From assembly GCA_015056125.1 (NCBI GenBank), contig SVGW01000018.1, positions 1-43,676 on the forward strand: DNA of 43,676 nt, in the 5' to 3' direction. Both the position numbers and the translations under genes were made by a program. Origin of the DNA: Clostridiales bacterium (lineage in GTDB: Bacteria > Bacillota > Clostridia > Christensenellales > Aristaeellaceae). Positions 1 to 43,676 of the stretch are shown in pieces; the first letter of the stretch is position 1, and each line of letters opens with the position of its first letter. The notes below the pieces were generated by a model. That model was not told the DNA's origin, did no database searches, and was given only the letters and a program-made list of their open reading frames with translations.

Positions 1-158
1 CTTCGCTTGATTATCTTTCCTCCGCCGGTCTGCGCGTGCTGCTATCTGCACAGAAAACCATGAATAAGCAGGGCGCTATGGTGGTGCGCAACGTGAATGA
101 AACCATCGGCGAAATCTTTGACGTGACAGGCTTTTGCGATATTCTTACCATTGAATAA
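1..158 (+). CDS. STAS-domain anti-anti-sigma factor (SpoIIAA/RsbV type), C-terminal part
   Basis: Only the last 51 codons are in the window; the 5' end is cut off. The reading frame carries the STAS signature around the regulatory serine (YLSSAGLRVLL) and ends in VFDVTGF-like and LTIE motifs typical of SpoIIAA/RsbV. In this family the unphosphorylated protein binds an RsbW-type kinase and frees its target; a PP2C phosphatase reactivates it. The stop lies 5 bases before the SpoIIE-type phosphatase, with the RsbW-type kinase after that, so a complete three-part partner-switching module is present in one operon. The output it controls is not visible: there is no sigma factor gene directly alongside. 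Confidence 0.9.
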   Translation, partial: SLDYLSSAGLRVLLSAQKTMNKQGAMVVRNVNETIGEIFDVTGFCDILTIE

Positions 159-163
159 CGCCT

Positions 164-1990
164 ATGAAAAACAAGAAAACAAGAATCGCCCAGGCTTTCC
201 AGCGGGGGCTGCTGGTGCTGGTAGCCATTGCATTTTTGGCCACCACGGCTTTCCTATGGCTGATTCAAACGCGGCTGTCGGAGAACAACGCCATCAGCCT
301 GCTGGCGCTGAATCTATCGGACGTGCGGGAGGATATCATTGACGCATCGGATGAGAATCTTCTCGAACTGACAGAAAGTATTGCCTCCGATCTGAATGCT
401 ATAGAACACATTGATTCCGCCTGCTTGCCTGCGCTGATTGCTCAATATGACGTCACTGAGATCAACGTGATCGACCCAAACGGCTTCATCACCGCAACAA
501 CCTATCCCGATTTTATGAACTACAACATGCGCAGCGGCGACCAGTCCGCAGAATTTATGGTGCTGCTGGAAGGCCAGGATGCGTATGTGCAGGGCTACCG
601 GCCCGTTTCCTACGATGCATCCATTTCCCGCAAGTACGGCGGCGCGGTGCTGGAGCGCGGCGGCTTTGTGCAGGTGGGCTACGGCGCGGAGCGCTTCCAG
701 CGGGATATTGATGAATTCATTGTAGGGGTTACCCGCAACCGCCATGTAGGCGAGGGCGGCTGCATCATCATCGTGGATGAAAATTGGAATATTGTCAGCG
801 ATCGCTACGGCAACGAGGGCAAAAACCTGAATGTAACCGGCATCTGGATCGACTCCGCTTCCATGCCGGAAAACCAGGTATTCACGGCAGAAGTGTACGG
901 CCAAATCTGCTACTGCATGTATCGGACCACCGAGGGCTACTGCATCGTGGCCGCGATGCCAAGAAGCGAGGCGGCCCTTTCCCGCAATGTATCCGTGGGC
1001 GTGACCACCGCCATGCAAATCGTAGTGTTTGCAGCTCTGTTTATCATGATTTTTATCCTGGTAAAGCGCCTGGTGGTCAATAATATCTATCAGATCAATG
1101 ATTCCCTCTCCGCCATCACCGAGGGCAAGCTGGATACGGTGGTGGATGTTCGCTCCCACGTGGAATTTGACGATCTGAGCAACGATATCAACTCCACCGT
1201 AGATACCCTCAAGCGCTACATTGCCGATGCTGCCGCACGTATCGATGCAGAGCTTTCCTTCGCCAAGGCTATCCAGCATTCGGCGCTGCCGTCGATATTT
1301 CCGCCCTATCCGGACAAGAAGGAATTTGACATTCACGCAGCCATGTATACTGCCAAAGAAGTGGGCGGCGATTTTTATGATTTCTATTTCGTAGATGAGA
1401 ATACCTTGGCCTTCCTCGTTGCGGATGTATCCGGCAAGGGCATCCCGGCGGCTATGTTCATGATGCAGTCCAAAGCCCTGCTCAAAAGCTGCGCCGAATC
1501 CAAAATGAGCGTGGAGCAGGTATTCACCACCGCCAATGAAAAGCTTTGCCAGGGCAATGACGCGGGCATGTTTGTCACTGCATGGATGGGCCTTCTGAAT
1601 GTAAAGACCGGTGCGCTGACCTTCGCCAACGCCGGCCACAACCCGCCCCTTCTCAAGCGCGCCGATGGCAGCTTTGAGTGCCTCAGAACCCGGGCAGGCT
1701 TCGTGCTGGCGGGCATGGAGGGCATCCGCTACCGCAAGAACGAAATGCAATTGAACCCTGGCGATATCCTCTACCTCTACACCGACGGCGTGACCGAGGC
1801 CACCAATGAGAGCGAAAAGCTGTATGGCGAAGAAAGGCTGCTGAAGCTTTTGAACACTCATTCCTTTGCCTCTGCCCAAATCATCTGCGAAGCGGTGAAG
1901 GCGGATGTGGATGCGTTTGTAGGAAATGCGGAGCAATTTGACGATATCACGATGCTGTGCCTGCGTTACAACGGGGAGGTGGCTCCATGA
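164..1990 (+). CDS. Membrane-anchored SpoIIE/RsbU-type PP2C phosphatase with extracytoplasmic sensor and HAMP
   Basis: 608 residues. Transmembrane helix at about 13-33, a roughly 240-residue extracytoplasmic region resembling a Cache-type sensor, a second helix at about 284-302, a HAMP linker to about 355, then a PP2C/SpoIIE domain at about 370-604. Metal-binding motifs are visible: GGDFYDF near 401, ADVSGKG near 420, YTDGVTEA near 539 and FDDITML near 592. It should dephosphorylate the STAS protein encoded just upstream in response to an external signal. No Shine-Dalgarno is evident before the ATG, so translation is probably coupled to the STAS gene 5 bases upstream. Its stop overlaps the kinase start (ATGA). 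The ligand cannot be deduced. Confidence 0.9.
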   Translation: MKNKKTRIAQAFQRGLLVLVAIAFLATTAFLWLIQTRLSENNAISLLALNLSDVREDIIDASDENLLELTESIASDLNAIEHIDSACLPALIAQYDVTEINVIDPNGFITATTYPDFMNYNMRSGDQSAEFMVLLEGQDAYVQGYRPVSYDASISRKYGGAVLERGGFVQVGYGAERFQRDIDEFIVGVTRNRHVGEGGCIIIVDENWNIVSDRYGNEGKNLNVTGIWIDSASMPENQVFTAEVYGQICYCMYRTTEGYCIVAAMPRSEAALSRNVSVGVTTAMQIVVFAALFIMIFILVKRLVVNNIYQINDSLSAITEGKLDTVVDVRSHVEFDDLSNDINSTVDTLKRYIADAAARIDAELSFAKAIQHSALPSIFPPYPDKKEFDIHAAMYTAKEVGGDFYDFYFVDENTLAFLVADVSGKGIPAAMFMMQSKALLKSCAESKMSVEQVFTTANEKLCQGNDAGMFVTAWMGLLNVKTGALTFANAGHNPPLLKRADGSFECLRTRAGFVLAGMEGIRYRKNEMQLNPGDILYLYTDGVTEATNESEKLYGEERLLKLLNTHSFASAQIICEAVKADVDAFVGNAEQFDDITMLCLRYNGEVAP

Positions 1991-2400
1991 AGGAGATAAC
2001 CGTTGCCGCCACGGTAGAAAACATCAATACCGTTACCGATTTTGTGGAGGAGCAGTTGGAAGCCCTGGGCTGCCCCATGAAGGCCCGGATGCAAATCAAT
2101 ATCGCCATTGACGAGCTCTTTGGCAACATTGCTCACTATGCCTACGCGCCAGGCGTGGGCGAAGCCACCGTGCAGGTGGAGGCGGCGGAAAATAAGCGAT
2201 TCGTTTCGATCACCTTCATCGACGGCGGCGTGCCCTATGACCCGCTGGCTGCCGCCGACCCGGATACCGGCCTTTCCGCAGAGGAACGCGATATCGGAGG
2301 CTTGGGCATCTACATGGTGAAAAAGAGCATGGACGCCATCGCTTATCGCTATGAGGGCGGCAAAAATATCCTCACAATCCGGAAAAAAATCGGCGATTGA
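1987..2400 (+). CDS. RsbW/SpoIIAB-type anti-sigma factor serine kinase
   Basis: 137 residues of a HATPase_c_2 (GHKL) domain. The N box reads DELFGNIAH with the Mg-coordinating Asn at 47. The G1 box has DGG at 79-81, and a GGLGIYMVKK lid/G2 motif lies near 105. The start chosen is the ATG at 1987, overlapping the phosphatase stop and preceded by GGGGAGGT; an upstream in-frame ATG at 1957 lies inside the phosphatase gene. It would phosphorylate the STAS protein and hold an unseen target (sigma factor or other effector) until the phosphatase acts. Kinase family assignment is firm; the target is unknown. Confidence 0.9.
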   Translation: MKEITVAATVENINTVTDFVEEQLEALGCPMKARMQINIAIDELFGNIAHYAYAPGVGEATVQVEAAENKRFVSITFIDGGVPYDPLAAADPDTGLSAEERDIGGLGIYMVKKSMDAIAYRYEGGKNILTIRKKIGD

Positions 2401-2419
2401 AAAATGCTGCAACAGGCTT

Positions 2420-2447
2420 TTGATAGGCATATATTTGCGGTTACAAA
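2420..2447 (+). promoter_or_regulatory. Possible promoter upstream of the alkylsulfatase remnant
   Basis: TTGATA at 2420-2425, then 16 bases, then TACAAA at 2442-2447. It is a weak match to a housekeeping promoter in an AT-richer gap after the kinase. It may once have driven the broken lipoprotein gene, and could now help transcribe the PPTase and NRPS. Confidence 0.3.
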
Positions 2448-2477
2448 TTTAGATTTTGCATTGAGAAGAGGACTTTT

Positions 2478-2932
2478 ATAAAGCGAATCATTGCCGCCAT
2501 ATGCTTATCTTCCTGCGCCATGGCGGATGAAGCAGGAATGACCGCCGAACTGGCGCTTACCAAGGATGATGAGGACAACGTAATTTGGAGCCAAGCGGCT
2601 TACAGCTTCCTGGACGACTACTGGACTGCTCCCGACACCGTGAATCCCAGTCTCTGGGAAAACACCAAGAACAGCCATGCCTACGGCCTGTTTGAAGTCT
2701 GCCCGGACATCTATCAGGCGTGCTGCTGGTGTATGAAAATACCCATCACGATGATGCGGACGTATCCATCATCTGCCCAAAGAATACGCTTTTATACATT
2801 ATCACCAATAATCAGAAGGGGTTATCCGCGCTGCCCATGGAAGGCAATACATCGCTGATCACCCTGCTTTGCCAGAGCATGAACCAATTTCCAATGAGCG
2901 GCATCATGCCCTTCAATATCGTAGAGCCCTGA
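2478..2932 (+). pseudogene. Wreck of a secreted alkylsulfatase-like (MBL-fold/SCP2) lipoprotein gene
   Basis: Two fragments in different frames match opposite ends of the SdsA1/YjcS/BDS1-type alkylsulfatase family. Frame one (to about 2713) reads a short lipoprotein signal with lipobox LSSC, then the family motif APDTVNPSLW followed by GLFEV and DIYQ. From about 2717, in another frame, comes the C-terminal SCP2-like domain (DADVSIICPKNTLL ... MEGNTSL ... PFNIVEP). The whole metallo-beta-lactamase catalytic core is missing between them, so an internal deletion joined the ends out of frame. The expected start codon is ATA at 2478, placed correctly behind AGAAGAGGA, so the ATG itself also seems lost. 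Family recognition is from motif memory; no search was run. Confidence 0.75.
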
Positions 2933-2976
2933 AAGCGAAATCGGCAACGCAGAAAAAATCCGGCGGATGACAGGAA

Positions 2977-3597
2977 ATGAAGATTTATACAAGCGATATT
3001 ACTCAAATGAACGATTTGCCCGGCTCCGGGCTGCTGACGCAAGCGCGCCGGGAGCGGATGCTGCGGTATTATCAGCTTTCCGATCAGGCGCGCTGCCTGG
3101 TTGCCGGCCTGATGCTCAGAAAAGTTTTGGGGGAAGAACAGGCGCAGCGGATTGCCGCCACAGCATTGGGAAAGCCCTATCTGCCCGGCGGCCCGCATTT
3201 TAGCCTTTCCCATTCGGGAAGCAAGGTGGTTCTGCTGGTGGATGCCCAGGAAGCCGGCGTGGATGTGGAGCAAATTGCGCCCTATCCCGAGATTGTGGCG
3301 CGCCGGGTCTTTACGCTCCGGGAACAGGCATGGCTCAAAAAACAAAAAGGCCATGAGGCTTTCTATCGGCTTTGGACCGGCAAGGAAAGCATCATGAAGG
3401 CACTGGGCCAGGGGTTCCATCTGCCGCCGGAAAGCTTTGAAATTTTGCCAGACAGCGCCGGGCCCAACTGGGTGCAGGGAGAGGCATGGTATTTAAAATG
3501 GCAAAATTTAGATAATCATATGCTGTGCTGTGCCTCGTCCATCCCGGATGCGCAGCCAGAAATGATTCACTTATCCCGCGAGGTGCTTTTGGAATAA
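2977..3597 (+). CDS. Sfp-type 4'-phosphopantetheinyl transferase
   Basis: 206 residues, normal length for the family. It transfers phosphopantetheine from CoA to the conserved Ser of carrier domains. Visible motifs: FSLSHS at about 75-80, GVDVEQI with the Mg-binding acidic pair D96/E98, and WTGKESIMKALG with W133, K136, E137 and K141. It lies 96 bases before the NRPS and almost certainly primes its three carrier domains. The ATG at 2977 follows ACAGGAA, a modest ribosome site. Start choice is fairly safe because the N terminus shows the usual short MKIY-type lead-in. Cytoplasmic; no odd features. Confidence 0.93.
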   Translation: MKIYTSDITQMNDLPGSGLLTQARRERMLRYYQLSDQARCLVAGLMLRKVLGEEQAQRIAATALGKPYLPGGPHFSLSHSGSKVVLLVDAQEAGVDVEQIAPYPEIVARRVFTLREQAWLKKQKGHEAFYRLWTGKESIMKALGQGFHLPPESFEILPDSAGPNWVQGEAWYLKWQNLDNHMLCCASSIPDAQPEMIHLSREVLLE

Positions 3598-3693
3598 ACG
3601 GATAGGAGCCTGTTTTTCCGCGCATCCGGAATGCACGCACATCCCGCCGGAAGCGCCTTTCACCTTAACAACAATATAGAAGGGGGCTTGCCC

Positions 3694-6600
3694 ATGTATT
3701 TGGATTTATTTGAAAAATCGGTTCAGGCGTATTCCACCAAGCCTGCGCTCTGCTTTGAAGGCGCTTTTATGAGCTATGCGCAGCTTGACCGGGAAAGCAG
3801 CCGGGTGGCCTGCGCCCTGGCCGCCTGCGGCGTTGGGCGTGGGGATATCATTGTGATCCGCCTGCCGCGTGGTTTTGAAGCCGTGGCCGCCATGATTGGC
3901 GTAATGAAGGCAGGGGCCGCCATCTGTGTGGTGGAGGAAGGCTATCCCCAGGATCGCATTGACTTCATCATTTCGGATACAATGGCAAAGATTATTATTG
4001 ACGGCCCTTTTATGGCTTCCCTGCCTGAAAACATAGCGATGGATCTGCCAAAGGCGCAAAGCAATGATCCTGCAATCGTTGTATACACCTCCGGCTCCAC
4101 CGGAAACCCCAAGGGCGTTGTAAATCCCCACCGTGCGCTCTCCATGGCAGTGCGCAACAGCGTGCTGATCCGTACTGCTCAGGATATCTTCCTGTCTGCA
4201 GCCTCATTCTCCTTTATCGCCGTCGCGCTGGAAATCTTTACGCCCCTCACGCTGGGCGGCACAATCCATATTGCCGGGGACAACCTGCGCAGGGATGCAC
4301 AGGCACTTGCAGATTATGTGTGCCAGCATGGCATTACCACCGCCTTCTTCCCGCCGCAAATGGCGCGTATCGTCCTGCCGCAGCTGGAAGATCAGCTTTT
4401 AAGCATGGTTGTCGCCTCTGAACGGGTGGTCAATCTGTACAGCAACAGGGTGCGCATTTTCAATCTTTACGGCTGCAGCGAAACCTGCAGCACACTGACC
4501 TGCTTTGAAATCAACCGTTCGTATCCCGACGGCACGCCCATCGGCAAACCCTGTGCCGGTAGCCGTGTGTATATTCTGGATGACGAGGGCAATCTGCTCC
4601 CCGACGGGCAGGAGGGCGAAATCTGCGTGAGTGGTCAGATTGCCAGCGGCTATCTGAATCTGCCGGAGCTGACGGCCGAGCGCTTCATCCCCAATCCCTT
4701 TTCCCAGGGTGAGGACGATCAGATTCTCTTCCGAACCAACGATATTGGCCGCATCAATGAAAATGGCCAATTGGAATATGTGCAGCGCAAGGATTGGATG
4801 GTGAAGGTGCGCGGCTACCGCGTGGAGCCCGGTGAAATCGAAGCGGCCATCGTGCGCTCTACACCGGCTGAGCAAGCGGTGGTAAAGGGCTTTACCAATG
4901 CCCTGGGCGAAACCAGCCTCTTTGGCGTGTATACCGCTCAATCGCCCCTCTCCCCTGAGGCGATTGTATCAGCCATTGGCGCCTTCCTGCCCTCCTATAT
5001 GATTCCCGCTTTCCTGGAGCAGGTGGATCGGCTGCCGCTCAATCCCAACGGCAAGGTGGATCGAAAAAACATTTTGCCGCCGGATATTGCCAAATTCAAG
5101 GCCCCCTATCAGGCGCCTGAAAACGAGCGGGAGCAGGCCATCTGCGAGGCATTCAGGCAAGTAATTGGCCTGGAGCAGGTGGGGATACTGGATGATTTCA
5201 ATCTCATTGGCGGCGATTCCATTTCCGCCGCAAAGGTGCAGGCGGCGCTGCCCGGCCTGGGCATTTCCACCAGCGATATTCTCAGCCTGGGCACGCCCCA
5301 AAAATTGGCTGCGCACAACCTGGCGGGCAAGCTGGAAAAAGCGGCGCCCCGCAAAATATGGCCGCTCACCTTCACTGAGCGCCAAATGGCCACCGAGCAG
5401 GGCATGAACCCCGATTCCGTTGCCTATAACATCAATTCTCTGGCCCTTCGCATAGAGGGCACATTCCATGCAGATAAGCTCGAAGAAGCGCTGAATGCCC
5501 TCTGCGAGCGCCATGCCGTGCTGCGCTCCTATTATCCCATGAACGGCGGCGAATATGAGCACCGCATCCGGGAAAAGATGCCCCTTTCCATTGCACGCCG
5601 CGCTTGCGCTGCCGATGATGTGATTGGCATCATCGAAGCGGAAAACCGGCCCTTTGATCTTGCCGGCGATCCCCTTGTGCGTTGCCAGCTCTTTGATCAT
5701 GGCGGCAATCTCTATACGCTTCACTTCTGCTTCCATCACATCATCATGGATGGAAGCAGTTGGCCCGCCTTTGAAAGCGAATTATTCTCCCTTTATCGCG
5801 GCGAAGCGCTGCCGCCCTTGGCATTTGATCATCAGGATTATGCCGTGTGGCAGGCGGAACACGCCGATCTGCGCGCCCAGGAGGCCGCTTTCAAAGATAT
5901 GTTTCAAGAGGGCGTGCCCGAAAACGAGATGCCCACCCATGCCTCCCGCCCGGATACATTGCCCTATGCGGATACCGATCTTGTGCGCATGATCTCCAGC
6001 CAAAAGCTCTCCGGCGCTGCCAAGCGCCTTGGCACCACCCAGTACGGCTTGCTTCTCAGCGTGCTTGGCATGACCCTTGGCAAATACAGCGCAAGCGAGG
6101 ACGTGATCGTGGGCACCGCCATGAGCGGCCGCACACTGCCCGAGCAGGAAAACATGATCGGCATGTTTGTCAACACCCTTCCCCTGCGCATGAAGCCCAT
6201 AGGCGATATGCCCCTCAAGGCCTTTGCCCTGGAAACAGCGAAGGCCATCCGCACCGTAAAAGCGAACCAGACCTATCCCTTTGAAAGGCTGGTTCCCTTG
6301 CTTGCGCCGGATCGGAATGCTTCCCGTGCCCCAGTATTCGATGTGATTTTTAACTACCTGCCCGAGCAGCCCGTACCTGTGCTGGATGGCGCCCGGGTCA
6401 GCTATCTGCCTGTGAAGGGACAGGCGCTGCAGATGGATCTGGTGCTGGAAGCCCTGCAGGAAGGGGAAAATACCCGGCTTGTGCTCTCCTATTCCAGAAA
6501 ACTCTATGATGATTCTGTTGCAGAAAACTTCCTGGAGCAGTTCCTGACCACCCTGGAGCGCTGCTGCGATCTGGATGGCGATACGCTGCTGGCGGATCTT

Positions 6601-9600
6601 TGCGAGCTTCCTCCGCGCCAATATCGCCAGATCGTGTGCGATTTTCCCGGCGAACGCGTGAAAGGCTGGCAGGGCAAAACGATGATCTCCCTGTTTAGCG
6701 AGCAGGCAGCCAAAACCCCTCAAAATTCCGCCGTTGTATTTCAAGGCAAATGCCTTACCTACGCTCAGCTTGATGATATCACCAACCGCCTGGCTGCCCA
6801 TCTGATTTCCCTGGGCGCAGGGAAGGGCGGCGTGGTAGGCGTGATGGTCAGCCGCGGCATGATGATGCCTATCGGTGCGCTCTCTGTACTCAAGACGGGC
6901 GCCGCCTATCTGCCCATGGACCCCAGCTATCCCTCCGATCGGCTGCAGTATATGCTTGAGGATGCAGGCGTTCGCATCCTGCTGTGCGATCCTGCGCTTG
7001 CGGGCAGGGTTCCGGATTTCACCGGCGTGATTGTATCCAGCACTGATGTGGGCGCGCTTCCCGCCGCAGCGCCCGTGCCCGATCAATCCCGTCCGGAGGA
7101 TCTGTTTATCCTCCTTTACACCTCCGGCACTACTGGCAAGCCCAAGGGCGTAATGCTCACCCACAATAACCTTGTAAATTATACGCATTTTTACGCATCC
7201 GCCTACGGCATTTGCGAAACCGATCGTATTCCCGCTTACGCCAGCTTTGGCTTTGACGCCAATATGATGGATATGTATCCCACCCTCCTCACGGGCGCAT
7301 GCTTGCATGTGCTGCCGGAGGAGATGCGTCTGGATCTGCCCGGCATCCGGGATTACTTTGAAGAAAACCAAATTACCGTTGCTTTCCTTACCACGCAGCT
7401 GGGCCGACAGTTTGCCGAGAGCATGCGCGTTTCTTCCCTGCGCGCCCTTTCCGTGGGCGGCGAAGCGCTGGTTCCCCTGAATCCCCCGCCCTTTGATCTT
7501 TTTAACCTCTACGGCCCCACTGAATGCACCGTGGCCTGCACTCGCCAAAGGGTGGACCGGCTCTATGATCGCGTGCCCATTGGCAAGCCCACGCCCAATA
7601 CGGCGCTCTATGTGGTGGATAGCCGCGACCGGCTTGCGCCCGTTGGGGTAGCCGGCGAATTGTGCATTTCCGGTGGGCAGGTGGCCGCCGGCTACCTTAA
7701 CCGCCCGGATCTTACGGAAGAAAAATTCGTTCCCAATCCCTTTAGCAATGATCCGGCTTTTTCCCGCATGTATAAGAGCGGCGATGTGGTGCGCTATTTG
7801 CCCGATGGCACCATTGATTTTGTGGGTCGCCGTGATTTTCAGGTCAAAATCCGGGGCTTCCGAGTGGAATTAACCGAGATTGAAGGCCGCATCCGCGCCT
7901 TTGCAGGGATTCGCGATGCCGCCGTGATCGCCCAGGAGGATGCCGGCGGCGGCAAGCGTGTTGTAGCCTATGTTGTTTCCGATGCGCCGGTTCACATCAA
8001 GGCGCTGAACGCTTTTATCGAGGAAGAGCTGCCCCCTTACATGGTGCCCGCAGCGACCATGCAGATTGAGCGCATTCCCCTCAACCAAAACGGCAAGGTC
8101 AACCGCAGGGAGCTTCCGCGCATTCAGATTCAGGCGGAGGAAAGCATCCCTCCGCGCACCGATATGGAGAAGGCGATCTTTGAAGTGGTTGCCGGCGTGC
8201 TCAAGACGGAGGCTTTCGGCGTGACCACCGATTTAATGTACGCCGGCCTCAATTCCCTTTCTGCGATCAAGGCGGCTGCCCTGATTACCGAACGCACGGG
8301 GAAAAACCTGCGCACCATGGAATTGATGCGCGAAAAGACTATAGAAAAAATTGCCGTCCTGCTTGATAAAAGCAGCGCCTACGAAGCCAAATCCTACGAA
8401 AAGCGCGAATACTATCCCCTCACCCAGAATCAGCTGGGGCTCTATTTCGCATGCATCAAGGATCCTGGCACACTGGTATACAATATTCCTTTTGAAATCA
8501 CCTTTGGCCCGGATACCGATGCCCAACAGCTTCTTGAAAGCGTTCAGCGCGTGGTAAACGCGCACAAGTACATGAAGACCCACTTTGCGCTCCGGGACAA
8601 CGAGCCTGTGCAGTTGCGGCAGGATGAGCTTGCGATTGATATTCCCATAATCACCTGCACAGAGGAGGAATATGAAGCGAAAAAGGCGGCCTTCGTTCGC
8701 CCCTTCTCCTTCTTTGAAGGGCCGCTGCTGCGCCTTGAAATCTGCAGAACGCCCCATGGCATACGGATGCTTTGCGATTTCCACCACATGATCTTTGACG
8801 GCGGCTCCATGGATATTTTCCTCCAGGATCTTTCCGCTGCCTATCGGGGGGAAGCGCTGCAGGCGGAAGCCTTTTCCAGCTTTGATCTGGCGCTGCTTGA
8901 GCAGGAAAGCGCCCAGGGAGACGCCCTTGCCCTGGCGAAAGCCTTCTTCCACCAGCGCCTGGGGGATGGCGAAGGGGCCACCCTCTTCCCCACAGACAGC
9001 CCGGCCGGCAGCGCAGGCCTCCCCCGCAGCGTGCACGCTAAAATCAGCAAGAGCAGCGTAGCGGACGCCATCAAGGGCCAAAGCATCACTGCCTCCAATC
9101 TCTTCCTGGCTGCCACCTCGCTCGTGGCCGGGCGCTTTGCCTCCACCCGCGATGTGCGTATTGCTTCCATCACCAATGGCCGCGAAGGCGTGTATGTGCA
9201 GCGCAGCATCGGTATGCTGGTTAAAACCCTGCCCGTCGCCCTGAAAATGAATCCAGACGATACCGCGTCCGCCTGCCTGCATAGCGTGCAGCAGGAGATG
9301 ACCGATGTGCTTTCCCATCAGGCCTATTCCTATTTGCAGGCCGCCTCCGACTATGGCTATAACAGCCAGATGCTGTATGCCTATCAGGGCGGCGTGGTTT
9401 CCGATTATTCTGTGGAAGGCACCCCGATCGCCCTCACTCCGCTTGGGCTAAATCGCGCCAAATTCCCGATCTCCATTAATATTCAGGAGGATGCACAAAG
9501 CTTCACCGTGGAAGCGGAGTATGATGATTCCCTCTATGCCGAAGCCACCATGCGCACCCTGGCGCAGTGCATCGCCTATACCGCGGGTCAACTGGCCTGC

Positions 9601-12600
9601 AAGCCGGAGGAGCGCATTGGCGCAATGTGCATCTGCACTGGGGAGCAGCGTGCGCTGGTTCAGTCCTTTGGCCAAAAGCCGGAGAGCATGCCATCAGGAG
9701 CGCTCCATCAGCTCTTTGAGGCTTGGGCCATGCGCACCCCGGAGCAGCCTGCGCTTATTGCCAGGGATGCCCAATTCACCTTTGCCCAGCTCAACGCCCG
9801 GGCCAATGCATTGGCCCACAGCCTGCTTTCTCTGGGCGTGCAGCCGGAGGATCGAATCGCCTTCATGCTTCCCCGCGACAGCCGCATTCTCATATCGATG
9901 CTGGGCATCATCAAGGCAGGGTGCGCCTATATCCCGGTGGATCCGGAATACCCCCGTGAGCGCGTGGAGCACGTGCTCAGCGACAGCGGCGCTCGCTTTA
10001 TCCTCACCAATGGGGATTCGCCGCTGGCAAACAGCCTTCATATAGACGATCTGCTGCTTTGCGAAAACACCGAAAACCCCGGGCTGCCCATCCATAGCAA
10101 CCGGCTGTGTTACATCATCTACACCTCCGGCTCCACAGGAAAACCCAAGGGCGTGATGCTCACCCACGGCGGCATCGTCAATTATGTGCTGGATGATCCC
10201 CAGAATCGCCATGTACATGCACTGGTGGAAAACAGATGCATCATGGCCTCTGTGACCACGGTGAGCTTTGATATGTTCCTCAAGGAGGCCTTCACCACCC
10301 TGATGAACGGCCTGACCTTGGTGCTGGCAGATGATGAGCAGGCCAAAAACCCGGATCAGCTGGCCGCGCTCTTTCGCAAGACCGGCGCCAACGCCTTTAA
10401 CGCCACCCCTTCGCGCATGCTGCAGTATATGGAATTGCCCGATATGAAGCAAGCGCTTGCCCAGTGCAAAGTGATCATGGCCGGTGGCGAAGGCTATCCG
10501 CCTGCACTGTACAGAAAGCTCCGGGAAATAACCGATGCCACGCTGATTAATACCTACGGCCCCACTGAAATCACCGTTTCTTCCAATGGTAAGCTCCTTG
10601 AAAGCGAACGCATCACCATCGGCGCGCCGCTCAAGGGCGTTGTGGAGGAAGTAATGGATATAGAGGGTCATCCGCTGCCGGTGGGCTTTACGGGGGAATT
10701 GTGGATCGGCGGAAACGGCGTGGCCCGGGGCTACTTTGGCAATCCCGAAATGACCGCCCAGCGCTTTGTGGAGCACGGCGGCATGCGCTGGTATAAATCC
10801 GGCGACGTGGCCCGCTGGACGGAAGATGGCGAAATCGTGATCCTTGGTCGAAACGACGGCCAGATCAAGCTGCGCGGCCTGCGGATTGAACTGGGTGAAA
10901 TTGAAAATGCCATCCGCGCTGTGGCTGAAATTCGCAGCTGCGCCGTGTTGGTTAAAAAGCTGCACGGGCAGGATCACCTTTGCGCCTATTATAGCGCCCA
11001 GCGCGATCTGCCGGCGGAGGAGCTGCGCGAAATTTTGCTCCGTTCGCTGACCAAATATATGGTGCCCACGGCTTACCTGCAGATGGATTGCCTGCCCATG
11101 ACGCCAAACGGAAAAATTGACCGAAAAGCCCTTCCCGATGCGAAACTGATGCAGCGCCAGGAATATGAGCCGCCGCGCAATGAAAACGAGCAGATCCTCT
11201 GCGATATTTTTGCCGGCATTCTGCATCTTGATCGCGTTGGTGCCACAGATAATTTCTTTGATATGGGGGGCACCTCCCTTCTGGTTACGCAGCTGACCAT
11301 TGATGCGGCAGCAAAAGGCATGGCGCTGAGCTATGGCGATGTGTTTGCCAATCCCACTCCCCGTGAGCTGGCAGCCCTCGGCCAGACGCCCAAAGAAAAG
11401 GCGGATCAGCATCTGATTGAAGATTATGATTACGCACCCATTCACACCCTGCTGGAAGAAAATACGCTGGATGCGCTTCGCATGGGTGAAATGCATGCTC
11501 TTGGCAACGTATGCATCACAGGCGCTACGGGCTTCCTGGGCATTCATGTGCTGCGCGCCTTCCTGCAAACGGAAAAGGGCACTGCTTTCTGCGTGGTTCG
11601 CGGAAGGAAGCAGCTCAGTGCCGAAAAGCGCCTTCGCAGCATGCTGGCCTATTACTTTGGCGGGGATGAACTGCCCTTCAACGGCAAAGCTTTCCTGGAT
11701 GCGCTGGATGAACTCATGGGCAGCCGAATCGTGGTAATCGATGGCAACATCACAGATCCCGCACTTTATCAGGCCCTGGATGCGCTGCCCATTGACACCT
11801 ATATCAACTGCGCAGCCAATGTGAAGCATTTCTCCGCCGGAACGGATATTGAAGACGTCAACTTAGGCGGCGTAAAGCTGGCCCTTGACTTTTGCAAAGG
11901 GAAGCGCTGCCGCTTTGTGCAGGTATCCACCGCCAGCATTGGTGGAATGAGCGTAAACGGCCAGCCCCTTGAAACAGAGAAGCTGGATGAACGCATGCTC
12001 TACTTTGGCCAGGATCTATCCAATAAATATGCCGGCAGCAAATTCCTTGCAGAGCGCGCTATTTTGGAAGCGGCGCTTCAGGGCCTGGATGTGAAGATCA
12101 TGCGTGTGGGCAATCTGATGGCTCGCGATGCAGATGGCGAATTCCAGGCGAATTTCCGCACCAATAATTTCCTCAGCCGCCTCAAGGCCTATCACCTCGT
12201 TGGCGCGATCCCCTATGAAGCCATGGGGATGAGCACCGAATTTGCCCCCATCGATTATACGGCGCTATCTGTGCTGTTGCTGAGCAAAACGCCCAAGGCA
12301 TGCCGCGTCTTCCATCCGTATAACGATCATGACGTATTCCTTGGCGATGCCGTTTCCGCGCTTGCCAAGCAAGGCATCGTTATCGAGCCCTGCGAGGCCT
12401 GTGAATATGAGCGCAGATTCAGCGAAGCCATGCGCGATCCCCAAAAGGCGAAGCACCTCAATGCACTCATCGCCTATCAGGAGCATGGCAAGAGAATCGT
12501 GCCCATCAAATCCGTCAACAGCTACACCTCACAAGTGCTGCTGCGCCTGGGCTTTATGTGGCCCATCACGTCCGAACAATATCTCAGTCAGTTCTTTGTG

Positions 12601-12645
12601 ATGATGAAGGGCCTGGGCTTCTTTGATCATGACAGTGCGCTTTAA
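3694..12645 (+). CDS. Trimodular non-ribosomal peptide synthetase with terminal thioester reductase (A-T-C-A-T-C-A-T-R)
   Basis: 2983 residues; ATG at 3694 follows AGAAGGGGG (an in-frame ATG at 3631 lacks a ribosome site). Domains: A1 about 1-455, T1 with Ser509, C1 from 556 (HHIIMDG 681-687), A2 about 997-1475, T2 with Ser1521, C2 from 1573 (HHMIFDG 1697-1703), A3 about 2003-2480, T3 with Ser2528, reductase from about 2600 (ITGATGFLG; Y2779/K2783 of YxxxK). All catalytic signatures look intact; there is no epimerase or thioesterase. Pocket reading by eye against GrsA: A1 has Ile175 at the Asp235 position, so it probably loads an acid without an alpha-amino group. A2 has Asp1188 and reads about DAMFSGLVA (hydrophobic). 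A3 has Asp2193 and Lys2197, about DMKNMGTVS, with Lys as in Glu codes. Reductive release predicts an N-acyl dipeptide aldehyde (or alcohol). Substrates are inference. Confidence 0.95.
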   Translation: MYLDLFEKSVQAYSTKPALCFEGAFMSYAQLDRESSRVACALAACGVGRGDIIVIRLPRGFEAVAAMIGVMKAGAAICVVEEGYPQDRIDFIISDTMAKIIIDGPFMASLPENIAMDLPKAQSNDPAIVVYTSGSTGNPKGVVNPHRALSMAVRNSVLIRTAQDIFLSAASFSFIAVALEIFTPLTLGGTIHIAGDNLRRDAQALADYVCQHGITTAFFPPQMARIVLPQLEDQLLSMVVASERVVNLYSNRVRIFNLYGCSETCSTLTCFEINRSYPDGTPIGKPCAGSRVYILDDEGNLLPDGQEGEICVSGQIASGYLNLPELTAERFIPNPFSQGEDDQILFRTNDIGRINENGQLEYVQRKDWMVKVRGYRVEPGEIEAAIVRSTPAEQAVVKGFTNALGETSLFGVYTAQSPLSPEAIVSAIGAFLPSYMIPAFLEQVDRLPLNPNGKVDRKNILPPDIAKFKAPYQAPENEREQAICEAFRQVIGLEQVGILDDFNLIGGDSISAAKVQAALPGLGISTSDILSLGTPQKLAAHNLAGKLEKAAPRKIWPLTFTERQMATEQGMNPDSVAYNINSLALRIEGTFHADKLEEALNALCERHAVLRSYYPMNGGEYEHRIREKMPLSIARRACAADDVIGIIEAENRPFDLAGDPLVRCQLFDHGGNLYTLHFCFHHIIMDGSSWPAFESELFSLYRGEALPPLAFDHQDYAVWQAEHADLRAQEAAFKDMFQEGVPENEMPTHASRPDTLPYADTDLVRMISSQKLSGAAKRLGTTQYGLLLSVLGMTLGKYSASEDVIVGTAMSGRTLPEQENMIGMFVNTLPLRMKPIGDMPLKAFALETAKAIRTVKANQTYPFERLVPLLAPDRNASRAPVFDVIFNYLPEQPVPVLDGARVSYLPVKGQALQMDLVLEALQEGENTRLVLSYSRKLYDDSVAENFLEQFLTTLERCCDLDGDTLLADLCELPPRQYRQIVCDFPGERVKGWQGKTMISLFSEQAAKTPQNSAVVFQGKCLTYAQLDDITNRLAAHLISLGAGKGGVVGVMVSRGMMMPIGALSVLKTGAAYLPMDPSYPSDRLQYMLEDAGVRILLCDPALAGRVPDFTGVIVSSTDVGALPAAAPVPDQSRPEDLFILLYTSGTTGKPKGVMLTHNNLVNYTHFYASAYGICETDRIPAYASFGFDANMMDMYPTLLTGACLHVLPEEMRLDLPGIRDYFEENQITVAFLTTQLGRQFAESMRVSSLRALSVGGEALVPLNPPPFDLFNLYGPTECTVACTRQRVDRLYDRVPIGKPTPNTALYVVDSRDRLAPVGVAGELCISGGQVAAGYLNRPDLTEEKFVPNPFSNDPAFSRMYKSGDVVRYLPDGTIDFVGRRDFQVKIRGFRVELTEIEGRIRAFAGIRDAAVIAQEDAGGGKRVVAYVVSDAPVHIKALNAFIEEELPPYMVPAATMQIERIPLNQNGKVNRRELPRIQIQAEESIPPRTDMEKAIFEVVAGVLKTEAFGVTTDLMYAGLNSLSAIKAAALITERTGKNLRTMELMREKTIEKIAVLLDKSSAYEAKSYEKREYYPLTQNQLGLYFACIKDPGTLVYNIPFEITFGPDTDAQQLLESVQRVVNAHKYMKTHFALRDNEPVQLRQDELAIDIPIITCTEEEYEAKKAAFVRPFSFFEGPLLRLEICRTPHGIRMLCDFHHMIFDGGSMDIFLQDLSAAYRGEALQAEAFSSFDLALLEQESAQGDALALAKAFFHQRLGDGEGATLFPTDSPAGSAGLPRSVHAKISKSSVADAIKGQSITASNLFLAATSLVAGRFASTRDVRIASITNGREGVYVQRSIGMLVKTLPVALKMNPDDTASACLHSVQQEMTDVLSHQAYSYLQAASDYGYNSQMLYAYQGGVVSDYSVEGTPIALTPLGLNRAKFPISINIQEDAQSFTVEAEYDDSLYAEATMRTLAQCIAYTAGQLACKPEERIGAMCICTGEQRALVQSFGQKPESMPSGALHQLFEAWAMRTPEQPALIARDAQFTFAQLNARANALAHSLLSLGVQPEDRIAFMLPRDSRILISMLGIIKAGCAYIPVDPEYPRERVEHVLSDSGARFILTNGDSPLANSLHIDDLLLCENTENPGLPIHSNRLCYIIYTSGSTGKPKGVMLTHGGIVNYVLDDPQNRHVHALVENRCIMASVTTVSFDMFLKEAFTTLMNGLTLVLADDEQAKNPDQLAALFRKTGANAFNATPSRMLQYMELPDMKQALAQCKVIMAGGEGYPPALYRKLREITDATLINTYGPTEITVSSNGKLLESERITIGAPLKGVVEEVMDIEGHPLPVGFTGELWIGGNGVARGYFGNPEMTAQRFVEHGGMRWYKSGDVARWTEDGEIVILGRNDGQIKLRGLRIELGEIENAIRAVAEIRSCAVLVKKLHGQDHLCAYYSAQRDLPAEELREILLRSLTKYMVPTAYLQMDCLPMTPNGKIDRKALPDAKLMQRQEYEPPRNENEQILCDIFAGILHLDRVGATDNFFDMGGTSLLVTQLTIDAAAKGMALSYGDVFANPTPRELAALGQTPKEKADQHLIEDYDYAPIHTLLEENTLDALRMGEMHALGNVCITGATGFLGIHVLRAFLQTEKGTAFCVVRGRKQLSAEKRLRSMLAYYFGGDELPFNGKAFLDALDELMGSRIVVIDGNITDPALYQALDALPIDTYINCAANVKHFSAGTDIEDVNLGGVKLALDFCKGKRCRFVQVSTASIGGMSVNGQPLETEKLDERMLYFGQDLSNKYAGSKFLAERAILEAALQGLDVKIMRVGNLMARDADGEFQANFRTNNFLSRLKAYHLVGAIPYEAMGMSTEFAPIDYTALSVLLLSKTPKACRVFHPYNDHDVFLGDAVSALAKQGIVIEPCEACEYERRFSEAMRDPQKAKHLNALIAYQEHGKRIVPIKSVNSYTSQVLLRLGFMWPITSEQYLSQFFVMMKGLGFFDHDSAL

Positions 12646-12662
12646 GAAGGGGGCGGTAAACC

Positions 12663-14429
12663 GTGTATGAAAGAACGGGCAAATTGATCCGTGAAAAATT
12701 CAGGGAATATCTGCTTCCCACCGTCATGACCTCCATGGCGGTATCCATGGCATCGGTGGTGGACGGCGCCATCGTAGGAAATCTGCTGGGAGATGTGGCC
12801 CTGGCTACCGTTGGCCTTGCCGGCCCCATCATTTTCTGCATCAACCTGATTTATATGCTCTTTGGAATTGGCGGGCTTACCTGTGCCTCCATTGCCAGAG
12901 GCAAGCGCGAAATGCATCAGGCCAACCTGATCTTCACCCTTACGATCGGTATGGGCGTAGGAGTGATGCTGGTATTCTCTTTGGCCATGCAGTTCATCAT
13001 GCCATCGCTTTCTCTTTCCTTGGCTGGAAATGATGCGTTGCTTGCCTCCATGCTGGAAAGCTATCTCAGGCCGCTGGTTTTTACCGGTCCTGCCCTGATG
13101 TTTTCCTCCGGCATGGCGCTGTTCATTCGCACCGATGGTCAGCCCAAGAGTTCCGCCCTGGTCGTTATCATCGCCAATGCGGTCAATCTGGTATTTGACT
13201 ATGTGCTGATCCGCTTCTTCCACGTTGGCATCTGGGGTGCAGGCTTTTCTACAACGCTGGGCTATGTGGCCGGTGCGGCCATTGTGCTTCCGTATCTGTT
13301 TTCCCAAAAACGCAATTTCCGCTTTGTGCGCCCCGGTAGGGAAAGCCTGCGAACGCTTGGAAATATCCTGGGAACCGGCCTGCCCAAAGCCCTGATTCAG
13401 GTTGCCAATATTCTTCGCTCGCTGGCGCTCAATTCCATCATCATCAGTTTTCTGGGGTCAATCGGCATGTCCGTGATGACCGTATGCATCAATGTGCAGA
13501 TGATTTCCAATATTTTTGTCGGCGGCGTATCCGATGCTCTTTTGCCCATTGTGGGCACGCTTTTTGGAGAAAGAGACAGCTATGGCATCCGGCAAACCAT
13601 GAAGAGCGCGCTCACTGTGCTTGCCGCTTCCTGCGCAGCGCTGCTAGCGCTTCTGCTGCTTGCCCCGCAGCTCATGGGTATGGCCTTTGGCATGAATTCC
13701 GCCCAAGGAATGGCCGCGCTTAAACCGGCACTGCGCCTGTTTGCCCTGTATTTGCCCTTTGACGCAGCCATTCAGCTGCTTCAAAACTTCTATACCACCA
13801 CCGGTCGCAAGCGGATGGCCTCTGCCATGGTGATCATGAATGGCTTGATTTTTGTGCTGCCCTTTGCCTTTCTCCTGGCCCATGCCGCGCCCGATTTTTT
13901 CTGGCTCTGCTATGCCTGCTCGGGGGCTGCTACGCTGCTGGTGACAGCCGCCGTATGCAAGCGCATACAGAAAAAAGAGCGACTTGGCAGCGTACTGCTG
14001 CTCCGGGAAACCAATGATCGTGATATCCGATACGACGTGACCATCAAGGCAACTGCGCAGCAAGCAACGGGCTTATCAGCGCACCTCATCGCCTGGTGCA
14101 CCAAGCAGGGATTGGATGCGCGCATGGCCAACAGGGTGGGCGTGGCCATGGAAGAGATGGCCGTCAGCACTGCGCATTATGCCCATGGCGGAAGCGACAA
14201 AGGGGTGATTGACGTAGCCATTCGCCTGACCGATGAAACGCTTGAAATTCGGCTGCGCGACAATGGCCAGGCTTTCAATCCGGTGGAATATATTGCAGAT
14301 GAAAATGACGGCTGCATCACCGATGGCGTCCGCCTCATCCGGCAATTGGCAAAGAGCATCGATTATGCCCGTCAGTTAGGCTTTAATACCACGGTCATCA
14401 CCTTTTCCCGTATGCCAAAAAAGCCTTGA
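12663..14429 (+). CDS. MATE-family efflux transporter fused to a C-terminal RsbW-like HATPase domain
   Basis: 588 residues, about 130 longer than a normal MATE pump. Residues 1 to about 445 are twelve hydrophobic segments with MATE features (VDGAIVGNLLG near 35, AGPALMFSSGMALF-like repeats). Residues about 455-588 form an RsbW/SpoIIAB-like GHKL domain: a degenerate N box (EEMAVSTAH, Ser502 where Asn is expected), a G1-type DNGQAF at 533-538, and a poor G2. Start is GTG at 12663 behind AAGAAGGGGG, 17 bases after the NRPS stop, so it is co-transcribed with the NRPS and probably exports its product. The Asn loss suggests the domain may bind a STAS partner without kinase activity. The fusion is visible; its role is inference. 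Confidence 0.88.
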   Translation: MYERTGKLIREKFREYLLPTVMTSMAVSMASVVDGAIVGNLLGDVALATVGLAGPIIFCINLIYMLFGIGGLTCASIARGKREMHQANLIFTLTIGMGVGVMLVFSLAMQFIMPSLSLSLAGNDALLASMLESYLRPLVFTGPALMFSSGMALFIRTDGQPKSSALVVIIANAVNLVFDYVLIRFFHVGIWGAGFSTTLGYVAGAAIVLPYLFSQKRNFRFVRPGRESLRTLGNILGTGLPKALIQVANILRSLALNSIIISFLGSIGMSVMTVCINVQMISNIFVGGVSDALLPIVGTLFGERDSYGIRQTMKSALTVLAASCAALLALLLLAPQLMGMAFGMNSAQGMAALKPALRLFALYLPFDAAIQLLQNFYTTTGRKRMASAMVIMNGLIFVLPFAFLLAHAAPDFFWLCYACSGAATLLVTAAVCKRIQKKERLGSVLLLRETNDRDIRYDVTIKATAQQATGLSAHLIAWCTKQGLDARMANRVGVAMEEMAVSTAHYAHGGSDKGVIDVAIRLTDETLEIRLRDNGQAFNPVEYIADENDGCITDGVRLIRQLAKSIDYARQLGFNTTVITFSRMPKKP

Positions 14430-14477
14430 CGCTTTGGATCGTATCTGTATTGTTGCGAGGCTTACCCTTGCTTTCAT

Positions 14478-14696
14478 TGAAAGCATGAAATCACTGACAA
14501 AGTCAATGCTTGGGCAGACTGAGACAAACCCTGCAAGTCAAGGCGGCGAGGCTGCAAAAAAGGGAGCTTACATCACGGTAAGTGACCGCATTTTGCTGCC
14601 AACGCCAACACAGAAAGCAAAAATGGCCGCATGCTTGCAGCCATTTTTGCGTTTGCTGGGTTTGTCAGCAGCCTGCATGCTTTCGTTGGAAGCATG
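14478..14696. repeat. Nested inverted-repeat element, MITE-like
   Basis: This fills most of the 412-base gap between the MATE gene and the GH2 gene. Outer arms are imperfect inverted copies: GAAAGCATG-n7-TGACAAA near 14478-14501 and its complement near 14661-14685. A perfect 11-bp pair GCAAAAATGGC (14617-14627) / GCCATTTTTGC (14640-14650) sits inside, and GACAAACCC near 14523 is complementary to GGGTTTGTC near 14657. The element can be read as a 99-residue ORF, but its coding sense looks accidental. It resembles dispersed repeats I associate with gut Clostridia genomes that are often mis-annotated as short hypothetical proteins. Copy number cannot be tested in this window. Confidence 0.6.
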
Positions 14697-14703
14697 TTTT
14701 TTT
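14676..14703 (+). terminator. Rho-independent terminator of the NRPS-MATE operon
   Basis: CATGCTTTC / GGAAGCATG hairpin with a three-base loop, followed by seven T residues. It also forms the right end of the repeat element, so the element may supply the terminator. Confidence 0.75.
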
Positions 14704-14771
14704 ACGGCCTTTTATGCAGAACATTGTGGATAACGCAATAGAAAATGTCAATTTCCCGATACTGGAATGTA

Positions 14772-14800
14772 TTGCATTTTTCGTCAAGCCAGGGTATGCT
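14772..14800 (+). promoter_or_regulatory. Promoter of the GH2 gene
   Basis: TTGCAT at 14772-14777, a 17-base spacer, and TATGCT at 14795-14800. The expected transcript start is about 35 bases before the ATG at 14842. Spacing is ideal; each hexamer matches four of six consensus bases. Confidence 0.5.
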
Positions 14801-14841
14801 ATATATATCCATCAACGTTTTTTGCAAGGAGGATATATCCT

Positions 14842-17463
14842 ATGCCCTGTATTCCCAAGCCCGAATTCCCCCGCCCGGAAAAAAGGCGTGAAAGTTGGCT
14901 GAATCTCAATGGCAACTGGCAATTTGAATTATTTGCCGAAGGAAATGAAGAAGCGGAAAAGCAATTTAGCAAAAACAGAAATTCGTATTCCCGCGTAATC
15001 CGGGTGCCCTTTTCCTGGGTGAGCCCCTTAAGCGAAGTGGAAGAAAATGTGGCCGGCATCGGCTGGTATCGCCGGGAAGTGGAATATGCCAAAAAGGGCC
15101 GGGTTTTCTTGTGCTTTGGCGCGGTGGATTACAAGACCGATGTATATGTAAATGGCAGCCTGGCCGGCCATCATCAGGGCGGCTATTCCTATTTTGAAGT
15201 GGAAGCCACCGCCCTTTGGCGGGAAGGCAAAAATACCGTGGAAGTGCGCGCCGAGGATTACCGCCGGGAAACCCAGCTCTATGGCAAGCAGGGCTATGGC
15301 GAAATTCAAGGCATCTGGCAAACCGTGTGGTTGGAGGACCGGCCCCAAAGTTATATCCGGGATTTTCGGATCACCACCCGGATCTGCGGCGATGTAATGC
15401 TGGATATCTGCGCGGATGCTCCGGATGGGGATACCATTTCCGCCTGCTTTGAAGGCCATTGCGCCAGCGCCAAGGTAGAAAAGGGAAAGGCGAATATCCT
15501 TCTGCACATTGACAATCCCCATCTCTGGTGCCCGGGCGATCCCTACCTTTATGAAGGCAAATTGCAGCTGGGAGACGACCAGGTGTTCACCTACTTTGGC
15601 GTGAGGGAAATTTCCTGCGAAAAAGTGGATGGACGGGGGTATAAATGGATTCTGCTCAACGGCAAGCCCATCTATCTCCAGGGCACCCTGGATCAGGCCT
15701 TCCATCCGCAGGGCCATTTCACCTATCCCACCGATGATGATATGTATCAGGAGGCCTTTAGGCTCAAGCGCCTGGGGCTGAACATGGTGCGCATCCATAT
15801 CAAGCCGGAAGAGCCCCGCAAGCTTTACTGGATGGATAAGCTGGGCATTCTGGTGATGGCGGATATTCCCTGCTTCTGGGGCCCGCCCATTTTGGAGGCC
15901 AAGGAAGCCTACGAAAACGAAATGCCCGAAATCATGCAGCGGGATCTGAATCACCCCGCCATTTTTGCCTGGGTGGTGTTCAATGAAAGCTGGGGCCTGC
16001 TGGATAAGGAAAAGGAAGAAAAGGTATACAGGAAAGAAACCCAGGAATGGGTGCGCAGCATGTATCATAAGGCCAAGGCTATTGATCCTGAGCGTATTGT
16101 GGAGGATAATTCCCCCTGCCGCTATGACCATGTGGAAACCGACCTGAACACCTGGCATTTCTATCTGAACACCTATCCCGTGGTGAGGGATCATATCCGC
16201 AAGATCGTTGAAAACACCTACCCCGGCTCGGAATTTAACTATATCGGCGGCAACAAGCAAACCGACGCGCCCTTGATGAACAGCGAATGCGGCATGGTGT
16301 GGGGGGTGGAAAATTCCGCCGGCGACAGCGATCTGGCCTGGCAGTACCACTACATGCTCAATGAATACCGGCTCCACGAAAAGATCTGCGGCTTCGTATT
16401 CACCGAATTCCACGATGTGGTGAATGAATTTAACGGCTACTATCGCATCGATAACAGCGATAAGGATTTTGGCTATCAGGACCTGTGCCGGGGCATGACG
16501 ATACGGGATCTGCATGCGGATGATTTTGTGGCCACCGACTGCCCGCCCATGCAGAGTGTAAACGCGGGGACCAAAGTGAAAATTCCCTTGGTGCTTTCCA
16601 GCTTTTCTGATAGGCACCATCAAGAAAACTGCAAAATCGCCTGGGAGCTTTGGCACGATGGCCTCCGGGGCCGCGTAACCGATGACAGCGGCGAAATGGC
16701 CTTACCTCCCTTTGGCTACGGCGCCACTGCTCTTGGTGATCTGGAAGTGATCATGCCCACGGAAAACGCCGCTCCCGTGCTTTCCCTGTATCTCATGGAC
16801 AGCCAGGACAGCGTGATCTCCCGCAATTTTGTGGCCTTTGACGTGCAGGCAAAGCTTCCTGAAAACATGATCGAAGTGCCCGTATGCCAAGGCAAGGCCA
16901 GCGGCTTTGAGCCGGTGTGGAAGGCCCTGGTGGATGATAAACTGTGCCTGGGCGGCGCAGGTGAAGTGAGCTATGATATCGCGCTGCCTGGCGGGCTCAT
17001 CCGGGATATCACGCTGCACATGGAGGCCGGGGCCAAGCGAGTGCTGAAAAAGGACTGCAAGGAAGTGGGCGCAGCGGAGCCTGATCTGGGCTTTATGCGG
17101 GGTTACCTTGTGGACCGGGGCGCTTTTGAAAATTCCTATTGGATGACGGATGAAAGCCGCTTCCCATCGGATGTGGAAGTGCTGGTAAACGGCGAAGTGA
17201 TTCGGGAAATGCATCTTGAAAACGACTGGGCCGATGCTCGGGGCATGCTCAGCTGGCATCGGCAGCCCCAGGAGCGCCATCTAGATGAAGCCGGCTCCTA
17301 CGGAGAACAGCAGCATATCCCCATTCCCAGCCGCCTGCTCAGCGGCATTGCCAGGGATGGCCGCTTCACCCTCACCTTCCGGGTAAAAGCTAAGGGCGGA
17401 TTGGCCCTCTACGGGCGCAATTGCGGGCGCTATCCCTTTGGCCTTTTGGTAGAAGTAAACTGA
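14842..17463 (+). CDS. Glycoside hydrolase family 2 enzyme (beta-galactosidase/glucuronidase/mannosidase-like)
   Basis: 873 residues. The N-terminal jelly-roll sugar-binding domain opens with WLNLNGNWQFELF, followed by an Ig-like domain and a TIM barrel. The acid/base is likely Glu382 in VVFNESWG and the nucleophile likely Glu482 in NSECGMVWG, both in the usual GH2 places. An additional beta-rich C-terminal region follows to the end. No signal peptide, so it acts in the cytoplasm on imported oligosaccharides. The ATG at 14842 is chosen because AAGGAGG ends nine bases upstream; an in-frame ATG at 14767 lies before that site. Substrate cannot be fixed: the family covers several beta-linked sugars. 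It converges on a GH92-like gene, which suggests a glycan-trimming theme. Confidence 0.9.
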   Translation: MPCIPKPEFPRPEKRRESWLNLNGNWQFELFAEGNEEAEKQFSKNRNSYSRVIRVPFSWVSPLSEVEENVAGIGWYRREVEYAKKGRVFLCFGAVDYKTDVYVNGSLAGHHQGGYSYFEVEATALWREGKNTVEVRAEDYRRETQLYGKQGYGEIQGIWQTVWLEDRPQSYIRDFRITTRICGDVMLDICADAPDGDTISACFEGHCASAKVEKGKANILLHIDNPHLWCPGDPYLYEGKLQLGDDQVFTYFGVREISCEKVDGRGYKWILLNGKPIYLQGTLDQAFHPQGHFTYPTDDDMYQEAFRLKRLGLNMVRIHIKPEEPRKLYWMDKLGILVMADIPCFWGPPILEAKEAYENEMPEIMQRDLNHPAIFAWVVFNESWGLLDKEKEEKVYRKETQEWVRSMYHKAKAIDPERIVEDNSPCRYDHVETDLNTWHFYLNTYPVVRDHIRKIVENTYPGSEFNYIGGNKQTDAPLMNSECGMVWGVENSAGDSDLAWQYHYMLNEYRLHEKICGFVFTEFHDVVNEFNGYYRIDNSDKDFGYQDLCRGMTIRDLHADDFVATDCPPMQSVNAGTKVKIPLVLSSFSDRHHQENCKIAWELWHDGLRGRVTDDSGEMALPPFGYGATALGDLEVIMPTENAAPVLSLYLMDSQDSVISRNFVAFDVQAKLPENMIEVPVCQGKASGFEPVWKALVDDKLCLGGAGEVSYDIALPGGLIRDITLHMEAGAKRVLKKDCKEVGAAEPDLGFMRGYLVDRGAFENSYWMTDESRFPSDVEVLVNGEVIREMHLENDWADARGMLSWHRQPQERHLDEAGSYGEQQHIPIPSRLLSGIARDGRFTLTFRVKAKGGLALYGRNCGRYPFGLLVEVN

Positions 17464-17472
17464 TGGACCAAG

Positions 17473-17504
17473 CAGGGGCCTCCGCGGCCCCTGTACCCCA
17501 CCCC
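17473..17504. repeat. Short palindrome followed by GTACCCCACCCC
   Basis: CAGGGGCC / GGCCCCTG with a five-base loop, just after the GH2 stop, followed by GTACCCCACCCC. A second, different hairpin at 33997-34033 is followed by nearly the same tail (GTACCCACCCC), which suggests a dispersed repeat family rather than a simple terminator. There is no T run after the stem. Confidence 0.5.
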
Positions 17505-17611
17505 ATAGGAGATCCTCCCTGGACTCCGGTATGCGATGGAGTGGCTTATAGCGCCTTGGTTTTTCCGCAAGAAGCTTGAGGAAACGGAAAAGCAATTTCA
17601 CGGGCACAAAG

Positions 17612-17671
17612 AAAACGAGAAAATGCCGGGAGAGAAAGCAAGCTTTCTCCAACCGGCATTTTTCTCGTTTT
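17612..17671. terminator. Large bidirectional hairpin between convergent GH2 and GH92-like genes
   Basis: Long inverted repeat: AAAACGAGAAAATGCCGG (17612-17629) pairs with CCGGCATTTTTCTCGTTTT (17653-17671) with one bulged base. The interior also pairs (GAGAAAGC-AA-GCTTTCTC), so almost the whole 60 bases fold. A and T runs at the edges would serve as a terminator for both strands. This is the main content of the 386-base gap 17464-17849. Confidence 0.7.
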
Positions 17672-17791
17672 CCCGGATGCATAGCATCCGGCTGGCGGCA
17701 ATTTGCCAACCTGTCCGTGGGCGATAAGCGTTCCTTCTGCTGCACCGGCACATTGCTTTTAAATGGCGATTGCAATATCCGGAGGATGGGT

Positions 17792-17831
17792 CCAGGGACA
17801 ACGTCCCTGGCGGGGCGAGGGGCAGCGCCCC
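17792..17831. repeat. Tandem GC-rich hairpins, probable dispersed repeat
   Basis: CCAGGGA-caacg-TCCCTGG (17792-17810) is followed immediately by GGGGCG ... CGCCCC (17812-17831). Two adjacent perfect stems just beyond the 3' end of the GH92-like gene. Without a U-run they look like a REP-type palindromic unit rather than a terminator. Confidence 0.5.
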
Positions 17832-17849
17832 ATGATTCCCCTTCCCCGC

Positions 17850-19868
17850 TCAGTTGCAGGGTTCCTTGCTCATTTCCAGCACCAGTTCGCCGCCCTGCAT
17901 CATTTCGGTTACAGCAAAGGCCATGGTGGAAAGGACTTTGCCATGGAGCAGCGCTTTCTTTACATAGATGCCCTCGCCCACCCTGCGCACGGTGAAATCC
18001 TTGCCATTGGCCAAATGCATCACGGCTTTTTGCAGCCTGGGGGTGCCGATATACATCAGATTCTGGCCGCTGGCTGGGAAAATACCCATCACATTCCACA
18101 TATACAGGCTGCTCAACCCGCCGGAATCGTTATTGCCGGGCAGGCCGCCCCGGCCCTCGGTGAACATGTATTCGCAGCCTGCATGGATCACTTCGCACAG
18201 CCGGTCGTGGCGATCGGCATAGTAATAAGAATAGGGGGTTTCCATATCGGTTTCATTATTGAAGCCTTCAAATTTGCCCGCTTCCGGATTGGTGGTATCA
18301 AAGCCAAAGAATTGATCCAGCAGCTTGGCATAGCCTTCCTTGCCCCCGGCGATATCCAAACGGGTATCCATATCATGCATCAGGCGGAAAGAATAATTCC
18401 AGTTATTTCCTTCATAGAAGAAACCCTCATTGGAAAGCAGTCCCGTTTTCCTGTCAAAGGCAGCGGTCCATTTTTTCGCCAGCTCCCGGCACACCTTTTC
18501 CAGTTCCTCATCCCCTGCGGCCTTGGCCAGTTCCGCTGCGGCATTGCAGCCGTCCGCCACGTCCACATTATGAGCATACATCTGGCAAAGGCCCGTTTGC
18601 TTATACTGGGTCAATTTATCATCGGGCAGAATATCCCGGCGCAGCGCCCGGTTCACTTCGCCAAGATCCATCTTCACGCCCCGGTAATAGGCGTCCACCA
18701 ACACAAATTCTGAAAGCATGGAGGCCTGGGTGCTCAAATCCTGGGTAATTTCATGCTTATTGAGCATCAGGCAGTGGGGCAACACGCCATAATTCCGGGA
18801 AATGGCGGTGATGGTGCGCACCAGGCGTTCGCTAAGCTCAGGATACAGGCTCATCAGCAGGGGCGTCTGGGTCTTATACTGATCCCAGAGGGTGGCCAGA
18901 TCCAGAATGCAGGCTTCTTCATCGTCATACCAGCAGCTGTCCCCCGTCCAATCGCTGGGTTTCACCAAAGTATGATAATAGTTGGAATAGAAAATCCTCT
19001 TTTCTCGCTCATTGTTTGCTTCAATCTCCACATAGGAAAGGGCCTTTTCCCAAGCATCCTCGGCCTGCTGGGCCAGCAGATCAAAATCCTGATTCAGCTC
19101 ATCCATGCCCTTGGCCGCCGTTTCAAAGGAACGGGGAGAAAGGCCCAGCGCCATGCGCACCTGGCCGGCAGGCAGATCGGTAAAGATGCAGCCGTTATCC
19201 CATTTTTTCGCCTTGCTGCCGGGACAGCGCACCTGGAATTTGATCTCCACCCCGTGCAGGATCGCTTTGCAGCGCACGGTATCCTCCTCAATAATCTCGC
19301 ATTCCATACCGCCGCAGGGCGTGATGGCGGGAATCACGCCGTCATGAGTGAAATCGACGGCGATGCTGCCCCCTGCCTTGGGGAAAGTATAGCGATGATG
19401 GGCCGCCCAGGGGGTCACCGTCATTTCCCCACGGATGCCCCGCTCCCGCATGGTTACGGCATAGTAGCCGGGGCGGCCACTTTCATCTTGCATCATATCA
19501 GGCTCCAGGCCCTTTTCCAAATCATCCCCGAAAAAGGGCACGGTCACTGCATAGTTGTAGTAGGTGCGGATGGCGCCGGTGCCGGAATCGTGAAGATGGG
19601 CAAAGCCGCGGATGGTGCCTTCCTCCATGATAATGGGCACCTTCACCGGCCCCGCGCCGCTGTTCATGCCGATATTGCCGTAGCCGGAAGAATAGCCGCC
19701 GCTGTAAGCGCCTGCGCTGATGCGGCCAAAGGGCAGGAAGGCCGCCGGGCTGGTGTTGCCCACCCGGCCCTTGATGAATTCCCATTCCGCCGCTACGCCC
19801 TGGGGCGTGGGCAAATCAATGGCGCCGCAGCCATAGAATACGTCCACATAGCTTGTCAGTTTATTCAT
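17850..19868 (-). CDS. GH92-like glycosidase (alpha-mannosidase family), cytoplasmic
   Basis: 672 residues. The overall pattern of GH92 is present: an N-terminal domain with the YVDVFYG start and LPFG, a CDFTHDG-like strand region, and an alpha/alpha catalytic domain with NETDMETPYSYYY near 540 and PGNNDSGGLSSLYMWNVMGIFP-type residues near 575 (Asp retained). GH92 enzymes are calcium-dependent exo-alpha-mannosidases, mostly secreted in Bacteroidetes; here no signal peptide is seen. The start is the ATG at 19868 because GGAGGGGAAAT precedes it. The catalytic loop differs from the usual GNDDCGQ motif, so substrate may differ from mannose. Promoter and operator-like palindromes lie upstream; it diverges from the SCIFF gene. 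Confidence 0.8.
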   Translation of the reverse strand: MNKLTSYVDVFYGCGAIDLPTPQGVAAEWEFIKGRVGNTSPAAFLPFGRISAGAYSGGYSSGYGNIGMNSGAGPVKVPIIMEEGTIRGFAHLHDSGTGAIRTYYNYAVTVPFFGDDLEKGLEPDMMQDESGRPGYYAVTMRERGIRGEMTVTPWAAHHRYTFPKAGGSIAVDFTHDGVIPAITPCGGMECEIIEEDTVRCKAILHGVEIKFQVRCPGSKAKKWDNGCIFTDLPAGQVRMALGLSPRSFETAAKGMDELNQDFDLLAQQAEDAWEKALSYVEIEANNEREKRIFYSNYYHTLVKPSDWTGDSCWYDDEEACILDLATLWDQYKTQTPLLMSLYPELSERLVRTITAISRNYGVLPHCLMLNKHEITQDLSTQASMLSEFVLVDAYYRGVKMDLGEVNRALRRDILPDDKLTQYKQTGLCQMYAHNVDVADGCNAAAELAKAAGDEELEKVCRELAKKWTAAFDRKTGLLSNEGFFYEGNNWNYSFRLMHDMDTRLDIAGGKEGYAKLLDQFFGFDTTNPEAGKFEGFNNETDMETPYSYYYADRHDRLCEVIHAGCEYMFTEGRGGLPGNNDSGGLSSLYMWNVMGIFPASGQNLMYIGTPRLQKAVMHLANGKDFTVRRVGEGIYVKKALLHGKVLSTMAFAVTEMMQGGELVLEMSKEPCN

Positions 19869-19945
19869 ATTTCCCCTCCAAAATGTTTTTTCCAACTTAA
19901 ATGCCGCCATATCGCAGGCAGGAATTTCTTTCCCTTTATTGATTC

Positions 19946-19959
19946 ACCGCAATTACGGT
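19946..19959. promoter_or_regulatory. Near-palindrome in the leader of the GH92-like gene
   Basis: ACCGCAATTACGGT, a 14-base near-perfect palindrome (12 of 14 symmetric) lying between the predicted transcript start and the ATG at 19868. Its size suits a repressor site, but no regulator gene is adjacent. Confidence 0.3.
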
Positions 19960-19995
19960 ATTTCCTGCTTTTTCGTCCCACAAGCTATAAAATAC

Positions 19996-20024
19996 ATGCT
20001 ATCATTTCCTGCGATAGCAAACAA
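19996..20024 (-). promoter_or_regulatory. Promoter and operator-like inverted repeat for the GH92-like gene
   Basis: On the minus strand, TTGTTT (20019-20024), 17 bases, TAGCAT (19996-20001). The inverted repeat TGCTATC (19997-20003) / GATAGCA (20013-20019), nine bases apart, lies across the spacer and -10 region. Binding there would block the promoter, as expected for sugar-responsive repression. Confidence 0.45.
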
Positions 20025-20053
20025 TTATTTTTTCCAAACTTCCTCATCCTTGG

Positions 20054-20082
20054 TTGACTTGAAAAATAGGCCGTGCTATAAT
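20054..20082 (+). promoter_or_regulatory. Strong promoter of the SCIFF precursor gene
   Basis: TTGACT at 20054-20059, a 17-base spacer, and a perfect TATAAT at 20077-20082, about 25 bases before the AGGAGG site. One of the best housekeeping promoters in the window, fitting high precursor expression. Confidence 0.85.
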
Positions 20083-20113
20083 AGGAATGATCATTATTTA
20101 GGAGGCTCCCCTT

Positions 20114-20263
20114 ATGAAGCATATTAAGACTCTGGACACCAAGAACCTTTGCGAAAGCTGCAAGAACGGCGGCTGCGGCGAATGCCAGACTTCCTGCCAG
20201 TCTGCCTGCAAGACCAGCTGCGGCATTGCCAACCAGGAATGCGAAAAGAAGGAAACCAAGTAA
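20114..20263 (+). CDS. scfA: SCIFF ranthipeptide precursor (six-cysteines-in-forty-five)
   Basis: 49 residues starting MKHIKTL, with the core GGCGECQTSCQSACKTSC and a later NQEC. These give the six classical SCIFF cysteines at 21, 24, 28, 32, 36 and 43. The radical SAM maturase encoded next forms thioether links from Cys sulfur to non-alpha carbons (ranthipeptide class). AGGAGG sits eight bases before the ATG and a strong promoter precedes it. Odd point: two additional cysteines, C13 and C16 (CESC), lie ahead of the conserved core where the typical family member has none. The final function of SCIFF peptides is not settled; roles in signalling have been proposed. Confidence 0.95.
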   Translation: MKHIKTLDTKNLCESCKNGGCGECQTSCQSACKTSCGIANQECEKKETK

Positions 20264-20282
20264 AACTGAATTCTTTTCCCGA

Positions 20283-20309
20283 AAATGCCGCTCATCTGCG
20301 GCATTTTTT
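20283..20309 (+). terminator. Attenuating terminator between SCIFF precursor and maturase
   Basis: ATGCCGC-tcatct-GCGGCAT followed by a run of T. Partial read-through would give abundant short precursor mRNA and less maturase mRNA, a common arrangement for RiPP genes. Confidence 0.85.
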
Positions 20310-20338
20310 GTGATTATTGATATATAGGAGAAAAAGCC

Positions 20339-21718
20339 ATGATTCATTGCTATCAATTGGGCGGCCTCAATATCGTATTGGATATTTACTCCGGCTCCGT
20401 GCACGTGGTGGACGAAGTGGCCTACGATATCATCGGCATGTATGAAAATACGCCTAAAGAAGAAATCATTGAAAAGATTCTTCAAAAATATCCCAATCGG
20501 GAGGAAGTGAATCAGGAAGAAATCGAAGGCTGCTTTGAGCAGATAGAAGAATTGCGCAAGGCGGGCAAGCTCTTTACTCCGGATACTTTCTCCCCCATGG
20601 CGGGCACGCTGAAAGCCAAAACCTCCGGCGTGGTAAAGGCCCTGTGCCTGCATATTGCCCATGCCTGCAATCTCAATTGCTCTTATTGCTTTGCCAGCCA
20701 GGGGAAATACCAAGGCGAGCGGGCCCTGATGAGCTTTGAAGTGGGCAAACAGGCTTTGGATTTCCTCATGGATCATTCCACCGGCCGGCGCAACCTGGAA
20801 GTGGACTTTTTTGGCGGCGAACCCCTGATGAATTTTGATGTAGTAAAGCAGCTGGTGGCCTATGCCCGGGAGCAAGAAAAGGCCCGGGGCAAAAATTTCC
20901 GCTTCACCCTCACCACCAACGGCATGCTCATTGATGATGACGTGATCGAATTTGCCAATAAAGAAATGAGCAATGTGGTGCTCAGCCTGGATGGACGAAA
21001 AGAAGTGCACGATCGCTTCCGGGTGGACTATCAGGGCAAGGGCAGCTGGGAAAAAATCGTGCCCAAGTTCCAGAAGCTGGTGGAAGCCCGAGGGCACAAG
21101 AATTATTATATGCGGGGCACCTTCACCCACCATAATCCCGATTTTTTAAACGACATCAAAGAAATGCTGAACCTGGGCTTTACGGAACTGAGCATGGAGC
21201 CTGTGGTGTGCGCGCCTGATGATCCATCCGCCCTGACGGAGGAGGATCTGCCCATCGTGATGGAGCAGTATGAGCAGCTTGCCCAACTGATGCTGGAAAG
21301 AAGAAAGGCTGGCAAGCCCTTCACCTTCTACCACTACATGATCGATCTAAAGGGCGGCCCCTGCATTTACAAGCGCATTTCCGGCTGCGGCTCGGGCACC
21401 GAATACATGGCTGTCACCCCCTGGGGCGATTTGTATCCCTGCCATCAATTTGTAGGGGATGAAAAATTCAAGCTGGGCAATGTGTGGGATGGCGTCACCA
21501 ATCATCCCATCCAAGGGGAATTTGCCGCCTGCAACGTGTATTCCCGGCCCGAATGCCAGGATTGCTGGGCCAAGCTGTATTGCTCCGGGGGCTGCGCCGC
21601 CAATGCCTATCACGCCACCGGAAAGATCACCGGCATTTATGAATCGGGCTGCCAGCTTTTCCGCAAGCGTATGGAATGCGCCATTATGTTGGAAGCCGCC
21701 AAGGCCCTGGAAGAATAA
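20339..21718 (+). CDS. scfB: SCIFF radical SAM maturase (SPASM-domain thioether-forming enzyme)
   Basis: 459 residues, usual length. The N-terminal part is a RiPP-recognition-like region starting MIHCYQLGG. The radical SAM motif CNLNCSYC has its three cluster cysteines at 110, 114 and 117. The SPASM region runs from about 345, with CHQF, CQDCW, CSGGCAANAY and a last Cys in ESGCQLF for the auxiliary clusters. It should install Cys-to-side-chain thioethers in the 49-residue precursor encoded 75 bases upstream. TAGGAGA precedes the ATG. The terminator in the gap limits its level relative to the precursor. The decarboxylase gene follows after three bases. Confidence 0.95.
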   Translation: MIHCYQLGGLNIVLDIYSGSVHVVDEVAYDIIGMYENTPKEEIIEKILQKYPNREEVNQEEIEGCFEQIEELRKAGKLFTPDTFSPMAGTLKAKTSGVVKALCLHIAHACNLNCSYCFASQGKYQGERALMSFEVGKQALDFLMDHSTGRRNLEVDFFGGEPLMNFDVVKQLVAYAREQEKARGKNFRFTLTTNGMLIDDDVIEFANKEMSNVVLSLDGRKEVHDRFRVDYQGKGSWEKIVPKFQKLVEARGHKNYYMRGTFTHHNPDFLNDIKEMLNLGFTELSMEPVVCAPDDPSALTEEDLPIVMEQYEQLAQLMLERRKAGKPFTFYHYMIDLKGGPCIYKRISGCGSGTEYMAVTPWGDLYPCHQFVGDEKFKLGNVWDGVTNHPIQGEFAACNVYSRPECQDCWAKLYCSGGCAANAYHATGKITGIYESGCQLFRKRMECAIMLEAAKALEE

Positions 21719-21721
21719 AAA

Positions 21722-23062
21722 ATGGATACGCCTATTTGCGATTTTGTGAAAGAATACGCCAAGGGAAACGCCCTTCGCCTGCATATGCCGGGCCATAAGG
21801 GCGCTTCCCTTCTTGGGATGGAAAAATGGGATATCACCGAAATTCCCGGCGCGGATGTGCTCTATCATTGTGATGGCATCATCAAAAAAAGCCAGGAAAA
21901 CGCCGCCGCCCTCTTTGGCACCGCCAGGACGCTGTATTCTGCCGAAGGTTCTTCCCTTTCCATCCGGGCCATGCTGTATCTGGCCCTGGCCCATGGAAAA
22001 AGCCACGGCAGGCCTCCTGTGATCCTGGCTGGCCGCAATGCCCATAAGACCTTTATGACCGCAGCGGCGCTATTGGATCTTCAAGTGCGCTGGCTGTATC
22101 CCCAGGAAAGCGATGCCCTTATTTCCTGCGCAATCACGCCCCGGCAGCTGGAAGAAGCCCTGGATGCCATGGCCGATCTTCCCATGGCCGTCTATATCAC
22201 CAGCCCGGATTATCTGGGCAATCTGGCGGATATCAAAGGCCTTTCTCAGGTGTGCCAAAAAATGCAGGTGCCCCTCCTGGTGGATCATGCCCATGGTGCG
22301 TATCTTCGCTTCCTCTCCCCTTCCTTGCATCCCATGGATCTGGGAGCCGATCTTTGCTGCGATTCTGCCCACAAAACGCTCCCCGTGCTCACCGGCGGCG
22401 GATATCTGCATATTTCCCCTGATGCGCCCCCTTTGTTTTCGGAGCTTGCCTCGGAAGCCATGGCGCTTTTTGCCTCCACCAGCCCCTCCTATCTGATCCT
22501 GCAGTCTCTGGATGCGGCCAATGCCTATCTGGCGGATGGATACCGGGAAAAGCTGGCGTGTTTTACGGAGAAAATTGCTCATTTAAAAGCACGGCTTCTC
22601 GCCCACGGATACGCGCTGGCCGGTACAGAGCCGATGAAAATTACCCTTTCTCCCAAATCCTTCGGATATACAGGGGAAGCAGTCGCCGATTATCTCGCCC
22701 ATCAGGATATTTACTGCGAATTTTTTGATCCCGATTTTATCACCCTGATGCTCACCCCGGAAACGGAGGAAGATGGGCTTGGTCGCCTGGAAAAGGCCCT
22801 CCTTGCCCTTCCGGCCCGACCCCCTATCCAAGAAAAGCCGCCCCTCCCCGGAACGCCTGAAATCGCCTGCTCCCTGCGGGAGGCGATGTTTGCCCCCTCC
22901 CAGGAATTGCCCGTTGAAAAATGCCTTCATCGGGTGTTGGCAGCAGCCCATGTTGCCTGCCCTCCTGCGGTGCCCATTCTGGTGAGCGGGGAAAAAATCG
23001 ATGAAGCCGCCCTGCGCTGCTTCCAATATTACGGCGTCACCCACTGCCGAGTAGTCAAATAA
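21722..23062 (+). CDS. Orn/Lys/Arg decarboxylase-family PLP enzyme, fold-type I
   Basis: 446 residues. The N terminus has RLHMPGHKG, followed by the HCDGIIKKSQENAAALFG region, VDHAHGAY, and the PLP lysine K218 in SAHKTLPVLTGGG. All are family hallmarks. The C-terminal domain is shorter than in the large inducible decarboxylases, as in Gram-positive SpeA-type arginine/lysine decarboxylases. The product would be a polyamine precursor (agmatine, cadaverine or putrescine); the substrate is not readable. It begins three bases after the maturase stop, so it belongs to the same transcript. There is no clear separate ribosome site in the gap; the maturase tail offers only weak purines (GAAGAA). Confidence 0.9.
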   Translation: MDTPICDFVKEYAKGNALRLHMPGHKGASLLGMEKWDITEIPGADVLYHCDGIIKKSQENAAALFGTARTLYSAEGSSLSIRAMLYLALAHGKSHGRPPVILAGRNAHKTFMTAAALLDLQVRWLYPQESDALISCAITPRQLEEALDAMADLPMAVYITSPDYLGNLADIKGLSQVCQKMQVPLLVDHAHGAYLRFLSPSLHPMDLGADLCCDSAHKTLPVLTGGGYLHISPDAPPLFSELASEAMALFASTSPSYLILQSLDAANAYLADGYREKLACFTEKIAHLKARLLAHGYALAGTEPMKITLSPKSFGYTGEAVADYLAHQDIYCEFFDPDFITLMLTPETEEDGLGRLEKALLALPARPPIQEKPPLPGTPEIACSLREAMFAPSQELPVEKCLHRVLAAAHVACPPAVPILVSGEKIDEAALRCFQYYGVTHCRVVK

Positions 23063-23086
23063 AAAAGGCCATGACGGCCTTTTTTT
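23061..23086. terminator. Bidirectional terminator between decarboxylase and Ldh-family genes
   Basis: AAAAAAGGCC-atgac-GGCCTTTTTTT, symmetric with A and T runs on both sides. It overlaps both stop codons closely and serves the two convergent genes. Confidence 0.85.
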
Positions 23087-24191
23087 ATTTCAAGAGTTCC
23101 CCTTCATCAAAGTATGAAGCCAAGTCCATAGAAAGATCGTGGCACAGGTCCTGCATTTCCTTTACCGTGTTTTCATTTACGTCAATTCCGTTTTTCAATT
23201 TTTCCTGATACCGGATGGCTTCCTTTTCCCCATGGGTATAAATTTGCACCTGTTCATCTGCCCGCTTTGCATCCCTTAATTCCTGCATGAATACGCTCAG
23301 GCTATCCTTCATTTCCTGAGGGTTCCCAAAGATTTTAGGATCAATCACCACAAAGGAATGGCAGGTGCCCGCCCCTTCCCCGGGCTTTCTCACGTGATGG
23401 TTGGAAGTAGCACCGCCGGACGCAATGGCGCACAGAATTTCACAAATCATGCTAAAGCCATAGCCCTTATGGCTGCCCATTTCTTCCCTGTTGCCTCCAA
23501 GGGGCAGAATGCCGCCGCCATTTTTATTGATGATACACTGCAGCGCCCGATCCGCGCTGTCGGTCACATGCCCTTCTTCATCAATGGCCCATCCTTCTTG
23601 CAGGGGCTTATCCGCTTTCTTATATACCTCCAATTTTCCCCGGGGCACCACCGTGGTGGCCGCATCAAACCAGAAAGGATAGGGATCGGCCGGCATAGCA
23701 AAAGCGATGGGATTGGAGCCCAGCACGGCCTGGCGGGCGTTGGTGTGCACGGCGATGGATTCGCTGTTGGTCATAGAAATGCCGATCAGGCCCGCATCGC
23801 AGGCCATTTTGCTGTAATACCCCGCGATGCCGTAGTGATTGGAATTGCGCACAGTCACAAAGGCCATGCCTGCTGCCTTCGCCTTTTCGATGGCCAATTG
23901 ATTGGCAAAATACCCGATCACCTGCCCCATACCCGAATGCCCGTCAATCACGGCAGAAACCGGGGTTTCAAACACGATCTCCGGCTTGGCGTCCACCCGG
24001 ATGGATTTTTTCATAATTCCCTGATGATACCGGACCAGCCGCTGCACCCCATGGGATTCGATACCGTATAAATCCGCCAGCAGCAACACATCGGTAATGA
24101 TTCTTGCTTCTTCCCGATCAAATCCAAAGCCCTCAAAGGCATCCTGACAAAATGCCCGCAGATGGGGCTCCTGCAATTTTACATAGCCCAT
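23085..24191 (-). CDS. Ldh-family NAD(P)-dependent 2-hydroxyacid oxidoreductase (malate/L-lactate/ureidoglycolate type)
   Basis: 368 residues. Family features: an ESHGVQRL active-site region near 45-52, VRNSNHYG near 119 and the HKGYG motif near 267. The family reduces or oxidises small 2-keto/2-hydroxy acids (malate, lactate, ureidoglycolate, 2,3-diketogulonate). The ATG at 24191 follows AAGGAGAG. It is the last gene of a minus-strand run with GH78-like, M20 peptidase and aldo/keto reductase genes. The pairing with rhamnosidase-like enzymes suggests a role in breakdown of sugar acids, but nothing fixes the substrate. Confidence 0.88.
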   Translation of the reverse strand: MGYVKLQEPHLRAFCQDAFEGFGFDREEARIITDVLLLADLYGIESHGVQRLVRYHQGIMKKSIRVDAKPEIVFETPVSAVIDGHSGMGQVIGYFANQLAIEKAKAAGMAFVTVRNSNHYGIAGYYSKMACDAGLIGISMTNSESIAVHTNARQAVLGSNPIAFAMPADPYPFWFDAATTVVPRGKLEVYKKADKPLQEGWAIDEEGHVTDSADRALQCIINKNGGGILPLGGNREEMGSHKGYGFSMICEILCAIASGGATSNHHVRKPGEGAGTCHSFVVIDPKIFGNPQEMKDSLSVFMQELRDAKRADEQVQIYTHGEKEAIRYQEKLKNGIDVNENTVKEMQDLCHDLSMDLASYFDEGELLK

Positions 24192-24251
24192 TTTTTTCTC
24201 TCCTTTTCAGAATCATACTTTTGCCCAGATACATGATAGGATCGGTTGTTA

Positions 24252-26279
24252 TTATTCCTCCTGAAAGGGAGCAAGAATCCTTCCGATATCCGCATCCATC
24301 AGGAACAAAGCGGCATAGGACATGGTCATATGGAAAAGAGAAGTGTTCCATTTACTGTCCCGTCCCCAGCCTTCATAGGTCACCTTGCCGTCTTCCCGAA
24401 TGGTGCGCAGCCAGGCGCCTTCATCCAGCAGCATTTCGGTGATCACATCCTGCCACCCCAGGCGCACCACGCCCTGAAGCATGGGGAAGGTGCAAAACAT
24501 GGAAAGAGCGCTGGTTTTCCGCAGCCTAATCATTGCAAGGATATTTTCCCTTGTTTCTTCATCAGGGCACAGGTCAAAGGCGAAGGGGAAAATATTGCCG
24601 ATCAAGCTGATGTGATCGGTGGTGACGGCGTCCCGGAATAATTTCTTTTCCGGCAGATAGAATGCCTTTGTAAAGGCCTCCACCAGCGGCTTTTCATCCC
24701 GATAGGCGGGCAAGCCCAAGATATGAGCCATTAAGTTTAAGCAGCGCACGGCTTCGATATAGTAGGCATTGATGGAAATATGGGCCGTTTCGCAAATTTT
24801 TCCCTCGCTGATATCCACATCATAGCCATCTCTGAAATTGCTGGGCCATTCCACCACGCACCATTTATCCAGATGGGAAAGCAGCCCATCCTCTTCGTAG
24901 GCGCGGCGATATTCATTGAGCAGGGGCAGGGATTTTAAGTAGTTATCCCGGAGATACGCTTTGTCGTCCGTGATTCTGTAATGCCACATCACCAGATACA
25001 AAAGCATCAGCGCATATTCGGCAATTTCCTGCATCTTGGAGCAATCCAGGCAGGTAACCAATCCGGGGGTGATAAAGCTGGAAGAAAAACCATCGTCAAT
25101 GAGCTTGCGCACGATGGAATCATCCCCGGTGAGCAGAAAATGGGTGAGCGCGGTATAGCAGCCATCCCCCACATAAAAGCCCTTCTCCCGCTCCATGCAA
25201 TCCTGAATCACTTCCTGCACGCCATATTTCTGGGTGCGCACGCACAATTCCCAAATGGCCCGGAGCCTTTCATCCCCTGCATATTCTTCTTTTAATTTTG
25301 CTTTGAGAGCAAAGGGATAGTGTCGCGCTTCCAAATAGCATTCGGAAAGCAGGCATCCTTTGGGCAAAAGAATTTCCGCATAGCGGAAGGATTTGTAATC
25401 GTACTGATCCAGCACGCTTTCCCCATCCGCCAAAATCCAATCCTCTGCATACAGGCACTTGGTGCGCAATTCATAGCGGGGATTGCCTTCCTCATCCAAT
25501 TCCTGGGCGCAGCGAATCGTAATTTTATCCCCCATTCTTCCTTGCGCCTTGATCCGCAGATAGCCCACATAGCAGCCGCCGAAATCGTAAATAATTCTGC
25601 CCGGCCATTCTTTGATATCTTCCGCCTCGATCTTTTCGAATACCAGGCGCTTGCTCTTTTGCTCCGTAAGGATATGATCAAAATACTGGTGCACGCTGGC
25701 CTGCTCCCAGGCGCTATCGTCAAAGAAGGGCATTTCAAAGCCCACCTCTGGGGCACGGGAATCGTATTCCTCCAGAAACTGGGTATTGTGGCCGCCGGTC
25801 ACGCCCATTTCCCGAAATCCCGAATGGGGATGCGTTTTAAAATCCTCGTTGCTGGCCACGATCACCTGCCCGTCCGCTTCCAGATCCAGAATCATCCCAT
25901 GGCGATAATCGCCGCTTTGCCATACCCGGTTGATCAGCCCCTGATACAGGGTGTGTACCGCAATCAGGTTTTCGCCCTCCTGCAAGTAAGCGGTCACATC
26001 CAGGGCATGATAATTATACTGAAAATGATAGCAAGGGGCAGGGCCCTGGCTCACAAAATGGCCGTTGATATAAAGCTTATAGTAATCATCGGCGGTGAGA
26101 TAGATCATGGCCTGCCGGGGCGTATGATTCAGATGGAAGGATTTCCGAAACAGAATATGCCGATTCCTGTGTTCCTCGCAAGGAATAATCTGACGGTCCA
26201 ATTGCCGGTGAAACACATTCCGGGGCGGTAGGGTGCAAAATTCCTGATCGGTGATCCATTTTCCGGTAAAGGTATGCAT
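24252..26279 (-). CDS. GH78-like alpha-L-rhamnosidase family protein (1)
   Basis: 675 residues. N-terminal beta-sandwich region with YLTADDYYKLYINGHFV (sugar-binding type), a YDFGGCYVGYLRI strand typical of GH78, then an alpha/alpha barrel with DCMEREKGFYVGDG near 340 in the position of the conserved acidic catalytic loop, and EWPSNFRDGYDVDI further on. GH78 enzymes remove alpha-L-rhamnose from plant glycosides and polysaccharides. The start is the ATG at 26279 because AGGAGGAAGAAAG precedes it; the longer reading runs into the peptidase gene. No signal peptide. No rhamnose catabolic genes are nearby, so substrate is unproven. Confidence 0.8.
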   Translation of the reverse strand: MHTFTGKWITDQEFCTLPPRNVFHRQLDRQIIPCEEHRNRHILFRKSFHLNHTPRQAMIYLTADDYYKLYINGHFVSQGPAPCYHFQYNYHALDVTAYLQEGENLIAVHTLYQGLINRVWQSGDYRHGMILDLEADGQVIVASNEDFKTHPHSGFREMGVTGGHNTQFLEEYDSRAPEVGFEMPFFDDSAWEQASVHQYFDHILTEQKSKRLVFEKIEAEDIKEWPGRIIYDFGGCYVGYLRIKAQGRMGDKITIRCAQELDEEGNPRYELRTKCLYAEDWILADGESVLDQYDYKSFRYAEILLPKGCLLSECYLEARHYPFALKAKLKEEYAGDERLRAIWELCVRTQKYGVQEVIQDCMEREKGFYVGDGCYTALTHFLLTGDDSIVRKLIDDGFSSSFITPGLVTCLDCSKMQEIAEYALMLLYLVMWHYRITDDKAYLRDNYLKSLPLLNEYRRAYEEDGLLSHLDKWCVVEWPSNFRDGYDVDISEGKICETAHISINAYYIEAVRCLNLMAHILGLPAYRDEKPLVEAFTKAFYLPEKKLFRDAVTTDHISLIGNIFPFAFDLCPDEETRENILAMIRLRKTSALSMFCTFPMLQGVVRLGWQDVITEMLLDEGAWLRTIREDGKVTYEGWGRDSKWNTSLFHMTMSYAALFLMDADIGRILAPFQEE

Positions 26280-26295
26280 CTTTCTTCCTCCTGCC

Positions 26296-27429
26296 TTATG
26301 CAAAATAGGAAAGAACCATATCAAAGGCAATTTTCAGCCCTGGAAGCAAGCTATCGATTTCCACATATTCCTCCCGGGTATGTGCCTTGCCCCCCACCTT
26401 GCAGCCCATGGATACGGCGGGAATGCCCTGGGAAAGGGGAATATTGCAGTCGGTGGAGCCGCTTTTAAAGCTGGCAGGCTGGCCGATATGCTTCATAAGC
26501 ACTGAAGATACACGGCTCTCCAGTGCCTCCTGGCGGGCCTGATCCACGTTGCCGGAGCAGGGCCGGTTGCCAACCAGGGTAGATTTCACCTGAACGCCCT
26601 TGGCCCTGTAAAATTCAAGCGCTGCCATCAGGTGCTTTTCCATCACTTCCAGGGCTTCCTTTTCATCCGAGCGATATTCATAGAGCATTTCCGCGTGCTG
26701 GGCAATGGTGTTGACGGAGGTGCCGCCGCTGATGGTGCCCACGTTATAGGTGGTTTTTCCCTTTTCGGGCACCTTCACGGTATAGAGGGTATCAATGAGG
26801 GAAGCCAGATAAGCGATGGCGTTGCGATTGCCAAAGGCGCCGTAGGAGTGGCCCCCTTCCGTATCAATTTCAATGCGGTAGCGATGGGAGCCCACGGCTT
26901 TATTGGTCACGCTGCATCCTCCGGCGTCAAAGGCGATAAATTCCTGCACCCTGCCCGCGTAGGTTTCCATCAGCTTCCGGGTGCCTTTGAGATTCCCCAA
27001 TCCCTCTTCCCCGGAATTGATGCACAGCACCACGCCCATTTTTTTCGGAGCAAGCTGCTGATTGGCGATATACTTGGCCGCCATGAGAAGGGCCACGGCG
27101 TTGGCGGTGTCATCTCCTACGCCAGGGCAATAGATCCGGCCATCCTCAATTTTCAGGGGCAAAGGATCGGTATCGGGAAACACCACATCGCTGTGGGCCA
27201 CAAAAATCACCACAGGGTTATCTTCCGTGCAGCCAATGGGATACACCACATTCAGCGCTTCATCCACGTACACGCCCTGTGCCCCCTGCCTGATCAGCCA
27301 TTCTTTGCAAAAGGCCGCCCGCTTTTCCTCGTGATTGGAGGGTGCGGGAATCTGGGCCAATTCCACCAATAAATCAAAGGCCTCCTGGCGGCAATTCTCA
27401 ATAGCGTTCAAAACGGATGCATCCAACAT
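26296..27429 (-). CDS. M20-family metallopeptidase/amidohydrolase
   Basis: 377 residues. Zinc-site features: AHSDVV with His79 and Asp81, GVGDDTAN with bridging Asp106, and the catalytic Glu pair in SGEEGLG at about 141-142. A dimerisation domain follows (HSYGAFGNRNAIAYL), and HTREEYVEI near the end supplies the last ligand His. The family cleaves small peptides, N-acyl amino acids or carbamoyl groups. It resembles the tripeptidase/CPG2 branch. It lies 16 bases before the GH78-like gene and 19 after the aldo/keto reductase gene, so all three are one transcript. Ribosome site AAGGA before the ATG. Confidence 0.88.
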   Translation of the reverse strand: MLDASVLNAIENCRQEAFDLLVELAQIPAPSNHEEKRAAFCKEWLIRQGAQGVYVDEALNVVYPIGCTEDNPVVIFVAHSDVVFPDTDPLPLKIEDGRIYCPGVGDDTANAVALLMAAKYIANQQLAPKKMGVVLCINSGEEGLGNLKGTRKLMETYAGRVQEFIAFDAGGCSVTNKAVGSHRYRIEIDTEGGHSYGAFGNRNAIAYLASLIDTLYTVKVPEKGKTTYNVGTISGGTSVNTIAQHAEMLYEYRSDEKEALEVMEKHLMAALEFYRAKGVQVKSTLVGNRPCSGNVDQARQEALESRVSSVLMKHIGQPASFKSGSTDCNIPLSQGIPAVSMGCKVGGKAHTREEYVEIDSLLPGLKIAFDMVLSYFA

Positions 27430-27448
27430 CTTTTGAATTCCTTCTTTC

Positions 27449-28627
27449 TTAAAATAGCTTGAATTTTTCTACAATCTTCCGAACGCCCTTATACAGGGGC
27501 CCTTCCAGTTCACCAGCGGCATTTTTCAATTCCTTGCGAATTTCTATCTGCTGAGGGCAGTGCTTTTCACATTTTCCGCAGCCGATACAGTTGGAAGCAG
27601 CGGTGGAGGTGCTGCGCATAGCGGTGCACATGGCATAATCAACCAGCCCCCAGAATTTCCCCTCAGCATAGCGCCGATTGTAAGAAGCAAAGGTGCCGGG
27701 AATATCCACATGCTGAGGGCAGGGCATACAATAGCCGCAGCCTGTGCATCTCACCTTCATTTTGGCATTGATGGCCTTTACCACATTTTGGAGCATGGTC
27801 TCTTCTCCGGGGCCAATTTCACCGATTTCAACGGACGATGCCGTTTCAATATTATCCATCAGCATCTCCATGGAATTCATCCCGGAAAGCACGCAGGTCA
27901 CTTCCTTCTGGCTCCAAAGCCAGCGGAAAGCCCACTGAGCAGGGGTATGGGAAATGGCATACTGCGCAAAAATCTTTTTGGCTTCCTCCGGCAATCGCTT
28001 CACCAGCTTGCCGCCCCGAAGAGGCTCCATAATGATCACAGGCAGCCCCTTTTCATGGGCATAACAAAGCCCCCTGCGCCCGGCCTGGGAATGCTCATCC
28101 ATGTAATTATACTGAATCTGGCAAAAATCCCAGTCGTATGCATCCGCCAGGCGGCAAAACATCTCCGTATTCCCATGATAGGAAAAGCCCACCTGGCGGA
28201 TGGCGCCGCTTTTTTTCTTTTCCTCCAGCCATTCAATAACGCCCAGCGCCTTCAGCCTTTCCCATGCCCCGATATCGCTGAGCATGTGCATCAGATAATA
28301 ATCCACATAATCGGTTTTGAGCCGTTTTAATTCCTCGGAAAATATCTTTTCCATGCTGCCGGGATTGCGCACCAGATAATGGGGAAGTTTGGTAGCGATA
28401 TACACCTTTTCCCGTGCCTGATTTTTGTAAAGAATCTCACCCAGGGCCGCTTCGCTGCCAGGGTATACGTATGCCGTGTCAAAATAATTTACACCGGATT
28501 TGATGGCGGCCATAATCTCTTTTTCCGTTTCCGCCATATCGATCTTTCCCATGCTCTGAGGAAAACGCATGCAGCCAAAACCCAAGATGGAAATGGCGTT
28601 GCCCTGCCGATCCTGCCGATACTTCAT
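27449..28627 (-). CDS. Aldo/keto reductase with C-terminal two [4Fe-4S] ferredoxin domain (1)
   Basis: 392 residues. AKR barrel signatures are present: LGFGCMRFP near 14, FDTAYVYPGSE with the catalytic Asp/Tyr, KLP and a YLMH strand. The last 110 residues hold CTGCGYCMPCP and CIGCGKCEKHCP clusters. Such AKR-ferredoxin fusions are common in anaerobes and probably pass electrons between Fe-S carriers and small carbonyl substrates. The ATG at 28627 follows AAGAAGGAATAAAT. It is the first gene of the minus-strand operon. A related copy is at 34949-36094. Confidence 0.92.
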   Translation of the reverse strand: MKYRQDRQGNAISILGFGCMRFPQSMGKIDMAETEKEIMAAIKSGVNYFDTAYVYPGSEAALGEILYKNQAREKVYIATKLPHYLVRNPGSMEKIFSEELKRLKTDYVDYYLMHMLSDIGAWERLKALGVIEWLEEKKKSGAIRQVGFSYHGNTEMFCRLADAYDWDFCQIQYNYMDEHSQAGRRGLCYAHEKGLPVIIMEPLRGGKLVKRLPEEAKKIFAQYAISHTPAQWAFRWLWSQKEVTCVLSGMNSMEMLMDNIETASSVEIGEIGPGEETMLQNVVKAINAKMKVRCTGCGYCMPCPQHVDIPGTFASYNRRYAEGKFWGLVDYAMCTAMRSTSTAASNCIGCGKCEKHCPQQIEIRKELKNAAGELEGPLYKGVRKIVEKFKLF

Positions 28628-28659
28628 ATTTATTCCTTCTTTCATGATGAACCATGCTT

Positions 28660-28665
28660 ATTATA
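28660..28665 (-). promoter_or_regulatory. -10 box for the aldo/keto reductase operon
   Basis: Perfect TATAAT on the minus strand, about 33 bases before the ATG at 28627. The -35 region is poor (CCTTTT-like), so regulation by an activator is possible. Confidence 0.5.
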
Positions 28666-28702
28666 ACATAGCCCCGCCCAAAAAGGAAACCGTATCTTCT
28701 GC

Positions 28703-28731
28703 TTGATTTCCCTTCTTTTTTCGCATATAAT
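28703..28731 (+). promoter_or_regulatory. Promoter of the second GH78-like gene
   Basis: TTGATT at 28703-28708, 17 bases, TATAAT at 28726-28731. Transcript start about 28 bases before the ATG at 28767. It diverges from the -10 box at 28660-28665, leaving both promoters within about 70 bases. Confidence 0.75.
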
Positions 28732-28766
28732 GAATTTACATAGATACATCAAAAGGAGATGCCCTT

Positions 28767-30671
28767 ATGTTGGAACGCGCTCAATGGATCTGGCCAGATG
28801 CCCCCGTGCAGGCCGATCAATATGCTGAATTTTATTTGCCTTTTTCTTTTTCCGATCGCCCTGTTTCCCTGCAGATTTCTGCCGATTCCAATTATGCCGT
28901 GTATGTAAACGGCACCCTGGCCGATTCGGGGCAGTATCCGGATTTTCCCTGGTATAAAATATACGATCAGTTGGATCTAACCCCTTTTTGCCGCCAGGGA
29001 GAAAATCATTTGGCCATCCTGGTATGGCATTACGGGAAATCCAACATGAGCTATTATCCCGGAAAGGCTGGCTTGCTTTTTGCGCTTTCAGAGGCAGAAA
29101 AGCTCCTTTGCGCCTCTTCTCCCGCCATCCTTTCCCGGATCAGCCCTGCCTATGAAAATGGCCGCTGCAAAAATATTACCTCCCAGCTGGGCTTTGGCTA
29201 TGCCTATGATCTGAACAAAGAAGACGAATGGATGATGGGAAAGGGGGAAGGCTTTAAAAACAGCGTTTTCGTGGAGCAATCCCTTCCCCTTTTTTCCCGG
29301 CCCGTCAAAAAGATTTTGATCGGCGATCCCATCGTTCCTGCGCTGATCAAAGAAGAAAAGGCCACCCATTTTCTCTATGATTTAGGAAGAGAAGAAGCCG
29401 GATATCTTACGTTGGATATGGTTTCCTCCGTGCAGCAAAAAGTGCATATCATGTATGGGGAGCACATTCTGGACGGAGGCGTGCGTGCGGTGATTGGCAG
29501 CCGGGATTTCAGCGTGGATATCACTTTGCGCCCCGGTGAAAATATCTACACCAATCCCCTGCGCCGCTTGGGCGGGCGGTATCTGGAAGTAGAAGCAGAG
29601 GCGCCATTGGAAATCAGAAAATGCACCCTGCTGCCCACCCTCTATCCTTTGCATTTCGTTCCTTTCTCTCTTCCTGATCCTCTGGATCAAAAAATCTATG
29701 ACGCGGCCGTGCGTACGCTGCATCTTTGCATGCACGATCACTACGAGGATACTCCCTGGCGGGAGCAGGCCCTCTACGCCATGGATAGCCGCAATCAAAT
29801 TCTCTGCGGCTATTACGCCTTTGGGGAATACCAATTTCCTCGGGCTAATTTGCTCCTGATGAGCAAGGATGACCGGAAGGACGGGCTGCTTTCCATTTGC
29901 ACCCCCAGCGCCGATGACTTGACCATTCCTTCCTTCTCCCTCCATTATTTTACCGAGGTGTGGGAATATACCAAATATTCCGGGGATCTTACTTTGGCAG
30001 AAGAAGTCTATCCCAAGCTGGAAGCAGTGCTTCGCACCTTTACCGATCATATGGAAAATGATCTCGTCCCCATTTTTACGCAGCCTTGCCACTGGAATTT
30101 CTATGAATGGGCCCCGGGGCTGGAGGGCTCGCTGAGAAAAGCGGAAGGAAAGCGGGTGGACTGCGCCCTCAATTGCCTCCTTTCCCTAGCGCTCCAATCC
30201 ATGGAGAAAATTTCCCAGGCACTCGGTAAAGAAAATCATGACCAATCCCTGATTGCTTCTCTCAATGCTGCTATCCGGAAAGCATTCTATGATGAATCCC
30301 GGGCCTTGTTTGTAAACAGCACAGAAGATGACCGGGCCAGCGAATTGGTAAACGCCTTGGCCATTCTTTGTGGCGCTGCGCCGGATGAAAAGAAGCTGGC
30401 AGAAAAGCTGCAAAAAAATCAGGGAGAATGGACGAAAGCTACGCTCAGCATGATGTGCTTTAAATACGATGCGCTCTTGAAAGCAGATCGGGAGCATTAC
30501 AAAGCTTATGTGCTTCAAAACATCCAGGAAACCTACGAAAAAATGCTGGATCAGGGCACCACGTCCTTCTGGGAAACGGAAAAGGGCGCAGATGATTTCA
30601 GCCTGGCCGGCAGCCTGTGCCATGGCTGGAGCGCCATGCCGGTGTATTACTACCATATTTTAAAAGACTAA
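28767..30671 (+). CDS. GH78-like alpha-L-rhamnosidase family protein (2)
   Basis: 634 residues. N-terminal beta-sandwich (AQWIWPDAP start, SADSNYAVYVNGTLADSG), a YDLGREEAGYLTL strand equal in place to that of the first copy, then an alpha/alpha barrel with EDTPWREQALYAMDSRNQ near 327-344 in the catalytic-loop position and SLCHGWSAMPVYYY near the end, both GH78 hallmarks. No signal peptide. AAAGGAGATG precedes the ATG. It faces away from the first GH78-like operon and the two share the intergenic control region. The shape is close to family but the substrate could be another alpha-linked deoxysugar. Confidence 0.82.
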   Translation: MLERAQWIWPDAPVQADQYAEFYLPFSFSDRPVSLQISADSNYAVYVNGTLADSGQYPDFPWYKIYDQLDLTPFCRQGENHLAILVWHYGKSNMSYYPGKAGLLFALSEAEKLLCASSPAILSRISPAYENGRCKNITSQLGFGYAYDLNKEDEWMMGKGEGFKNSVFVEQSLPLFSRPVKKILIGDPIVPALIKEEKATHFLYDLGREEAGYLTLDMVSSVQQKVHIMYGEHILDGGVRAVIGSRDFSVDITLRPGENIYTNPLRRLGGRYLEVEAEAPLEIRKCTLLPTLYPLHFVPFSLPDPLDQKIYDAAVRTLHLCMHDHYEDTPWREQALYAMDSRNQILCGYYAFGEYQFPRANLLLMSKDDRKDGLLSICTPSADDLTIPSFSLHYFTEVWEYTKYSGDLTLAEEVYPKLEAVLRTFTDHMENDLVPIFTQPCHWNFYEWAPGLEGSLRKAEGKRVDCALNCLLSLALQSMEKISQALGKENHDQSLIASLNAAIRKAFYDESRALFVNSTEDDRASELVNALAILCGAAPDEKKLAEKLQKNQGEWTKATLSMMCFKYDALLKADREHYKAYVLQNIQETYEKMLDQGTTSFWETEKGADDFSLAGSLCHGWSAMPVYYYHILKD

Positions 30672-30699
30672 AATCCACATTAAAAGTTTGTAATAACGC

Positions 30700-30734
30700 A
30701 CGAGCATCCGGCAAAATGCCAGATGCTCGTTTGC
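30700..30734 (+). terminator. Terminator-like hairpin after the second GH78-like gene
   Basis: ACGAGCATC (30700-30708) / GATGCTCGT (30722-30730) with an inner GGC/GCC pair, followed by a short T-rich stretch (TTTGC). The T run is short, so termination may be partial. Confidence 0.65.
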
Positions 30735-30797
30735 ATTTGCGCCCGCTCAAAACAATGAACAAATGTTTTCTTGAAAAACGCAATCAACGGGAATAGG

Positions 30798-31127
30798 TTA
30801 AATGAGGGTTTCCGCAAATACCTGTTTCAACACTTCCAATGGCACTTCCTGGTTTGCATAGATTTGAACCATTCCTTTGGGCGTAATTTTATAGCCTGTT
30901 AATTCTTCCTTGTGCCGAATCGCCGCCTGTGCCTCAATGTTAATATGATCTTTGAACGGTATCAATCGTACGAAAGAGGCGCCCGCATAATAGCTTGGTA
31001 ACTTTGCCCATAGTGTTTCTGCCAAGTCAACGGAAACACTGTCATATATCAATCCACGTAATATTTGGAACATACCCGTCACTTCCGGAGGATATTTTTC
31101 AATATACATTTTAACTTGTTCGTTCAT
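30798..31127 (-). CDS. DUF1801-type small protein (YdhG-like)
   Basis: 109 residues with YIEKYPPEVTGMFQILRGLI near the start and a SYYAGASFVRLIPFKDHINIE core, the pattern of the DUF1801/YdhG (YjbR-like) fold. Molecular role of the family is unsettled. AGAGGTGCCAGA precedes the ATG. With the acetyltransferase next to it, it lies in a stretch clearly richer in A and T than the neighbours, so the pair may be a recent arrival. Confidence 0.7.
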   Translation of the reverse strand: MNEQVKMYIEKYPPEVTGMFQILRGLIYDSVSVDLAETLWAKLPSYYAGASFVRLIPFKDHINIEAQAAIRHKEELTGYKITPKGMVQIYANQEVPLEVLKQVFAETLI

Positions 31128-31152
31128 TCTGGCACCTCTTCCAAATGGAAAT

Positions 31153-31599
31153 TTATTTCATTGCTTTTTTCATTTCCATGTAAGGAAGAACATCATATCC
31201 GCACTTCTTATACACATGTATGGCGCTCTCGTTTTCCGCTTCAACCTCTAAACGAAACAGCGAATGAGGATATTTTTCTTCAATGAAGGTTAAAAACATA
31301 CTGCCTATTCCCAAGCCACGGTATTCATCTTTAATATATATATCCTCAACCCAAATACAAGGTTTTCCAAATTCTGTCGAGAAGCTTTTTGCTAACATCG
31401 CATACCCTTGTATATTTTTACCATTTTCAAAAACATAGCCCTCGATATACGGATTGTCATTCACACAATTGCTGATATCTATATTGAATATTTCTTCTGA
31501 GCCATTGGTAAAAACTGCATCGGATGCATAAAATATTCTCATCATTTCGAGAATATGCTGCCTGTCCTTTTCTTCCATATATCTGATTTTGCTTTCCAT
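31153..31599 (-). CDS. GNAT-family N-acetyltransferase
   Basis: 148 residues. The acetyl-CoA loop motif EYRGLGIGSMFL and the following beta-strand EVEAENESAIHVYKKCGYD are typical of the GNAT fold. Substrate is unknown. The ATG at 31599 is chosen because GGTGGAG lies upstream at good spacing; a TTG 18 bases earlier is possible. It is AT-rich compared with the genes on both sides. Confidence 0.85.
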   Translation of the reverse strand: MESKIRYMEEKDRQHILEMMRIFYASDAVFTNGSEEIFNIDISNCVNDNPYIEGYVFENGKNIQGYAMLAKSFSTEFGKPCIWVEDIYIKDEYRGLGIGSMFLTFIEEKYPHSLFRLEVEAENESAIHVYKKCGYDVLPYMEMKKAMK

Positions 31600-31628
31600 G
31601 CTTTCCCACTCCACCAATTCATTTTTCT

Positions 31629-32216
31629 TTACAGCGCATTTACTGCCCTCTTGGCCATGCTCCAGCTATATCCCCGGCGCACCAGGGCCTGAATGATTTT
31701 GTTGGGATCATCCTTCATCCTGCGGGCAAGCTTTTGGGCTTGTTCCAGCGCCCGGGCGAACTCTTCCTCTTCTGGCAAAGTTTCCAGGGCCATTTTCGCC
31801 TCCTCGCCGCTCACGCCCTTGATTTTTAATTCCTGAGCAATGCGGTTTTTCCCATATTTTTTCCCTCGGTGATGCACCCATTGCTCTGCAAACCGGGCAT
31901 CGGATACCAGCGCATGAGCGCTCAGGGTATCCATTACCCTGGCAATGGTTCTTTTATCATAGCAGGATCGCCGGAGCCTTTGGCAAATTTCCTTTTCGCT
32001 GCGCTCCCGAAGTGCCAGAAATTTCATGGCGGCTTCCAGGGCGTGGGGATATCCCCTGTTCAGCATAAAAGCCCGGTAAGCTTCCGGATCGATCACATCC
32101 CCTTCCCGAAGCCTTCTTTCCAGATACAGGGCAGATGGGATTTTCAACTGCTCGCCGCTTAAAAATTTCACTCGCGCCACGCCGCCCTTGCGCTGAATTT
32201 CCACAATCTTATCCAT
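31629..32216 (-). CDS. recX: RecX regulatory protein
   Basis: 195 residues with the three-helix RecX repeats: AAMKFLALRERSEKEICQRL, then VSDARFAEQWVHHRGKKYGKNRIAQELKIKG, then the C-terminal RRGYSWSMAKRAV. RecX binds and modulates RecA filaments. It starts one base after the stop of the serine hydrolase gene, so the two are translationally linked. No recA in the window. The ribosome site is weak (GGGGAATGAA), fitting coupling. Confidence 0.88.
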   Translation of the reverse strand: MDKIVEIQRKGGVARVKFLSGEQLKIPSALYLERRLREGDVIDPEAYRAFMLNRGYPHALEAAMKFLALRERSEKEICQRLRRSCYDKRTIARVMDTLSAHALVSDARFAEQWVHHRGKKYGKNRIAQELKIKGVSGEEAKMALETLPEEEEFARALEQAQKLARRMKDDPNKIIQALVRRGYSWSMAKRAVNAL

Positions 32217-32217
32217 T

Positions 32218-33351
32218 TCATTCCCCGCCCATCAACAGCCGCATCAAATCAAAGTTCAGATCGGCCAGCACGCCGTTCCGGGCTTCACTGGCTCCAGAAG
32301 TAAGGAAAGCCATGCCGATTTTCTTTTCAGGATCAAAGAATAACCCATGCACCGCACCATAGGCCATGCCCTGATGGCCGTAAATAGGCCGGGGCGAAAT
32401 GCCCTTCTCCTTTAGAATAAAGGTGCCGATTCCCTGAGAAAGATTATGGGCCCGTTCCCCAAAGGGCGCAATCACCTTGCGCATTTCCTTTAGGCTTTCT
32501 TCCTTTAGGAATCCTGGCTGCATCAGCGCCATCCCCAATTTTCCCAATTCCATCGCCGAAATATAGAGATTGCCATGAGCCAGAGCGTAATGGGTTTCCG
32601 GGTTCACTTCCTGCGCAGGCAGCGGTTTATTCTGCCGCTTTTTTGCATCAAAATTCGGCGTTTTTTGCGCAGGCAGAATACGATAGGCATCCGCCAGCAC
32701 ATTTTTCACCTTCTGGGGATAGTAGGTAGCCGATACTCCCAAAGGCAAAAACACTCTTTCCTGCATCAGCCCTTCAAAATCCTGCCCGGCCGCCGCTTCC
32801 GTCACCGCGCCGCCAATGCCCGCCCCCAGATTGGAATATTCCCATTTTGCATGGGGCAAGTGATCCGTGAAGCTATCGCCCTGCATAATTTCGCTGAGCT
32901 TCATTCCATTGCCAATGCCCAAATTATAGCGTTCCCCGTCATGGATGCCCGCCGTATGGCTGAGCAGCATGCGCAGGGTAATGGGCGTATCGGGCGCCTT
33001 GGGATGGCGGAGGGGCACAGGGAAAAATGCTCCCGCATCCCCATCCAGGTCGATCACGCCTTCTTCCTTTAGCTTCATCACGCCCATAGCGGAAATCAGC
33101 TTACTCACTGACGCCGCCCGATACACCGTATCCATTTGCGCTTTTTCACCGCTTTTCCGGGCCAGGCCAAAGGAAAGGCATTCCTTGATCTTCTTTTCAT
33201 CAAACAGGCAGAGGCTTGCCCCCACGCAGCGGTGATACCGCAGCAGGGCTTCTATTTTTTTCGTCATTTCATCTGAAAAATCAGAATGATTGATCCTTCC
33301 TTTTTTCGGCAGCAGCTTTACCGCCAGCCGATATCCATTCCATTTTTCCAT
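32218..33351 (-). CDS. Beta-lactamase/penicillin-binding-like serine hydrolase
   Basis: 377 residues. Active-site motifs of class C/esterase-type enzymes: S81-V-S-K84 (SxxK), Y172-S-N174, and GHQG near 325 in place of the KTG. A typical LLSHTAGIHDG segment follows the SxxK helix. No signal peptide, so a cytoplasmic esterase or peptidase is more likely than an antibiotic resistance lactamase. The ATG at 33351 follows AGAGGTATCAT. It is co-transcribed with recX, and divergent from the coat genes. Confidence 0.85.
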   Translation of the reverse strand: MEKWNGYRLAVKLLPKKGRINHSDFSDEMTKKIEALLRYHRCVGASLCLFDEKKIKECLSFGLARKSGEKAQMDTVYRAASVSKLISAMGVMKLKEEGVIDLDGDAGAFFPVPLRHPKAPDTPITLRMLLSHTAGIHDGERYNLGIGNGMKLSEIMQGDSFTDHLPHAKWEYSNLGAGIGGAVTEAAAGQDFEGLMQERVFLPLGVSATYYPQKVKNVLADAYRILPAQKTPNFDAKKRQNKPLPAQEVNPETHYALAHGNLYISAMELGKLGMALMQPGFLKEESLKEMRKVIAPFGERAHNLSQGIGTFILKEKGISPRPIYGHQGMAYGAVHGLFFDPEKKIGMAFLTSGASEARNGVLADLNFDLMRLLMGGE

Positions 33352-33370
33352 ATGATACCTCTCATTTTTT

Positions 33371-33400
33371 GCATAAGCCGCCCGAATCCTGGCCATCCTA
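33371..33400 (+). promoter_or_regulatory. Sigma-G-like promoter for the CotF-type genes
   Basis: GCATA (33371-33375), 18 bases, CATCCTA (33394-33400). This fits the sigma-G pattern (GMATR, about 18, CATNHTA), as recalled from Bacillus. The transcript start would be about 30 bases before the ATG at 33438. Fits spore coat function. Confidence 0.45.
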
Positions 33401-33437
33401 TGAGCGGACCCCATTTTTCATAAGGAGGGATTTTCCT

Positions 33438-33647
33438 ATGACCAACGGATGCGGATGTTGCCTCACCAGCAAGGATTTGAACGTCATCGAAGATCAGCTC
33501 ACCCATATCGCCATGAGCTGCCGGGTGGCCGCCAACTATGCCAATCAGTTTCAGAATCCCCAACTGAAAAACATGGCCGCCACCGTGGCTCAGCATCACC
33601 GCCAGCAGTATGAACAGCTTTGCTCGATCCTGAACGGCTGTCAGTAA
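33438..33647 (+). CDS. Small CotF-like spore coat protein
   Basis: 69 residues beginning with a Cys-rich NGCGCCLTSKDLN, then VIEDQLTHIAMSCRVAANYANQ and a PQLKNMAATVAQHHRQQYEQL helix, the pattern of the CotF-like four-helix ferritin-related fold. AAGGAGGG precedes the ATG; the in-frame extension upstream lacks a ribosome site. It is followed after 14 bases by a second CotF-domain gene. The sigma-G-like promoter suggests expression in the forespore. Confidence 0.75.
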   Translation: MTNGCGCCLTSKDLNVIEDQLTHIAMSCRVAANYANQFQNPQLKNMAATVAQHHRQQYEQLCSILNGCQ

Positions 33648-33661
33648 AGGAGGAAAAAGCT

Positions 33662-33979
33662 ATGCAGAATCAGCCCTGGAATCAGCCCCAGAATCAGTTT
33701 CACCCCATTCCTTCCCAGCCCCTGAGCGAGCAGGAGGTAGCCTTTGATCTGCTCTATCAGGAAAAAGCGCTTCTGGTAAACACCGCCTCTCAGGTATTGG
33801 AGGCCGCCAACCCTGATCTGCGCCGGGTGCTCAATGATATGTACACCCAGATCGGCCAGGATCAATTGGAAGTATTCAAGCTGATGCAGCAGAACGGCTG
33901 GTATCAGGTGAAACCTGCCCAGGCTCAGGACGTGCAGACTGCCAAGCAGAAATTCCAGCAGATGAGAAACACGTTGTAA
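33662..33979 (+). CDS. CotF-domain spore coat protein
   Basis: 105 residues. A short Gln/Pro/Asn-rich N terminus leads into LSEQEVAFDLLYQEKALLVNTAS and a second helix pair ending in LMQQNGWYQVKPA, which is the CotF family pattern, as in other Clostridia. AAAGGAGGAAAAAGCT precedes the ATG. It is the second gene of the coat pair. Confidence 0.8.
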   Translation: MQNQPWNQPQNQFHPIPSQPLSEQEVAFDLLYQEKALLVNTASQVLEAANPDLRRVLNDMYTQIGQDQLEVFKLMQQNGWYQVKPAQAQDVQTAKQKFQQMRNTL

Positions 33980-33996
33980 AAAGGACGTAGAATTTG

Positions 33997-34043
33997 CGGG
34001 AGGGAGACTTTTGCGTCAAAAGTCCCCCTCCCGTACCCACCCC
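33997..34043. repeat. Long palindrome followed by GTACCCACCCC
   Basis: CGGGAGGGAGACTTTTG (33997-34013) pairs with CAAAAGTCCCCCTCCCG (34017-34033), one mismatch, three-base loop. It lies in the gap after the coat genes, with the tail GTACCCACCCC that resembles the one at 17493-17504. It looks like a dispersed palindromic unit. Confidence 0.55.
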
Positions 34044-34099
34044 GAAAACCGTATCGGGATCAAGGGTCTTCTATCGCACATGCAATTTCCCCGAATTGA

Positions 34100-34855
34100 T
34101 CAGGCAGCGTTGGCTGCCTTTTTTCTTTTGATATGCCGGGCGAGCAGCCAGATTCCTGCCCCCAGGCACAGTGCCAGAGACAATACCTGGGATACCCGGA
34201 AGGGCCCCCACATCAGGCTATCGGTGCGCAGGCCCTCAATCAAGGAGCGGCCCGCGCCATACCAAGTAAAATACAAAAGCGTCAAATCGCCCCGGGCCTT
34301 CATCCCTTTCCGCATGAACCACAGCACGAAAAAGCCCATCAGATCCCAGATGGATTCATAGAAGAAGGTGGCCATGTGCCATTCTCCCTGCACGAACACC
34401 GCAAAGGGGAAAAACTGCCAGGCCGGATTTTCCACCAGATATCCGTAGGCTTCGCCGTTGATATAATTTCCCCATCGGCCGATGGCCTGGCCCAGAATCA
34501 GCACTGGTGCCACCAGATCGGTAAGCTTGGCAAAGGGAATCTTTCTTCTCCTGGCCAGCAAAAGCAGCGCCAGCGCACCGCCGATCACGCCGCCGTATAT
34601 GGCCAGGCCCCCTTCCCATACATACAAAATGCGGATGGGGTTATTGGCATACATCTCCCATTGAAAGGCCACATAATAGAGCCGGGCTCCGATAATGGCC
34701 GCGGGCACCGCCCACAGGGCCACATCAATGGAAATATCCTTGGGAAGATCCAGCCTTTTTTCTTCCCGGGAGCAAAGAAACACCGCCAGCGCAATCGCCA
34801 GCGTAATCAGCAGCCCATATACCGGGATAAAGCCAAACAGCAGCCTTTCCTGCAT
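34100..34855 (-). CDS. lgt: Prolipoprotein diacylglyceryl transferase
   Basis: 251 residues, seven or so membrane helices. Family motifs: GARLYYV, GGLAIYGGVIGG, and the signature GRWGNYINGEAYG. It attaches diacylglycerol to the lipobox Cys of lipoproteins. The ATG at 34855 is chosen because GGAGGAACCT precedes it; earlier in-frame ATGs lack this. Its stop codon region overlaps a plus-strand terminator. No lspA or lnt nearby. Confidence 0.93.
   Translation of the reverse strand: MQERLLFGFIPVYGLLITLAIALAVFLCSREEKRLDLPKDISIDVALWAVPAAIIGARLYYVAFQWEMYANNPIRILYVWEGGLAIYGGVIGGALALLLLARRRKIPFAKLTDLVAPVLILGQAIGRWGNYINGEAYGYLVENPAWQFFPFAVFVQGEWHMATFFYESIWDLMGFFVLWFMRKGMKARGDLTLLYFTWYGAGRSLIEGLRTDSLMWGPFRVSQVLSLALCLGAGIWLLARHIKRKKAANAA
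34102..34128 (+). terminator. Plus-strand terminator overlapping the lgt 3' end
   Basis: AGGCAGC-gttg-GCTGCCT followed by TTTTTCTTTT, reading on the plus strand. It would end transcripts from the coat genes. The same bases encode the last codons of lgt on the minus strand. Confidence 0.7.
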
Positions 34856-34948
34856 AGGTTCCTCCGAATTCATCCGCCGAATGGAAAGGGCGCGGCGGGG
34901 ATTTCTATCAGGATCACCCATCGCGCCTTTTTCCATGCGAAAAATTCA

Positions 34949-36094
34949 TTATTTCTGGCTATGATATTCCTGATCAATCTTCTGCAGCCAATCCATAATG
35001 GGCAGCTGCTGGGGGCATACGCTTTCACAGTGGCCGCACTGCACGCACTGAGCCGCATCGTGCCCATTTTCAATAAACTTGGCATAGGAGCGGATAAAGC
35101 TGGCAGGACGGTCGAATTTTTTGCTGTCGTTATAGGCGGCAAAAATCTTGGGAATGCGCACCTCCTGGGGGCAGGGAATGCAGTATTCACAGCCCGTGCA
35201 CTTAACCGGCATCCGGGAAAGATAGGCTTCCTTCAAGGACTTCACCAGCGCCTGATCTTTTTCCGTCATGCCGCCCACGGTAAGGGTATCAAAGATGCGC
35301 AGGTTATCCCGGAGCTGCTCTTCATTGCTCATGCCGCTAAGAATGGTGGCCACCTCAGCATAATTCGCCACATAGGCAAAGGCCCATTCCACCGCGCTGC
35401 GCTTTTTCTCATAGGCAGCAATCTTTTCCGCTACATTGGCAGGAGGATTGGCCAAAGCGCCGCCCCGAAGAGGCTCCATAATCACAATGGGAATGCCCAT
35501 TTTGCCCGCCAGCTTCAGCCCTTCTTCCGTTGCCTGCATCTGATCATCCAGATAGTTATACTGAATCTGGGCCAGGCCCCAGCCTTCAAAATCATGGAGG
35601 ATCTTTACGAAGGTTTCCTTATCATCGTGGAAGGAAAAGCCGGTATGCTTAATGCGGCCGTCTTTAAGCGCTTGATGGATAAAATCCTGATAATGGAAGG
35701 ATTGAAGCTTGGCAAAGCTATCCTTATTCAAAGCATGCAGAATATAAAAATCCACATAGGGCACATCCAGCTTTTTCAGCTGCTCATCCAGCACCCGATT
35801 CATATCCTTTTCTTCATTGAGCACCCAGGGAGGGAGCTTGGTGGTCAGCTTCACCTTTTCCCGGTAGCCATCCTTCAGGGCCTGGCCCACCACGATCTCG
35901 CTTTCTCCATTATGATAGCCATAGGCAGTATCCACATAGGTGATGCCGCCATCGATTCCTTCTCGAATCAGCTTGATGGCCGCCGGGCGGTCGATCACTT
36001 CTTTTTCTTCCTCTTTGCGAACCGGCAGGCGCATGCAGCCAAAGCCCAGCCGAGAAACATCAAAGCCGTGATTGCCAAAGGGTACGTATTGCAT
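34949..36094 (-). CDS. Aldo/keto reductase with C-terminal two [4Fe-4S] ferredoxin domain (2)
   Basis: 381 residues, paralogous in layout to the protein at 27449-28627. LGFGCMRLP near 18, DTAYGYHNGESE with the catalytic Asp/Tyr, KLPPW, YILHALNK, and GFSFHDD. The tail has CTGCEYCIPCP and CVQCGHCESVCP. It should be a cytoplasmic oxidoreductase tied to ferredoxin-type electron carriers. The ATG at 36094 follows AGGGAGG; the longer in-frame extension runs through its promoter. Independent transcript with its own promoter; lgt is 93 bases downstream and may be read through. Confidence 0.9.
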   Translation of the reverse strand: MQYVPFGNHGFDVSRLGFGCMRLPVRKEEEKEVIDRPAAIKLIREGIDGGITYVDTAYGYHNGESEIVVGQALKDGYREKVKLTTKLPPWVLNEEKDMNRVLDEQLKKLDVPYVDFYILHALNKDSFAKLQSFHYQDFIHQALKDGRIKHTGFSFHDDKETFVKILHDFEGWGLAQIQYNYLDDQMQATEEGLKLAGKMGIPIVIMEPLRGGALANPPANVAEKIAAYEKKRSAVEWAFAYVANYAEVATILSGMSNEEQLRDNLRIFDTLTVGGMTEKDQALVKSLKEAYLSRMPVKCTGCEYCIPCPQEVRIPKIFAAYNDSKKFDRPASFIRSYAKFIENGHDAAQCVQCGHCESVCPQQLPIMDWLQKIDQEYHSQK

Positions 36095-36168
36095 ATTTTT
36101 TTCCTCCCTTGTTAAGCGATGTTTCGTTTCATGAAACACACAAGATACACAATTTTCCATCATTTTAT

Positions 36169-36197
36169 AGTATATACGATTTGGACGCATTTGTCCA
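36169..36197 (-). promoter_or_regulatory. Promoter with overlapping inverted repeat for the second aldo/keto reductase
   Basis: Minus strand TGGACA (36192-36197), 17 bases, TATACT (36169-36174). The -35 is half of the inverted repeat TGGAC-gcattt-GTCCA (36182-36197), a likely regulator site. Confidence 0.6.
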
Positions 36198-36295
36198 GCC
36201 TGCGCAGAGCAAGGGCTCAAAAGCAAGGGGGCCCGGCACAAGCCCTTGGAGCAGTCCAATTGCGCTGGATGAAAAAAATTTTTCCAGTTGCGTGA

Positions 36296-36326
36296 GGAAT
36301 AACCGGGAAGATACGTCTTATTAGTG
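36296..36326 (+). promoter_or_regulatory. Candidate ECF-type promoter for the sigma gene
   Basis: Just before the sigma gene, CGTCTTATTAG (36313-36323) resembles the -10 of ECF promoters (CGTC). GGAATAACC (36296-36304) could be a -35 element but its spacing is short. Auto-regulation by the ECF factor would be usual. Confidence 0.3.
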
Positions 36327-36348
36327 TAGCGCTGCAAGAGGTGATTGA

Positions 36349-36804
36349 ATGGATAAGGAATTTTTCGTTTCTGAAATGGATAAAAACAGCGGCATGATGT
36401 TTCGGGTGGCGTATACCATCCTTCGCAATCCTGATGATTGCCGGGATGCCATCCAGGAAGCCGCCCTGAAAGCCTGGGCCAAGCGAAAGGGCCTTCGGGA
36501 GGAGAGCCGGTTTATTCCCTGGCTGATGCGGATTTTGGTGAACGAATGCTATTCATTAAGAAGGAAAGCGCCGCTCCATGTGCCCCTGGAACAGATTCCG
36601 GAGCCTGCCCAGCCGCCCCCCGATCCCACCTTGGCCATGGCCCTGCATGCGCTTCCTGAAAAGCTGCGCCTGCCGCTGATGCTTCAGTATGCCGAAGGCA
36701 TGGAATACAAGGAAATTGCCGCCGTTCTTCATCTGCCTCAATCCACCGTCCGCGGAAGGATTCACCGAGCCAAAATGCTTTTAAGAAAGGAGCTGGAGGC
36801 ATGA
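36349..36804 (+). CDS. ECF-family RNA polymerase sigma factor
   Basis: 151 residues. Region 2 has MFRVAYTILRNPDDCRDAIQEAALKAW and region 4 has RLPLMLQYAEGMEYKEIAAVLHLPQSTVRGRIHRAKMLLRKEL, with the usual short linker. AGAGGTGATTGA precedes the ATG. Its stop overlaps the start of the membrane protein that follows, the usual sigma/anti-sigma operon. The regulon is not visible; the candidate promoter upstream suggests it controls itself. Confidence 0.93.
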   Translation: MDKEFFVSEMDKNSGMMFRVAYTILRNPDDCRDAIQEAALKAWAKRKGLREESRFIPWLMRILVNECYSLRRKAPLHVPLEQIPEPAQPPPDPTLAMALHALPEKLRLPLMLQYAEGMEYKEIAAVLHLPQSTVRGRIHRAKMLLRKELEA

Positions 36805-37883
36805 AAAAGCACGCTTTTGAATTTGATTTAAAATCCGCCTTTCCCCCCATGCCGGAAGACTGTAAAAGCTCCCTGATGCATGCCGTCCGCTCTGTAAAGG
36901 AGGAAGAACCCGTGAAAAAAAATGCACTGCGCACCGGGCTCGTTATTGCCCTGATTCTGTTGCTTACCATGGGGGCGGCGCTGGCTGCTTCGCAACTGGG
37001 ATTGATTGATTTGATCAATCAATCAACCAATACTGCGCTGCCTGAATCTGCGCAAAATATCCTGAATGAATCGCTCCAAAAGACCTATGAGGTGGGCCCC
37101 ATCACCCTTACCCTTCAGGAAACCCTGGCTGATGGCCATCTCCTCTATGCCAATACCCTGGCCCACTCAAAAACGCCTGCCGTGCTCACTTCCGATCCTT
37201 CTATGCGCATTGATCCCCATCTTGCCAAGGCGCTGAACGTGGATGAAAAGCTTTCCTATCAGGAAGCGGCCCAGACGGCCAAGGTGCCTATGTATCAGGT
37301 CATCGCCTGGCTGGAAACGGATTGGGATTTTCGAATCGGGGAAGAAATGATGGATGAAATCTATAATGACCAGGGCGATATGCTGCTGATTGATTTGATC
37401 GAAACGGATTCCGCCCTTGTTCCGCCTGTGATCCATGGCACGCTCTCTGCGCTGGTGTATGAATTAGATCCCGCCACCGGCGAGAGGATCGAGGGAAAGA
37501 AATGGCAGATGGAAGATCCCATCGAAATTCCGGTGCAGGGCACGATGGCCAAGAAAGAATATCAAGTAGAAAAAGGCAGCATGATGGACGGCTTCACCTT
37601 GGAAAGCGTTCAGGCAGAGCAGACCTGCGCAGGCGTCTATTTCACCCTGATCTGGCAGGCGGAAGGGGAACTTGATCAGAACCGGCTGCATGCCTTCTAT
37701 AACGCCTTATCGCTTCAAAATACACAGGGCGATCGCTTGCCTGAAGGTGTTAATTTTTCCGGCATGCTAAACAGCGATCAATGGCCCACGTTCATTTACG
37801 GAAATATGCTGGGTATTGATCATTTGCCGGATACTCTGGTAATTCACAATGCCAAAACCAATGAAAAAATCATCCTGAAATAA
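36801..37883 (+). CDS. Single-pass membrane anti-sigma factor, cognate to the ECF sigma
   Basis: 360 residues. A short cytoplasmic N terminus (about 44 residues) is followed by one membrane helix at about 45-64 and a large extracytoplasmic domain. This is the layout of anti-ECF factors (DUF4179-like/RsiV-like). There is no zinc HxxxCxxC motif, so it is not a ZAS-type anti-sigma. The ATG overlaps the sigma stop (ATGA). The outer domain probably senses an envelope signal; what it is cannot be read. Confidence 0.75.
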   Translation: MKKHAFEFDLKSAFPPMPEDCKSSLMHAVRSVKEEEPVKKNALRTGLVIALILLLTMGAALAASQLGLIDLINQSTNTALPESAQNILNESLQKTYEVGPITLTLQETLADGHLLYANTLAHSKTPAVLTSDPSMRIDPHLAKALNVDEKLSYQEAAQTAKVPMYQVIAWLETDWDFRIGEEMMDEIYNDQGDMLLIDLIETDSALVPPVIHGTLSALVYELDPATGERIEGKKWQMEDPIEIPVQGTMAKKEYQVEKGSMMDGFTLESVQAEQTCAGVYFTLIWQAEGELDQNRLHAFYNALSLQNTQGDRLPEGVNFSGMLNSDQWPTFIYGNMLGIDHLPDTLVIHNAKTNEKIILK

Positions 37884-37888
37884 AAAAT

Positions 37889-37919
37889 GGGCCTTGCAGA
37901 TTTGCAAGGCCCTTGCTTT
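37889..37919. terminator. Bidirectional terminator between the anti-sigma and degV genes
   Basis: GGGCCTTGCA-gatt-TGCAAGGCCC, a perfect 10-bp stem, with T-rich sequence after it and A-rich sequence before it, so it can act on both convergent genes. Confidence 0.85.
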
Positions 37920-37923
37920 TATC

Positions 37924-38763
37924 TTATTTGACGCCGCCTTCAAAGCCCACCAGCAGCCCGCCGTCCTCGGCATAGAAGCTGCACAGCGCCCGGGTCTCCT
38001 GAATTTTAATCATAGCGCCGGGGAACTCCCGCATGATCATTTCCTTTAATTTTTCAGCCGCCTTAAAATTCCGGCAATGGTGAATTCGGGCAATGCCGCC
38101 TTCATAGCCGGTTTTGATCATATTCTTTACGATATCAGTCAGCGCACGCTCGGAACCGCGGGATTTATTGGTGATTTCCAGGGTGCCCTGGTTGCTTGCC
38201 TTGCCGATGATGCGAATCCCCAGCACGCCCGCCAGCTTGGCCACCGCGTGGCTCACCCGGCCGTTATTGGCCAAATTGCGCAGGGATTCCAGAGCAAAAA
38301 TCAGATGGGTTTTGCTCTTATATTCATTGATTTTATTGATAATTTCTTTAAAATCCAGCTTCTGGGCGATCAGTTCCTTCAGCTTTTCCATAATCAGCAC
38401 GGCTTCCGGGCCCACGGACAGGGTATCGATTACATGGCCCTGCTTGCCAGGATTCTTCTGCATATATTCATCCACGGCCAGCCTTGCGGCATTATAGCTG
38501 CCGGAAAGGCCGCTGGTGATGGTGACGCAGAAAATATGCTCATAATTCTCAAAGGCTTCCTGCCATTCCTGGCTGTTGGGGCAGGAGGACTTGGATTCGC
38601 CCTTATATTTTTTCAAATCCTCAATCATGCCGCTCACGTCCAATTCGGCACTATCCACATATTCTTTTTCGCTGGTGATAATTTTCAGGGGTACGCTGGC
38701 ATAAGCCATATCTTCCATGGCCAGCAGATCCGAAGAGGAATCCGACACGATCTTATAGCTCAT
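37924..38763 (-). CDS. DegV-family fatty-acid-binding protein
   Basis: 279 residues. KIVSDSSSDLL at the start, ITSGLSGSYNAARLA with the fatty-acid-binding Thr/Ser pair, and a C-terminal lobe with GRVSHAVAKLAGVLGI. DegV (FakB-type) proteins present fatty acids to the FakA kinase for phospholipid synthesis. The ATG at 38763 is chosen because GGTGAGGTTTATT precedes it. Divergent from the DUF1836 regulator gene, with a perfect promoter. Confidence 0.92.
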   Translation of the reverse strand: MSYKIVSDSSSDLLAMEDMAYASVPLKIITSEKEYVDSAELDVSGMIEDLKKYKGESKSSCPNSQEWQEAFENYEHIFCVTITSGLSGSYNAARLAVDEYMQKNPGKQGHVIDTLSVGPEAVLIMEKLKELIAQKLDFKEIINKINEYKSKTHLIFALESLRNLANNGRVSHAVAKLAGVLGIRIIGKASNQGTLEITNKSRGSERALTDIVKNMIKTGYEGGIARIHHCRNFKAAEKLKEMIMREFPGAMIKIQETRALCSFYAEDGGLLVGFEGGVK

Positions 38764-38832
38764 AATAAACCTCACCTAAAAATAAATTAGTTTAAAATAC
38801 CTTTTAATCAGTTTTTGAAAAACCGATACTTT

Positions 38833-38861
38833 ATTATACCAGCATCTTTTTCCCATGTCAA
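38833..38861 (-). promoter_or_regulatory. Consensus promoter of the degV gene
   Basis: On the minus strand TTGACA (38856-38861), 17 bases, TATAAT (38833-38838): a perfect sigma-A promoter, about 63 bases before the ATG, leaving a long A/T-rich leader. Confidence 0.9.
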
Positions 38862-38889
38862 CCGCTTTTCAAAACCTCTTTACCGGATA

Positions 38890-38918
38890 TTGACAATCTC
38901 ATCAAAATGGCATACAAT
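38890..38918 (+). promoter_or_regulatory. Near-consensus promoter of the DUF1836 gene
   Basis: TTGACA (38890-38895), 17 bases, TACAAT (38913-38918). The start site falls about seven bases after the -10, right at the ATG (38926), which implies a leaderless mRNA or start at the next ATG (38938). Confidence 0.85.
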
Positions 38919-38925
38919 AGGCATC

Positions 38926-39447
38926 ATGAAAGAAGCAATGCAGGAGCTGTTTGCCGCCAGAATCCGGGATTTCCGTTTGCCCCGATTTCATGAGCTGCCA
39001 AACGTAGGGCTCTATCTGGAACAGGTGACCAAGTATGTAAACGGAACCCTCGCTCCCCTGGGCTGCCCGGAGCTGACCTCCTCCATGGTGAGCAATTATG
39101 TAAAAAAGGGCGTAATTGCCGCGCCTGTAAAAAAGCAGTACGATGCGGAACAATTGGCTTATCTGATTTTTATCGGTTTGGGCAAAAGCGTGCTTTCCAT
39201 GGAAAATATTGCACTCCTCTTTTCCATGCAAAAGCAAACCTACCCTGCCGAAACAGCTTATAATTATTTCTGCATGGAATTGGAAAATATGCTTTTGCAC
39301 ATTGCCGGCCTGAAAGATACCATCGATCAGGTGGGTGTAACCACCAGCCAGGCCAAAACGCTGCTTCGCAGCGCCATCATCGCCGCCTCCCATATCCTTT
39401 TTATCAGCAATTCTTTCCGGGCAATTCAGGAGAAAACAGACGCCTGA
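38926..39447 (+). CDS. DUF1836 domain protein, probable DNA-binding regulator
   Basis: 173 residues. FRLPRFHELPNVGLYLEQV at about 17, SSMVSNYVKKGVIAAPVKKQY and the LAYLIFIGLGKSVLSMENI helices are the DUF1836 pattern, with a MerR-like winged-helix feel. The family is thought to be regulatory in Firmicutes. There is no ribosome site before the ATG at 38926, and the promoter sits right next to it; AAAGAAG lies before a second ATG at 38938. It is divergent from degV and may control it. Confidence 0.8.
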   Translation: MKEAMQELFAARIRDFRLPRFHELPNVGLYLEQVTKYVNGTLAPLGCPELTSSMVSNYVKKGVIAAPVKKQYDAEQLAYLIFIGLGKSVLSMENIALLFSMQKQTYPAETAYNYFCMELENMLLHIAGLKDTIDQVGVTTSQAKTLLRSAIIAASHILFISNSFRAIQEKTDA

Positions 39448-39464
39448 CCTACCGTATCAAAAAA

Positions 39465-39496
39465 CGGCTTTACCGCATGAGTAAAGCCGCTTTTTT
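39465..39496. terminator. Bidirectional terminator between DUF1836 and purC
   Basis: CGGCTTTAC-cgcatga-GTAAAGCCG, with A run before and T run after. It serves both convergent genes. Confidence 0.85.
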
Positions 39497-39498
39497 GA

Positions 39499-40182
39499 TT
39501 AACGATTGAGGATAAGCTTGGTCAATTCCACAGGATCCACGATCTTGCCATCCTTATACACGCGCATATTGCCGGAGGCGATTTCATCGATGAGGATCAC
39601 TTCATCATTGTTGTAGCCAAATTCAAATTTGATATCCCACAGATCCAGGCCGATGGACTTAAGATCATCCGCCACGATCTTGGTGATTTTCAGGGTCTGC
39701 TCCTTCATGCTTTCAAACATGGCAGGGCTCATTACACCCAAAGCCGCCAGGCCTTCGCCGGTAACCAGGGGATCGCCCTTTTCATCGTTTTTGAAGGTGC
39801 ATTCCACATAGCCGCCCTCCAGCACGGTGCCATCCTTGATATATTCACCGTAGCGGCGGATGAAGCTGCCAGTAGCCACCAGACGGCAGATCACTTCCAG
39901 ACCATGGCCAAATACCTTGCCAGGCAGCACTTCCATGGTGGCTTCTTCCACATTGGCGCTCACATAGTGGGTCTTGATACCGGCCTTCTTCAGCAGTTCA
40001 AAATAATGGATGGAGGTCTGCAGATTGGCCTTGCCAATGCCTTCAATGGTGAGGCCCACAGAATTTTCGCCGGGATCAAATACGCCGTCTTTTCCGGTGC
40101 AATCATCCTTGAACTTGAGCATCACATTGCCATTGTCAAGAGAATAGACATCCTTGGTTTTGCCTTCGTAGATCTTCTTCAT
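39499..40182 (-). CDS. purC: Phosphoribosylaminoimidazole-succinocarboxamide synthase (SAICAR synthetase)
   Basis: 227 residues, usual bacterial length. Opens with [11 protein letters not shown]; later [15 protein letters not shown], and [13 protein letters not shown]. It joins aspartate to CAIR in purine synthesis. AAGGAGTGCTGAATC precedes the ATG. It stands alone, with no other pur genes alongside, and has its own promoter. No purine riboswitch or PurR-box is seen in its 134-base upstream gap. Confidence 0.95.
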
Positions 40183-40226
40183 GATTCAGCACTCCTTCTT
40201 CTGCGGGCTTCTAAAACCACCGGTTT

Positions 40227-40254
40227 ATTTTATCACAAAATTATTTTTTGTATA
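40227..40254 (-). promoter_or_regulatory. Candidate promoter of purC
   Basis: On the minus strand, TATACA (40249-40254), 16 bases, TAAAAT (40227-40232). Moderate match, right distance to the purC start. Confidence 0.4.
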
Positions 40255-40316
40255 GGCCTTTTTGGCAGAAAAAACCTGTTCCGTACAAATTTTATATTTT
40301 CGTAAAAAAAGTTCGC

Positions 40317-42506
40317 TTATCTTCCGTTCTCCATCCGCCGCGCCAGGCTTTCCACATGCAGCCGGGCAAAATTTGCCCCGGCTGCGGTCTGTTCCTGGCT
40401 TTGGGGTGTATCCCCCATGAGCAAAAGAAACTGGCTTACCTTCAGCCCAAGCGCCTCCTGCATCTCCCGGTCGCTTCCCCGGGGGGATACCAGATAATAG
40501 CACAGCAGGGAATCCTTCTGGCCCATTCTGTGAGCCCGGTCCTCCGCCTGGGAATGCACCGCCGGAGACCAATCCAGTTCTCCAAACACCACGCAGGTGG
40601 CCCTTTGCAAATTCAGCCCGCTGGCCGCCCGAAGGGAAATGCAGCATAATTGGGTTTTCCCCGTCATAAACCTGTCCACTGCATTTTCCTTTTGTACCGC
40701 CGTTTCCCGGCCGGTGATAAACACGGGGTGCTCGCTTTTCAGTTCTTTTTTATAGATATCCATCACCCCATGGTGGTGGGCAAAGAGCAGCACCCTCTCC
40801 CCCGCCCCCAGCAGCGCCTTTACAAACTGGCACACGTAGGGCGCTTTGGCAAGGCCGGTAGCCTGGCGCTCCTCCTGGGAAATCTGGTCTTCAAGAAGGG
40901 CCCGTTCGGAAGCAGTCAATTCTCCGTTTCTTTGCCACCGATACAGCTTTTCCCGGATAGAACCCATCAATTGCTGATAGAGGCTGTCATCCGCATCAAT
41001 TTCCTGCACCAGCCTGCGTTTTTCCGGAAGTTCCGGCAATACCTCCTGCTTGGTTCTGCGTAGCATCAATCCTTCTCTTCTTAAATGCTCGCCCAGAAGT
41101 TCAGGCTTTAGCACAATGCGATTCCCATACCCCGCGCACCATTCCCGGGTGAAGGATTCCCAATCTCCCAGGAAATGAAAATCCAGGATGTTGACCACAT
41201 TCCATATTTCGCCGCCGTAATTATAAATAGGCGTGCCGGAAAGGCCCATCACACGCTCGCAGGATTCGGAAAGCAGGCTGGCAGCGCTGTATTTTTCCGT
41301 GCCGGTGCGGCGAAGCTCCTGCACCTCATCAAAAATCACCGTATGAAAATTCAGCCGGGGCAATTCCTCTTTCCAGCCCCGAAGCAATAAATAGTGGAGA
41401 ATATACACGTCTGCTTCCGGAAGCGAATAAGGGGTGAGGCCCTTGATTAAATGAACACGCGGTTCCCGGCCCTCCACGCGCAAAAACCGTTTCGCTTCCG
41501 CCATCCAATTTCGGCATAGATGGGGCGGCGGCACAATGAGCAGGGGAAATTTTCCCTCCTGTGCCGCGCAGGCCAGCGCCTGTACCGTTTTGCCAAGGCC
41601 CATTTCATCGGCAAGCAGCGCCCTTGGGGTAAGCATAAGCCAGGATAAGCCCTGCTGCTGGAAGGGGCGAAGCTCCCCTGAGAATACAGCGGAAGAGGGC
41701 TGCATAGCAGGGGGGGCCGTCTTTGCTGCCTCCCGGTTGCGGTAGTATTCCCGGGCCTGGGAAAGGGCCTTGCGCCACCTTTCCTGATCCCGGGGCGCTA
41801 TCTGCAAAGGATAGCGCTGCATCAGCCAATTCACATCGCCGATGATCCTCCGGTGGGCAGTAAACCGCGCTTCTCCCCTTTTGGAATCGCTTCCCGGAAA
41901 CAGGCGCTTGGCCAACTCCGTCACCCCGGGATCTCCCTTGATCGTCCAGCATTTCCGCCGGGCATTATAGGAAAGGGTGCCGTAAAAAGGCCCGCCCGCA
42001 TCCGTATCACGCAAAAAGGGCGGGATCCCTTCATTTTCAATTTCCTGAAGAATTTTATCCTCCAGCCCTAAAAAACGATCTTCCTCCTGCGTGGACGCTT
42101 CCTCTATCGGAAGCGCGCCGGCGCTTGGCACCTGGCCCAGCCCCTCCGCCGCCACCCCCCATAGCTTTTGTAGGCTCACCGGATACACCGGCACATTTCC
42201 CGCATAGGCAGGCACATCGGGGATTTTTTCAGAAATCAGAATCAGGGAAGAAAGCTTGCCCGATTCCCCGTATCGGCGCAATTGCCTTTCAATGGCGGCC
42301 TTTTCCGGCCTGCCCCGCTTAATTTCAATGCCCACATCACCGCACAGAAAATCAATCCGGCACCGGGGCGCCAAGGGGGCCTCATGGAGAAAATCAATGC
42401 CTGCCCGCTCAAGCGCCTCCGCCACCAGGCCATGCAAATCATATTCATCCTGGGGCCGTGGGGTGCGAAGGCACAAAAGCGCCTGCAAAATCGTATCGGC
42501 AGTCAT
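40317..42506 (-). CDS. SNF2-family helicase with N-terminal PD-(D/E)xK nuclease-like domain
   Basis: 729 residues. Residues about 20-115 hold a RIDFL ... GIEIKRG pattern (D-x(n)-ExK) resembling the core of PD-(D/E)xK nucleases. A long linker follows, then the two SNF2 lobes: ADEMGLGKT P-loop near 302, DEVQ box II near 394 (DEAH/DEGH expected), MGLSGTP, and in lobe two GLNLQRATCVVF and the arginine finger motif QAEDRAHRMGQ near 650. It probably remodels or cuts DNA using ATP. The start is the ATG at 42506 with AAAGGAGCACGCCC before it. Role unknown. Confidence 0.85.
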   Translation of the reverse strand: MTADTILQALLCLRTPRPQDEYDLHGLVAEALERAGIDFLHEAPLAPRCRIDFLCGDVGIEIKRGRPEKAAIERQLRRYGESGKLSSLILISEKIPDVPAYAGNVPVYPVSLQKLWGVAAEGLGQVPSAGALPIEEASTQEEDRFLGLEDKILQEIENEGIPPFLRDTDAGGPFYGTLSYNARRKCWTIKGDPGVTELAKRLFPGSDSKRGEARFTAHRRIIGDVNWLMQRYPLQIAPRDQERWRKALSQAREYYRNREAAKTAPPAMQPSSAVFSGELRPFQQQGLSWLMLTPRALLADEMGLGKTVQALACAAQEGKFPLLIVPPPHLCRNWMAEAKRFLRVEGREPRVHLIKGLTPYSLPEADVYILHYLLLRGWKEELPRLNFHTVIFDEVQELRRTGTEKYSAASLLSESCERVMGLSGTPIYNYGGEIWNVVNILDFHFLGDWESFTREWCAGYGNRIVLKPELLGEHLRREGLMLRRTKQEVLPELPEKRRLVQEIDADDSLYQQLMGSIREKLYRWQRNGELTASERALLEDQISQEERQATGLAKAPYVCQFVKALLGAGERVLLFAHHHGVMDIYKKELKSEHPVFITGRETAVQKENAVDRFMTGKTQLCCISLRAASGLNLQRATCVVFGELDWSPAVHSQAEDRAHRMGQKDSLLCYYLVSPRGSDREMQEALGLKVSQFLLLMGDTPQSQEQTAAGANFARLHVESLARRMENGR

Positions 42507-42534
42507 GGGCGTGCTCCTTTCCTGTTTCCTTTCC

Positions 42535-42562
42535 ATTATACTATCGAAAAAAGGATGCGCAA
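42535..42562 (-). promoter_or_regulatory. Promoter of the SNF2 helicase gene
   Basis: On the minus strand, TTGCGC (42557-42562), 16 bases, a perfect TATAAT (42535-42540), about 29 bases before the ATG. Confidence 0.6.
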
Positions 42563-42646
42563 GAGAAAGGATTATTTTTTTCAAAAAGAAATTGCAAATT
42601 TTTCTCTCCGCCCCTTGCGCTTCTATGAATTTCAGCCGATCTGTGG

Positions 42647-42652
42647 TATACT
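42647..42652 (+). promoter_or_regulatory. -10 box of polA
   Basis: TATACT at 42647-42652; the -35 region is weak (TATGAA 17 bases upstream). It lies too close to the ATG at 42671 for a long leader: the transcript would start near 42659, just before GAGGTGATTTC. Confidence 0.4.
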
Positions 42653-42670
42653 GAATGATGAGGTGATTTC

Positions 42671-43676
42671 ATGCGGGAAACTTTTCTGGCCGTAGACGGC
42701 AACAGCTTGATGCACAGGGCTTTTCACGCCCTGCCCCTGATGGATGCGAACGGAATTTATACCAATGCCGTGCATGGCTTTTTATCCATGCTTTTAAAGG
42801 CTTATCAGGAATTATCTCCCCGCTATATCGCCGTGGCTTTTGATACCCATGTGCCCACCTTCCGCCATACGGCCTATGCCGATTATAAGGCGGGCCGCCG
42901 GGCCATGCCGGAGGAAATGCGCCCCCAATTTCCCATTATCAAGGAAATCCTTTCCGGAATGGGCCTGGGCGTGCTCAGCGTGGACGGCTATGAGGCGGAT
43001 GATATTTTGGGCACCCTCTCTAAAAAATGTCAGGAAAACGATATGGACTGCGTGCTGCTGACCGGCGACCGGGATGCTTTGCAATTGATCGGCAACGGCA
43101 CCAAGGTGCTTTTCACCCGCAAGGGGATCACCGAAAGCACCCTTTTTGACGCGGCCGGCGTAAAGGAATACTTTGGCGTAATCCCCGAACAGGTGACCGA
43201 CTGGAAGGGCCTGATGGGCGACGCCAGCGATAATATCCCCGGCATTCCCGGGGTGGGCGAAAAGACGGCGCTGAAGCTGCTGAATGAATACAGCACCCTG
43301 GAAAATGTGCTGGAGCACGCGGGCGAAATCAAAGGCAAGCTAGGCGAAAAAGTGCGGGGCAATGCAGAATTGGCAAAATTCTCCAAGGAATTGGCCACTA
43401 TCCGCCCCACCGCCCCTATTTCCTTTGATCTTCCCTCCTTTGACGCCTCCCACATGGGCGACGGCATGCCCCTGCTTCGCAAATATCAGCTAAACGGCAT
43501 TGCCTCCCGCCTGGAAAAAATGAGCCCGGAGGCTGCCGCCATCCAGGCAGAACCCGAGGAAATAGCATTTACCCAGGAAACCCTTTTAGAGCCAAGCGCT
43601 ATTTCGGCTTTTATCCGGGCGACCGAAAATCAGCCCACCGCCCTTCACGTGACCCCTTCTCATCTCACCGTTGCTG
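42671..43676 (+). CDS. polA: DNA polymerase I, 5' part (5'-3' exonuclease domain)
   Basis: The gene runs off the window; the first 335 codons are present. LAVDGNSLMHRAFHALP, FDTHVPTFRH, YKAGRRAMPEE, EADDILGTL, LTGDRDALQL and GDASDNIPGIPGVGEKTA are the flap exonuclease metal-site and H3TH motifs of the 5' nuclease domain. The exonuclease core ends near residue 290 and the linker toward the 3'-5' exonuclease and polymerase domains follows. GAGGTGATTTC precedes the ATG. Divergent from the SNF2 helicase gene. Confidence 0.95.
   Translation, partial: MRETFLAVDGNSLMHRAFHALPLMDANGIYTNAVHGFLSMLLKAYQELSPRYIAVAFDTHVPTFRHTAYADYKAGRRAMPEEMRPQFPIIKEILSGMGLGVLSVDGYEADDILGTLSKKCQENDMDCVLLTGDRDALQLIGNGTKVLFTRKGITESTLFDAAGVKEYFGVIPEQVTDWKGLMGDASDNIPGIPGVGEKTALKLLNEYSTLENVLEHAGEIKGKLGEKVRGNAELAKFSKELATIRPTAPISFDLPSFDASHMGDGMPLLRKYQLNGIASRLEKMSPEAAAIQAEPEEIAFTQETLLEPSAISAFIRATENQPTALHVTPSHLTVA

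Follow-up and report, generated by a model that had tools for sequence, protein, structure and literature searches.

A conserved clostridial nonribosomal peptide synthetase predicted to release a ruminopeptin-like capped dipeptide aldehyde

The NRPS gene and its domain organisation

The window, which is the whole 43,676-nucleotide stretch of clostridial DNA analysed here, carries on its forward strand a nonribosomal peptide synthetase (NRPS) gene, accompanied by genes for a 4'-phosphopantetheinyl transferase (PPTase), a MATE exporter and two probable regulators (Table 1). The NRPS is encoded by a single uninterrupted frame with no internal stops, in which a Pfam scan (E 0.001) recognised three AMP-binding domains, two Condensation domains, PP-binding domains (two stretches pass the threshold) and a C-terminal NAD_binding_4 reductase. 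Inspection of motifs revealed three carrier serines, HHxxxDG in both C domains, core motifs A3, A8 and A10 in all three A domains, and both TGATGFLG and YAGSK in the R domain. The domain order A-T-C-A-T-C-A-T-R, which an earlier reading of the sequence (the original prediction) had proposed, is thus borne out by both approaches.

Although the frame is open from base 3631, translation more likely starts at 3694, because the frame of the orthologue L063 begins at the equivalent methionine. Residue numbers counted from base 3694, as in the original prediction, are converted to those of the frame opening at 3631 by adding 21; in the former numbering Ile175, Asp1188, Asp2193, Lys2197, Tyr2779 and Lys2783 were all found exactly at the positions claimed for them. 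Specificity codes, the computation of which had also been proposed, were extracted for all three A domains with position 301 anchored on the first Gly of the GGE motif. The same nine domains in the same order, 72-84% identical across the whole length, are found on contigs of four other genomes (G265, G096, G097 and G409), which makes an assembly accident unlikely; the cluster is real, intact and conserved.

Table 1. Features of the NRPS cluster, by position in the window
Feature	Coordinates	Strand	Basis
SpoIIE-type phosphatase, probable regulator	164..1990	+	Pfam
Free RsbW-like kinase, N box intact, probable regulator	1957..2400	+	Pfam, alignment
4'-Phosphopantetheinyl transferase (PPTase)	2977..3597	+	Pfam; also beside orthologous NRPSs
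NRPS gene, A-T-C-A-T-C-A-T-R	3694..12645	+	Open frame from 3631; Pfam and motif check
A1, loading adenylation domain, code IALFVALST	3694..5088	+	
T1, carrier domain (GGDS)	5101..5340	+	Motif check
C1, condensation domain	5356..6645	+	TycC condensation domain (2jgp) is best solved relative
A2, code DAMFSGLVA, Asp235 kept, pocket largely apolar	6676..8145	+	
T2, carrier domain (GLNS)	8167..8385	+	Motif check
C2, condensation domain (HHMIFDG)	8401..9645	+	Motif check
A3, code DMKNMGTVS; Asp235 at bases 10270-10272, Lys239 at bases 10282-10284	9676..11145	+	
T3, carrier domain (GGTS)	11167..11400	+	Motif check
R, thioester reductase; TGATGFLG; Tyr at bases 12028-12030, Lys at 12040-12042	11431..12642	+	Pfam, PDB relatives, motifs
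MATE exporter with C-terminal RsbW-like (HATPase_c_2) domain without N-box Asn	12663..14429	+	Pfam, alignment

Gene neighbourhood

In the window and in the four close genomes, the PPTase gene lies upstream of the NRPS gene and the MATE-RsbW fusion downstream. Among 19 such fusions, aligned and read by eye, the N-box Asn is lost from the fused domain in the window and its seven closest relatives and is kept in 10 of the 11 more distant proteins, L110 being the exception; the sequence of this domain suggests a probable pseudokinase wired to the transporter. Genes for SpoIIE and RsbW proteins are located upstream of the NRPS in the window and in L038/L070, and SpoIIE proteins are encoded near other relatives too, with a STAS protein near L074, while neither SpoIIE nor RsbW was seen beside L035, L037 or L063.

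No STAS partner was recognised beside the SpoIIE/RsbW pair at 164-2400, and the 112-residue frame at 2520-2858 (+), situated between the regulators and the PPTase, was rejected for this role, having no Pfam hit when the threshold was relaxed to E 1. The frame appears to be the remnant of a gene, since it can be aligned with the N-terminal region of an alkyl sulfatase encoded close to the L035 cluster (73% over 56 residues). Alkyl-sulfatase genes are also present near the L067 and L069 clusters, and a tie of this enzyme to the acyl starter is possible.

Distribution of relatives

In a sample of 300 genomes of the family, for each of which only part of the first-pass candidates was scored, the NRPS found a match at E 1e-100 in 53 genomes, the window's own included, and full-length relatives at 72-84% identity in only three others (G265, G096 and G097); ten further genomes of the same genus gave matches at only 28-43%. 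A search with A3 in 396 genomes of the order returned eight at E 1e-105, again including the window's own, and contributed one further close relative, G409, from another family. Scanning of named genomes with two peptide patterns yielded 32 loci: eight at 69-84% identity (L067-L070, L072-L074 and L089), four of which repeat the contigs of the four close genomes; five at 45-54% (L071, L075, L076, L077 and L086); one at 34% (L090); and 18 at 27-31%, from Bacillus, Paenibacillus and others. The stated sources of three close relatives are goat caecum, sheep rectum and water deer rectum. Plasmids of PLSDB carry only distant NRPSs, with the best place below 60% identity in all 392 records. The patchy presence over several families suggests horizontal movement of the gene.

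One of the loci, L077 (46% identity), comes from outside Bacillota to judge by its contig title, uncultured Desulfovibrionaceae; either horizontal transfer or a binning error could account for this.

The loading module

A1 contains Ile at position 235 (bases 4216-4218), and its A5 proline is replaced by Cys (bases 4474-4476; YGCSET). Among the 91 A domains from 33 loci, window included, that were placed in a phylogenetic tree, 71 possess both Asp235 and the A5 proline, 19 neither, and a single domain of L052 the proline only, so that the proline is missing in 19 of the 20 domains without Asp235 and in none of the 71 with it. Eighteen of the double-loss domains come first in frames with more than one A domain, and these form one group in the tree (SH-aLRT 99); the nineteenth (L048, 525-3647) is the sole A domain of its frame.

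Besides position 235, the window's A1 shares three of eight code positions with A2 of the same protein, and in L070 five of eight are shared between A1 (IALFVGLGP) and A2 (DALFSGLIA). Positions 330/331 are occupied by Gly-Pro in 12 of the 14 other A1 domains and by Ser-Thr, as in the window, in none, and position 301 is Gly in all 14 and Ala in the window, which suggests that the starter pocket has changed here. The solved relatives nearest to A1 are amino-acid A domains, with LgrA the best, and none of the 60 PDB entries listed is a fatty-acid ligase by name; on these grounds a FAAL loader was rejected.

A probable acid-selecting pocket in the last module

The A3 code DMKNMGTVS is exactly reproduced in 10 of the 11 readable orthologues other than the window (L067-L075, L077 and L086, among which L068 nearly duplicates L073; L076 and L089 stop short of A3 and are left out), including some that are only 45-51% identical, and is therefore not a matter of chance. 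The exception is L071, with DVGWMGSID. The same code occurs in the last modules of L117 (A-T-C-A-T-C-A-T-R) and L119 (A-T-C-A-T-R), DMKNLGTVS in those of L111 (C-A-T-C-A-T-R) and L110 (C-A-T-C-A-T-C-A-T-R), and the same pocket or Lys239 variants in those of L118, L121 and the partial L120, all from A3 searches of 394 genomes of L075's order and 247 of G1013's family. Among the matches from two order-level A3 searches, only three (L099-L101) of the 16 relatives' A domains read have Lys239. None of four code strings was found as a printed word in the literature, where codes are often tabled letter by letter.

Eight of the 18 distant loci (27-31% identity) provided a control, in which the same extraction gave DAKDLGVVD for the first A domain of all four Bacillus loci and DLTKVGHIG in three. 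These are the textbook codes for Glu, with Lys239, and for Asp, with Lys278; the Bacillus loci are presumably surfactin-like lipopeptide synthetases that incorporate Glu and Asp accordingly.

In the tree, Lys239 is present in 18 of the 71 domains with Asp235, namely in 16 of the 32 standing last before R versus 2 of the 39 others, counts that are inflated and no survey, because the loci were partly selected by A3 likeness and include near copies. The two non-last domains are the first domain of L054 and a Bacillus Glu domain. The 17 non-Bacillus Lys239 domains fall within a group of 19 rows (SH-aLRT 97), the two rows without Lys239 being L071 and an L052 domain, and the Bacillus Glu domain is placed outside this group.

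L054 (4551-11846) is a C-A-T-C-A-T-R synthetase with a Lys239 pocket, DLKNMGTIS, in its first rather than its last module, and perhaps accommodates an acidic residue at an inner position.

The middle module and reductive release

The code of A2 varies little among the orthologues and is apolar. With Asp235 retained, the pocket probably accepts Leu or another aliphatic residue, in agreement with the aliphatic pocket named in the original prediction.

Comparison with the PDB placed the R domain closest to 6vtj (258.6 bits), an R domain from Methanobrevibacter ruminantium, followed by the AusA reductase (83 bits), and among the solved R domains named AusA scores above MxaA. The intact motifs and these relatives support a terminal reductase and reductive release as a prediction, and the chain would leave as an aldehyde rather than an alcohol. 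The R domain of the Staphylococcus aureus synthetase AusA, to which the present one is related, releases an aldehyde. The NCBIfam model of AusA matches residues 1290-2992 of the NRPS, but its score of 1533.5 bits stays below the curated cut-off of 2500, and the NRPS is not an AusA member; AusA is not known to have an acyl-loading A-T.

Predicted product and alternative readings

Judged from domain order, pocket residues, conservation and neighbouring genes, the product is best read as a ruminopeptin-like aldehyde of the form N-acyl (or 2-oxoacyl)-aliphatic-Glu. A1 would load a non-amino carboxylic acid, most likely a short, medium or branched aliphatic one, on T1; C1 would couple it to an aliphatic amino acid picked by A2; C2 would append an acidic amino acid, most likely Glu, picked by A3; and R would free the chain by reduction as an N-acyl-Xaa-glutamal, a peptide aldehyde. 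The carrier domains would be primed by the PPTase and the product exported by the MATE protein, with expression probably governed by the SpoIIE/RsbW pair. Since the N terminus would be capped, closure to a pyrazinone is not expected and the aldehyde should remain an electrophile, able to trap the active-site Ser or Cys of proteases that cleave after Glu. The explanation as a whole, from the non-amino starter through the aliphatic residue and Glu to reductive release of a protease inhibitor, is moderately favoured.

Its first step admits more than one starter. The double loss seen in A1 is not specific to keto acids, because acyl-CoA and aryl-acid ligases are likewise not known to have the A5 proline; the code of A1 looks like those of keto-acid domains. 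In StsA, a crystallised α-keto-acid domain, Asp235 is replaced by Ile and the A5 proline by Met, and introduction of the proline abolished activity (PMC11253843). A1 has Ile and Cys at these places. A fatty acid, which the original prediction named beside other carboxylic acids as the likelier starter, is therefore not the sole reading, since Ile235 with a non-proline A5 is the published α-keto-acid signature as well; what stands of that claim is the non-amino-acid start, for which loss of the A5 proline now serves as a second signature beside the loss of Asp235. Even this loss is no strict bar to amino acids, because McyG is described as activating Phe despite Val at 235 (PMC11253843). If an α-keto acid were loaded and, for want of a ketoreductase in the synthetase, left unreduced, the product would be an N-(2-oxoacyl)-Xaa-Glu aldehyde, electrophilic at both ends. 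This would agree with the description of keto-acid A domains as typically aliphatic at 235 and, at the remaining positions, coded as for the corresponding amino acid (PMC10949194), to be compared with the resemblance of A1 to its own A2, closer in L070 than in the window. It is nevertheless rather unlikely: keto-acid modules described so far carry a ketoreductase, of which the Pfam scan (E 0.001) found none in the NRPS, and none of the 60 PDB entries listed for A1 can be identified as StsA from its name. The starter may thus be a fatty or an α-keto acid. That loaders of the clade in general pass α-keto acids unreduced, to give N-(2-oxoacyl)-aliphatic-Glu aldehydes with an α-ketoamide at one end and the aldehyde at the other, appears quite improbable.

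The last residue could be Asp, Gln or another polar residue instead of Glu, the one in the preferred N-acyl-Xaa-glutamal. The A3 code is presumably the Orn code DMENLGLIN with Lys in place of Glu239, as would suit an isosteric acid; this speaks against a residue other than Glu. Only four of nine positions agree with the Bacillus Glu code, so the complete surfactin-type code is absent, and related last modules vary (DFKGIGTVS, DFKAIGTVS, DVKIVATVS); however, the Bacillus Asp domains place their lysine at 278, not 239. K239E in surfactin's Glu domain is reported to shift it towards Gln, with higher Gln selectivity, and K278Q in CDA to have led to a product containing Gln (PMC11355689); the former effect indicates that Lys239 reads the carboxylate. 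A last residue other than Glu is therefore doubtful, and selection of an acidic residue by A3, most likely Glu, is well argued, though not proved, in line with the original prediction, which the conserved Lys239 code and the Bacillus controls sharpen in favour of Glu over Asp. As to release, four-electron R domains exist, and a reductase acting twice would give an alcohol; the Glu side chain could also close on the aldehyde, forming by chemical inference a cyclic hydroxy-lactone, and in either case there would be no free aldehyde inhibitor. Such an outcome is unlikely in view of the higher score of the aldehyde-releasing AusA over MxaA. The gut relatives on record also release aldehydes (PMC12327764, PMC8518294). 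Least probable of all is that the product acts chiefly as a signal or self-regulating factor, as SpoIIE/RsbW-type regulators beside a number of relatives, though not beside L035, L037 or L063, might imply; against this, nature is known to make protease inhibitors by releasing capped peptides reductively (PMC12327764, PMC8518294).

Relation to known systems

Capped dipeptide aldehydes of gut Clostridia are known already, among them ruminopeptin, an N-acyl Leu-Glu aldehyde, and other N-acyl peptide aldehydes (PMC12327764, PMC8518294). The ruminopeptin (rup) system of Ruminococcus bromii, compared by its product description only, resembles the predicted pathway in yielding an N-acylated dipeptide aldehyde with Glu last. 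The NRPS has a pocket for an apparently acidic last residue, with Lys239 conserved and the Bacillus Glu control in support, and shares with the gut clostridial systems modules ending in a thioester reductase and a predicted non-amino acyl starter step. The original reports of ruminopeptin and related peptide aldehydes are said to include inhibition of GluC. BGC0001686, which is described as producing N-octanoyl-Met-Phe-H, is alike in that its NRPS product is a capped dipeptide aldehyde (PMC8518294), but according to this description it has a neutral last residue, unlike the Lys239 pocket and A-T loader found here.

The gene context is also known in part, since an account of Methanobrevibacter ruminantium M1 from 2010 describes an NRPS beside a MatE exporter, serine phosphatases and an anti-sigma factor antagonist, and a separate cluster with a PPTase and an anti-sigma kinase (PMC2812497). 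The mix of neighbours around mru0068, mru0351 and mru0513-0516 is similar to that in the window, whereas the synthetases differ, mru0068 consisting of two C-A-T modules and mru0351 of four modules (PMC2812497).

The idea behind ruminopeptin, namely a capped dipeptide aldehyde that ends in Glu, is hereby widened to ruminant-hindgut and other contigs from several bacterial families. Further clusters may be found by a Lys239 pocket of the DMKNxGTVS kind immediately before R, and by the joint loss of Asp235 and the A5 proline in the loader. Should the compound be produced, it would find a natural target in the Glu-specific proteases of gut bacteria, and the genes for export and regulation point to where production conditions might be sought. 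The original reading was a good prediction; the present analysis narrows it for A3 and broadens it for A1.

Other genes near the cluster

Some relatives encode additional proteins. A 362-residue protein is located between the PPTase and the NRPS in L038 (6582-7670), L067 (8917-10005), L070 (8897-9985) and L089 (8903-9991) and is absent from the window; that of L070, the one scanned, matches Acyl_transf_3, and a further acylation is possible. A protein of 458-463 residues that matches AMP-binding weakly, and may be a separate enzyme for acid activation, follows the cluster in L067 (20819-22195), L070 (20784-22160), L071 (19220-20611) and L077 (20170-21552) and is likewise not present in the window.

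Downstream of the cluster, the window encodes a radical SAM SCIFF peptide maturase at 20339-21718 (+), which scores 764 bits with TIGR03974, above the cut-off of 425; the next protein, at 21722-23062, is Orn/Lys/Arg-decarboxylase-like. Four glycoside hydrolases are encoded nearby, at 14767-17463 (+), 17850-19910 (-), 24252-26330 (-) and 28767-30671 (+); they comprise GH2, GH92 and two rhamnosidase-like enzymes, a set such as might be carried by an organism feeding on plant or host glycans.
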